Origin: Pegea sp. RAD2-039 | Lineage: Eukaryota; Chordata; Thaliacea; Salpida; Salpidae | Assembly: GCA_034620365.1 (NCBI GenBank) | Contig: JAQGEQ010000170.1 | Location: 927,335 to 991,334 of the forward strand | DNA: 64,000 nt | Direction: 5' to 3' | Shown: piece by piece, positions 1-64,000 of the stretch | How the letters are laid out: each line of letters begins with the position of its first letter | How positions within the stretch are numbered: position 1 is the stretch's first letter | Position numbers and translations under genes: made by a program | The notes under the pieces: generated by a model | Told to the model about the DNA's origin: nothing | What the model saw: the letters and a program-made list of their open reading frames with translations, nothing else | Database searches by the model: none

Positions 1-507
1 TGAATGTCTAATAATCGAATTTGAACACATAAAATAATCTTCCGAAGAATAATCTATTAAAAAAGAAAAAAGAAACTCAATGTTTGTATTGAATAGAAGC
101 AGAATAATTTAAAAGAAAAACTAAATAATTAGAAATGTTATATGAAAAGTAACTAAAGTATTAAATATAATTAAATGAGAGTAAGTTCTACAAAATACTT
201 ACTAATTGATGTTTCTTCTCAACTTTAATAACATGCTGTTTAATCAACCGAATCAGCCTGTAAATACATTAACATTTTCATTACAAAGTTGTACAGTTTT
301 TTTTTAATAATAAAAAATGTAAATATGAACTTTTAATATCATCATTTATCAAAATAATTAATTGATTCAATCATGAGATATCATATTAGTTGTAACATAC
401 TGATTATATTCTTGTTCAGCTTCAACAATTTGCCCCCAGGAATCAAAATCTGTCGCTTTTTTCAAAGATGCCTTCCAAGATAAAACAACTTTTTCATAAG
501 AAACCAT
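1..507 (-). CDS. 5' part of an unidentified gene, three exons, leaves the window
   Basis: Three minus-strand exons join in frame. The first is 401-507, starting at an ATG and ending before a GTATGT donor. The second is 203-257, with a TTTACAG acceptor and a GTAAGT donor. The third is 1-53, with a TTTTTAATAG acceptor and open to the window edge. The joined frame gives about 71 residues, beginning MVSYEKVVLSW and continuing through LIRLIKQHV to LRKIILCVQIR. It is mostly helical and amphipathic, with no signal peptide or membrane segment. A TAG directly precedes the ATG, so 507 may be an acceptor boundary with a 5' leader exon further upstream. I do not recognise the family. Splice signals at all junctions and unbroken phase make it a real gene; only its identity is open. 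Confidence 0.6.
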
Positions 508-3014
508 CTAATTCAAATAAATACAAATGAAAAATCATTTTATTATTATAAGTTAGTTTCTTTTATACAAAACAAATTTAGTTTTCAACTAGCATTTAAG
601 AAATAATACATTATAATATAATATCAAGAAATAAACTTTCTAAAGTTTTATCATATCTTAAACAGTGCTTCTAAAAATTAACTGTAATTGTTATAACCCT
701 TTTAGGTGGCTATAATATACCTACAAATATTTTTATTTAAAATCATTTAACAAGTCAATTTATACTCAGAGAATCTTGCTAATATTATCAATAAAACTCA
801 TCTGAGATAGTTTGTTATAGATTAATTACAAAAATTATTTAAAACTATTTATCAAATAAGTTAAAAGTTGTTTAAAAAATAATAAAGTACAATAAATATA
901 TTTAAATAATTTTTAAAATAGGACTGAAATATTCTAAGCGACAAATTGTTAGAAAATAATAATAAAATATCTGATAAATAAGTGTTTTATACACATTTCA
1001 TAAATTCAGAAGCAAAATTGTAAAGTATAAACATTCATGTAAATAATCGTTCCTAGGTGTTAATACCACTTTCGCACCCTAAAGTAAAAGTGTAGCTGAA
1101 ACCGCTAAAGTTCTATTGATAATGAAAAATAGATATTTTAAAACTAAAGTCAAACTCAGTTTGCTAGCCTCAATTATTTTATTTTTCTTATACTAATAAT
1201 AATAGAGTTGATAATGATAACGTTTTATCTTGAAAAATGGTAATAGATCAAGCTACTATATCCATTATAAACAAAATATAATTTACAAAATGTGTCTACA
1301 ATTAAAGAATAAATTTACCTCAAATTTTGAAAAGAAAAGTTATTATTTCACAAATAGCCATAGTATATTTCTCAGTACTAAAGAAATTTAAATAAAATCA
1401 ACTATCCTTTGATATTAAATATTGTAGTTCAACTATGCAGAAAGTTTCGTCTGATAAAACAAAAAATGTACTTAAGATAACTTTATCGAAATTATTACCA
1501 TATTAAAAACTAATTTTTATTAGGTACACTGAATTGTTGATTCATAAAAAACTTAAAAATTCTAAACCCTAAAGTTTGAAAGTTAAACTTGTATGAAACT
1601 TTACAAAGTGTCATACAAGCTTCAAAAGTTACTTAAATGAGTAAAGGCATAGATAACAAGTGAAGTGTAATACTTTAAAATTTATAGGAAATTTTCTCGA
1701 AATAGCTAAATTTCTTTTTAATCAAGGTAGCTAAAATATTTTGGCAATAAAGGCAACAAACCTTTAATTTTAGACAATCTTTGATATGAAATGTATATTG
1801 CTTTCACTTTTACTTTAAATGTATACCTTTAAACCAATTAGGCTAATTGTTTAAATTTTGAAACATTATATTATGTAAGCGATTTAAAAAAAGAAGTTGT
1901 ATGAAATATTTAGCTCCCTTTTATTTTTATAAGAAAATAGTTTTAATTAAAATAATTTATTTTTCTTTGGTATTTCTATTTTCAATAAAAAGTGATATCA
2001 AATTATATTTGAATTGAAGAAGTGAAGCTTAGTAGAGCTAATCATTTCGCTTAATTGTATCATTTTTAAATAAAATAATATTTCTACCGTCTATTGCTCA
2101 CATAAATTATATGGCCTCGCCTTACTGTTTTTTGCAGTTATTTTACTAATAATTACAAACTAAACCATCATATCGTTGCAAATAAAATAGATTTATATAC
2201 GCAAACAATTATAAAAATTGATAAAGATAGAGGCAAGTGTTACGTTAGTTTATCTAAACAATATATCAATCTGATGCTTTATTACTGTTGTATTTTGTTT
2301 TTTCTACATTTTGCAACTGTTGTCTAGCTAACTTGATTTTTAAACGAGAAACTGCTGTATTTTCAGTATATATAGTTTTCAAATAAGGGGATTTTTGCTT
2401 CAAACAAAATATCATAAACAATATAGATAATTTTTAATTGCTTTAACTGATACAAAAAGTGTAAAGGAAAATATCTCAAAATTTATCGGTTAACCAATGT
2501 CTTTAAATTGCTTTAGTAAAATTCCAATAATTTAATTTTATGTTAAAACCTGCTTAATTTTATTAAAGTTTTTGGGAAACTTGTTATTAAATGTCTTAAT
2601 TAATGATAATTCTAAAGATACTTTCTAAATGTAACTTTAATATTTGTAATTTTTTGCTAGTTATCATTTAAAAGTTAAGAAACTTGTTGAAAAAGTAAAA
2701 TACTTCATAGATAAATTCAATTGTTTTTTTTTTGTCTTATTTTTTTAGATAAAAAACTTCTTGAATGATTTTTATAAGTTGACTATTTGTAGTTGGCCAA
2801 AAAATAGTATCTTTATGATAAATGCAGAAAAATATTTCACTCCTTGCAAATAGTCTCTTATTACTTGTAGCCTGCTTGAAGAAGTTATAAATACATTTTG
2901 TTGCCTAAAAAACTCATAAATCTAAATTTATTGGTTCAGAAAGTTAACTTGAATGTCCAAAGTGAAATTTATTTGGAATTTTAATACAATCAAAGGTAAA
3001 TAAACACATAAATA
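508..3014. other. AT-rich intergenic stretch, no gene seen
   Basis: About 2.5 kb of AT-rich sequence with stops in all frames and no exon-like block flanked by good splice sites. It separates two divergently transcribed genes, so it should hold both promoters. I see no distinct promoter element. Confidence 0.5.
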
Positions 3015-3899
3015 ATGCAAAATGCAAATGAAGATGATCTAATGATGAATCCATTAGCCAGAAATCAGTTAAATGTCAATCAACAAGATGAAGATCAAAA
3101 AGATACATGCTGTACATCTATAAAAAAATCATTTGCTGACTTAGTGTTAGTCATGGATGAAGATAAAGTTAAATATCTCAAAAATTATAACTGTTTTCCT
3201 CCTCCATTCTTTATGCTACTTCTTTGTCTATCAGAGCTACTTGTCTTTATCTATTATGGAATAAAAATTGAAAGAAAAAATTGGCTAACGATGGATGAAG
3301 CATTGTTAAAATCTCCTCTAATATTTGATCCTTATAAAAGAGAAGAAATTTGGAGATTTTTGACATATATGTTTCTCCATGCTGACCTGGAGCATATTAT
3401 TAGCAACATTCTGCTACAATTAAGTGTAGGGATAATGCTTGAAATGGTTCATAAAAGTTTTCGTGTTTTTCTAGTTTTTATGAGTGGTGTCCTTGCAGGT
3501 TCACTTGCTAGTTCAGTTTTTGATCCCTATATCTATCTAGTTGGTGCATCTGGTGGAGTTTATGCTTTATTGGGAGGTTTTCTGATGAATGTGATTCTGA
3601 ATTGGGAAAAAATGGCATTTAATGGATTACATTTGTTATATATAAGTTCAATTATTATTGCTGATGTTGGGTTTTCTATTTGGAGGCGAGTTATTAAAGA
3701 AGTTGTAGCTGTTTCATTAGTGGCCCATGTTGCTGGAGGGTTTGCTGGTATCTCTATCGGTTGTGTTGTTTTCCGAAAATTTGAGGGAAATTTAATAAAA
3801 GACCCATCCTGGTGGGTTAGTGTTGGAGCTTTCTCGTTTTTTCTTTGTTTTGTTATTCTATGGAATTTGTTTCTATCACCTGTTGGTTCAGTTATATAA
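3015..3899 (+). CDS. Rhomboid-family intramembrane serine protease (RHBDL-like), single exon
   Basis: A 294-residue polytopic membrane protein of the rhomboid family, which cleaves transmembrane substrates inside the bilayer. Residues 1-60 form a hydrophilic cytosolic N-terminus. Membrane segments follow from about 62-82, then several between about 128 and 253, and a last one at about 268-288, fitting the 1+6 topology of animal secretory-pathway rhomboids. The family hallmarks are present: WR at 113-114, HxxxN (H127, N131) in the second core helix, the serine nucleophile in GASGG (S179), and the catalytic histidine in HVAGG (H238). So it should be catalytically active. The start is the first ATG of the frame. 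There is no EF-hand, so it is closer to RHBDL1/2 than to RHBDL3. Intronless structure is unusual beside its split neighbours and could reflect an old retrocopy. Confidence 0.93.
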   Translation: MQNANEDDLMMNPLARNQLNVNQQDEDQKDTCCTSIKKSFADLVLVMDEDKVKYLKNYNCFPPPFFMLLLCLSELLVFIYYGIKIERKNWLTMDEALLKSPLIFDPYKREEIWRFLTYMFLHADLEHIISNILLQLSVGIMLEMVHKSFRVFLVFMSGVLAGSLASSVFDPYIYLVGASGGVYALLGGFLMNVILNWEKMAFNGLHLLYISSIIIADVGFSIWRRVIKEVVAVSLVAHVAGGFAGISIGCVVFRKFEGNLIKDPSWWVSVGAFSFFLCFVILWNLFLSPVGSVI

Positions 3900-3945
3900 C
3901 TTTTTTTTAATCTGAAAAAGTAGATTTAGATATAATACTTTGAAA

Positions 3946-4203
3946 TCAAATACTTTTATACAAAATTTTTGTAATTTTTTTCAAATCTAGATCATTTTTA
4001 TGAACAATTTCATGCAATTGTACTTTTTTATTTTCTGATATTGAGCAATGAACATTTTTGAAACATTTTTTAATTAACAAATATAATTTTTTAGAGTCTG
4101 ATTTAGTTTCTTGGCAGTATTTACTTATATTTTTAATAATTGTTTTTTTATTTAGAGTTATGTTAATATGTTTTCTTATTTGCTTTTTATATTTTTTAAA
4201 CAT
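3946..4203 (-). CDS. Small lysine-rich hypothetical ORF, antisense to the 3' side of the rhomboid gene
   Basis: An 85-codon ATG-initiated frame converging on the rhomboid gene and ending 47 bases from its stop codon. The product is very rich in Lys, Ile and Asn, with no signal peptide, membrane segment or motif I know. The composition is what AT-rich noise would also give. It may be a small real gene or a chance frame; I lean slightly to chance. Confidence 0.25.
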   Translation of the reverse strand: MFKKYKKQIRKHINITLNKKTIIKNISKYCQETKSDSKKLYLLIKKCFKNVHCSISENKKVQLHEIVHKNDLDLKKITKILYKSI

Positions 4204-4499
4204 TATTAATAGTTTGTTGATGGTTTGAATTAAATCCCAGTAAATTGTTTGGTTTTTATTTTGTTGAAAAACAATTTGAATGAAAACAAAATTTGGAATA
4301 AACTTTTTTTTGAATATTTTGTGAATTACTTTTAGCTTCTTAATTAAGGTTTAAATTGATAATCATAGATTAAAAGTGTTCAAGTTAAAAGTATTTGAGT
4401 GGATAGTAATAATAGGACTGTTTCAACATGAGAACGGCCACGCTGCATGTGCTATGAATGATTATAATAAAACACAGTGAAATGCAAAATAAAAGTTGT

Positions 4500-6420
4500 T
4501 AGAGTTTCTTTTCTTTGAAGCTGTTGTTTCTTCTCCATTCTTTACTTGTTTGTGGACTAGAGAGCGCTATTTGGAGCGATTCCATATTGCGCTTGCAAGT
4601 ATCCTTAAAGAGGAAACAAGGACGGTTAATATTGTATTTGTGTCTTGATAGCTTCCCATACAACAAATCCTTTGGTACCCGTCCCTCATCCATTTGACGG
4701 ACATGTAGATTGGCAACGCATTAGATTGGCTGTTACGTAATATGCGACGAAAACAACAAAGATGAAAGGCGTTGAGTTTATTTTCGTAAACCTTCGAAAA
4801 ACTCCAAGTTTCGCCAGTGTATAAAATCGTACTGCTGAAAAAAGCTCTAAAGATGGCAATGTTAGTTTTGATGGACAACTTTGGATTACCTTGAAGGTGA
4901 ACCGTACAAGCGCACCAGATGTTTTACCGATGCAGCAGTTGATCTCGGCTTCTATTGATGCTGATGATGTTATTTTTGTGGCGAGATAGAAAAAATTATT
5001 TACAGCCGCAATGCCACAGCCATTGTTGTTGATTGGCTGTGGAACGTTAACACTTTGGCTAATAGCTGTTGTCTAAGAACTGAAGAGTGTTGGGGTAAGA
5101 ATGTATCTCTGTTTCATTCCATTTTTGATGATAAATGGTTTAGATCAGCTTCCATCATAGTAGACTGCTGCCTTATTGTTCTTGTGAAATAATTTTACCA
5201 TATTAAAGATGCTTGGTAGGCAGCCAATCATAAACAGTATCGAAAACAGACCTTCCCTACTGACGAGGTCAAAAGCTTTAGTAAAGTCGATGAAGGCAAT
5301 ATACAAAGGCCTGTTTTGTTCTTTGCACTTTTCCTATGGTTGATGCATACAAAAAATCATGTTCGTGGTAGAAAGTTTTCATCTAAAGTCACTTTGTGAT
5401 TCAGGATATATTCTTTCATCCAATATTTGTAGGTGAGGAAGTAGCGAGTTCTCTGCCTACGATGTTAAGCAAAGATATTCTACTGTAATTATTACACTTC
5501 CACCTGGTACCCTATTTTTGTACAATGTCATTATATTTACATCACGTAAGATCCCGTTTTCTCTCTAATATCTGATTAATATATCGTGAAGAAGGCGTAG
5601 AAGGGAAGTTTTACAATGTTTCAGTAGGTCTGGTGAGATACTGTCGCTACCAGGTACTTTTCCAAAACCTTTGACTTTGCTGAGTTCTTCTCTTACTGGT
5701 TTGAAATCTAGATCGTGTATGACTGGTAACGTTCCATTTTATCCAGTGCGGTGTTCGTCAAGTATTTTATTGGGAGTAGAGAAGATAGCCTAACCTTTCT
5801 GATTGTTCATCTTTGTTGTACAAGATGTCTTTGGCAGATTTCAAGGGAGCAGTTAGACGTTTTGTAGATCTGTCTCTTCTAATAATATCGTAAGCAAGAA
5901 GTAACTGCTTGCTGTTATAAGTCTTCTTTCCAAAAGCTTCCAGTGCGTTGTCGTAGATCCTAGCCTTTATTTTAGAGCAAGACCAAAGAGGTAGTACCTA
6001 TTGACCAATCCATTAAAGTTGAGATTTATAGAATCTTTCAAGGAACGCGCATGGCGGTGGTGTTAAGCGCGGTTTACGTGCTGTTTTTGACTTGTACTTT
6101 ATCTTATTAGAATTTTCGCAGTCTACTAGAGAGTGATAGCTGTTGCTATCAACACTTTGATCTTATCAATAGGACATTACTTAGAAGTCTCACCAAGATG
6201 AAGTCTAGTTGGTGTCAATACTTAGAATGAGGTTGTCTCCAGGAAACTTTGTGTTGTGGTTTGGTCATGAAGAAGGAGTTGGTAGCACATAGATTTTACG
6301 AGTGACAAGCCTCAAGAAGGCGTTGTCTGTTAAAATTCATCTTATCAAAACCAAAACGCGGAAAAATGTTGTTCAGCACCCAGAAATTTTGAGGACATGT
6401 AAAGACAAAGTCAATAAATC
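4500..6420 (-). mobile_element. Decayed non-LTR retrotransposon (LINE): endonuclease end, RT and C-terminal domain
   Basis: Read on the minus strand, the segment goes from the end of an APE-type endonuclease (around 6100-6400, with HQLDFILV and a DHSLV-like site decayed to YHSLVDC) through a linker (around 5700-5990). It continues into the reverse transcriptase (around 5100-5700, including GSDGISPDLLKH-like and INCCIGK blocks) and ends with the usual tail (LYTGETW, LNAFHLCCFRRIL and a VPKDLLYG-like block, about 4500-4880). Many stops and frameshifts break it, so it is dead. The same family recurs at 38700-39310, 42540-42745, 53345-53745, 56310-56720 and 58340-58527. This is the longest copy in the window. 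Confidence 0.85.
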
Positions 6421-9400
6421 TATTTGTCGTGACTGCAGCAAAAAGTAGATAACAATTTCAATATTGAAAAATTGTTATTTTTAAAATCTTTATTTCATTA
6501 ACAAGATTTCAGTAATTAAAAGATGTTATGTTTAATTTAATCTTCAGCACTAAAGTTGTTTTAAAAAGTTTATTAATAGATATTTTGTATTTATTCAGAT
6601 CTTCTTCACTTCAAGTTGCTTTTTAAATATTGACAAATTTACATTTTTTTAAGTAAATAATGTTATAGTAAAGGATGCTTAACTGAAGTAAAACATCCGC
6701 TTCATAAAATTTGCTATCAAAAGCAAATAAATGGGTTAAGCTTAGACTTGTCATTCAACTTATGATAATTATGTAGTTTTTATTAGATGTGATGACATTT
6801 AAGTAAATTTAATTGACACTTGGATAAATTAAAAGTTTATTCAATTAAAGGTAGTAAAAAAACCCTTGTAACTATTTCTTGGTTGGCTCATAATCAGCAG
6901 GTTACATAATTACACAAACGTTGTATACTTGTAAATGTTAAAATTGCTCTATAAATTTTAATTGTTATACAAATCACATTTGTTTTGTTAAAAATAAGTG
7001 TTCATTTTAAGCTACCCCCCCAAAAAAAAGTTTATTAAAAATCTTATAGTTCCAAATCTCAAAATCTATGTTGATTTATTATGAACAAAAGTAAAAGGTG
7101 AAGAAAATTTGATTTTTCTTATTTCAAATTGTGGTTTTTATTTAAAAGGATTACAAAAATCCATTCTTCAGTTGGAAAACTACATTTTATTATACAGTTT
7201 CAAAACTGACTTTAATTAATTAGTTATTAACTAATAGTAATTCAAGAGTATCAATAACTTACTTAAAACAATTTTAATCAAAAGTTACAAGAAAACATCT
7301 TCATCTGCGTTAACTGCTGTGTAAATCTAGATATAGACCCTGGAGGAAAACGTCTCTATGATGATTAGAAGAAAACAAAATCAAGCTCACTTGAAATTCG
7401 TTGAAGCAAATTTTTGTTTCAATTATTTACTTCAACTTTACTACTTGTTATCAGCTAAAAATGTTTGCCATGTTTATAATAAACCCAGTTTAAATTCTGT
7501 TAAAAGATATTGATACTGAAATTACTGAAAACATTTTGAAATATTTTGTGAGTCATTATATCAACTGATTTGATTTCCTATATATTGCAATTTTTTATTA
7601 AATACCTTTATAGCAGATTTCCGCAAATTTGTAATGGTAATTTGTTGTGACAGAATTTTAAACTCAAATTAAAATGTATTAAAAATGTTACAAACTATAC
7701 CAATTTTCATTTTTCTAACAGGTTTGAGAAAATATTTAAAGAAATTATCTTTTAAATATTAAATAAATGATTTTCCTTACAAGCTAGAAGTAAACAAAGA
7801 ACTAAATAATATCTTAACATACTTATGAAACTAAATTTGTAAGTGTGTTGTAGAAAATTAAAACAAATTTTATATTTTAAATGTTGATTGCTAGTAAACA
7901 GTTAGTTTTCACTTTACTCAATTACTTTAATAAATATTTGCAAGATTTCTGCTGAAATTCAGCTGAAGAAATGTCTTAAAACCTTTATAGTAAGCACGTT
8001 CCTATTTAATTTAACTACAAAATAAATAGTAATTTATTTCAAAAATCTAATTTTATGTTACATTTTTATAAATTTACGAACTTATATGTTTAATCACAGA
8101 TATAAAGTTATTTACCTATATAACAAAAGATAAAGTTTAATATTTAGGTGTGTAATAAAACATTTTCTTTGATGTTGAAGTGCTCATTTTAACGATTAGT
8201 TGGTAATTAACCGTATTAATACTTTTGTACTAAAATAATAAAGAATGAAAAATAATTATTTATCTTTTTTTTGTATTTTCACCGTAAAAAGAGATTTGTT
8301 TAGAATACTCATCTTAACTTTGTAGTTTGATAAAAACATACTCTGTTATGTTTGTCTTAATAAAACGTTGCTCAAAGCAAGATGGCTACAATAAACTCTA
8401 GATTCTACTACAGCTTTGAAACAAAGTCGAATGATCACCAGTCTTTTTAGTTTTCTAGAAAATCTGGTTCAGAACCAAAATTTAATTGAACGAAGCGCGT
8501 GGTTTAGGAAATAAAGGGTTTACAAACGAGTATTTTATATTAGACAGCGTTCATTCCATAAAAGTCTTGATTTTGTTGAAGTTGCCAGCAGTCGATAGCA
8601 GTTATCCGAAAGACATGGATGAATGCTGTTTGTAACTAAAAGATTTTAAATAACATTTGCTTACTTTTCAGTTTTGCTTCATTTTGTTTCATAATTTTTC
8701 AAGAACTTTGAACTTCCAGCACTTATAAGTTGATAATTAAAATGTTATTTGTCAAAACTATACTTTCGACTTGATTACATTTTTATTCAGATTTCTTTTA
8801 TTTATTTTTTTGTGGTTTTATGTTTCACGTTTGTGTGGTATGCTCTAATCAGCTTAAAATTTATTAAAATAAGATTGACAGTTATATTATCAGTTGTATA
8901 GCTTAGTGAACAAGTAACATCATCTCTTTATATCTTTGCAGATAAACATGATTTGAAAACCATTTTTATTGAATTCTTTTTATCTTTTTAATTAAATTAG
9001 ATTAAATTGTTGAGTTTCTACTTTAGAGTTGATTAAATTTCTATCCTTTTATTATTAAAACTTATTTTGGTAGATAACATTTATTATCGAAAAGTTTGCT
9101 CATGAAAAAATGTTTTGAAATTTGTTTAGATTTAGTCGAGTTTGAAATGTTATTAATAAAATGTCACTTTTTCATAGAAACTATCAAAGTCTATTTTGAT
9201 ATTTACTGCTAATATTGTTGCTTAAAATTAATTTTTTAGCAAAAGTTTTACATATCCTTTAAAGTTTGTCTTAAATCTATATAAATAAAAAGATACATTA
9301 AATACTTTTGAAAAATGATTTGCAAACTATTAGGTACTTTATTCTGATACATTTGACTAATGCCTAAAACATGTCAAGTTCTTTATTAAGTTATTCTTTT

Positions 9401-10773
9401 AAACATTGACTTTAAATAAATTTTAATTTTATCATTTTCAGAAATTATTGGTCGGATATTATAAAATAAGTCTAATACAAAAAATACTTTTTTTATAAAT
9501 GGTATTTTTTTCAATTTATTTTTGAATTATAAACTAATGAATTTTTGACATTATAAATCGAACAGTTATAGAATATCTTTATTAGATCTCTATCTGCTGA
9601 TAAAAAGGTGAACTTTGAAATAAAAATGTTTGAAGGGAAAACATTGATTCAGAAAAAGCAATCGAACTATCTTGTAAATTAAGATTGAGACGTTAGGTTT
9701 ATTATTACTAAAAGTATAAACAAAAGTCGTATTAAGGCTTCAATAGATTGTCTCAAATAATAACTAGTTTAGTAAAAAATTATATTTTTTAATGTATTTA
9801 TTTCTACTTTTTAGAGCATTCATAAAATCATTGAGTTTGGAAATATTTAAAGGTTGTTAAAATATGGGTGACTTGGAAAAAAATACTGATGGAAAAAAGG
9901 TCGGTCAATAATTTGCAGCATCGCTTTGAATTGCGAAACATACTTTGCTTGCTGTAGCCTACTTTCCTATTGCTAAATTGATTGATTTTAGAAATTCTAT
10001 GCTTTTACTGTGCTCTGATTTTTCACATTAATTATGCTGACTTACGGTTTTTAAAACTTTTTGAAGTTTAGTTCACTATATTTATTTTGCTTTGTGTTCA
10101 ATCTCAGAGCGACATGGTTCTCTAGAGCCAGTTGTTAAGTAAATAAAAGAAGGGGGTCAAATTCAAACTTTCACATACTGCTTAGAGTTACTATTCTCAA
10201 CCTGCCGAGAAGGTTCAAAGTAAAAACCTATATCATGTTTATTTGCTGTCATAAATCTAAATTGTTTATATTAAAAATTCTTATTTTAGGATAAATCAAG
10301 TAAATAGCATTTGTGTAAAAACAAAGAATATTTTTGATTCAATATGATTTAAGCACATTTAAATTGAAAATTATTTGTTTGCCAGAAAATAAAAGTTCTT
10401 AAACTATCATAAAATGTTTTTATAATTTTAAATGATTCAATATCTATTGACTTTTTCTCTTTTTCTCTTTTTCTCTTCGCATTTTTTTCTATTTTATCTT
10501 TACCGAGTAACCGAGTTGAAAAATATTTATTATTTTGTGGAGTCATGTTTGATGGTTGCAACTATATGTTTTTTGATGAATTAAAAACTTTTCGCCCTGG
10601 CCAAACCTTAAAACAAACAACAATTTATTATCGTGCATTTCTTGTAAAAACTATTTAACTAAAAGTTAAACAAAATTAGAATTAATTGCCAAAAGTAACA
10701 TAAAATTGTTCAGGTTTTCTTTTCTTATTTTTTTTATATTTATTGAAAATTATCATACAAAGATTTTTCGAAA
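6421..10773. other. AT-rich intergenic stretch with one possible alternative first exon
   Basis: No convincing gene in over 4 kb. A short ATG-initiated block at 9864-9899 (12 codons, MGDLEKNTDGKK, then a weak GTCGGT donor) is in phase with exon 2 of the first GGT gene and could be an alternative first exon for it. A pyrimidine-rich microsatellite (TTTTCTC units) lies at about 10450-10480. Everything else is AT-rich with dense stops. Confidence 0.4.
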
Positions 10774-13127
<2,354 letters not shown>

Positions 13128-13904
13128 ATTGAAATTAAATTTCGTTTGTCAATACAAGTGTTCAGTTTGTTGATGTTGTTGTAGTTATCAGATGAGAATT
13201 AAAGAATTCATTTTGTAAGCTTAGAAAGGCAAATCATGTTTCAACTGAAATAGAATATTTAGAAAAAATCTAATTAAGAATTCACATGATTACATCAAGA
13301 CTTTTATCTTGAAAGAAACTTTGAAGACTTTCTCTAGAAATAACAATTTGTAATTTCGAAAAGTTTAATTAACAATTAGATTTTCAACAGACCTATTTTT
13401 TTACAACTTTACCAAATGGTCGTCTGGACCAGACCAGTCTGCTAACAAACATTTTACAGAAACATCTAAATTTAAATAATTCTTCATTAAAACTTTTTAA
13501 TAAATTTTGTAAGTTCAAGTAAAAGATAGCTTCACTCTCTAATATCTGCGCATACGCTTTGATTTATGGTGAAATTCAGCGTGCGCTAAGTACTTTTTAG
13601 ATCCAATGTTTGGTGATTTGGGACAGTGACCTCGGTCCCAACGAAATTTAGGTTTTATTTTAAAGTTTTCTATCCTAGATGACCCGCCTACCAGGGCTGA
13701 TAAGACACTAAATCTAAACCGATACCTGGAAAAGATAAACAGCATTAAATAGCGTGCTTTTGACAGCGAGTAGAGATTCAAACTACTTAAACTCTCAGCT
13801 TTCGGGAATTGAGCTGATGTTTGTCATGTAAGCAATGTGGGCGGATCTGTACATATAAAAGAACGAGGTTTGATTTCAGGTTTAGTTTTAAAAAATTTTC
13901 CAAA
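13128..13904. other. Spacer between GGT copies 1 and 2
   Basis: About 780 bases with no exon that continues either GGT gene. It should contain the 3' end of copy 1 and the promoter of copy 2. A short frame at 13821-13904 runs into copy 2 but has no GGT similarity and is probably leader. Confidence 0.45.
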
Positions 13905-16158
13905 ATGTTATTAACGAAAAATTTATCAAAATATGTTCAGTTGCTACTGTTGCTAAGCACTTCAGCTGTTGTTATTAAGCGTTCATCACGTCACCAAAGT
14001 GGTCGAGGTGTTTATAGTAAGGCAGCTGTAGCAGCTGATGTTCCTGAGTGCTCTTCAGTTGGACGTAAAATCCTAGAAGATGGGGGATCAGCAGTGGATG
14101 CAGGGATTGCTACAGTGATCTGTATCGGAGTATTTCACCCTCAATTGTGAGCTGATAATTTTGTTGTTTCTATTAACAACGCCGCTTAGTTCAGGGGTTG
14201 GTGGAGGTCACATTTCGTTAGTGTACAACGCGACTACGCGTGATACAACACGGATAACTGCAAAGGAACTCTCTCCACCCGCATCTAATCGTGATTTTTT
14301 TGTTAACAAGGACCCTTATCTGGCAGTTTATGGCGAGTACTTGATGATGCTAAACAGCTCAGTAACCAACTTGGCAACTACAGGTGGCTTGGCAATTGGT
14401 GTTCCGGGACAAGTTGCAGGTTTCTGGAAAGCTCATCAACTCGGGGGGCGCTTGCCATGGCGAGACCTATTCCAGCCAAGCATTGATCTCTGTGAAAAAG
14501 GAGTTCGTGTGACGTCATCACTTCAGTACGCAATAACGTTTTTTAAAACGAAAATCCGAACTATGTGGTCGCAAGTTAGGTAAAAAAATCTAAAAACTAA
14601 AAGGCCGTTTACTGAAATTTCATTTGATTAAAATAACCCGAACAAAATGATCAGAGTTAAATTTCCAGGCGACTTTTGATGAATGAGGATGAGACGATGA
14701 AAAAAGAAGGCGATTTGTTGTATCGCCCTCTACTGGCCAGAACACTGACCAAAATAGCGACCGAAGGCGCTTCTACTTTCTATAACGGAAGTTTAGCTAA
14801 AGATCTGTTGAAGGATCTTCAAGACTTCGATGAAGGAACGATTATCACTCAATAAGATTTATCTATTTATCAGTTAGTCACCAATTGTCTATAACTTCTG
14901 ACCACTGACCACTAACCCGTAGACCAGTTGTGACTCAAGCACAAAAGATCGATATTGGACGGTTTGCTACATACACAACGACGACACCTGGTGACGGAGT
15001 TCTTGCTTCGTTGATTCTTAACATTCTCGATGGTTACAATTTGACGTCATCTGATCTAGAGGGGTCGCGCGCTACTCTCACTTACCATCGAATTATTGAA
15101 GCTTTCAAGTTCGCATTTGCGCGTCGCTCGAGTCTCGGAGAAAGCAATCCTCACCAATCAGAGGTTTGTTGCTTGATGACGTCATCCTTGCTTCTTACAT
15201 CTTCTTTGCAGTTAATTGCTAACTTGACATCGCATTGGTACGCTGATGACGTCAGAGCTATGATTGATGATGACGTCACACATACGATCGCCTCATATGG
15301 AGCTGTATATCAAGGAAGAAACTCACACGGAACAACTCACGTTGATGTCATTGATTCCCATGGCAACGCTTTTGTCATCACTTCTTCTCTCAATCACTAG
15401 TAACTACGCCATCACTATGATGTGATGATGTCACTAACACTCTTGTCGCGTAGCTTCGGCAGCAAAATGATCGGAACACGCACTGGCATCGTCTTTAATG
15501 ACGTCATGGACGACTTCTCTATTCCCAACACCGAAAACGGCTATAGTAAGTGGTGACTTATCTGATGCGGTAGTTGATGACGTCATACAGAGCTTCCGGC
15601 GTCACCATTCAATTTCATGCTCCCGGGTCTTCATGCTCAATCAAGCATGAGTCCAATGATCATTTTGCAGGATAAGGGGAAACCCCAGGAACGAATCTGG
15701 ATGCTGGTTGGAGCTTCCGGAGGTCCGAAGATTCTAACTGGAGTTGCGCAGGTATCGATTTTTTGGGGTATTCCCCATTCTTGATCTCGAGGTCTTCCCC
15801 TTTTGCTGATTTTCAAATCATTTTGTTTCAAAGGTAGTTATGAACTCTCTCTGGTTTGGGAAATCCCCTGAAGAAGCGGTTTCGATGCCCCGTATTCACT
15901 GCCAACTCATTCCGCCCGTCACTCTGTTCGAAAACGGCTTAGATCAGGTTTGTAAGGTCACCAAGCACATCATTGTCGCCCTCTGACGCGATGTGAAATC
16001 ATCAGAAAGTTGTGAAAGCGCTCGAAGCAAAGGGTCACGTGATGGAAGAAAACATGGACGTTACAGGTCCTGTCATTCAGATGATTGAAGTAAAAGATGA
16101 TGGGAAGTTGGAAGCCGTTTGTGATTGGCGGAGAGGAGGACATCCCGATGGCTTATAA
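13905..16158 (+). pseudogene. Gamma-glutamyltransferase copy 2, intact except for one in-frame stop
   Basis: Exons: 13905-14146, 14190-14332, 14384-14579, 14669-14872, 14923-15163, 15212-15399, 15454-15545, 15591-15751, 15834-15947, 16006-16158. The N-terminus has a hydrophobic stretch (YVQLLLLL) as signal or anchor but no cytosolic tail like copy 1. GGT motifs include [35 protein letters not shown], the nucleophile site HGTTH, and GASGGPKI. At 14853-14855 the frame has TAA where copies 1 and 3 have GAA (in TKED), so the product would stop after about 255 residues, before the small subunit. All later exons stay in frame, so the stop is recent, polymorphic or a sequence error. Intron 14333-14383 uses a GC donor. 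The intron after ILDG in copy 1 is missing; an extra one splits the segment after GASGG. Confidence 0.85.
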
Positions 16159-17230
16159 TTCGCTTATTAATGCTGTTGTTGTGACGTCATCGTATTTGCG
16201 ATTAAAAACTCGAATAACATTTTGACTGAATTATTTGAGAATATAAAGTTACATTGGCTTTACTTCTAGAAGGTCGTCCAAGAAAGTTTGTGGAAGATTT
16301 AGTGGTTTTCAGGTTTAGGGTTATTTCACGATTAAGCAGCAAACAAAATGGATGCTTATTGTATCATTTGATAACAAAACCCACCTTCATTAATTCAGTA
16401 ATTGACAAAATAATCAATTAATCTGTTTAGATTAAATAGTTGAGCATCTAATGACAAAAACTAACAATATCAAAACTATATCAAATGTAAAACTGTTGTT
16501 GATTTGCGTAGGTTCAAGTCTACATTACAAACAAAATTGTTCCACCAAAATAATAGCAACAATAAAAAACCTCAAAATAGTTGTTACTTTAACACTTTTT
16601 TGTAAATGGCTAGTTATATTTTATAAGTAGATCAGTTTTAAAATACAAAATCCTTCAAAAAATCTGAGCTATTTCAGTCAAAAAAATCTGCTGACCATCA
16701 ATTAATTGAAATAGAATTTTAGTTTGCACAACAACCTCAGACAAAAACAGAAACTGAAAAATACTAAACAAAATAAACAATGTTTTGATATCATATAAGT
16801 TCGCTATTTTTTATTGATAACTTTATTAAAAGTTGTGTGGGTTCTTTTTATTTCATTTAAAAGGAAACTCAGATTGAGCCGAGAGACAGTTGTTCTGCTT
16901 TAGTCAAAAAAAGTATAAATGATTCTTTAGCATTTCATTATTGAGATCTGTAGAGAAAAAAATATCTAAGAAGATTTGCTTTGATCAGAAATTATTTATG
17001 TTTTCTTCAAAGAGTTTTAGAGTTTTACCGGCAAGAAAATTGAATGATTTCGAGTTTTGTTTTCTTTGGGATGATTATTTCTTCTTTTAAATTTTATAAA
17101 CTGTTTTGATTTATACCAGGTTCTTTAAAATAGGTTTAATCAAAAAAAGGAACTTTAAAGAAATGGACAGTTGCTTTTATATTTCAAAAGTAAGATTATC
17201 AATTTCTACCATTCATTGATTACCAACCAG
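16159..17230. other. Spacer before GGT copy 3; no N-terminal GGT exons found
   Basis: I searched all 1.07 kb for the missing 5' exons of copy 3 (the AAVAAD-like and GxGGGH-like motifs) and found nothing. The sequence is AT-rich with dense stops. An in-frame extension of the first recognised exon runs back to about 17171 but does not resemble GGT. Confidence 0.6.
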
Positions 17231-19070
17231 GTTTCGACTTACAACTCACGCGTAGAAGTTCCTGCTGCTTCTCATCTTCATCAGCTCACTGACCGATTTG
17301 ATGACAAAGAAACATTTGGTGAGAAAAGTACCTTAGTACAAATAGTCCACTAACTCTTTGTGGTAGGCTCTGTTTCAGTCGGTATCCCAGGCCAGATATC
17401 TGGTCTATGGAATGTCCACAAGAAGCACGGAAGATTACCTTGGAAAGATCTGTTTCAAGAGAGCATTACGCTTTGTGAAGAAGGCTCGCGAATTAGCAAG
17501 ACACTTGCATTTGAGATGCAGGAATGGCGGAAGTACATTGCAAACTCCACTTTTAACTTCAGGTCACTCCTGACTGATATGACGTCATCACTTAATGACG
17601 TCATCACTTTTACAGCTTTTTGCTCAATAAAAACGGCTTCATAAAACAGCACGGTGACGTCACTAAGCAACCAGAGCTAGCGGAAACTTTGAGACGGATT
17701 CGCGACGGAGGAGCGGAAGAATTCTACAACGGAAGTTTAGCAGATGATCTTGTTCTGGATCTTCTGGAAGATGGGTTCGGTGGCAGCGTCATTACTAAAG
17801 AAGACTTTGCGCGTTTTCGGTGAGTTGTGAGCAATGAAGCAGGACACAAGATAAACTTTGACTTTAGGACGATCAAGCAAGATCTGATGAAAGCAAAAAT
17901 CGGGAACTTCACTTTCTACACCATCGGGAATCCGGCGAGTGGAGCATACGCGCTCCTAATCCTCAATATCCTTAACAGTAAGTTCAGGTGCTGATGCAGA
18001 TCAAATTAATGAAGATGAAATCAGGTTATCAGATAACAAAGGAAAGTTTTAAGACGAAAGAAGACAAGCTGTTGACTTATCATCGATTAATAGAAGCCCA
18101 AAAGTTCGCGTTTTCACAAATTACTAAAGTAGGGAAGTTCTTCGGTGATGACATCATGAAGGTGAGTGACTTCGTCGTCATGACACCAACATCAACAATT
18201 TTTTCGATGATAGTTTGAGCGGAACGTGACAAGCGCGCATTTAGCCGAGCAATTGAAAAGTCAGATCGACGATGAAATCACTCATGATATTTCCTACTAC
18301 AAACCCGAGATTGAGCTGTCTGAAATATATGGGACAAGTCACCTAAGTGTGCTGGACGAGAACGGCAATGCTGTTTCTATGACAACTTCAATTTGTCACT
18401 AGTAAGATGTTGAGAAAAAAAGTGAAGTTACTAAATGTTACTGTCATTTCAGTTTTGGTAGTAAAGTTCGAGGCAAAAGAACTGGGATAATCTTTAATAA
18501 TCACTTACGGGACATGATCCCATTTGATGAAGAAGAGCATAACCACGGAGTGATGCTCAATAATATGATGACTCCTGGTCACAAACCCTGGTGCACAGAC
18601 TCGCCAATGATCGCGTTGACTCGCGATGCAAAGGGCAAAAAAAAAGTGAAGATGGTAGCAGGGGCTTCAGGAGGTCCCAAAATTCCTACTGGAACTGCAG
18701 CTGTAAATTGATCATAAAAAAAGTGCAGAAGATGATGTGAGTGTTTGCAGGGAGTCTTACAGACTTTATGGTTGGGTAAAAGCGTCGGGGAAAGTTTGGA
18801 TATGAAACGGGTTCATTGTCAATTGCTGCCAGATTTTGTAGAGATAGAAGAAGGCCTTGATGAGGTGAATCTTGATTCTTTCATCTTCAAAATATTCAAT
18901 TTAATCGCTTTCAGGAGATTATTGATGGATTGAAAAAGAAAGGGCATAAAGTTATGATGATAGGACCTGAATGTCCAGTTCCTGTTCTTCAAGCTGTTCA
19001 TGTAAAAGAAGACGGAAGTGTAGAAGCTGCTTGTGATCCGAGAAGAGATGGAAAACCAAGTGGATATTGA
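17231..19070 (+). pseudogene. Gamma-glutamyltransferase copy 3, 5'-truncated
   Basis: Exons: 17231-17318, 17367-17562, 17616-17819, 17868-17977, 18025-18161, 18214-18401, 18453-18702, 18751-18864, 18915-19070, joined without stops (about 480 codons). Exon sizes 196, 204, 110 and 188 match copy 1 exactly, showing common descent. Motifs: VGIPGQISG, FYNGSLADD, ITKEDF, LTYHRLIEA, nucleophile site YGTSHLS, GASGGPKIP. The first ~136 codons of copy 1, including the anchor and the GGGH segment, are not in the 1 kb upstream. So the gene is either truncated or has recruited an unrecognised first exon; the long intact frame argues for recent or continuing use. The two exons around the SYG/GVP junction of copy 1 are fused here. 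Divergence around the substrate site (SICHY in place of STINTY) suggests changed specificity if it is expressed. Confidence 0.8.
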
Positions 19071-19730
19071 AATTGATTCAAATCAATTCTAAATAAAAAC
19101 TTTTGAGTGAATTTAATAAATTTGAATGGTAAATCACACTGCCTCTAAATCGATAAGTTAGCACTTGTTCAAATATCTATTAGGGTTATTTTAAGCCTTG
19201 TTATGTGACCAACTAGTTAAGGCTGTTGCTCGATACTATATCTCTTGGATTATTTCACAAATTAAAAACCCTTGTTATAAGTAAAGTGTAGTTTATATTT
19301 TTCAAGTTTCATACCTCTAAGATAAAGCATAGCAGGGTTGCAGAATATTCTCAGCATTTAACATAAAAAAGTTGTTACATTAAAAAAATTATTTGTCTAA
19401 CCATAAATGTTATTCAAAATTTCATTATAAAGCCTGCAAACAGAAACTTACTTTTGCTTATTTTGTTACAAACGACAGCTGCTCATAATATTTATTAGCT
19501 AAACTCAAATTTCAAAAACTTTTATTAAAAGATTTAATGTAAAGTTGCTATTAAATGTTTTTTTTATCATAGTTTACTTTTTATTTGTCTTTTAAACAGT
19601 TGTAGTCTTGTTACTACGTTATTTTAGATTTTATTTATTTGTGGGAATTTCCCTGAGTAGATTTCAGAAACTAATTTTAAATAATAGTTTTTCTATTTAA
19701 AGTGATTGTAAGTTAAATAATTAAAATAAG
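19071..19730. other. Intergenic spacer, GGT cluster to PDSS1
   Basis: AT-rich, no coding signal seen. It holds the 3' end of GGT copy 3 and the presumed promoter of PDSS1. Confidence 0.45.
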
Positions 19731-22700
19731 ATGAATTGTCCGACTTATTTAAATTTTCTGAATAATTTTGGAAGAAGCAGAATATTTACAAGGTTTTCTT
19801 TATCAACTTGTGACTTTCGTGTAAAAATTGATTCAAAAAGAAAACTCTCTTCCAAACCGTCACTAATTTCAATGTCACCTATAAAAGAAGATCTTACTAA
19901 CTTTCATCAGGAAATTGTTAAGGTAAATCTATTTTTGATTTTAAAAGAAATTTTAATTGATTAAACTGAAAATATAAATTTGAAATTTTATTTTGTTTGT
20001 TCTCCCTTAAATTATTTAACTTCATTTTTACATAATTTCTTTAAGTTTTACAAGTTCTTATTAAGATTTAACTTATTTTTAAAAAGCTTACTAAATTTTA
20101 CTGAAAGTATAAAATAATTTATATTTTATAAACTATAAAAATGTTTAATTAGCTATTTTTAAATAATAACAATTGAATTATATACAATAAGAAATTAAAT
20201 TTTGATTAACTCCTCTTCATTATCTAAACGTTTAGCTTCTAAAAAGTACTGCATAATAGATTAGTTCATTTGCTTGGTAAAAACATAATAAAGTTTATCC
20301 AAAAATATATATTGTTGTTTCAAGATATTTAAAAATTAGTTTTAATAAATTTTTTATTGAAAAAAATTATTTTAAGCAAAAACATGATTTTAACCAAAAT
20401 AATATTTTTTTACATTTATTTGGTATTCTCTAAAACCAGTTTTAAACTAAATAATTAAAAAATAACAAAACTACTTTTTCTTACAAGATTGAGAACTTAA
20501 TTTATTTTTGACAAATTTAAGTTTTTTTATTAAAAAAAAAATTATAAGGTTGGTTGTTTTTAAGTTGTTAGATAGTAATGAAGATGTCTTGAATGAAACT
20601 TGTGAATCTTATTTTGATGGAAAGGGCAAAAGTTTTAGACCTGCAACAGTGTTTTTGATGTCAAGACTCTGCAACTATCATCAATTAAACAAAAGGTTAA
20701 ACAAACAATTTCATTTTTAATTAGTTAATTTTAAAAAACGATTTTATTAAAATTTTGAAATACCAACTAGTTTTATATATAAGAACATCATATACATCAC
20801 CAAGTAACTCATCTTTTTGATATTTTAAACTTTCAGTTTTGTCAATGATTCTCAGCGTAAAGTAGCCATGATTGCAGAAATGATTCATGTTGGAAGCTTG
20901 ATTCATGATGATATTGTTGACTGTTCATCAGTAAGAAGAGGTAAACCAACTGCAAACCAACTTCTTGGGGATAAAAATGTAATTATCACTGTTTGTAGCT
21001 GTTTTATTTATGGAATAACAAATCATAAAGCTCTTATAACAAACACAGCAAATATGACTGCAGAGAAATAAAAGCAAACAGTTTCAAATACCACCCACCA
21101 GTTTAACATACTTAAAAAATCAGAACACAGCAAAGGTAGAAGATTAAACAGTTAAGAATAACATAACAATATGAAATAAATAAATAATAAAGATTTAATA
21201 TATCACTTGTCAAGAGCTATTAGTGCACTTCGGGTTATTAACTATATACATTTATTTAAAACCTACAATTTATTAAAAGATATAAATTGGAGAATTTGTT
21301 ATTGATAGTTTAATTGCTCTGAATTTTGAATCAATTTGATTACAGGCAGTGATGACTGGAAACTATGTTGTTTCGACCGCTTCTGTTCTTCTATCAACAA
21401 TCGAACACAATGATGTGAGCAAAGCCATGTCAACAATCACCAAAGATCTAGTAGACGGTTGGTTGTTACATTTTGCGCATCATAGCTGAACAAATTTTCG
21501 TTTCTTAGGAGGTAAGAACTGTTAAAGTTCTTTCCCTGATATATAATAAATATAAAATATTAATAGTAAGCTATTTACTTATGTATTTAGTCTATTTGTT
21601 AAACACTGACACCTGGATCGTGTCAACGAACATTGGATCTAAATAGGGGAAGGTAGTTCAGCACGTGATGCTCTCTACTATAATCAAAACCAACACGCAT
21701 GAATGAGGGTAGTATGTGAGCCAGCGACGACGGCGGTGGAAGATGACTTCTAGAATCCACAATGACGATTCTACTGATAAAAGCAATCTAGCATTTGTGT
21801 ATGAGTTGTCTTCGCTGTTGATTAATAATAGAAATAAACTGAAATTGTTGATTTTATATTTAGTAAATATTTATGAAAACTTGCAAGAACTTATTTGGCA
21901 GGAGAACTGATGCAACAAAGTCATGAAGGAACGTATTTTGATCATTATTTAAAGAAGACATATAAGAAAACAGCCAGTTTGTTTGCTAACTGCTGTAAAT
22001 CAGTATGTTAAAATCAATTGATTTTGTTTCATTTAATATCAATCAAATGATTGGTTTCAGGTGGCTTTGCTTAGTGGAGTAGAAGACAAACTAGTTGATG
22101 AAGCATTTGAATATGGACGCAATCTAGGAACTGCTTTTCAGCTGGTTGATGATATCTTAGATTTTGTAGCAAATGCTGACATGTTAGGTAAACCAACAGC
22201 TGCTGATTTGAAGTTGGGACTGGCGACCGCTCCTGTACTATTTGCTCGAGCAAAGGTTTCAATTAGAGAATTGTTTTTTGCTTAAACTTACAATATCAGT
22301 TGATTTCAGTAATTAGTGGTTAAAATTGATTTTTTTACTTTTTATTTTTATCAAACAGAATGACAAATTGGATCAGTTAATTCGTCGAAAGTTTAAAGGC
22401 GAAGGAGATATCGACTACACGTTGAAAGCTGTGTTAGATGTAAGTAAAATTAGAAGTCAAATAATTAACCTAATTATGTAAAAAAGTGGAAATTTGACTG
22501 ATTAGAAGATAGTTTGAAACATTTGTTTGAAAAATAAGATGAATAGTAATAATTGAAACTTGTGTCAATGGTGTAATGAACATTTTTATGATTTTCTATT
22601 CCATTAATGAGTTTATTCTACTTTTCTGATTGGTTGCAGACTGATTCTGTCGAAGATTCTCGCTTACTGGCTCTTGACTACTGTAGATTAGCCAAAAGCA

Positions 22701-22780
22701 ATCTTTCATCTTTTTCAAATTGTCATGAACAAGACCTTCTTCTTTATCTTCCTGATCTTATCTATGAAAGATCAAATTAG
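19731..22780 (+). CDS. PDSS1: All-trans polyprenyl (decaprenyl) diphosphate synthase subunit 1
   Basis: A mitochondrial long-chain prenyl transferase that makes the isoprenoid tail of ubiquinone, normally as a heteromer with PDSS2. Exons: 19731-19922, 20565-20695, 20837-20978, 21346-21457, 21902-22002, 22061-22255, 22359-22439, 22640-22780, giving 364 residues. Exon 1 is basic and Ser-rich, fitting a mitochondrial presequence. Conserved elements in order: GKSFRP, the first Asp-rich motif DDIVD (132-136) followed by SVRRGKPT, a TGNY block, GELMQ, KKTASLFANCCKS, the second Asp-rich motif DDILD (256-260), then GKPTAADLKLGLATAPVL. All catalytic residues are present. Length is somewhat below the vertebrate protein, mostly at the presequence. 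The 444-base intron 4 carries GC-richer sequence of unclear origin at about 21600-21760. Confidence 0.93.
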
Positions 22781-24184
22781 AAGTTACCAAGTAGATACAT
22801 CAAAATAAATTGATTTAAAATTCTCATATCAATTTGATCGGCTTCTTTAAAAGACTCTGAAGTTTTATGAAAGAAGAATTGAAATTTCGTCTTCTAACAA
22901 CTTCTCAAATTGAAAACATTGAAATTTGGATCTAATTCGATATTTTTAGTCTTCATTCAATGTTCGCTTTGTAAACTTTTTCTAAATTATTTATTGTTTT
23001 ATCAAATTTCGAAAACTTTCAAAATCAGAAATCTAAAGACTTTCAGTTGAAAAAATTATTTAGCCAAAGAAAGTTTGAATCGAAAACTGAGAAACTCTTG
23101 AAACAAATCGAATAAACTTTTAATATTTTATTTATTATGATCTGTATCCAATTCAGCTTTTAATATGTATCGGTTTAATTTCACTAATTTTTTTTTCTGA
23201 TCAATCTGTAACACCAGAGGATGTGGTGTCTGCTTACTTCATAAAAGTGACTTAAAAGTTTAACAAGTGGATATAAGTTTAAATTATTTCCCATTTTATA
23301 AAATAGTTCTGAAGTTGTTTTCGCCGACTTTCTAAACTTGAAGTCGAAAGTCAGATTTTCTTTTGTTTATATTTCTCCATCTAACGTCATAAATAAATCA
23401 TCTGATATTTGCAATGTTGTTTTATTCTTAGTGATAATCCTTTTACTTGTTGGAAATTGTAGTCTTCATAACATAGATTGAACTATTCCTCTAAGTTTAG
23501 ACCATTCTGCCTATAACACCTTTATCAATTTTACAATTAAATTACATTTTTACAAAAAACTCTCTCATTCAAGGCACATTTTAGATCTTTAATTCTATAA
23601 CACCTAATGAATAACCAAATTATTATTTATTATAACACAATCATTATTTGTAACACAAACTATTATTCTTTTCAGTTCATATCCTTTCTTTTCTACCTTC
23701 AACCAGTTTGTTATTTATCTTTTATAGTCCAGCTATAAATACCCCTAACACTGATATGGCTTTTCCTAACTTCTATAGAACCAACTTTTAAAAGGTTAAC
23801 TTATCTATCTAGAAATACACGATTAATGAAGACTCACATCCTTATCGTATTAAAATTCCGCCTCACATTAAATGATTGCTAAATGAAAAGTATCTCTTTT
23901 ATACAGCAAATAGGTGAGGAATTTGTATAAAGCAAAATACAATCTTAAGTGTAAGAATATGAAGTTTAAGTTAACAGGCGGCACGATTACAGAGAAAGTG
24001 AAATTTGCGACAGCAACTTTTCATGTAAATTTGTTAATCTAATTTTTATTCCTGTTCATCAATACCAACGTTTGTTGATAAAAGCAAAAAGTGTTATCTT
24101 AGTGATCCTAAAAATCTGAATAGTTTAATGTAAGCTTTCAGGAAGTCTTCACTAAGAATAAGAGGCTTGCCTCGGCAGATAACG
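22781..24184. other. Intergenic, no gene seen
   Basis: The 3' side of PDSS1 followed by AT-rich sequence. No frame or splice pattern worth reporting. Confidence 0.45.
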
Positions 24185-24545
24185 GCTATGATGTGAGCCA
24201 GGGAAGAAATTGTAAACATCCAGTAGTTACCCATGATTTCACTCTTTACGTCAACCAGATATGCAGCGGAACAGAAGGACTGATGTGGCTACGCCCAGCT
24301 GGTGTTTCAAGAGCTACAAGAACGATACTGAGTACAGTGACAAACTGCCTACGAGGCTCCAACTCTGACTTTAAATTCGGAACTTTGCGTCTTCTAGAAG
24401 TGTTATCATAAAACAGGTTAACAAGGCTTTTCTATCGGGGATTTTATGGACTTTTCCTTATCGCAAATATGTTTCCATCCAGGCTCGAACCTGGGATCTT
24501 CCACGTGTTAGGCAGTCGTGGCAACCGCTACACTACGGAGACGGA
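24185..24545 (-). mobile_element. tRNA-Val-derived SINE, copy 1 (head and body)
   Basis: On the minus strand, 24470-24542 folds approximately like tRNA-Val with an AAC anticodon. It has a good A box and a GGTTCGA B box, but mismatches in the acceptor, anticodon and T arms make it a non-functional tRNA. About 285 bases downstream (24470 down to 24185) match the sequence downstream of a second tRNA-Val-like head at 59640-60005, and a headless copy at 53128-53335. tRNA head plus conserved body in three places is the structure of a SINE transcribed by RNA polymerase III. The body stays open in one frame for about 70 codons, which I take as chance. Confidence 0.7.
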
Positions 24546-26025
24546 ATTCACTAAAGACAACCATTATAAAAACACTTATTTATAAAGTAAAGAAATCTAA
24601 TCTTATGGATGATTTTGTTATCACTGGTCTTGATATTTTTGCTACCCTCCACAACGTCTAGGTCAAATTAACTTATACACCTGAAAAAATGTATTTCTGT
24701 TTTATTAAGAGATCTGTATATACTATAATATAACCTGTATTACATGTCTTTAATTCATTACTATCTTCCAGTTACGTACTTTTCAATGGATGAGTTCTAT
24801 CATTATCCCAGCTCATAAAAATATACAGAAATTAAATCACCGACCAATTTATCTCTTCAGTAGCTTCTACTAAGTTCTGTAAATTTCAAATTTCTACCTG
24901 TATCAATAAACTTTTTATCCTTCATCTATCTTTAAAAGAATTATGTATATAAAGTATTACATTATCAATAAGTTCAACTATTGATAGCTTATCTTTACCG
25001 ATAGTCTTATGTTAAGACTGAAGGGTAATATTTACTTATTCCAATTAAAGAATCTTGCTTCTAAACACCAGCCTCATAGATACAATAAAAATTATCTTGG
25101 AAATTTAACTGACAAACAAAATTATCATTTTAATATATTGCTAACTATATTTTGCTCTTTCTTAAAAATTATGTGTTTTACTGTGAAGAGCATATTTTAA
25201 AATTAATGGTGGAGTAATCAACATGCAGTAGATATTTGATCAAACTGTATTTAAATTTTTTAGATGTACTTTGTAAAAAAGATATAATATAATATAGTAA
25301 AAGCTTAAAAATATTTTTCAACATTTTTGAGCTAACAATTTATTATAAGAAATAGCTTTACATAAACTTTATTCTGTAGCTTTAATAAAATAATTTGCTT
25401 CAAAATGCTTTTATCAATATATTTTTTATGAACAACGAGCCTAAGTCCCTCACTATATTTTAGAATTTTGTTACTTGCTAAAAATTATTATAGTCACAAG
25501 TATTGTTTGAAGTGTACTATTAGTATTTACTAAAATCTTGATTTTTTATCAAAGTTTTTATTGACAATAAGAATTAATTTCATGGTTTAAATGTTCAAAC
25601 TGTTTAGTATCTACTAACTATTACAATATTTGTTCTATTTGTCTTAAGTTTATTTGTAGTTTTATTTGATAAGCTCTTAAATTAACTTAAAATTATGAAA
25701 GTAAATTTAACAATCGTTTTTATTATTTTAAACTGCCAAATTTATTATTATGGATTTATAACTTATTTTGTGTTTTAACTCCTGACAATTTGTTTATGGT
25801 TTTAAAAAATATAATTTTTTAATATCTCTATTTGAGTTTATGCTTCATGTAAAATTTTATATGTTGAATTTATTAAATTAATTTCCTACAAAGCCATGTT
25901 TAAGTTAAATTAGTTTATTAAGAAAATTAAAAATGAATTATGTTTTTTTTTCAATTTTTACAATTTATTTTTTAACAGCCAAGTTATTGAAATATTTTAA
26001 TAATCAAAAAATTGAATAAAGTAGA
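24546..26025. other. Intergenic, no gene seen
   Basis: Almost 1.5 kb of AT-rich sequence. A 63-codon frame at 25009-25200 looks like composition-driven noise. Confidence 0.45.
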
Positions 26026-26532
26026 ATGGCTTTGAGAATCTTTACAAGTTGCTTAATAAAACATTGTCAAAGTCCAATCTTAGCCCATAGCTATCAAAGA
26101 ATTAGATCAACAAATATGGCATCCTCAATAACTAAAATGAGTCATTTACTTAGCATTCAAAACAAGTTTGCTATCCATGGAAAAAGTTATTCCAACTATC
26201 AACAACAACCTACAGATGAATCATCAAATAATGATAAAATTAGAATCAATTTAGACAAATATAAGCTCGTTTATACTTGTAAAGTTTGTCAAACTAGAAA
26301 CTCAAATTCAATTTCAAAGAAAGCTTATCATGATGGCGTTGTAATTGTAACTTGTGAAGGTTGTTCTAATCATCATATAATCGCTGACAATCTGAATTGG
26401 TTTAGTGATTTGGAAGGTAAAAAGAATATTGAAGAAATACTCGCAGAAAAAGGAGAAACTGTTAAAAGAATTTCGACAGAAGATTCTTTATCATCAGAAT
26501 TTCTCAATTTAACTGACAAAAAACTTCTTTAA
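26026..26532 (+). CDS. DNLZ: DNL-type zinc finger protein, mitochondrial (DNLZ / Hep1 / Tim15-Zim17)
   Basis: A 168-residue single-exon protein. In this family the zinc finger protein keeps mitochondrial Hsp70 (mortalin) soluble and active in the matrix. Residues 1 to about 75 are basic, Ser-rich and low in acidic residues, as in a matrix-targeting sequence. The DNL domain spans about 78-140: [11 protein letters not shown] supplies the first cysteine pair (C85, C88), and [15 protein letters not shown] the second (C110, C113) plus the DNL-like triad region, followed by LNWFSDLEG. All four zinc ligands are present. A tail of about 28 residues follows. Start is the first ATG of the frame. A polyadenylation-like AATAAA lies about 30 bases after the stop. 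The two tRNA genes downstream are on the other strand. Confidence 0.92.
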
Positions 26533-26725
26533 AATTTTCAAAGTGTTCTTTGATTTTCTAATAAAATTTGTTTACAATGATTCTTGAAATGGTTTTTTAG
26601 AAATGTATCTTTCCTAAGTTTTTAAAAGTAATTTGAGGAACTTTTAATTTGTTGATAAAACTAATAAATTACTTTAATGACGAAATTCGGGATTTTGTTT
26701 TAAATATTTTAAGAAATAAAAATTG

Positions 26726-26797
26726 CTCCCCGTCGGGGAATCGAACCCCGGTCTCCCGCGTGACAGGCGGGGATACTCACCACTATACTAACGAGGA
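26726..26797 (-). tRNA. tRNA-Asp (GTC)
   Basis: A 72-base cloverleaf on the minus strand, including the G discriminator base. Acceptor TCCTCGT pairs with ACGGGGA, the anticodon loop CTGTCAC gives GTC, and the T arm CGGGG-TTCGATT-CCCCG is perfect. It is close to the animal consensus for tRNA-Asp, with intact A and B boxes, so likely functional. It lies 9 bases from tRNA-Ile on the same strand. Confidence 0.96.
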
Positions 26798-26806
26798 AAG
26801 AGAATA

Positions 26807-26880
26807 TGGCCAGTACGGGGATCGAACCCGCGACATTCGCGTTATTAGCACGACGCTCTAACCAACTGAGCTAACCGGCC
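26807..26880 (-). tRNA. tRNA-Ile (AAT)
   Basis: A 74-base cloverleaf on the minus strand including the A discriminator. It starts GGCCGGTTAGCTCAG, has anticodon loop CTAATAA (AAT), and a clean T arm GCGGG-TTCGATC-CCCGT. It is close to the standard eukaryotic tRNA-Ile. It forms a tight pair with tRNA-Asp. Confidence 0.96.
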
Positions 26881-28173
26881 ACTTGTTTTATTTGAAGATT
26901 TTAAATAATTATATTAAATAATTATGGTTAGTTTTAGTGACCGATATTATACAAGTCAAAAAATAGCTTACAAAAAGTATGAAAAATTTACGGCTCATTA
27001 ATTTATTTCATAATTGTATGTAAACAGCATTAGTAGAATTCACTTTAAAATGATCAAAATTAATTTACGAATAATTTTGCCTGATAAACAGTTTTGGATG
27101 ATTAATTGCTTAAAACTGGAACTTAAACAAGATTACTTTGTGAATTTATTTGTTTGGTTTTAATCATGATTCCTAAAATAAAAACAAAAAACAAATTAGG
27201 AAAGCTCAAAACCTTTTTTTTGTTTTGTTTATAATTTAAAAATAAACAAACATCTCTTTATTTAAATTTCAACCGGTTTTTCAATTAATTATAATAAATA
27301 TTTATTCAATAAGTTAATTTCCTATCCACCTTTAAAAATCGCCTTAACCAAATGTTTTGTATATTTTTGCAGAATAAACACTAAGAAAAAAATTATTTTA
27401 AATATTTTTGCAAAACAAAAGTATTCTATTAAGCAGAAGTAAGAACTTGAAATTTAAATTATAAAGTTTTTAATGTCAACGATTCTTGTCATCGTCTCGT
27501 TATCCTTATAGAAATAAAAGCCAGGAAATTTAATTCAATATATTTTTTTTATTGGAAAATATTAGTAAGTTCGTTTTTACTTTTCTTTACAAATTATGTT
27601 ACAATTTTTGTATCTATCTATTTAAAAGACAATTAAATAAATAAGTACTATGGTGTATACTAGGTATTTTATTTTGTTTAATAATCTTTATTTTTCACTT
27701 ACTGTTTATTTGTACATAAAATATTTGTTTTTTTTATAAATGTTTAATTTTTTACTGACTGCAATATAAAATTTGTATCAAAATATTTAATAAAAAAAGA
27801 CTTTTCAAAAAGTTTAAATCAAAATTGTTTTGTATTTGCTTGCAAATATTTTTTGTTTTTTTATTGTTTACAAACACAGCTGACCAGTTTACAAAGAACA
27901 GTTTAGATATGTAAAAAACAAATAACTAGAAAACTCTTAAATTATTGTATGATAAAAAACTTTTCATCTTCATTCAGTCAGTTTGATGAAATCTGATAAA
28001 AATTTGTTTTTTTTTGTTTCTCAAAATTCACTTTGATGAAATTTGTTATTTCTCAGAAAATTTTTAAGTTATTTGAAGTTTATTACTTTTACAACAAAGT
28101 GAAATATTTCAATCGCCAAAATTAAAAATAAATCAAAAATTTAACAAAAAAATTAAGACATTAAAAAGTGGAA
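26881..28173. other. Intergenic, very AT-rich, no gene seen
   Basis: About 1.3 kb of AT-rich sequence between the tRNA pair and the 3' end of the RING gene. Long T and A runs, dense stops in all frames. Confidence 0.45.
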
Positions 28174-28614
28174 TCAAACGCGAGCGTAAGTGACGTCAAA
28201 CGTATCGTTAGTAAAATGCTGATGGAGATCGAGACGACAGAAAGGACAAGTAGCTGAGCGGTGAAGCCAGCGGTTGATGCAATTTACATGGAAGAGATGA
28301 CTACAGGGAAGTTGCTTCACTTCGCAAGAAGAAGAAAAAGATTCGATACAAACACTACAAGAGTCGACGTTATCGCGTTCTTGATAACGTCTTGACGGGA
28401 TTCTACGAATTGCAGCATCTTGAAGCCCCATAGGGCAACATAAAGAGCCACTTCCTAGGAAGATCCAGCCACTAGATCTGCGAAGATGAACTCCTGAACG
28501 AACTCGGATGTGAAGATTTTCATCATGTGAGTAAACTCTGATGTCAACGAGATCTCGCGCTCTCGGCATCGATGTGTTGTCAGGAGTAACCAAAATTGAG
28601 GGCTTAGTATTCAT
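28174..28614 (-). CDS. RING-H2 finger protein, probable E3 ubiquitin ligase
   Basis: From the ATG at 28614 the frame encodes 146 residues. The C-terminal RING-H2 finger is complete: C86-x2-C89-x14-C104-x-H106-x2-H109-x2-C112-x10-C123-x2-C126, with the Trp of the E2-binding surface present (INRWL). So it should recruit E2 enzymes and act as a ubiquitin ligase; the substrate cannot be told. The N-terminal 85 residues contain an Arg-rich VRSGVHLRRSSG segment and no membrane helix. The frame stays open upstream of this ATG to about 28746 but with no earlier ATG, so an upstream coding exon is possible. The region is clearly GC-richer than its flanks and has TGACGTCA at about 28192. Confidence 0.85.
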   Translation of the reverse strand: MNTKPSILVTPDNTSMPRARDLVDIRVYSHDENLHIRVRSGVHLRRSSGWIFLGSGSLCCPMGLQDAAIRRIPSRRYQERDNVDSCSVCIESFSSSCEVKQLPCSHLFHVNCINRWLHRSATCPFCRLDLHQHFTNDTFDVTYARV

Positions 28615-30314
28615 TTTATTAATAATTTGTTTCTGAAAAAGATTAAAGTTGATGACGAAAATGGCTACTGAAGATTTTGTATTTTGAAAAGCTATGCTCA
28701 ATGAAGCAGAACTGCTTGCTGAATTAGATGACGTCTTAGTGACCAATTAACTCTTCTTCTCTTTCAGAAAAAGCTGCCTGGCAAATCACTAATCGTAATT
28801 TAGAAATATTTGACTAATTACATGAACTTAGATTGAGAAAAATGATGCAAATTCATAAATACGAATCTAATCAATCTAAAAGTATTTTGCAGTTTTCAAC
28901 TTGACATTATTTTCTACAAAGCTTAGATAGTAAAGATATTTTACTTAAAACTATTTGCAAAGAGAACTTTAACTTTTTTTAAATAGAAACATAAAGTTTG
29001 ATTTCAGTTTACAGAAACTTTGTTTAACTACCAAACCGGGTAATAAATTTAAATGTTTATAACAAAAAATATAAACATTTTTATTCAACATTTTTAATTT
29101 CAAATTATGCTTAATGGTAACTAGTTTGTGAATTCAATATAGTTGACAAAACAAAAGTAATTGATCGTTTTTATTTTGATTTAAAACCAGTTTAAGGTTT
29201 GTAACTAACCATGAAAGGTTTTTAGCAAAATTATATCACCTCATTTCTTTACAAATATATCAAACAAAATTGTTGAAAAATTGCAAGAATCTTTTTAGTA
29301 GTGAATTTATGATTGTTGATTTAATAGTTAAATAATTCATTTATTATAAATAAAAAACTAGAAATATTTTATTCTGAAATACATGAAACATTATTGACAA
29401 ACGATCAGAAAAATGCTCAAAAAACTTTTCATTAAAAGATGGTTATAAAACTAAAGTAGTAAAAAGCTAAACCAACGGGGAAATTATAATTCAATTATTA
29501 TATCAACTTTTAATTCGAAACAAAATCTTCTCTAACACTTAAATTACTTTGACATTAAATTGATAACAAGTCTAGCTTCAAGACTATAATGAAGTATACA
29601 ACTGTTAACTAACTTGCTGTTACTGAGCAGTCAATTTTTTTCAAATTTTATACAAAGTTTTGTTTATCAACAAAATAGTAAACATTAAATACGAGAAAAC
29701 TCTTTTTCTAATTGTGTTGAGATAATAACTTACTAAAAACTTCACTAAAAAACTTTTTTTGCTCCAATTAATAATCCTTTCTCGAAAAATACAATTTCTC
29801 AACTAATGCGTTTTTTTAGCTAACCGGAAATCAACACATATTTCAAAAAATGCATTTGATAATTTACATTTTAAACATTCTTTATGAAGAGAACTTTTAA
29901 AATAACTTTTTTATTTTGAGCTTTCCAAATTATTTGATGAAACCATACATTAATTCCTAACTAAGTAAAAAAAGTTTAAAGTGTTGAAAAGGGAAAAAAA
30001 ATGATTGATGAAAAAGCGAACTTTCAACTCAGCAGTTTGGCTCTGCAACTCACTTGGAAGTCACTATGTGACATATATATAGCTTTACAATCCTTTAACA
30101 AACTATAAAAAGTACATCTTTAATAATCACAGCAGTAAGCACTTTTTCTAGCGAAGAAAAACATCAAAGAAAACTTCGAATTATTCAGAAACTTATTTGT
30201 AATCAAATAGAATTTTTATAAGAAATTTAACTTACTGCTTCTGTTGTAAATAACTTTTGTGAGTTGCTTTGAATGATGAAACAATTACTAGCTTTTCATG
30301 CTTGCTATATCAGC
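28615..30314. other. Intergenic, no gene seen
   Basis: Mostly AT-rich. The first ~130 bases continue the open frame of the RING gene and may be its leader. No other exon-like block recognised. Confidence 0.4.
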
Positions 30315-32149
30315 CTAATACCTCCCTTGAGTTTGCTTTTTAAACTCATTAATCTGAGCATAGTCGACACCAGGGATGACGTCATATCGATTCATTCCGC
30401 AATCGTCCGTTGAGTGAGCCCATTGGGACAACCTCGGCATATGTGGTTTGTTGTTAGCCGCGTATTGTTGCTCCATATGACGTCATACACGTGTCACGAG
30501 CTCGCTGAACAAGCGTGGCAGCATTTTCACATCTGCTGGTCGAAAGAAGAACATTTGTTGAACAACTAATATGACCAGATTGCAACTTCATTCTATCTTC
30601 ACCATGTCATCGTCGAGAGAAGGTTTCCATGGTAATAGACAGTGACAGCAGCTTTCGTATCGAAGTAACATCAGCGCTGCTACAGAAATCATTCAATCTT
30701 TAACTGGTACTTCAATTTCATTCAAAAAGTTTTAGATAATTTTCATCCAGTTAGAATTTATAATTTTATTTTTGAAAACTGATTACTTAAAAGAAAAGAG
30801 ATCACGTGATAAGTAAAGAAGTAAAGAGAACTTCTAAAGAAGAAGAGTAAAATTGTTGGAGTTAGGTGAAGTCGAGGTGTTGATATGAACTAGTTGGTCG
30901 TTCACGTTCTTAACGTACAGGCTCTCACATCTTCTATTAGCTTTTCTTGCGTATTGTGGATTAGGATTGACAGATATTTGACGAAATCGAAGAACTTCTC
31001 GCGTTTTGCCATCCATATAACTCAACATGGACCTGATGATGAGTCTGTATGGAGCTGAATTGCAGCAGGTGGGAGGAATATTGAAATGCAGGACGTGAAT
31101 AGAACCAATCTTGAGAACATCATCACAACTCACTGCTCTTCTTTCAGATATCTTCTTCTTCCACGTTTTTTTCTGTTAAAACAATTCTAAAAGAAGTGAC
31201 AGAATTTGCTGAAGTGATAGAGTCGGGAAGAAAATTCCAAACCGCAGTTACTCTATTAAAAGCTATAAGTCCACTGGACGTTGTTGATTGGATTAATTTT
31301 GAACAACGAATCTCTAAGACTATAGAAAAGATTGTAAACTTTGAAGAAATCATTAAAGTTAGATTGAGAGAAACTATTTATAAATTTGACTTTTAAGAAC
31401 AAGAAAACCAACCTCCAATTTCATAACTTTATCATATTCTAAATCAATCTGCAAATGTTTGTTTATTGCGACTGGAAATCTTAAATCTTTTGAAATAATT
31501 CTCCATGAGCCTCTTAATTGACTGAATAGTTGTTCAGAAATTTCTTTATCATCAACACAAAACGCAACCTTCAAAAATTTTGCTAAATACTTTTTTGTCA
31601 AAGAAATTAATAAAAAAATGTTAAGATCACAAATTATTTTTGGGGCTTTTTATTATTTCATTTTAAAATCAAAGTCCATAACTGAGTAAAAAGATAGAAA
31701 TTATTATGATATTATTTAATAATTACTTATATTCACAATCTTAAATAAAAGTTTTTAAAAATAGTTTTTGAGTTTATATTATTCAATAATATTTTATTTT
31801 TGATGAAAATATCTATTTTCAATTATTAGAACTAAAAGCTTGAAATGAATTATAGTAAACTTGTTGTCAAGAAAACATTACTTCAAATTGATTTCAGTTT
31901 TTACTCAAAGTTAAAACTTTAAATTGTAACTTCAAAATAATTTTCATTTGTAAATCGAAATAACAAATAAATTTTTGACACGAAATCTTACTTCATTACC
32001 TTAATACTAGGATTTCTGTGATCTTTATCATCTAAATACACTTCAGCAACAACACTTTTACTTCTACTTTCTTTTTTAATTAAACGTACACAGAGAAACT
32101 TCTCATTTTGATGAGTAGAATTAACTTTTTGAACAATATAATCAGTCAT
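30315..32149 (-). CDS. Unidentified six-exon gene, about 252 residues
   Basis: Model (minus strand): 32000-32149 (starts MTDYIVQKVNS), 31413-31568 (VAFCVDDKEIS...), 30929-31172 (KKTWKKKISERR, then IPPTCCNSAPYRL), 30603-30679 (ALMLLRYESCC), 30491-30504 (a 14-base micro-exon), 30315-30432 (LSQWAHSTDDCGMNRYDV, ending QGRY). Phases agree throughout and the sum is exactly 253 codons. No signal peptide, membrane segment or domain I recognise; the first half is beta-rich by eye. Exons 1-3 are well supported. The last three rest on weak donors (GTGAAG, GTGTAT) and are less certain: without splicing, exon 3 would run on to a stop at 30834, and 30315-30476 could be its own 53-codon frame. The 3' portion is GC-rich with TGACGTCA sites. 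Confidence 0.55.
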
Positions 32150-32525
32150 TTGTAGTTAAATAAATTCTCAAATTTGTTCTGATCTATTTTATTACATTTT
32201 CGGAAAAACAGTGTTGGTTCAATGTACAGTCCAACCGCTTATTTATTTCATATTTTTTTGCTATCAGCAAAATACTTGAAAAAAACCAAAAATGAAAAAA
32301 AGTTTTTGTAGAAATCGCGAAGATATTTTTGAAACTAGAATCAAAAGTGAAAAAAAAGAAAATCTTCTGCGGTGACGTAAAATAAAAGTTCAAAGGTCAA
32401 TATCATTAAATCCTAGTTGAGCTCTTTTGAAAGAAAGATGTCTTTAGAGGTAGAAGAGATTCAAATAAAATGTTTCAATGTTGTAACTTCAGTTAATTTT
32501 CAAAGATTTGTGAATCAGAAGAAGA

Positions 32526-35500
32526 TCACTGAGAAAGATCCTGCACTTGATTCGAGTCTTCAATTTCATCTTTATATTCTTGCTGCAATCTGAAAACAAT
32601 TGAAAAAATAAGCGAGTGATGACGTCAGAGGTACCTGGTGAGGTATTGTTGTAGGGAATCGTCATCAAGTCGCGAGCTTCGAGCTACTTGCAGCAATCGA
32701 GTCGCAAATCTGAAATATCGTCCAATCAACAGACAGCAAATCACGTGACTACCCACCTGTAAGCTGAATTGTCAACTCTCATCTTATCCATGCAGCTTGC
32801 ATCCACTTTTCGCGATTTGTCTTCCATCGCGTCAGCAAGTGCGCGCGCTTCTTTTAAAACCGATTGTGGCAAATTGAAGTGTTCGGCCAGTTGTAGACCT
32901 ACAACCAGTGGTCAGTGGACAGTCAATCAACTAATCAGCAAACCGTAGTGGGTCTCTTTAGTAAATCCGTCAACTAATTGATGAGTGTAGATGATCCGAC
33001 GAAGACACCCCTCTTTAGAGATTGCTGGTTTGATCTGCGACAAGCATCTTATCTTCACAATCCGATGTTATCCTGGGACTCACCTGGAAATGAGAGTTCT
33101 TCACGTTGGGGTAGATCGCTTTAAGACGACACAACTCAAGAAAGTGGGTCGCGAAGAAGGTGTAGGCCTGCAAGAGAGAGATGAAGAGGTCGTGTAAGGG
33201 AGGGGAACTGACCCGTTGTGAAAGAAGAAACTCGGAAATTGCCCAACAAAGTCCCACACCTTCGTCTGTCGATGTTCCGCGTCCCAGTTCGTCGATGATG
33301 ATTAAACTGTTGCTATTCATATTCTGAATGATGTAGTTGGTCTGCAAAGTGATGACGTCATCAGCAAGTAGACGCGATTACGCCATTCACCTCTTTCATC
33401 TCTAGCATGAAAGTAGAAGCGTTTGTCTCGATGTCGTCATCAGCTCCCGTTCTGGAGAAGATCTGATCAGTGATGCGGAACGACGCGTACTTAGCAGACA
33501 CGTAGCAACCAATCTGTGCCATCACCTAGCAACCAGCTGTATGAGCGACGAAGATCGTGATTAGGATCACCTGGAGGATCGCAATTGTTTTCAGATAAGT
33601 TGATTTTCCGCTCATATTCGGTCCCGTCAAAATCGTGAAGTTTTTACAATCTGAGGCGTAAATGTCGTTGGGGATAACGCGCGCGTTCATCTTCTCCAAA
33701 ACTGGATGGCGTGCTTCTTCTACTCCTAGCGTGTCCGTAAACTCAGGTCGAACTACACAGAGGTGGTTGTGGGACAAGTGGTCACTAACTACTGGTCACT
33801 AACCATAATCAGAGGTGGTACGGCAATGAGCAAATGCTAGTAACATATCAAGAGTGGACAGAACCTCAGACAAGTTGTACAAACATCCAATCTTCATCCG
33901 GACATCTTGAAGCATCTTTGTAATCACTCTACATCATGAAGTCATATGATGACGTCATAAAGGAATCGATGAAAGACTCACAAGTCGGCGAGGGAATTGA
34001 TATCTCGAACTGATTGGTCGATTTTGCTGTTTAAGGCTACTAAGTCCTCAGTTGTACAACTGATGGTCTTTTTGGTCCGGGTCACCTGGTCAACAACAAG
34101 ATGTCACCAGTTGATGAGATTAGAAGATGAAGTACTTTTATGAAGACATCTGGAAGGTTCTCAGCTTCATTATGAGGCAACTGGATGTGAAAACCTCGTG
34201 AACTGCTGTATGAGTTTCTCAACGTCAACTTGTACTTTTCGCCCAACTGCTCAAGTAGTTCTAAAGAAAACACCGAATCGAGTTGATGACGTCATTAAGT
34301 TGATCGCGTACTGTCGACGTCATCAATTAACTCGCTGTATGAGGTTCGTGAAAGATCGAGGACTCCATTAACTCCTATTTTCACAGCAAAACATCTTTGC
34401 ATCCTCATATTCAAGTTACCTTTGTCGTAACGAACCTCTGTGTTCATAATCGACTCCAAAATCTCCAGAATAGCAGCTGAAACATCGTCATGACGTCATC
34501 ATGACGTCACTTGCATCATTCCAACTCACCAAATCGGTTGTCATGTAAAGATGCTCTGTAAGCTTTTAAAAGATCGGATTTGGCGTTGGATAAGGAATCC
34601 TAAAGATTAGAAGATTTTTGCAGATGTTTTGGTTTGTATGAAACTGACCAGAAGAACTGGTACGAGTTCAGTGACATGTTTCAGGAAGATACTCGAGTTC
34701 AAACGACTTTCACGAGTCTTATCTGTGTCTTCTTTAGGAATCTGAACCAACAAGGCAAGCAGATGGTCCAAATCGACATGAAATCTCTTTAAAACAGACT
34801 GAACTCTATCAAAATGATTAGTTAGTGGTTAGTAGACGTCGCTAGACGAAGCAAACCCGTTGAAAAGTTCAGATGATGTAGAAAGCTCTGTAACGCAATC
34901 GAGTCTCGCCTGGATGGTTAGTAAGTCGTTAGGAGGTTGTAGGATGTTACTACGAAGCATTCTAGCGCCCCCTGGTGTACTAGTGTGGTTCAAGACACCA
35001 TATAAGCTGAGATTGTTTCTAGAACAAGCTGAAGTGAAAAAGATAGAAGCTAGAAGAAGTATCTTACTTGGGATTCTTCAGGTTTCGAGTAAGTTCTAAC
35101 TGAAGAGCAGTGTTTGCATCTATCAAAGTCGTCTGGTCGCTTCCATTGTAAACAACTCGAAGCGATTGTAAAGCGTAAACAGTGTTCTGAATGTATTCGA
35201 TGTATTTGATGAGGGCTGAACAAGATGCAAGGCAATAATATCTGAAAGACTACTTTTCAGTACCAAGAAGAGTTGATGAAACAAATACTTTTTACGAACA
35301 TCCATTACTACTGAGCTATTTTCTTTAATCACTAATTTTTTGACATAATTCAAACCACTTTCTTCGTTAAAGTACTGTCTTTGGACTGTATTTATTACTC
35401 CGTTCTAGTGATAGAAACATAAGAATTTGAAAATCTTGTACTGATCATCACCTCGAAGTTCTCGCTGACCACCTTGAAAACTTTAGCGCGATTCCCATTA

Positions 35501-36852
35501 TCGCACATCGTGCTAGGAAAAAGGATTTCGACTGGAGCTAGCAATTGTAACATGGTGATGGTCTTCACATATGTTTGTGAGTCTGAAAATTGTGAAAGAG
35601 ATAAGGTGGGGTCTTTTAGATCAATCGAAGCCATTCCAATCTCTCCTCTGAAAATATTTTCAGGTTTATTGAGATGTTGCTTATAAATATTTGTATGAAA
35701 TGAAACAACCTTGCCAATCCTCTTCCTTCAACCAACGCTACAATAACTGAAGTTTCTCTTTTCTTTGGAGTATCACTTGTACGTCCTTTTGGAGTCCTAG
35801 AAACGCTTTTTGGTGTTTTAGTTTTAGGAGTTTTTGAAAAACTTTTTAGAGGTGTCTTTTTTGAAGATGATGACTTATTTATGGACCCTCTAAAAAAGAT
35901 GATCAAATAAACAACAAAACTTTTTATGATATCTATCTTACATGAAAACATACACAATTCTTACTGATAAGCTTATAAATTGAAGAATTTCTACTTTAAT
36001 GTAACTAAAATTGAGATATTAACTTGTGTTTGTTATTACTACAAACTGATGATACAAACAGATGATAAAAAGATTTAGATAAATCAGAACATTGTTGAAA
36101 TAAGCAGATAGTTAAATGTAGCATCATGAAAAAACTATTTGAAAAGTAGTTTATTTGTAAGAAATTGATACCTTATTGCAGGTGTTCTTGGAGTGCTAAA
36201 TGTTGGTTTCAAAGGGGGTCTGAATAGATCAGAAGCTAATTGAAGTAAAAATAGTTTAAAAATTAATTTAAAATTTCTTTAGCACATACTAATAAGCGTT
36301 TTTGCAGTTACTCAAATAATCTGAACAATAACAATCTGTTAATTAATTGCAAAAGGTATTAAATATTAGATTAAACAAACTAACAGATTTATTTACCAAA
36401 GCATAAGCTTTTTTTACATATAATGTACTGAAGATATCAAATGCTTAAGCTTTTCAATGAAAAAATGAAATAAAACCTGAGTTATGACTTGACGATGTAT
36501 TTTCTTTGTTGTTTTTATTAGTAGATTCTAGCAATGGTTGTCTAATTTCCAATGATGAATCTATGAATAAAATGATTAAAACTACTGACGACTTATTCAA
36601 TAAAAAGTATATTTTACAAAACCATCTCGCTTATAAATTATTGTTCAAATAAATTAAACTGAGTTATTTTACAAACAAAATAATTATGATTAGTGGTAAA
36701 TTCTTACTGCCTATAGAAATCGCTGAAGTTTTCTGTTTAGTAGAATCAAGAAGAGTTTTGTCATGTTGTGAGCCAGATGACAAAGTCAAATCATTGCTAC
36801 TTGGAGTAAGCATGATTCCATAACTATATTTAGGAGTTTTATAAGAATCCAT
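32526..36852 (-). CDS. MSH4: MutS homologue 4, meiotic recombination protein
   Basis: About 22 exons on the minus strand encode MSH4, which with MSH5 forms a clamp that stabilises Holliday junction intermediates and promotes crossovers in meiosis. The Thr/Ser/Lys-rich N-terminal part (exons between 36852 and 35710) carries TPK-type repeats. The conserved body starts at [16 protein letters not shown] with MASIDLKDP, then [60 protein letters not shown]. The ATPase has Walker [10 protein letters not shown] (about 33599-33629), [11 protein letters not shown], Walker [16 protein letters not shown] (about 33279-33310) and ATHFLEL. The C-terminal helix-turn-helix region ends at 32526. All ATPase motifs are intact. 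It lacks the N-terminal mismatch-recognition domain, as is normal for MSH4. Phase between exons 2 and 3 does not fit my model, so the first three exons need checking. Confidence 0.92.
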
Positions 36853-37838
36853 AGTACTATTTTCACCTGCAATTAATTATTTGTCCAAAGTAGCATTTTA
36901 ATTGAAATTTAATTATTTTACTAAGTTTCTAATAATTTTATGAGAATTGTATAAATGAAAAAACTGAAGAATAATATAGTATTCCCTATTTAAAATCATT
37001 TAAAAGATCAATTAAAAAGAAATATCGTTTAAAAAATCAAAATTTTTACTAATTACAAGAAAATGTTAAATAAAAATAAAAAGGGAAACAGTAAAAAGAC
37101 GTTTAATTGATAAATATATCACAATTAACTTTATGTTTTATATAAATTATTCGACGTTAAAAAGACGTTTAAACAAAACAAAAACTAACTGATAATTTCC
37201 TTACAGATAAATCAAATAAAAACTCATCTATCAAATGTTATTATTATTAACATTAAATGTTGGTATAAATTAGGCTAAAAAAAATAATGTTTCAAATATT
37301 TGCTGGTTAAAAAAAAAAAACAGATTAAATCTTTATTTGATTTTGGAGATAAATAAATTATTTACTTTTAAATTTCAAAAATGTTAATGAAATAGGCAAG
37401 CCATTAGCCAGGTAGTATAGTGTGATATAGATTAATAATTATAATAAATTTTTCATTTAAAAATTACAGCATTTACAAAAAAAATACATAAATAAAGGAT
37501 GTAAGCAATATAGTAAACATTATTAATCGTTTTTAATTGTGATATATAATTTTAATTTAAGCAAGCAAAATTTGTTCTAAAATTATTTTTTGGAAAAATA
37601 TACGACATTTTTAAGAAAATAAATATGTTAGTTTAAAAATTTAATAAAATCTACAAATCAAAAATACAAATGATTTCATTTATAAATAAAAGTTAACAAC
37701 AATAGTTTAATAATTTTTCTATAAAAGTATTCGTAGATACTTTCATAAATGAAAATCACCTTTTTAGGTAATCGAATCTCCGATTAAAATGTTTATTATA
37801 GCAAAACTTTTAGATAATTACTAAAGTAATCAATCAGC
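36853..37838. other. AT-rich intergenic, upstream of MSH4
   Basis: About 1 kb with very high A+T and no coding signal. It should include the MSH4 promoter near 36853-37000, but no element is distinct. Confidence 0.4.
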
Positions 37839-38313
37839 CTGATATGAAAAGAGAGCACCTGAGAGGGTTTTATATCTACATGTTTCAACAGAGATTTTAC
37901 TAGGTCTTTGTACCTTTCTATGGAGTACTTCTGTTTCTGCAACAAGATGATAGTTCACCATTTGATACGATTTTGGGTTAACGGTTATTCTCATTATGGA
38001 GACGATCTAACAAAGTCTGTATTTTGCAAGTTTGGCTTTGATCCTAGATTAGTTAACTCTAGCGACTACAGTGACATTAGGGATAAAATCTCATCAGAAA
38101 AATGTAAACTATTTACGGAAGTATGAGCAAATAAAAAGTACCAGCCTTGAAAGTGAGTTTTTGTTAATCAGATTTAGTATATAAATATAATTCATTTGAC
38201 AAGTGAACTTGGCTTAAAGTTTCTTTGACTAGATTAATAGTTTTTAATAGCCTGGTAAACATTTCTCAAAAAAGAATGTGTGTTAGCGAGAGGTGCTCTT
38301 TTCAGGTACCCTC
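37839..38313. mobile_element. Possible MITE-like element with imperfect terminal inverted repeats
   Basis: The left end (about 37839-37868, core GAAAAGAGAGCACCTGAGAG) is an imperfect inverted copy of the right end (about 38287-38312, read in reverse as CCTGAAAAGAGCACCTCTCG). The 475-base interior has no transposase. A 72-codon frame at 37908-38126 lies inside and resembles nothing I know. No clear target-site duplication is visible. Non-autonomous DNA transposon is the likeliest reading; chance similarity is not excluded. Confidence 0.35.
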
Positions 38314-38699
38314 CTCCGCATTTATTGAAACAAATAAATAAATATGAAACCGAGACACCTAGCTGAAAACTAAAAATCAGACTAAAATTATTTTTTAAAT
38401 GAAAAGACTAGGGAAGAATTCTGGGGTACAATTAATTAAAATTATTTTTAATACAAACTAATCAAGAACTTTAACACAAAAGAATCCCAACAAACAAAGT
38501 TTGACCAGAAGACAAAAGAGTTTATACACAAAACTATATCGCTTATTAATTTAACGAGTGAAAGGCTTAGAAAAAGCTACTTTAGAAGTGAATATTTACA
38601 AGGTTCTTTGTTGGTGTATGCCTAAGCTCATAATGAGACTATCTACTTATCAAAAAAACACTGGAAACCCTGGTTAAAGATTGTAGCTATTTATATTTA

Positions 38700-39310
38700 C
38701 TATTTATAGTAATAGTAAATCCGATAAAGCTCAAAGGAATTTCGCAGATCTGCAAGAAAATGCGCAAATGCGTTGTGGCTTTGCTGCAGCAGCAAGAGGC
38801 CACATTACATCTGCTTACGATATTATTAGAAGAGACAGATCTACAAAACGTCTAACTGCTCCCTTGAAATCTGCCGCAGAAGACATCTTGTACAACAAAG
38901 ATGAACAATCAGAAAGGTTAGGCTATCTTCTCTACTCCCAATAAAATACTTGACGAACACCGCACTGGATAAAATCGAACGTTACCAGTCATACACGATC
39001 TAGATTTCAAACCAGTAAGAGAAGAACTCAGCAAAGTCAAAGGTTTTGGAAAATTATCTGGTAGCGACGGCATATCACCAGACCTACTGAAACATTGTAA
39101 AACTTCCCTTCTACGCCTTCTTCACGATATATTAAGCAGATATTAGAGAGAAAACGGGATCTTACGTGATGTAAATATAATGACATTGTGCAAAAATAGG
39201 GTACCAGGTGGAAATGTAATAATTACAGTAGAATATCTTTGCTTAACATCGTAGGCAAAGCATTTGTTCGTGTGCATTCTTACTCGAGAGGTATTTAATT
39301 CGTTGAATTT
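38700..39310 (+). mobile_element. LINE fragment: linker and first RT blocks
   Basis: Plus-strand sequence that is nearly the reverse complement of 5440-5990. It includes the ILYNKDEQSERL linker, the VREELSKVKGFGK segment, GSDGISPDLLKH, and the LCKN...GN block. Frameshifts and stops make it dead. High similarity to the copy at 4500-6420 in the opposite orientation shows the two derive from one family that was active in the past. Confidence 0.8.
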
Positions 39311-40220
39311 CCAAAGTATCTAAATTGAAGAAGCTGAGACGATGTTTATAACTATCGTATTTAATATTAAGTTTCTTGCATACCAACCTCGTATATATTG
39401 CTTGACCGGATTTAGTTTTTTGATATCACCAACTTGATATGGCATCCATGCATTGACATTTTTTTCAAGAATTAGACGTATGTACATTTTAAAGAGGTTG
39501 AAAAGTTAAATAAGTATGGATCCTTAGAAATAAAGGACTTTACAATATGGCAAACAAGATGATTGATTTTGCAAAGATCTTGTAATTCCAATTGTGCCAT
39601 TTAAATTCAGATGATAGAGTAAGGCCAAGGTTTGGGACCAAAGATATTCGTGGAATAATAAATTCACTGAAGGAATATCGGTTTAAGCAAATTGCAGCTG
39701 GTTTACGAGAGAAATTTGTAAGTTCAGACTTTGTGGGCTAGATTCTGAGCTACCAGTTCGTAGACTAGTTTTCTATAGTGTGTAGTGCAGCTAGAAGTTT
39801 TGAGGGGTTACAAGATAATAGCTTGACGTCACCTGCATACACAAACACTCTAACATCATCTACTGCTACTAGTCTTCTGATAAGGTCTTCAATGAAAAGT
39901 AAAAAGAGAAGGGGACCCAGAACAAAACCCTGAAGAGCCCCATTGATGGCTTGATTAAGAATAGAGAAAGATTTTTCAACACGAGTTTGGCGAATTCTAC
40001 CTGATAAGTAATTTTCAATCCACTTTAATATAAAGCTGTTGATTTTTCATTTTTGTAAAACAATACTGAGCTTGTTGCGTGAAACAAAATCAAATGCCTC
40101 AGCAAAATTGAGATAGATGGCAAGAAGTATTACTTTCATTAAGCTGTAAGTGTATCAAACAAAGTGAGATGTTGAGTTATATATAATCTCAGAGACATTT
40201 GTGAGAAAGTCGGAGTAGGA
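39311..40220 (-). mobile_element. Decayed Jockey/CR1-like reverse transcriptase fragment
   Basis: A different LINE lineage from the one next to it. On the minus strand, FAEAFDFVSRNKL, WIENYLSGRIRQTRV, LQGFVLGPLLFLLFIEDL and VFVYAGDVKL match RT blocks of the Jockey/CR1 superfamily, followed by LEKNVNAWMPY and a C-terminal region toward 39311. The catalytic YADD is changed to YAGD, and there are stops, so it cannot be active. Confidence 0.75.
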
Positions 40221-40895
40221 TAGAGAAGGAGTATTGCCATCATCGGTCATAGAAACGCTATTAAATTGATTGTTTAGCAGTTCATTAAAGTGTTTGAGAT
40301 CTCAACTTAAACTTGTGATTTATGAAACTAACAAATTTCCTGCTGGTTGAATATTAGACTACACTTTCTCTTCCTAAGTAGAAATTAAATTTAGCTTTAC
40401 ATTCTGGATAATTTGCAAATATGAGTACAATTTAAACATTCATGTATTCCTATGAAAAGTTAAACAGCATTAACTGAACTTTTAGATTTTAAATTTAAAT
40501 TAACTAAAGTTTGAACTTCATCAAAAATCTTGGGTATTTTATTTTTAGCTTGTTTGTATAAACAACAAATTTGCAATTATCGAAAATATTGCAAACATTT
40601 AATTTCAAACAAGAATTATATTTTGCAATGATATTTGGTTTGAAATAATTGACAAAATAAAAAGAGACATCCAATTTTTTGAGTTTTTATTTAATTTATT
40701 GAATGAAATAATATCAAAAATCGTGAAAACGTTTAAAAGTTTGCAATAATGCAGATTAATAACAGAACGTTCAAAGACTACGAATAAATTAGCATATTCA
40801 TAAGCACTTTCTTTGAAAATATTTGAAGAGCTTTCTCTCAAATATTCCTACATTGAAGTTTTAATGATGTTTGCAAACATCCACAATAATTCAAT

Positions 40896-41849
40896 TCATT
40901 TTGCAATTAATAAAGTAAAGTTAAATGAAGGAAATATTAATTTTGAGGATGCAGCACCCATATAATAGAAAGTTTTGTCAAGAATGGAACTTTTGCAAGA
41001 AATGCTAAGTTTGTTTTTCAAACTTTTCCAAACTGACTTTTTCTGAGGTTTAGGTTCAACAGCCATATTTAATGGTGAAACCCGATTCTTCCTCATAAAC
41101 AAATTACAAAAACTAGATGAGCTTCTTGCTTTAATCGGTGTAGTTTTGATGGTTTCTTTAAATGGCATATATTCAAAGCTTTGCTCAATACTTTTCTTTT
41201 TTATTTCATTGTTATTGCCATCACCTCCAGCATAAAACGAATCAATGCTTTTTATTTCATCTATGGATTTTAAACTATCACCATCTCCATCACAAGCACC
41301 ATGAGTATCACTATTTTCAGAGCTAGTTGATATAATGTCTTCAACTAACTCGGGAATACAAGGCGGTATGCTAAGATTTTGTAGTTGATTCTTAAACTCA
41401 GCTTTTGTTACAGCTAAATTTCTTTTTTTACTCAACTGAATCTTCTTTTTATTTTTCTTAGAATGTTTTTTAGATTTTTTAACTTTAGGTTCCTGTGTGG
41501 AAATCCACAAAGGTGGAAGCCCATTAATACGTTTGTAGGGCTTGTTACAACCAATTTTAAGGTTCTCTAGTGAATAACTTCTTCTTCGAAGCAAGTTAGT
41601 TTCTTTATGGCTTTTCATCACCAGCAAGGGTGGAGCAGAGTCTGGTCGAGAATTACCATCTCGATTCAGGTTTATTTTTTCAACATCGTCGATGTTAAAA
41701 TCTTCCTGAAGACAAATTTTTTCAAGGGCCAGAAACTCCCACAACTCGATTTTATCTTCGAGTAAACGATTAAAATGAGAGCTGACTCTATAATCATTCA
41801 AACTTGGCTTCACTGAAAGACTCATTTTAGAAATTCGTGAAATGCTCAT
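40896..41849 (-). CDS. Intronless 317-codon gene of unknown function, copy A
   Basis: A 317-residue, probably nuclear or cytosolic protein. It has no signal peptide; a hydrophobic end (FPSFNFTLLIAK) is too short and terminal for a normal membrane segment. Visible features: a conserved-looking N-terminus with WEFLALEKICLQEDF (about 36-50), an RRRSYSLENL segment (about 87-96), a GLPPLWIST motif (about 109-117), a strongly basic Lys tract (about 122-140) that could be a nuclear localisation signal, a Ser/Asp/Gly-rich acidic middle, and a basic C-terminal region with KKSVWKSLKNKLS. I do not know the family. It differs from copy B at about 18 of 317 residues, with no frameshift or stop in either, which argues that both are used. 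Confidence 0.75.
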   Translation of the reverse strand: MSISRISKMSLSVKPSLNDYRVSSHFNRLLEDKIELWEFLALEKICLQEDFNIDDVEKINLNRDGNSRPDSAPPLLVMKSHKETNLLRRRSYSLENLKIGCNKPYKRINGLPPLWISTQEPKVKKSKKHSKKNKKKIQLSKKRNLAVTKAEFKNQLQNLSIPPCIPELVEDIISTSSENSDTHGACDGDGDSLKSIDEIKSIDSFYAGGDGNNNEIKKKSIEQSFEYMPFKETIKTTPIKARSSSSFCNLFMRKNRVSPLNMAVEPKPQKKSVWKSLKNKLSISCKSSILDKTFYYMGAASSKLIFPSFNFTLLIAK

Positions 41850-42539
41850 ATGCGTGCCGAATACTAATGATAAAATGTGTTAAAACTTGGTGAAAGTATA
41901 AAGATAAAAGGTTTAATAGTGACGTCATAATTTAATTGGGTAACAACTGAGCTCGTTGTCAAAATAGTCAGAGGCATCAACAATCTCAGTGAGGTATCTT
42001 AAACGCTTGTTTCAACTTTTTAAATATTTTAGTAAAATGAAATCTCAGCTATTATACATGCCATAAAAAAGTTTATCAAATATAATTTTTGATTTCTACC
42101 ATTGAAGAGTGAAGTAAATATCCTTCAGTTAAACTTTAATCTTATAATCATCCTATAACAAACATATGCAGTCACATGTAACAAAGTAATCAGTATCTTC
42201 TAATTATTTATGAAATCTTAGTTTGAAGTTATAAAAATATAATTCATATATTATCAGTTTGTTGTTGAGTTAGAAATATTTTGTTAAACACTTTTTAGTG
42301 TATCAGTACAATAGTTCATTATAACTTATTGAAAAAATCAGAACACAACAAAAGTACAACTATAACACAGTTGGCAATTACATAAAGCATAAATCCCAAA
42401 AATTGATAAATTAATAAATCACTCGTCAACAAAACCATTATTTTTAAACTTGATATAAAAAGATGTCAGAGAATTGGCTGTAGTGATGGAGTCTCATATG
42501 TAACCAACATCTATGGCTTTGACTTTATATATTTTTTCT

Positions 42540-42745
42540 ATCTCAATTCAAAGATAGCATCATCAGTATCAATAGAAGCCGAGATCAACTGCTGCATCGG
42601 TAAAGCAACTGACACATTTGCACAGTTCACCTCCAGGATTTGGATACTCCAAAACTATCTATCAGAACCAAGGCTTCCATCTATAAAGCCTTCGTTTGTA
42701 GTCCACTAGTGTAAGCCATCAAAACTTTTTGTCCAAACATTTCTT
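42540..42745 (+). mobile_element. LINE RT fragment inside duplication unit A
   Basis: Encodes an INCCIGKATDTFAQF-like block of the same LINE family as 4500-6420, then stops. The same fragment at the same place in unit B (56310 onward) shows the insertion predates the duplication. It breaks off at about 42745 where similarity to unit B ends. Confidence 0.7.
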
Positions 42746-43599
42746 TACAATTCATTTTTTTAAAGTTTGATTTTTTTATTCTTTAAATATTTGAAAATAC
42801 GAGTTTGCCTATAATATTTACACTTTATTTAAACTATTTATTTTAGCATACTTTGTATAAATGTTTTTTATTAAGCTTTTTTGATTAATTTAAAATTTTA
42901 TTTTTATCTCCAAGTTTCTTAATTTTTTATTTCGAAAAAAAAACTTAATTTTGTTGTAAAATTTGAACAAGTTTTTTACAAATCATAAAATATTAATGGG
43001 AATTTTAAATTAACTTTTATTAATTATTATTATTAATTATTATTGAATAATAATATAGTTGGAAGAGATATCTTACCTTTATAAACAAATTATAAATTGT
43101 TAAACTGAGTTTGAAGCATCTAAATGCAAGCAAACATTTATTTAGTGCACATACTTACATCCAGAAGTTTTTTTTATGGTTTTTTAGATTGTTTTTCTTA
43201 TATATTGTTTTTTTTTCTTTTATATTTAAGTGCTTTTTGACGTTCATTAATGTTTCAAAAACAGAAAAATTTCATGATCTTATAAATACCAAAATACTTT
43301 AGTGGTAGTTTTGTTTAAAAAAAACTTATATGATTTATTTATTTTATTTATATTATTCTTTAGTGTAAATAGAAGTAATAATTGTTCAGTGTTATTAAAA
43401 TCGTTTAGTGATGATAATAAATAAATTTAAATTATCTGTAAGTTTTATTTGTAATTACAAATTGATGTATTCTCAACTTTTGTAGTCACTTGTTGCAAAT
43501 CAAATAAAAGTTCTATCAAAAAGTTTTGATTACTATTTTGATTTAATCAAAAACTCCATGCTAAGCTAGAATGTCAAAGAGTAATATATTTGAAGAATT
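42746..43599. other. AT-rich sequence, no gene seen
   Basis: Extremely AT-rich with TAATTATTAT-type simple sequence near 43020-43060. A 63-codon frame (43111-43302) is Phe-rich noise. Confidence 0.4.
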
Positions 43600-44010
43600 A
43601 GAAGCTCTCAAAAAGTCAAACAAAGCTTTTGGCTGTAGTTCACTAGTGCAAGCCATCAAAACTTGGACTCTGTCAAAGTCTAAAACCACAAAAGAGATTC
43701 CCGTCAACCAGAAAAGAATCAGGATAAAACGGTTTCAACCAAGTTTCAGTAATAAAAACAAATGTAAAATCTTGAAAATGCAAAACAGCTTTCAATTGAA
43801 AAATTCTATTAATAATCGACCGCGCGTTGAAGAGCATACCTAATGTGATAGAGGAATTGTCTTTTTGACGCTCGTGAGATTTGATGATGGGCTTCTGTGA
43901 ACCAATATCTTGGGCTGGAAGGATGGTATTCACAACTGTGTGCGAACAGGATGTGAAAAAAGAAGATGTGGGACCAGTGGTTACTTACCACTTCTCTTTT
44001 TTGAAAAAAA
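43600..44010 (-). mobile_element. LINE endonuclease fragment (Jockey-like)
   Basis: On the minus strand the frame 43673-43933 contains MLFNARSI, FVFITETWL and YPDSFLVDG, the opening blocks of an APE-type endonuclease of Jockey/CR1-type elements. Only the first third of the domain remains. A short plus-strand piece at about 43634-43680 repeats sequence found at 42705 and 56458. Confidence 0.7.
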
Positions 44011-45594
44011 ACCTTGACAATTCTCAAGGCCCATGGTGGACCTCTAACTTTGTATTTTAAATCAGTTGGTTGTTTCTTTTGATTTCGATTATAAGTTTCC
44101 TTAGAAAAACATTTTTGTAAATAAACTGATTTAACTTGCTGCGAGGAACCTGAACTTATATAACAAGTAGAAATGAATTATGCAAAGAAACTTTGACAAA
44201 TATTTAGATATATTTATTATCAGTTAAATACAAGTATGCAAGTTGAATTTCTTTGTAGCTTTTTATAATTCAAAATATTTTATTCTTAAAGTTTTTTGAG
44301 TGTGTCAAATTTCAAAAGCTCTCTTTTCGAAAAAACAAAACAAAATTTCATTCTTACAACTACAAATTAACTTAACATGTTTTAGCAGTAAGTAATATCT
44401 ATTAAAAAGCAAACAATTTCAAGTACTAGGGTAAAAGAAAATTGTATAAGCTTGATTATATTACAGTTAATAATTCGCCTTGCAAAAAACGATAAATTAA
44501 CTACATTTAAAAACAAGAATTAATTTCATCTAGCTTTCATTGATTGAGTTTAATTCTCAAATATCGATTTTAACAGTTTTCAGATAAGTTTAAACTTTAA
44601 ATATCTTTCTTATGTTTTAAGCTGATGGCTGAAGTGATGTTTTCAAAGAATAAAAATCATATTCTAATTTTGTCAAATTATTTTATTTATTAATTTATAT
44701 AATTTGCTATTTGCTCACATCTACACTAGAATAGTCTTCCAAAGCTAAAGTTGAACCAACTATGACACTAATGACGTCATAATGCAGTTTTTAGTTGATG
44801 GGTGAATATAACAATTATTATCAAATATTTTTCACTTGATTTAATGAACTAACTGCGTTCTTTGTATAAAGCCGAAATTCAAGTTATCATGGAAAAAACT
44901 ATTGAAGTAATTTGATTTTTGTAATCTATTATCAGTTTTAATCTTTATAATGCTTAGTGTAGTATTGATTAAAACTTTATATAAGTATTTTAAACAAAAG
45001 AAGAGTTTAAACATTTAGTTGCTTAGACTTACGTAATAAAAACCAGTTTTTGGTGCGCTGGCGTCAGTTCTGCTTCAGACTTTTCGGTGGCAGAAAAGTT
45101 GTTTTAAGTCAAATAGAATCATTTCTTACAAAAATTTGATTTAATTGTTGATTATCTGCATATTTAATGAAACTATTAATGTCTTCTAAATAAGTTTTAT
45201 GCTACATTTGAAATCAGAGCATAACTTTTTTTAGCTTAAAATTAATAGTAAAAAGTAGTAATAAAATATAATAATTGCTAAATCTTTTAATGGTTATTAG
45301 ATTAGTGAGTTTATACATATAAACATTTTAATTAAACATTTGGGACTTTATGAGGTCTAGAAAGTTTGAGTTTGTTGGTAGCTATTAAGCATTTCTTACT
45401 TTTTACAAACTAAAAAATGGTTATAAATAAAATGAGTTTTTGCCGAATAATGTATTTAGTGCTTTTAAATGAACAATTTTTGTGCTTGAAAGTCAGCAGT
45501 GATAAGAACTTATTTAATTTTTAAGGTATCCTAAAAAACATTAATAAAATAAGTAATTATCTTATATTAATTGAATAATTGCAATTTTTTTAAG
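44011..45594. other. Sequence upstream of the mini-exon gene; first exon not found
   Basis: The gene that follows lacks an identifiable start, so its promoter and first exon(s) probably lie here. I found no ATG-initiated block that joins the first mini-exon in phase 0 with a good donor. Candidates near 44633 and 45349 fail on phase or donor. Confidence 0.4.
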
Positions 45595-48500
45595 GTCTCA
45601 AATACTAATTCTGTTGAAGTTGTTGAAAGTATTTTCAACTCTAAAGGAGAAACAGGACTCCCTGATCTTTCTAAGGTGAGGAAAGTTTCAAACTGTTTTG
45701 AACTTGTTCTTTAAGTGTCGATTTAACTTCTTTAATTTTTGATTATTCCAACTACATGTTCAAAATAAATATAGATTTTAAAACTTACAAATTTGATCTC
45801 AAGTTAAAAAAAACTCTTTTTACCTGTTTAAAATCATTTTTTTAATTCCTCATATATAATAAATAATAAATTGTATTTAGCAGCAGTTTAATAAATATTT
45901 ATCATGCGCTAATTTGACAATTAAATTTTACAGCGGTCTGTATCTAACAACGATGACGTCACTGCTTCTCTTCAAGAAGTAAGTTGTATTTTAAAACACT
46001 GAAGATAAACTTGAAGTTTCTTTTATTATTCAAGGGAGTTGTTATTGGTAAAACTAGTGATTATGAAGAAGTAGCTTTCAATTGCATAGGAGCTTCTGAT
46101 TTTTCTGAGGTGATTAAATTCTGAAAAACTTCTATTTTGTTGTCAATTGATTTTTACGATACAAAAGTAAAATTAAATAAAAATAAATTGAATGCTTTTG
46201 ACAAATTTTTTTAACAATTATTCTAAAGTTATCGATATTGTCAAATATTGTAAAATGTTGTTTAACTTTTTTTACTTATTTTCAAGGAACCAATTTCAAA
46301 AGTAAACGAGAAAAAAAGTTGTTCATCTACAAGCACTTCAGATATACTCCAAGTATGTAGAAATTAAAACATTTGATTTGAGCTATTAGGTGTTTTTTAT
46401 AATTGTTTTAAAAGTTTTAGCCACTAAAATAATTATTAATCTTCTTACTAATTTATTACCTTAGATGTAAATTTAAAAACAAACTTTTACAGCGATCTGA
46501 TTCTAGTGTTGATGACGTCATTGAGTCTTTTGGGGATGTAAGTTGGTTTTAAACATCGAAAGAAAGAAATCTCTAAAACTTAATTTTATCTATTTCTTTT
46601 CAAGGGAGGTGTTATTGGTAAAACTGGGAGTGATAAAAGATCGGTTTTGAACTTTTCAGAAGATACTAAAGCTTCTGATTGTTGTGAGGTATTCAAGTTT
46701 GTAATTCTCTATTTTTATTCTTCATTATTTTATGTGATTTGTTAAATAAACAACTAACTTTGAAGATGATGATAATAAAAATTAATATTTAACATCTAAA
46801 ATAAGTATTCAGAAAAGTTATCGATTATATTAGAATAGTAAATAAAAATATTCTTATTTATTTTCAAGAAAACCGGTTTTGTTTCAAACGGAGCCGATAC
46901 TAAGAATTCTGCATCTGAAAATACTCCTGAAATTTCTGAGGTAAAAAGAAACTGAAATAAGTATTCATAGTTTCAAATTGCTTTTTGTAATTATTTCCAA
47001 AGTTTTTTATCAATATTATGACAGCCACAACTCTCAAGTGAAAATTTTTAAAGAAGTCTCATAACAAACTTGATCAAAAAGATCTTTACAAATCAAAACT
47101 TATTTAAATCTTAATTATCTAATACAAAAAAGGAGATACAAAAATAACAAAAATATAATTAAGAAATTAACTTTAGAATTAATTCATCAATGTTGTAAAC
47201 AATTTTATCAATTTGTCTTTTTAAATTTTTTCTGGTATTTCAAATTAGAAATATTTGCTTGCAAATTTACTTTAAAACTGAATTAACGATCTAACTTATC
47301 TAACTTTTAAACTCTTTAATGCTTGTAGATTGTTCCTTTTGGTTTTGATTCTGATGTATCTAATAAAGATGCCCCAACAATTGAAGATGCCCCAACAATT
47401 GAAGACGTGAGTGTTTCATCTTTTCCTTAAAAGTTTAATAAAATTATTTTGTTTTACTTATGCAAATATGATTTTAAGTTTTAATGTTTTTGCAAACCAA
47501 TGTTTATTATTAAAATAATCTTAAACTATTTTTACAACGAGTTTATTATTAATTTAAAATATCTTCAGTATCTAAAAACTGATATTTGGAAAGATCTTTC
47601 TGCCGAGAAGAAATTACATGGGGAAAAATTGAATGTAAGATCTCTAACTTATCTGTGCATTTATTTCTTATACTAATTTTTTAACATTAAATAAAGTGTC
47701 TGAAACCAACTTTTTGAAGAAAATGAATTTAAGATAAATAAACCAACTTAAAATTAACCAGTTATTAAATTTCAGAAACCAACTACAAAAACTTCAGAAG
47801 AACTTTTGGATGAAGAAACAGCAAAAATGGTGGAGGTACTCCATCATACAGTTCATATTTAGCTACACAAATTATTTATATCTCATATTTATCAGTTTAA
47901 AACAAATTAACTTGAAGCTAATCACTATTTTGTTAATGTATTTAACTATTGATTTTTAAAACTAGGAGCTTTTGAGTGATGATATCTTTGACTCTGAGCA
48001 AAGTACAATGATAGAAAAAGAAAAAGAGAAGAAGGAAAAGATGAAGGAGCAGTGTTTGCTTGAATATGAAGCCAAACACAGAAGAGTAACTTTTTTTCAA
48101 ATAAATTATTGTTGTATAAAGACTCTTTAGTTTGTTTTAAAAGTTTTGTAAAAATTTGGTGATTTAAACTTCCTTTTATTTTTTTAATGTATATTTTTCT
48201 AATTTGTCTCAACTTTTAGGTGGTTTTTACTGATCCAATAGTGATTGGGAGGACGGAGCCTATCCTGGTTATGAAATCACTATTGAAGAAGAAGGGTCCA
48301 GCCAAAGTAAGACATTAAATTGTTGAATAATAAACTTAATAAGAACTAATTTTCAAAAACTTTTTTCAGATATCACAAGTTGCATCTTATAGTGATGAAG
48401 AGTTTGAGCTGATATCAGATGTAAGTTGATTTAGAAACTGTTAGTTATCACCATTTATAATTTTTATATTATTTAATTTAGTTGTTGAATGATTTTTTGA

Positions 48501-51500
48501 ATAAATTATCAAAATTGTTTTAACATCATTTAAAAAACTCAGAATCACATTTAAATCATATTAATTTTAAAACAGGATAATTTGGATGATGAAGAGCTTT
48601 TTGAAAAAATTAATTTGTTATTAAAGAAAAAGTCTGAACATAAAGTCAGTATTTAAAATTTATAAATGAAACTTTTAGCAAATGAAATATTAGTAAATTT
48701 TTTATTTTTCTTATTATTCAAGTTCTGACGGAAGTTATTTATTATAGCAAGAAGTTAATTTGTATTTCTAAAACATTTCTTATTTTTACAAACTAAATAC
48801 TTAAAATAATAAAATAACTTTTTGCCGAATAAAATATTTAAAACTTTTAAAATCAAAAGATTTGTGCTTGAACGACTGTAGTGATAAGAATTAATTGATT
48901 TTTAAAGTACCTTAAAAATTATTTATAAAACAAGTAATTATCTTATATAAATTGACTAAATTTTAAATTGTTTTTAAGGTTTCAAAAACTGATTCTGTTG
49001 AAGTTGTTGAAAAAAGCATTTTCAGCTCTAAAGGAGAAATAGGACTCCCTGATCTTTCTAAGGTGAAGAAAAATTTAAAATTCCTTAGAAATTAGTTTTT
49101 ACTTGTTGATTTAATTTCTTTAACTTTTTAAAACTTTAGAAACAATTTTATATAAACAAAAAATTTTATCAAATTTAGCTTAATTATATTTTTGTTTATT
49201 TTCAAGGAACCAATTTCAAAAGTAAACGAGAAAGAAAGTTCTTCATCTACAAGTGCTTCAGATATACTCCAAGTATGCAGAAATTAAATTATTTGGTTTG
49301 AGTTTTCAATTACTTTTTAGAATTATTTTAAAAGCCAAATATCCCAAATACTAATATTGAAGAAATCTAACAAAAAACTCACTTACACATCTTTCTATAA
49401 ATTAAAACTTCAAACAAATGTTTTATTTATTAAAATATTACTTATTGATTGTTACTGATGATAAGCTATCTACTAATTGACCTAAAATAATCATATTTCA
49501 CTAAAATTTCTATAAAAAGTTCAAATTAATAATAATCGGTATCAAACTTTTTAGGAATTCATTAATCAACCATCTAATGATGTAATCAATAACAACACTT
49601 TGACTTGTAGCAAGGTAGGTTTTCTTAGTTAGTAGATTGAATAAAGAGAATGCTTCTGCTCAAAGTACTTTAGAAAAACCAAATATCACTTTTTAATTTT
49701 TAATAAGGAGCCTGAAACTACTGTAACTGCAACTGATGGAAAGCTTGAATTGAACCCAAATGTTAGAAGTCCTGACTTATCCAACGTTGTAAGAGTTTTA
49801 GATATTTTTGTTAACTCTATGATATGATAGAATCAGAAAATAAAATATTTAGTTTTGAAATTAACTTAACAATCTAACTTATTTCTAGCTTAAAATAAAT
49901 ATTCTTTAAAATCTAATTAAAAAGCAATTTAAAAGTTTGTTGAGGTAGAATTTTAGGTTAGAATTGATTACCTTAGATGTAAATTTAAAACCAAAATTTT
50001 ACAGCGATCTGATTCTAGTGTTGATGACGTCATTGAGTCTTTTGGGGATGTAAGTTGGTTTTAAACATCGAAAGAAAGAAATTTCTAAAACTTAATTTTA
50101 TCTATTTCTTTTCAAGGGAGGTGTTATTGGTAAAACTGGGAGTGATAAAAGATCGGTTTTGAACTTTTCAGAAGATACTAAAGCTTCTGATTGTTGTGAG
50201 GTATTCAAGTTTGTAATTCTCTATTTTTATTATTCAATCTTTTATGTGATTTGTTAAATAAACAACTAACTTTGAAGATGATGATATTAAACATTAATAT
50301 TTAACATCTAAAATCAGTATTCAGAAAAGTTATCGATTATATTAGAATATTAAATAAAAATATTCTTATTTATTTTCAAGAAAACCGGTTTTGTTTCAAA
50401 CGGAGCCGATACTAAGAGTTCTGCATCTGAAAATACTCCTGATATTTCTGAGGTAAAAACAAATTGAAATAAATGTTCATAGTTTCAAATTGCTTTTTGT
50501 AATTCTTTTACAAGTTTTCTATCAATATTATGACAGCCATAAATCTTAATCTTATAAATCTTAAGTGAACATTTTTAAAGAAGTTTATTAACAAACTTGA
50601 TCAAAAAGATCATTTGCAACTCTGAATAATTTTCTTTTCTTTTAATGCATAATTTTTATTTATTTATTTATAATTATTTAAGAAATATATAAATAAAACG
50701 TATAGTAAGTGAAATATTAGTGTAAACATCTATTTTATTGCTCAAGTTCTAACAGAAGTTATTTATTACAGCAAGAAGTTGATTTGACACCAAACATTTA
50801 CAGAAAAAAACTGTCTTCACTTCCCATATCGAAGGTGAAAATAAATATTGTTTACTTTGTGATAAACCTTCAATCATAAGACTTGTCAAGATTAATTTAA
50901 TTGCAACCTACCAAAAAATAATCATTGAATTCTATCTACTATTGACTTACAAAACTGAAACAAATCTTGTAACATATATAAATTTTATCAAATTTTTATC
51001 TCATTGTTACTGCATTGTAATAATTTGCTATTTATGTTCCATATATTGGTATTTCTAGATAGACTTTAATCAATCATTTTTTTACACAACAATAGGTACC
51101 AAAAGTTCAAAATTGCTTTCTGGAAAATCCAAAGTTGAAAGCAAACAAACTAGAAGGAAAAATCACAGATGAAAATGAGAATGTGAGATTTAGAATTCTT
51201 ATGTTAAGTTTTGAAACAATATTAATCAAAAGTTGTTTTCCAAATTTGTTGTGTTAATTGATTAATAAAATCATTAAAACATGTTTTTACTCTCTAATAA
51301 AATATAAGGTGATCTTACAAAGTTTAATTTTGTATACTAATTTTTTATCGAATTATGTTTTGCTTAAAATTTTGGATTCTAAAAATTAAATGTCTATTTC
51401 AACAGATTATTGAAGACACAATAATACAACATCCAAATATGATTATATCTGAGAATTACAACAAATTGGTAGATTTTCTTTTGCATGCTTTAAAAATAAA

Positions 51501-52461
51501 ATTTCAAATTTAATATTTATCAACTTTCTTCTCAAATTAAGTTTTTGCAAACAGCTAAACTAAAAAGTCAATTTTAAGGCATTTTTAATATTATTATTAT
51601 TTTCAGGGTTTTCTTGGACCCAATTACAGCTTGGTTTTACCTGAAATTAAAGAGTCAACCAAGGTAAGTGTTTTGCTTAAAAACCTTTTATGTCAGTTTG
51701 GAAATCATGATGATAATATCTATCTATTTTTTAATTAAGGTTACAAGCAAGTGTAATGACGAGGACTTTTTGGCCAATGAAATAAAACCAAAAAAAAAGA
51801 GTAAAATTAGAAAAGTAAATTATAATTACCAAATGTTAAGATCATTTAGAAAAATAAATAAAAAGTTATTTTTCTATCTTTTTTAAATTGACCTCTGATA
51901 TTAACTTTTTTAATAGTTTTTTAGAAATCTTCTGGGTCTAGATAGGAATAAAGTTGTAGCTCTGGTAAGTTCAAAAAGCTTATATTTTAAAGATTTCTGT
52001 TGATAATAATTAATTTGGATTCTGTTTTATTAAGAATCTAGCTAAGTAGTTTTGGTTATAATTGAAATTAATTTTTTAATAAATATCAAACTAAATAATT
52101 TATTACAAAAACCTTTAATATTTTTATGTAAGTTACAAATAAAAATGTATTAAAAATATCACAGACTCAAAAGGACCTTGAAATTGAAGAGGTAACATTT
52201 AAATAAGAAAATCTATTGGCAACAGTTTTTTAACTTTCACTTTTCAAGATATTTTCTTTTATTTATACTTTTTACTTTCATAGAAAATTAAAGTAGCGAA
52301 AAAACCGTCATTAAACATTTTCAAGTGCTTCCAGTTTATGAGTAAGTTAACATGTTACTTATTTTCTTCTTTTAAAGAGTTATTATAAATGAAATACTTT
52401 ACTCATGTTTTGTTAATAAACATCAAAAATGTTTTCTTTTTTAGAAAAGAAGTTCTAAACA
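45595..52461 (+). CDS. Mini-exon gene: about 30 small phase-0 exons with internally repeated modules
   Basis: Exons with good GT-AG signals: 45595-45675, 45934-45978, 46035-46109, 46287-46352, 46493-46537, 46605-46688, 46869-46940, 47329-47406, 47569-47634, 47776-47835, 47966-48085, 48220-48306, 48370-48420, 48576-48644, 48979-49062, 49207-49272, 49555-49614, 49708-49788, 50005-50049, 50117-50200, 50381-50452, 50772-50834, 51096-51182, 51406-51468, 51607-51663, 51740-51814, 51917-51964, 52165-52191, 52284-52341, 52448-52461. All but the last two have length divisible by three and phase 0. The joined frame has about 660 codons, rich in Asp, Glu, Ser and Lys, without signal peptide or membrane helix, so probably disordered. 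Exon ends repeat the pattern LPDLSK, SDFSE, PEISE, SDILQ. One long charged helix lies at 47966-48085. I do not recognise a family. The 5' end is missing, and an alternative last exon frame runs to about 52589. Confidence 0.72.
46458..47090. repeat. Intragenic duplication, left copy (partner 49975-50615)
   Basis: About 630 bases, including three exons (RSDSSVDDVIESFGD, GGVIGKTGSDKRS..., KTGFVSNGADTK...) and both introns, are repeated about 3.5 kb downstream in direct orientation with only scattered differences, in introns as well as exons. Such intron conservation means a recent duplication or gene conversion. Confidence 0.9.
49975..50615. repeat. Intragenic duplication, right copy (partner 46458-47090)
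   Basis: Same three-exon block as the left copy. The exons at 48979 and 49207 are also duplicates of those at 45595 and 46287, so the duplicated unit was larger. The two exons at 49555 and 49708 are found only in this copy. Confidence 0.9.
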
Positions 52462-52884
52462 AAAGCAAAAAGGGATTCAAGTTTCTACTCCCAAATTATT
52501 TTCTGATTCGCACGCTTTCCTGTTTCAAAAAGTTTCTTTCAAGTCGCGCTTTCCTTTCTTGGAATATATTTTCAACTCTAACTCAATGATTTCAAGATCG
52601 CCTTTGATAACTCGTCAATGTAATAAAACTCGATTTTAGCAAATAATTAAGTCTGTTTTTATCAGTTCACGCCACTCCCCACTATAATCAAATTTAATGC
52701 TCATACATGAAGGTAGTATTAGATCCAACATACACATCTAAAAGTATAAGTAGGTGATATCTAAAAGCCACAGTTACGATTTTGCTCTTAAGTAGTCTAG
52801 GGTATGAGTTGTCTTTGCCATGGTGCAGAGATAAAAGAAGCATCTGGTGGCAAAATATATGAGATAATCCCAATCTGAAAGTTG

Positions 52885-53000
52885 TTTGATGCTGATTGGT
52901 TATAATTGGGTGGTTGATACTGGTTGGTTAATTCTAGTGAATTGATACTGGTTGGTTGATACTGGGTGATTTATATTGGTTGGTTGGTGCTAATGATACT
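52885..53000. repeat. Degenerate short tandem repeat
   Basis: Irregular units around TTGATACTGGTTGGT repeat about six times. No coding frame. Confidence 0.6.
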
Positions 53001-53127
53001 TTTAAATTAGAGTAAAATCAGTTTGTTGATTTATTTTCTTTCAATAAATTTGTTCATTAACTCATTAAAAGTTAAGTTGAATGAAAGAATCTGATATTAT
53101 ATAACAATTATGCATATATTTTAGACG

Positions 53128-53335
53128 TTAAACTCTTAATTTACAACCAGAGTTGAAGCCTTGTAGGCAGTCTGTCGCTGTACTCAAAGTCGTTCTAGCT
53201 GCTCCTGCGATGCTAGCCGAGTGAGACCGCGTTAGTCCGTCTGTTACGTCACATAACCTTGAAGAGTGGAATCCTGCTGCATAGGCAACAACTGGATTTC
53301 TACAATTTCTCTTCTGGTATATTTGCACAATTATT
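53128..53335 (+). mobile_element. SINE body, copy 2 (head lost)
   Basis: Inverted relative to copies 1 and 3. It shares the segments around GTACAGCGACAGACTGCCTACAAGG (here on the reverse strand) and the ATCCAGTTGTTGCC-like end. No tRNA-like head remains at the 53128 side. Confidence 0.6.
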
Positions 53336-53344
53336 GGCTGAAGT

Positions 53345-53745
53345 AGGACGAAAAGAACATCTAATAAAACACCGTGACAAACATTGCGCTAGATAAAATG
53401 GAACGTTAACCAATATTCATAAGATGATATAAATTGTTAACTAACAAGAGAAGAATTTACAAAAGCTAATTCTAATATGAGTTCTGGAAAAGAACCAAGC
53501 AACAACGGTGTACCAACTGACTTACTAACACAATGCAAAGTTTGTCTTCTTCTCTTTTCTATTTTAATCAAATGTTGGAGAGAAAGAAAAAATTTCACAA
53601 GAAATTCACGATGCAAAGATCATTTTACAGAAATAAAGGATGTCAGATCTGATTGCAATATTCACATAGGAAAATCGTTGCTTAAAGTTGTAAAGTATTT
53701 GGAGGTTTGCTACTTCCTCTTCTGCAAATATCGCTGAAAGAATAA
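53345..53745 (+). mobile_element. LINE fragment, diverged relative of 38700-39310
   Basis: Aligns with the linker and first RT blocks of the LINE at 38930-39260: a TAATAAAACACCGTGACAAA-like start, the GVPTDLLTQCKVCLL block (compare SPDLLKHCKTSLL) and a CNIHIGKSLLKVV end. Many substitutions; dead. Confidence 0.65.
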
Positions 53746-54164
53746 ATCCAGAGTCAAGTTGAAGGTTTCGATCTAACATCTTTTTCTGTTAAGATAAGCT
53801 GTCATTCTGTTGATGCTAAATCGTTCTGCTAATTTGGAAAGCAACAAGAAAGTTAATTTTGCAACTAATTTTAGCTTCAAGTTTTAAAATTTCAAGAACA
53901 TTTTCTTTTAATATATAGTAACATTAAAAAATACTAAAACTTCCATTTGAAAGATGATAAAAACAGTTTGAAGCTAATGATATGAGAAGACAAAAAAGTT
54001 TAAGGTTTTATGTTTTCAGAAATCAATTTTTAAAGATAGATAAAATAAATTATTAAAGTAAGCAGCTTAATGTGAAAATAAAAAAAGTTAAATCTTTCAA
54101 AATTAACATAAAGATAAAAGTTCTTAGATAAATTGCTTAATATCATTTAAACGCACTATTTAGC

Positions 54165-56505
54165 ACTACATGCTGGATATTTTGCAAATATAATTACAAT
54201 TTAGATACCCATCCATTTGTGTGATAAGTCGAACAGTTTTAAGAGTTAAATTCTAAATCAAGGTAGCCAAACTTTGAGCTTTATAAGAAGTCTTGAATAT
54301 TTTATTTTTAGCTTGTTTGTATACTAAACAAATTTGTAATTATCGAAAATATTGCAAACAATTGATTTCAAACAAGAATTATGTTTCTCAATCATAACTG
54401 ATTTAATATATCAGACAAAAAGTAATATACAATCAAACTTTTGGCTTTTTGTTTGTTTTATTGAATGAAATAATATCAAAAATCGTGAAAACGTTTAAAA
54501 GTTTGCAATAATGCAGATTAATAACAAAGTTTTCAAAGATTGTGAATAAATTAAAAAATTTATCATCACTTTTTTTGAAAATATTTGAAGAGCTTTCTAT
54601 CAAATGTTCTTATATTGAAGTTTTATTGATGTTTGCAAACATCCACAATAATTCAATTCATTTTGCAATTAATAAAGTAAAGTTAAATGAAGGAAATATT
54701 AATTTTGAGGATGCAGCACCCATATAATAGAAGGTTTTGTCAAGAATGGAACTTTTGCAAGAAATGCTAAGTTTGCTTTTCAAACTTTTCCAAACTGATT
54801 TTTTCTGAGGTTTAGGTTCAGCAGCTATAATTAATGGTGAAACCCGATTCTTCCTCATAAACAAATTACGAAAACTAGATGAGCTTCTTGCTTTAATCGG
54901 TGTAGTTTTGATGGTTTCTTTAAATGGCATATATTGAAAGCATTGCTCAATACTTTTCTTTTTTATTTCATTGTTATTGCCATCACCTCCAGCATAAAAC
55001 GATTCAATGCTTTTTATTTCATCTATGGATTTTAAACTATCACCATCTCCATCACAAGCACCATGAGTATCACTATTTTCAGAGCTAGTTGATATAATGT
55101 CTTCAACTAACTCGGGAATACAAGGTGGTATACTAAGATTTCGTAGTTGATTCTTAAATTCAGCTTTTGTTACAGCTAAATTTCTTTTATTACTCAACTG
55201 AATCTTCTTTTTATTTTTGTTAGAACCTTTTTTACTTTTTTTAACTTTAGGTTCCTGTGTGGAAATCCACAAAGGTGGAAGCCCATTAATATGTTTGTAG
55301 GGCTTGTTACAACCAATTTTAAGGTTCTCTAGTGAATAACTTCTTCTTCGAAGCAAGTTAGTTTCTTTCTGATTTTTCATCACCAGCAAGGGTGGAGCAG
55401 AGTCTGGTCGAGATTTACCATCTCGATTCAGGTTTATTTTTTCAACATCGTCGATGTTAAAATCTTCCTGAAGACAAATTTTTTCAAGGGCCAGAAACTC
55501 CCACAACTCGATTTTATCTTCGAGTAAACGATTACAATGAGAGCTGACTCTATAATTATTCAAACTTGGCTTCACTGAAAGACTCATTTTAGAAATTCGT
55601 GAAATGCTCATATGCGTGCCGAATACTAATAATAAAATGTGTTAAAACTTGGTGAAAGTATAAAGATAAAATGTTTAATAGTGACGTCATAATTTAATTG
55701 GGTAACAACTGAGCTCGTTGTCAAAATAGTCAGAGGCATCAACAATCTCAATGAGGTATCCCAAACGCTTGTTTATTCTGTTTTAAACATTTTAGTAAAT
55801 AAAATCTCAGCTATTATACATGCAATAAAAAAGTTTATCAAATATAATTTTTGATTTCTACCATTGAAGGGTGAAGTAAATATCCTTCAGTTAAACTTTA
55901 ATCTTATATTCATCCCATAACAAACATATGCAGTCACATGTAACAAAGTAATCAGTATCTCCTAATTGTTTATGAAAGCTTAGTTCGGAGTTATAAAAAT
56001 ATAATTCATATATTATCAGTTTGTTGTTGAGTTACAAATATTTTGTTGAAAACTTTTTAGTGTATCAGTAAAATAGTTCACTATAACTTTCTGAAAATAT
56101 AAGAACACAACAAAAATCCAACTATAACACAGTTGGCAATTACACAAAATATAAATTCAAAAAATAATATTTTAATAAATCACTCGTCAACAAAATCATT
56201 ATTTTTAAACTTTATATAAAAAGATGTCAGAGAATTGGCTGTAGTGATGGAGTCTCATATGTAACCAACATCTATGGCTTTGACTTTATATATTTTTTCT
56301 ATCTCAGTTCAAAAATAGCATCATCAGTATCAATAGAAGCCGAGATCAACTGCTGCATCGGTAAAGCAACTGACACATTTGCACAGTTCACCTCCAGGAT
56401 TTGGATACTCCAAAACTATCTATCAGAACCAAGGCTTCCATCTATAAAGCCTTCGTTTGTAGTCCACTAGTGTAAGCCATCAAAACTTGGACTCTGTCTA
56501 ATAAA
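54165..56505. repeat. Segmental duplication, unit B (partner 40390-42745)
   Basis: Second copy of the 2.35-kb unit, same orientation, on the other side of the mini-exon gene. Similarity on the right ends within the LINE fragment near 56500. Confidence 0.85.
54658..55611 (-). CDS. Intronless 317-codon gene of unknown function, copy B
   Basis: Same length and architecture as the gene at 40896-41849. Replacements are scattered and include several in the Lys tract (KGSNKNKKK in place of KHSKKNKKK) and in the C-terminal third (SPLIIAAE in place of SPLNMAVE). No indel in the whole frame, while the 3' flanks have indels, so purifying selection or gene conversion is likely. TGACGTCA lies about 70 bases upstream of both ATGs and may be a shared promoter element. 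Confidence 0.75.
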   Translation of the reverse strand: MSISRISKMSLSVKPSLNNYRVSSHCNRLLEDKIELWEFLALEKICLQEDFNIDDVEKINLNRDGKSRPDSAPPLLVMKNQKETNLLRRRSYSLENLKIGCNKPYKHINGLPPLWISTQEPKVKKSKKGSNKNKKKIQLSNKRNLAVTKAEFKNQLRNLSIPPCIPELVEDIISTSSENSDTHGACDGDGDSLKSIDEIKSIESFYAGGDGNNNEIKKKSIEQCFQYMPFKETIKTTPIKARSSSSFRNLFMRKNRVSPLIIAAEPKPQKKSVWKSLKSKLSISCKSSILDKTFYYMGAASSKLIFPSFNFTLLIAK

Positions 56506-56720
56506 CTCATCATTTTCATTTTTGCTGACATTTTAGTATCAAACATATAAAGTGGCAGCAAAAGATCTCCAGCAAAGAAAGTGCACTGGAATGGCAATGA
56601 TGTACAACATGCGAGGCCACCTCAGGTTTCGCTGGTGGGGTCACAAACGTGGTCACTTATAGTTCATGATGACAAGTGTAGATGATCTCTTAGACACCAT
56701 AGAATAAACCAGAAAGTTTA
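56310..56720 (+). mobile_element. LINE RT fragment at the end of duplication unit B
   Basis: The INCCIGKATDTF block as in unit A, continuing beyond the point where unit A stops. About 200 further bases of GC-richer sequence (56520-56720) may be the rest of this insertion, but I cannot assign them to a domain. Confidence 0.55.
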
Positions 56721-56872
56721 TCAATTATATCAGTTGATTTAGATTGTGAGCCAACAACATTTTGAACAGTTTGCTTTTTGACAAGATGAATTTTAAAAGA
56801 AACATTTTTTTTTGAAGACTTTCAATAATATATAATTTTAGATACAAATTTTCAGTACGCGAATGATTGAAT

Positions 56873-57822
56873 TTATTTTAGCAAAATCACTATAACCTTT
56901 AGATTTTCAAAAATAGTTTGATATCTCTGATTGAGAGAAAGCGACGTGTCGATTCTTAACATCATTTTATCTAAATTCCCAATCATATGTCTTATTTTCT
57001 AAAAAAATAAATGTTATTTGATTGATTAATTAGTGGTTTTTGTGACATCTCAACAAAAATAACTTTTCCAAATGTCTTATTAATCTAAAAACTACTTTTC
57101 TATTTAACTACTAAAATAATATATTTAAATGGATTTAATTATCCTGCAACAGAAGGTTACTTACAACCGCATTAGTCTTTTCGTATTTATCTTTCTGTAA
57201 AACCTGAAGATTTTTTTTGTCGTTCTCTAATTTTTTGATCGTATTTAATCTCAACCTTCTTTCGTGAAATAGTTTATCTTTAACAAGTTTTAATTTTCCA
57301 GTTGACAGTTCTAGCTCTTTTAAAGTTTTCTAAAAACAGTTTTAGTTAATTTTTTACTTAAAAATAACTAATTATATTAAACAAAATAACAAATTTCAAC
57401 AATAGCTTAAAAAAGAAGAAATGAACAAGTTAAGTTACATGAAAGTTATTCTGTGTCTTCAAACGAAGTCTTTTTTCAACAATCTCTTCTAAATCATAAA
57501 TTTGACTTGTGCTTAAACCAAGCAATTCTTTCCTTAATGATTTCAATTCCAAAAGTGTTTCTTGAATTCTTGAAGAGTTTTTTTAATTAAACGATGGTAG
57601 TCTTCACCTTGAATACTTCTTCGTTTTTCTATATACATTTGCAATCATAATTTTGTCTGCGTTACTTTTTCTACTATGAATTAAACAGAACTTACCGGAA
57701 AGCTTTATCAAAGTTTCATATTGAAGACTTTCTTCATTTAAAGACTTTAATCTTGCTTGAACTCTATTAAAGTTTAGCTCGATGCAAGAATCACCTCCAC
57801 ACATTTGATCTCTTTCCGACAT
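56873..57822 (-). CDS. Small coiled-coil protein, four exons, 179 residues
   Basis: Exons (minus strand): 57696-57822, 57439-57560, 57165-57329, 56873-56998; sum 540 bases, phases consistent, donors GTAAGT, GTAACT, GTAAGT. The protein starts MSERDQMCGGDSC and is then almost wholly helical, with heptad-like Leu spacing (LKSLRKELLGL, LKELELSTGKLKLV) and a short end MIGNLDKMMLRIDTSL. There is no membrane segment. It resembles axonemal or centrosomal coiled-coil proteins in general; the RYQTIFENLK end recalls outer-dynein-arm docking proteins, but this is only an impression. I give no gene name. Confidence 0.7.
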
Positions 57823-58339
57823 CTTAAACAAAATCAAAATTTTTGTTGTCTAAAACTGAGGTTATCAAAATATACTTTTCTAATTTTTAATCTAATTAAT
57901 TATACTAAGTGGTATTCAACTTAAAATTTCACGGCAATAATAAGTATAAAGAGAGATGCTCACTATAAGGTCTGTGCGTCTTTTCTTTGTTATAGAAGTT
58001 AGTAGTAGTAGTGTAGCTTAGACAAGATTTTACAAGATTGTATAAAAAGTTGGACGACTGTAGATAACACATGTATGACGTCACTAAGGCTAATATTCCG
58101 AAAAATCGTTTCACTTTCTCCTAATATTTTCGACTAATTTTGTTTATTTATTTATTAAGTCAAATTATAATTATTAAAAATATTTTAAAAATTTTCCAAT
58201 AAATAATATAAATTAATAATTAGGCTAATATTAGCAACTAATTATCAATATTTAGTCGGTTAGTATTCAAAAAACCCTGAAATGAAAATTAGTCTAAGAA
58301 AGACAAAAGTTAACACTATACGAGTAATCAATATTTATA
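57823..58339. other. Intergenic, no gene seen
   Basis: AT-rich upstream region of the coiled-coil gene, with one TGACGTCA at about 58077. Confidence 0.4.
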
Positions 58340-58527
58340 GCTGTGGCGTTCAAGCTTTGAATAATTCTGTCGATCTTGCCACAAAAATGACATCATCAGT
58401 ACCAATAGGACCCGAGATCAACTGCTGCATCGGTAAAGCGTTTTTAAGTTGGAAGGATATTGCAGCAGATCGCTCCGAATGGCGCTCTCTACTCCGTAAA
58501 CAACTGAATGGTAGAGAAAGAAAATAA
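58340..58527 (+). mobile_element. LINE remnant with internal deletion
   Basis: The INCCIGKAF block is joined directly to the C-terminal tail of the element (DRSEWRSLLRKQ), which in the copy at 4500-6420 lies about 400 bases further on. An internal deletion removed the region between. The frame happens to be open. Confidence 0.65.
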
Positions 58528-59639
58528 CTTCAATGAAAAAGAGAAAATCCTGAAAGCATTTAGTTCTTTTGCATCTCTCTGTTTTAGCTACTTGATGTTA
58601 GACTCGTTTTAAGTGACAGGAAGCTGAAAGCTTATATCTTGTCAGCTCATTGTCAATATCTTCATTTGTTAGGTCCTATTTGAACTTTTTATTGATCTCC
58701 TATTACAGATAGCTTTTGATTTTCATTTGTGAAGCAAACACATAATCTTATGTTGAGCTTTTAACTTGAACAAATCTGAAATTACCGTTTTATCTAATTT
58801 AATATTATTTATCATTATTATTTAATATCTTATATGTTTAGCGCCATGTGACAAATAATAAATTATACAGGTCTTATAGCGAACTCAGAATAATATGACT
58901 ATAAAGAAAAAAGAGGTCACATGTACCCTGACACATCATCAGTAGTTTGTAAAAAATAGAGACACTGCAATGACAAGCTTATGTAAGTTATAAAAAAGTT
59001 AGGAAACTAATAAGTTACAAAATAAACAGAAACAATAGAGAAATTGTACTTGTTACTACATTACTCAGTCTGTAGTATCACATGATATCAACAGAAACTA
59101 AAATGGTACAAATTATTGAAGAAGAGTATTTAGATATATAGTAAAATCAAAACTGATAATTTTGATTCTTATTGCTATAAAACAACTGAATTAGCTTTCA
59201 GAAGACTTTAAGATAGTTTCATCTTTGTTAAGCATAAATACCTACTAACCACAAGATTTGGAATAATTTTAAAATGTGAGCTTGTATACACCTAGACAAG
59301 CTTATATTAGAAAAATGTTACGATACCCACCAATTTTAAATAAATGCTCAACTATTTTATTAGAATAAAACTTTAGAAGTAATTATTATACTTTTTGATG
59401 GTTTTGAATCATGAAACTTGAAATTATCATGAGATCTACTTATTTCAACATTTCATTTAGTTAATAAAATCATTTACATACTTTTACATAATGATACTCA
59501 TCAAGCAACTTGCCTAAATTTTTAGTATAAATAAAGAGTTTAAAAAGTTTGAATTCAAAAGAAACAGACTTGATATAAAACCTTCAAATGAAAATTATCA
59601 TTTACGTTAGAAAGGAAAAGTAGTATGACCTGTTTTGGC
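58528..59639. other. Intergenic, no gene seen
   Basis: AT-rich; no exon-like block recognised. Confidence 0.4.
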
Positions 59640-60005
59640 CGAGAATGGTCAAGTTGTTTGACAGTGTAGAAGTTATGAAGATCCAGTTGTGACCATACAT
59701 CAACACCCCATTCTCCACGCAAGCCAGCTGATGTAACAGAACAACAAAACTGATGCGGCTATGCCCAACTAGCGTTGCAGGAGCTGCCAGAACGGCACTG
59801 AGTTCAGTGACAAACTGACTAATCCGGCTTTAAAATCAGTTTTGCGTCTCCTAGAAGTATTGTCACAAAACAGACTAACAAAGTCCTTCTACCCGAGCCC
59901 TCTTATGGACGATTTATTTTCGCAAATATGAGTTCGCCTGAGCCAAAATCCAGGACCTTCTGCGTGTCAGACAGGTCTGATAATCGCCACAATATAGGGA
60001 CAGAC
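59640..60005 (-). mobile_element. tRNA-Val-derived SINE, copy 3 (degenerate head and body)
   Basis: On the minus strand a tRNA-Val-like head (about 59930-60005, anticodon region CTGACAC, i.e. GAC) is followed by the same body as copy 1, including the shared junction TCGCAAATATG (plus-strand view) between body and head. The head is more decayed than in copy 1. The different anticodon base suggests either mutation or a different founder tRNA. Confidence 0.65.
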
Positions 60006-60581
60006 AAGTAGCAAAAAGAAAATGTAGCAAATAGGCCATCAAGCAATTTTTTTTCTAGTTAGTTTTATTTGATAGTTAGATTAGATTAAATATTTTGTAA
60101 ATTGTATTATCATTTTAAAAAAAGATTTCCTACTTTTGATTTAGCATTTCTACTGGTTTTATAAATTTAGTTTTAATTTGAAAGAATCAACTAATATTCA
60201 ATTGATAAGCTAAAATTTTTCAGATTATATTTAGAAAATTTTTTTTAAATACTTCAAATAATATTTAAAAATAGACATAAAAGTCATACTAACTTATTTT
60301 ATACTATTATCAATATTTTCATTTATTTAAGTCTTTATATAAACTTGTTATTATGAAAAAATTGGATAGTTAAATAATAAAGATGTATTTACTTTCTTTC
60401 AAAATCTTATAAGAGTTATTAGAATTTTGTACAACAAAATCCTGTAAAAATTAGAAAAATATGTTTAAAACAAATATAAATAATAACATATAAATTTCTA
60501 TAAAATCAAACTATATCATTGTTAAAGTAAAAATCAAATTAACTTTTATTTCAGTATTTTTCTGAGAAGCTATTATCAAAT
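60006..60581. other. AT-rich spacer upstream of the secreted Cys-rich gene
   Basis: Very AT-rich, no gene seen; presumed promoter region of the next gene. Confidence 0.4.
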
Positions 60582-62527
60582 ATGAAAAGTTTTTTGTTGA
60601 AGTTTTTTATTTGTTTCATTCTTATGAACCAAACATTAACTGTAGTCGGAGGTAAGAATTATTATTTAGTTTTATTACAAGTAAATAAATATATCATGAA
60701 AAAATAATATTCATTAATTCAATAAAGCAAATAAAGCATCACTTTTGATATTCAAGAACTTATACCAGCTTTAATAGAGGAAATAATTTCTGAACTGATA
60801 ATAAAATTTTAATATTTATAGCTTCAAAATACTATCTGCTTACTAAGAGTTGTAAACAAAAATAATTTCATATTCGATAAATCAAACCAATGTTTGTTTG
60901 AAAGATTGTTTTATTACTTTAATATAAAACTCATTGCTAATTTCTTTAACACAGATGACCCAGATTGTGGTGATGGACAGTTCTTGGATCTTATATCTTA
61001 TAGATGTGTATCTGGATGTGAGGAAGGACACCTAAAAATACAAATAGATCAATTCGCTGGTGTATGCTATCGTGAGTTTATTTTCAATTCAAATCTTTTA
61101 TAAATCTATATAAGTTTAAAAATAACGAAAAGGTTAAAATGATTCTAATAAAATGTTAATAAATTTCATTTAATATTTCAAAAGTCGTATAACTGATTGA
61201 AGTAAATTATATTGTTGAGTAACATTTCGAAATCTACTCACAAGATGCTTAAACAAAGAAATCAAACTATTTTTGGGTTTAATATTGAGATCTAAAAATG
61301 TATCCATAAAGCAACTACTTATATCGTTAGAAATGAGGAAAATTAATAATAGTAATAATATTGTCTTTTTAATAGCTTCCACGTTTAAAACTTAATTCTA
61401 TCCTTTTCTTTCTACTTTGATTATTAATACTTAAACAACCAAATCTCACAAGGCCCTCATTAAACGCTTATCTTCAAAAGTTGAACGAATTGAATAGTTT
61501 AATGAAAGAAATAATAAATTAGATTATCTTGTTTTCACTTGCTTACTTTTTTCTTTTTAGCCTGCGAGTCACCTTGTAAGACATGTGAAGAAAGAACAGA
61601 CTTTTGCTCAAGCTGTGAAGAAGGTTATACTTTAGAAAATATAGATTGTATTCAAACAAGTAAGAAGAATATAAATCTGAATATGAACTTATTTTAATTT
61701 CAAATAATTTTCTAAATATTGAATCAAAACTCGGCGTAAAAATTTCTTTTAATTTCAGACCCGGACAACTTATCAGTGATTACCACCGAATGTGGGGATG
61801 GGATGTTTCGTGAAGTCGATACTGGAAAATGTGTATCTAGGTGTAAGGAGGGATACCTAACCTTACAACCGATACAGAAACCTGGTTCATGTAGACGTAA
61901 GTTTATATGCTGATGATTAGAATTTCTTTTAAATACTTTTGAATTTACTTTTATCAAAAAATAGGACAACTGTTTCTAGAAAATGACCAATTTATTTTAT
62001 GAGTAGTAACTTTTAAATCAAAATAAAAGGTCAAGTATTGTCCATATTACAAGTTGCCTAAAGGAAAAAGTAGAACTATTACTTGTCCTAGACAAATTAA
62101 CATATTACAAAATCATTTTGAAAGCTCACCTTCATTATCACTTTGAATGATGATGTCGTAAATTACCCTGAGTCATCATTAGCAGCTTCAATCTTAAAAT
62201 ATTATCATTAAAAATTCAACATGATAATTTAGAAGATTGAATTTTAAATTTTTATAAAGATAAATAGAAAAATTAATCGCAATATCTACTTTTTATTTTC
62301 TAGCCTGCCAGTCACCTTGTAAGACCTGCGAATTAAGAGTTGACGTCTGTATGTCGTGCGAAGAAGGTTATACTTCAAATGCTTGGGGTTGTTTGAAAAC
62401 AAGTAAGTTGCTCATGAACCCAAAAACCGATTTATTTCCAAGAAAAATGAATAAAATTTTAAGACTCTATTTGCAGCTCAACACTAAAACTAATTTTCTA
62501 ATTTCAGACTCTGACAACTCTCAGTAA
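60582..62527 (+). CDS. Small secreted cysteine-rich protein built from two duplicated exon pairs
   Basis: Exons: 60582-60651, 60955-61071, 61561-61659, 61759-61896, 62304-62402, 62508-62527, all joined in phase 1; 543 bases, 180 residues. Exon 1 is a clear signal peptide (MKSFLLKFFICFILMN, cleavage near residue 23). Exons 2 and 4 encode a CGDG...RCVSGCEEGHL / CGDGMF...KCVSRCKEGYL module, and exons 3 and 5 (both 99 bases) a CESPCKTCEERTDFCSSCEEGY / CQSPCKTCELRVDVC module. This spacing is that of furin-like or growth-factor-receptor-type cysteine-rich repeats, which usually serve in binding. The protein is therefore (signal)-(A-B)-(A-B)-short tail. A similar short last exon at about 62930 (RNKNSDYSS, stop) may be an alternative end. 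No orthologue recognised. Confidence 0.8.
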
Positions 62528-64000
62528 ATATATAAGCTAGCTTATAAATCAACAGTATAGTAGCACTAATTAAACAGAAAAATGAAAAATGTAACAATAA
62601 ATCGCTTACTGACGACTTAAGTTGATTTATCAGTTTGCTCTTTAATACAAAGTTTTTTGTCCAATAATAAAATAAACTTTTTAAAATTCTTAGCTTTGTT
62701 GTATCAAAAGTAACAAACAATGAATTTGAAAATAATTTGTGAAATCAAAATATTCCATTTGCTACATTTAAATACAAAAGATATAAATTAATCAAAGATT
62801 ATAAAAGTTCAAACATTTGATATTTCTAATTATAGGTATAATATTTGATAATCTTTGTTGTTATAAATATCAATCACAGTTTAATTTATTTACATTTTTC
62901 TAATTTTTTTTACTTTTCTGTTGATATAGGAAACAAAAACTCGGATTACAGCTCTTAATCATTAAAAGTCTTGCAATTGATGCTTAAATCTTAGCAGCTG
63001 TTGTAGAAGGCGGAAAATTGTGCTCTTTGTAAAGCTGAATTTTTTCGTCTTTTCTTTTCTGGAATTTTCTTCAAGTTTTTAAACAAATAAATAATTTTCT
63101 AACAACAGTTTGTAGTTTTAATTTGTTGTTGTGATGTATTCTGATATCTGAGTATCATACTTTTCTTTGTTTGTGTTTCATCACACAAACTTTTAGAAAT
63201 GATAATGACTTTGTAGCAAAGCTTTACTTCATTATAAATTAAACAAAAATCTTCAGTATTTACTAACATCCACTAACTAAGACTGTATAAGACTGAGTAA
63301 AAGCATTTGCAATCAAAACCCTTGCTTTTTTACTATATATAGCCACAACTGAATAGCACCAAACGCCTTTATTGGCACCTTCCAATCTTTAGTTTGTAGT
63401 TTTCTTGACTTTAAAGTACATCTTAATACCATAAATTATAATATTCTATCTAGCTATAAACTTGTGGTTGGTACAGAATTGTCCGATCAATCAGTTGTAC
63501 GACAAACAAAATAAAAAACGCGACACGAAAGAGTATCAAGTATAAGAGGAAAACTAAAACGCAAAAAAAACAGAAGATTTTTTCAGTAGCGAGATTATCC
63601 CAAACTTCTTTTTTCACTTTGTTGCCGAACACTTCAGTTGTAGAGGCTTACCCTGACACTCCTGTTATTAGCTTGGATGCCTACTACCTTCACTGTGTCG
63701 GTCAAACTCATTTCATTCATGATTGTTTCTTTTATTCTATCACCAATCATCTTATTATTCTTAACTTTTTACCTCCTTTGATAGTTTAACGCAATCGCCC
63801 CAAATCCTTGTTCCGTTGTTATAGAGATAAGATGTCGTATAAGCAAGTGGCTACACTTTCAAATCGATTTATTAATGGCGATATCTTTTTTCTCCACTGA
63901 GGGACATAACAACTTCAACCCTTGTAACGTTATTGTCCGTTCCAGTTAAGCGTGACTACTACTGTTACGTCACTAGTATCGCATACCGCTACAAATAGTA
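62528..64000. other. Right end of the window, no further gene recognised
   Basis: Contains the 3' region of the Cys-rich gene, a possible alternative terminal exon at 62929-62959, and a GC-richer stretch from about 63600 to the end that may be a decayed repeat. I cannot identify it. Confidence 0.35.

Follow-up and report, generated by a model that had tools for sequence, protein, structure and literature searches.

A tunicate multigene family of phase-0 mini-exon genes with a constrained core that carries a putative phosphatase-1-type docking motif

Titin is a giant Ig/FN3 muscle protein, and its PEVK region is a disordered segment encoded by many small in-frame exons. The vertebrate SCPP genes, which are clustered and fast evolving, consist of small phase-0 exons, and their acidic, disordered products are secreted and carry S-x-E sites. 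According to the available text of two articles, the micro-exon genes (MEGs) of schistosomes encode signal peptides and are apparently restricted to platyhelminths (PMC4350168), and their exons measure 6 to 81 bp, mostly 15 bp, with introns of 0.1 to 5 kb (PMC10526429). The aphid bicycle genes have phase-2 internal exons, and many of them encode signal sequences and CYC motifs (PMC9168663, as far as its available text goes). PTG, a solved partner of protein phosphatase 1 (PP1), is described in the accessible part of its report as having an RVVF motif with a SILK-like motif downstream, separated by 36 residues in the numbering used there (PMC9582199). In open PubMed Central, a search for micro-exon genes in tunicates or for disordered families with phase-0 exons brought up none recognized as the one described here among the matches listed.

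The sequence analyzed is a stretch of 64,000 nucleotides (the window). The genome is that of a tunicate, since on contig C14 a GT2 domain of the cellulose-synthase type (PF13632, C14:72156-72689, E 4.7e-15) adjoins a GH6 domain (PF01341, C14:74494-74718, E 1.2e-4, 27.5 bits versus a cut-off of 27) located about 2 kb away on the same strand, an arrangement that the available text of PMC7464555 presents as a tunicate mark. Just ahead of the GH6 match, an ORF has LIVLEPSLL at signature 2, where Ser replaces the catalytic Asp. A search for cuticle domains gave no match, which is weak evidence against an arthropod genome because no control gave a match either, and COX1 was not found in the assembly.

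An earlier note on this DNA had described about 30 mini-exons, almost all of them in phase 0 with lengths divisible by three, that encode 9 to 40 residues, and this observation of a modular mini-exon gene is real and confirmed. The window gene has 31 predicted coding exons on the + strand (44889 to 52458; Table 1), and 29 of its 30 introns are in phase 0, the last being in phase 1. All 28 internal exons (45595 to 52191) are flanked by AG and GT, are in phase 0, and span a whole number of codons, from 9 to 40; they measure 27 to 120 nt (median, 67.5), and the introns between exons A and W measure 56 to 388 nt (median, 155). The predicted joined product has 666 residues and no internal stops, and exons A to I are devoid of an in-frame ATG. 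The exon series is not due to chance, since a similar scan of other parts of the window (1 to 44000 and 53000 to 64000 on the + strand and the whole minus strand) gave 0 matches among 3,186 AG-ORF-GT stretches. Within the series, the segment 46450 to 47094, with exons E, F, and G, is duplicated at 49962 to 50622 (93% identical), and the segment 48650 to 48762 is 79% identical to 50675 to 50786, the exon Q region. The stretch at 48748 was rejected as an exon because it derives from exon Q but has decayed and carries a stop. The proposed acidity of the modules is mild, as 20 internal exons are net negative, 3 are neutral, and 5 are positive, with U and V being basic. The exon ends of the type D-(L/F/I)-S-(K/E) held up in part: the strict form is found in only 4 of 28 exons, but D[LIFC]S occurs 6 times versus 1.3 times in shuffles, copies of one exon being non-independent.

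Table 1. Positions of the predicted exons and other features in the window
Feature	Position	Strand	Remark
Conserved 5' block with first coding exon	44800..44930	+	TATAAA at 44865-44870
Exon X, first coding exon	44889..44906	+	MEKTIE; phase-0 donor GTAATT
GC-rich conserved element, first intron	45052..45092	+	Sequence comparison
Exon A, copy 1	45595..45675	+	Internal exon
Exon B	45934..45978	+	Internal exon
Exon C	46035..46109	+	Internal exon
Exon D, copy 1	46287..46352	+	Internal exon
Exon E, copy 1	46493..46537	+	Internal exon
Exon F, copy 1	46605..46688	+	Internal exon
Exon G, copy 1	46869..46940	+	Internal exon
Exon H	47329..47406	+	Contains 18-nt tandem repeat, in frame
Exon I	47569..47634	+	Internal exon
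Exon J	47776..47835	+	Conserved core begins here
Exon K	47966..48085	+	Charged; helix-prone by eye; RR/KR at end
Exon L	48220..48306	+	Strongest constraint of all exons; K-L junction motif
Exon M	48370..48420	+	Internal exon, core
Exon N	48576..48644	+	Internal exon
Decayed exon Q copy, non-exon	48748..48771	+	Reads QEVNLYF, then stop
Exon A, copy 2	48979..49062	+	Internal exon
Exon D, copy 2	49207..49272	+	Internal exon
Exon O	49555..49614	+	Internal exon
Exon P	49708..49788	+	Internal exon
Exon E, copy 2	50005..50049	+	Internal exon
Exon F, copy 2	50117..50200	+	Internal exon
Exon G, copy 2	50381..50452	+	Internal exon
Exon Q	50772..50834	+	Internal exon
Exon R	51096..51182	+	dN/dS 0.16
Exon S	51406..51468	+	Internal exon
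Exon T	51607..51663	+	Internal exon
Exon U	51740..51814	+	Basic cluster KPKKKSKIRK at end
Exon V	51917..51964	+	Internal exon
Exon W	52165..52191	+	Internal exon, 9 codons
Exon Y	52284..52341	+	58 nt; phase-1 end; donor GTAAGT in 13/13 aligned copies
Exon Z, last coding exon	52445..52458	+	KKKF, then stop
AATAAA	52622..52627	+	Likely poly(A) signal
327-codon ORF, second window copy, upstream	40899..41879	-	Protein 94% identical
Intronless 327-codon ORF	54661..55641	-	Tail to tail with window gene

Both ends of the gene had to be revised. The start had been placed at 45595 but is the ATG at 44889 in exon X, which is intact in all 13 copies compared (the window gene and 12 others). Scanning 44000 to 45700 from ATG to GT gave 38 candidates, and among the best 25 of the 38 MEKTIE was the sole one intact in the 12 other aligned copies, on which ground a signal-peptide exon upstream was rejected, although a further exon upstream is conceivable. 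In the 50-nt bins from 44800 to 44949, identity with the two distant copies used for profiling is 88 to 96%, versus 56 to 78% in the adjacent bins, and TATAAA precedes exon X in 12 of 13 copies; this 5' block is likely the core promoter. The end had been put at 52461 but is the TAA at 52456 to 52458, following the phase-1 intron, and a stop in exon Z is kept in 12/12 other aligned copies (TAA in 11 and TGA in C371). The GC-rich element of the first intron, which occurs once in the window and lies in a segment (45050 to 45099) with 88 to 100% identity across four profiled copies, is probably non-coding. It was rejected as a coding exon, the fitting frame being shifted by one base in C371 (by eye), and as an Rfam RNA, given zero matches in an Rfam search with 45052 to 45092 and an ordinary fold (z 0.15).

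In agreement with the earlier note, neither a signal peptide nor a known domain was found. A hydropathy check of the predicted product from exon X on showed no signal peptide, membrane segment, or long hydrophobic stretch (highest 12-residue value in the first 50 aa from MEKTIE, 0.42, by simple hydropathy and no dedicated predictor), a Pfam search with the joined product (665 aa) gave zero matches, and a PDB search found no relative of it. Like MEGs, these genes are fast evolving and multigene, with small symmetric exons making up most of the coding region; unlike MEGs, the window gene has exons of 27 to 120 nt, not mostly 15 nt, and A-W introns of at most 388 nt, lacks a signal peptide by hydropathy, and belongs to a tunicate. 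These differences speak against the suggested parallel, and a schistosome-type micro-exon gene was excluded because no signal peptide was seen. The titin PEVK region, alike in its many small in-frame exons, differs as well: this is a multicopy family of short genes without a titin domain by Pfam. The SCPPs resemble the family in their small phase-0 exons, clustering, and fast evolution and in acidic, probably disordered products, but they are secreted, and S-x-E is not enriched in the window gene product (8 versus 8.8 in shuffles). In the absence of a known domain, a signal peptide, or an S-x-E excess, a relative of titin, SCPPs, or MEGs was rejected. Like the bicycle genes, the family is large and fast evolving, and almost all of its many small exons have the same phase; compared on two features, the window gene differs in the phase of its internal exons (phase 0 in 28/28) and in having no signal sequence.

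The genome contains 26 family sites, namely, 8 close genes, 15 distant ones (77 to 78%), and 3 partial sites, of which the one that was read is a relic. Across the 16 genes read, open phase-0 exons with the usual splice sites occupy 441 of 448 exon positions; this count includes one exon H (C244) that fell below the cut-off yet is open between the usual sites by eye. The first exon search cut-off missed B, H, and T in some distant copies, most of which were recovered with extra reference peptides. The 7 damaged positions are spread over 6 of the 16 genes, so that some gene copies may be failing: in 3 of 443 exons counted, the usual donor is lost and the exon was taken to a later GT (J of C180, A of C236c, and G of C21b), and no exon was found for K and M in C236b, E in C21b, and R in C62. 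The idea of one modular, fast-evolving gene is borne out by exons that are nearly all open and in matching order across copies, from a shared 5' block to a shared 3' end (each in 13/13 aligned copies). In the tail introns of 13 further copies, many indels are not divisible by three, whereas the net indels in the tail exons are all in frame. Gene copies differ by whole in-frame cassettes, which bears out that exons may be gained or dropped with the frame intact. The core cassette is present once in 8, twice in 6, and three times in 1 of the 15 distant genes (23 cassettes), a count that excludes 9 of 40 matches that were short and lay outside the 31 cassettes. These data show both that the family codes for protein and that its genomic copies differ in their cassettes, and as judged by sequence comparison this is a real and fast-evolving multigene family. 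A co-amplified, full-length 327-codon ORF adjoins each of the 8 close genes; the genome holds 19 stop-free copies on three contigs, and none was found in the six distant gene stretches searched. The earlier note was without the first exon, the multigene family, the conserved core, and this co-amplified neighbor.

Selection differs along the gene. Between the window gene and C385, a single pair of genes, as in all bootstraps, dN/dS was 0.25 for the core exons J-K-L-M (bootstrap, 0.13 to 0.42) and 1.62 for modules A, E, F, I, and N (0.74 to 5.85); the core is constrained, and evolution of the module exons cannot be told apart from neutral drift. Per exon, with 14 of the 16 genes counted as sequence pairs in non-independent rows, L had the lowest value (0.09), and K had 0.20 (close versus distant genes). 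Core and C terminus are under purifying selection in both subfamilies. Several module exons have values near or above 1, which are inflated by low synonymous counts and have bootstrap intervals that include 1. At all 21 K-L junctions read, the sequence is [KR]R|VVF[TN]D (bar, exon boundary), with basic residues before and an acidic one after; the arginine of RVVF is encoded by exon K and VVF by exon L. A SILK-like SLLK follows, with 16 residues between the motifs. Shuffled proteins contain RVxF in its strict form in 2.5% and as a loose pattern in 60% of cases. The junction has the form of the RVxF docking site for PP1, and the core is most likely a short, putative PP1-type docking module; PTG/PPP1R3C likewise has RVVF followed by a SILK-like motif. 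Unlike PTG/PPP1R3C, the window gene product has no carbohydrate-binding or other Pfam domain, the spacing is 16 versus 36 residues, and some members of the distant subfamily contain the putative docking motif more than once.

The explanation that we favor, tentatively and with somewhat less than even confidence, is a tunicate multigene family of mostly disordered intracellular scaffolds with a phosphatase-1-type docking cassette, for which we infer disorder, location, docking, and splicing choice. The proteins, disordered as judged from composition and probably intracellular, would combine the constrained core with a C-terminal part, exons Q to Y, that is likewise constrained and includes basic stretches; the linker modules (most of A-I and N-P) would drift fast. 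Unequal recombination would insert or remove entire exon cassettes while keeping the frame, which is feasible because nearly all introns are in phase 0, and the same layout would permit exon skipping. The core would dock PP1 through the RVxF motif and the SLLK after it, and the number of cassettes, 1 to 3 in distant genes, would determine the scaffold's valency.

A second possibility, which we consider a serious one, is that the core of the same coding family binds another partner (cytoskeleton, chromatin, or germ line) and that RVVF is coincidental in a conserved segment. Exon L is conserved over most of its 29 residues and not at VVF alone, its constraint extends past the motif and might serve another partner; the charged exon K and the basic exons U and V point the same way, but the strict motif at every junction read, with arginine and VVF on separate exons, argues for docking. 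It is unlikely that the locus is a splice-diversity gene whose many isoforms have an immune, allorecognition, or surface-variation role like that of schistosome MEGs. Any subset of the symmetric internal exons stays in frame, several module exons have high dN/dS, and skipping the 7 damaged exons would cost no frame; against this stand the inflated module values, with intervals including 1, and a hydropathy profile with neither a signal peptide nor a membrane segment. We consider improbable a young amplicon, perhaps driven by selfish or germ-line competition, in which the protein modules are largely free to drift and amplification with the 327-codon neighbor is the chief force that maintains the family: the co-amplified ORF and near-neutral linkers fit, but purifying selection in both subfamilies and the six distant stretches without the neighbor do not. 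Several genes rather than one, or a decaying remnant, is a highly improbable reading of the damaged positions, the decayed Q copy, and the partial sites, given the shared ends and matching exon order, the window gene free of internal stops and of in-frame ATGs in A to I, and the purifying selection.

A bolder form of the docking explanation, which we regard as unlikely, is that these proteins are programmable phosphatase scaffolds in which recombination, and perhaps splicing, sets the number of PP1-docking modules. If this were true, skipping exon K or L would turn docking off, because the motif is split by the K-L intron. The family is a clean natural case of protein growth via in-frame exon cassettes, with several stages coexisting in one genome: one, two, or three cassettes, partial deletion, and damaged and decayed exons. 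It makes visible which regions of a modular protein are maintained by selection and which are left to drift, and it suggests that the micro-exon-gene layout extends beyond secreted parasite proteins.

The gene in the window comprises 31 coding exons separated by 30 introns, of which 29 are in phase 0, and encodes a predicted protein of 666 residues. The phase-0 mini-exons with lengths divisible by three that the earlier note had described were confirmed for 28 exons at 45595-52191, all flanked by AG and GT and 9 to 40 codons long, but both ends of the gene reach beyond this segment, to a first exon X and a stop in exon Z (see the table). Exon X was picked from 38 ATG-to-GT candidates in a scan of 44000-45700, as the sole candidate kept intact across the 12 other aligned copies. 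Genomic copies form two subfamilies, close (including the window gene) and distant, and the block at 44800-44949 containing the TATAAA is 88 to 96% identical to two distant copies, compared with 56 to 78% for adjacent 50-nt bins. With the TATAAA 24 nt from the ATG, a usual start site would fall near the ATG itself. A GC-rich element within the first intron (45052-45092), kept between subfamilies, is not clearly coding and is not an Rfam RNA. A block with TATATAA at 44128-44235, retained in distant copies and absent from four close ones, is possibly a second or older promoter.

Terminal features of the mini-exon gene and copies of its 327-codon neighbor in the window
Feature	Position	Strand	Remarks
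TATAAA	24 nt upstream of MEKTIE ATG		Found in 12 of 13 copies
Exon X, MEKTIE	44889-44906		First coding exon; phase-0 donor at end; intact in 12 of 12 other copies aligned
Exon Y	52284-52341		Phase-1 end; joined to exon Z
Exon Z	52445-52458		KKKF, then stop
AATAAA	52622		3' of exon Z
327-codon ORF	40899-41879	-	
327-codon ORF	54661-55641	-	

Searching the genome (105.7 Mb in 387 contigs) with the tail, the 3' part of the gene, retrieved 26 places, namely, 8 close (85 to 100% identity, including the window), 15 distant (77 to 78%), and 3 partial (77%), one of which, when fetched, was a relic without upstream exons and U to W and with a stop in T. Gap-free tail identity was 92 to 99% inside the close group, 95 to 99% among the distant genes read, and 78 to 80% between groups. 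With damaged exons scored as present, A-D-O-P-E-F-G-H-I-J-K-L-M-N is followed in six of the eight close genes by A-D-O-P-E-F-G-N and then by Q to W. The other two, namely the window gene and a gene on contig C236, start with A-B-C-D-E-F-G instead and lack N ahead of Q. Distant genes open with A-E-F-I-J-K-L-M-N, continue with none, one, or two copies of the repeat A-B-F-G-H-I-J-K-L-M-N, and finish with A-B-C and Q to W; in the gene on C45, exons H to N are missing from the second cassette (repeated exon block). By K-L block count, the 15 distant genes hold at least 23 cassettes (one in 8 genes, two in 6, and three in 1; all lower bounds). Of these 15 genes, 8 were read, and those on C233 and C244 may be truncated where their contigs end. 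All cassette differences between copies preserve the frame; the proposal that exons can be repeated or lost in frame thus holds among genomic copies, and exon skipping may occur. In the three distant genes examined for this (L027, L023, and L021), the first A exon is preceded, at a distance of ~1.2 to 1.3 kb, by a relic resembling exon L.

The family is protein coding, with a phase-0 layout. (i) In 16 genes read from the genome (8 close and 8 distant, of which one is cut 5' and one 3'), 441 of 448 exon positions from A to W were open, in phase 0, and bounded by usual splice sites; a comparable exon scan of other window parts gave no match among 3,186 candidates. (ii) The seven damaged positions, spread over 6 genes and absent from the window gene, comprise 1-nt deletions in K and E, donor losses in M, J, A, and G, and an acceptor loss in R. 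All are symmetric, so that skipping, if it happens at all, would keep the frame. (iii) Among tail exons, the 7 close comparisons revealed no indel and the 6 distant ones a single compound change with a net in-frame effect; tail introns showed 7 to 36 indels per comparison, most not divisible by three.

Selection is split between the core block J-K-L-M and the modules. For the window gene and the distant gene on C385, dN/dS was 0.25 (bootstrap, 0.13 to 0.42) in the core, 0.43 (0.22 to 0.82) in the C-terminal Q-W, 1.62 (0.74 to 5.85) in modules A, E, F, I, and N, and 1.02 (0.59 to 2.08) in modules A, B, C, G, and H; values with C265a were similar. Across 14 genes, the minimum was 0.09 at exon L, and modules ranged from 0.44 (B) to 1.92 (E). 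Module exons are not separable from neutral; very low synonymous divergence in some of them, perhaps caused by exchange between copies, inflates the ratios of those exons.

All 8 close genes are each accompanied by a full-length, intronless 327-codon ORF, located downstream on the opposite strand. This ORF matches no Pfam family and is a second amplified family of this genome, with 19 stop-free copies (91 to 100%) on C25, C236, and C21, broken copies besides, and remote relatives on C6 and C21; it was absent from six distant stretches searched, C45 and C62 lying outside that search. At 39765-40046 and 43673-43984, both on the minus strand, a reverse-transcriptase match just below the cut-off (PF00078) and an endonuclease-like ORF seen by eye may be retroelement remnants near amplicon edges. 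A row of ORFs at 10884-18711 resembles gamma-glutamyltranspeptidase by eye (the one tested matches PF01019), which suggests a tandem array. Elsewhere in the genome, one strand of a contig carries a cellulose-synthase-type GT2 match (E 4.7e-15) and, ~2 kb away, a match to GH6 barely above its cut-off (E 1.2e-4); another GT2 match on this contig contains stops. According to PMC7464555, CesA with a GH6 domain is a tunicate trait, and the catalytic aspartate is missing there; here, an ORF shortly ahead of the GH6 match has LIVLEPSLL at the GH6 signature. The 18S gene was found, and a second ribosomal RNA unit (L029, contig C1) is truncated, diverged, and adjoins simple repeats, the longer unit being on C27.

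By analogy, the exon layout is of an already known kind. Small symmetric exons are common to this family and schistosome micro-exon genes (MEGs), the parallel drawn earlier, which does not extend further: MEGs have signal peptides and are apparently limited to platyhelminths (PMC4350168 and PMC10526429), whereas this is a tunicate gene without a signal peptide by hydropathy. Aphid bicycle genes share the one-phase layout but use phase 2, many with signal sequences; the paper describing them also remarks that it is rare for a gene to have numerous exons of similar size all in one phase (PMC9168663). Judged by Pfam, PDB, and open PubMed Central literature searches, the family appears new.

The joined product matched neither Pfam nor PDB, and hydropathy revealed neither signal peptide nor membrane stretch, in agreement with the earlier note's finding of no signal peptide or known domain. 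Exon L starts with VVF[TN]D in 22/22 copies, and the preceding exon ends with [KR]R at 21/21 junctions, so that the K|L junction has the RVxF phosphatase-1 docking form, with a SILK-like SLLK downstream. PTG, a regulatory partner of PP1, likewise combines RVVF with a downstream SILK-like SALK in a solved complex with PP1, with wider spacing (PMC9582199). In shuffled proteins, the loose form occurred by chance in 60% and the strict form in 2.5%, and the match at K|L may still be of chance origin. We infer disorder, cellular location, PP1 docking, and splicing choice: the family proteins would be disordered scaffolds whose docking modules can be counted, with their number per protein set by cassettes, and whose linkers drift, and an intracellular reading would set the family apart from MEGs and bicycle genes.
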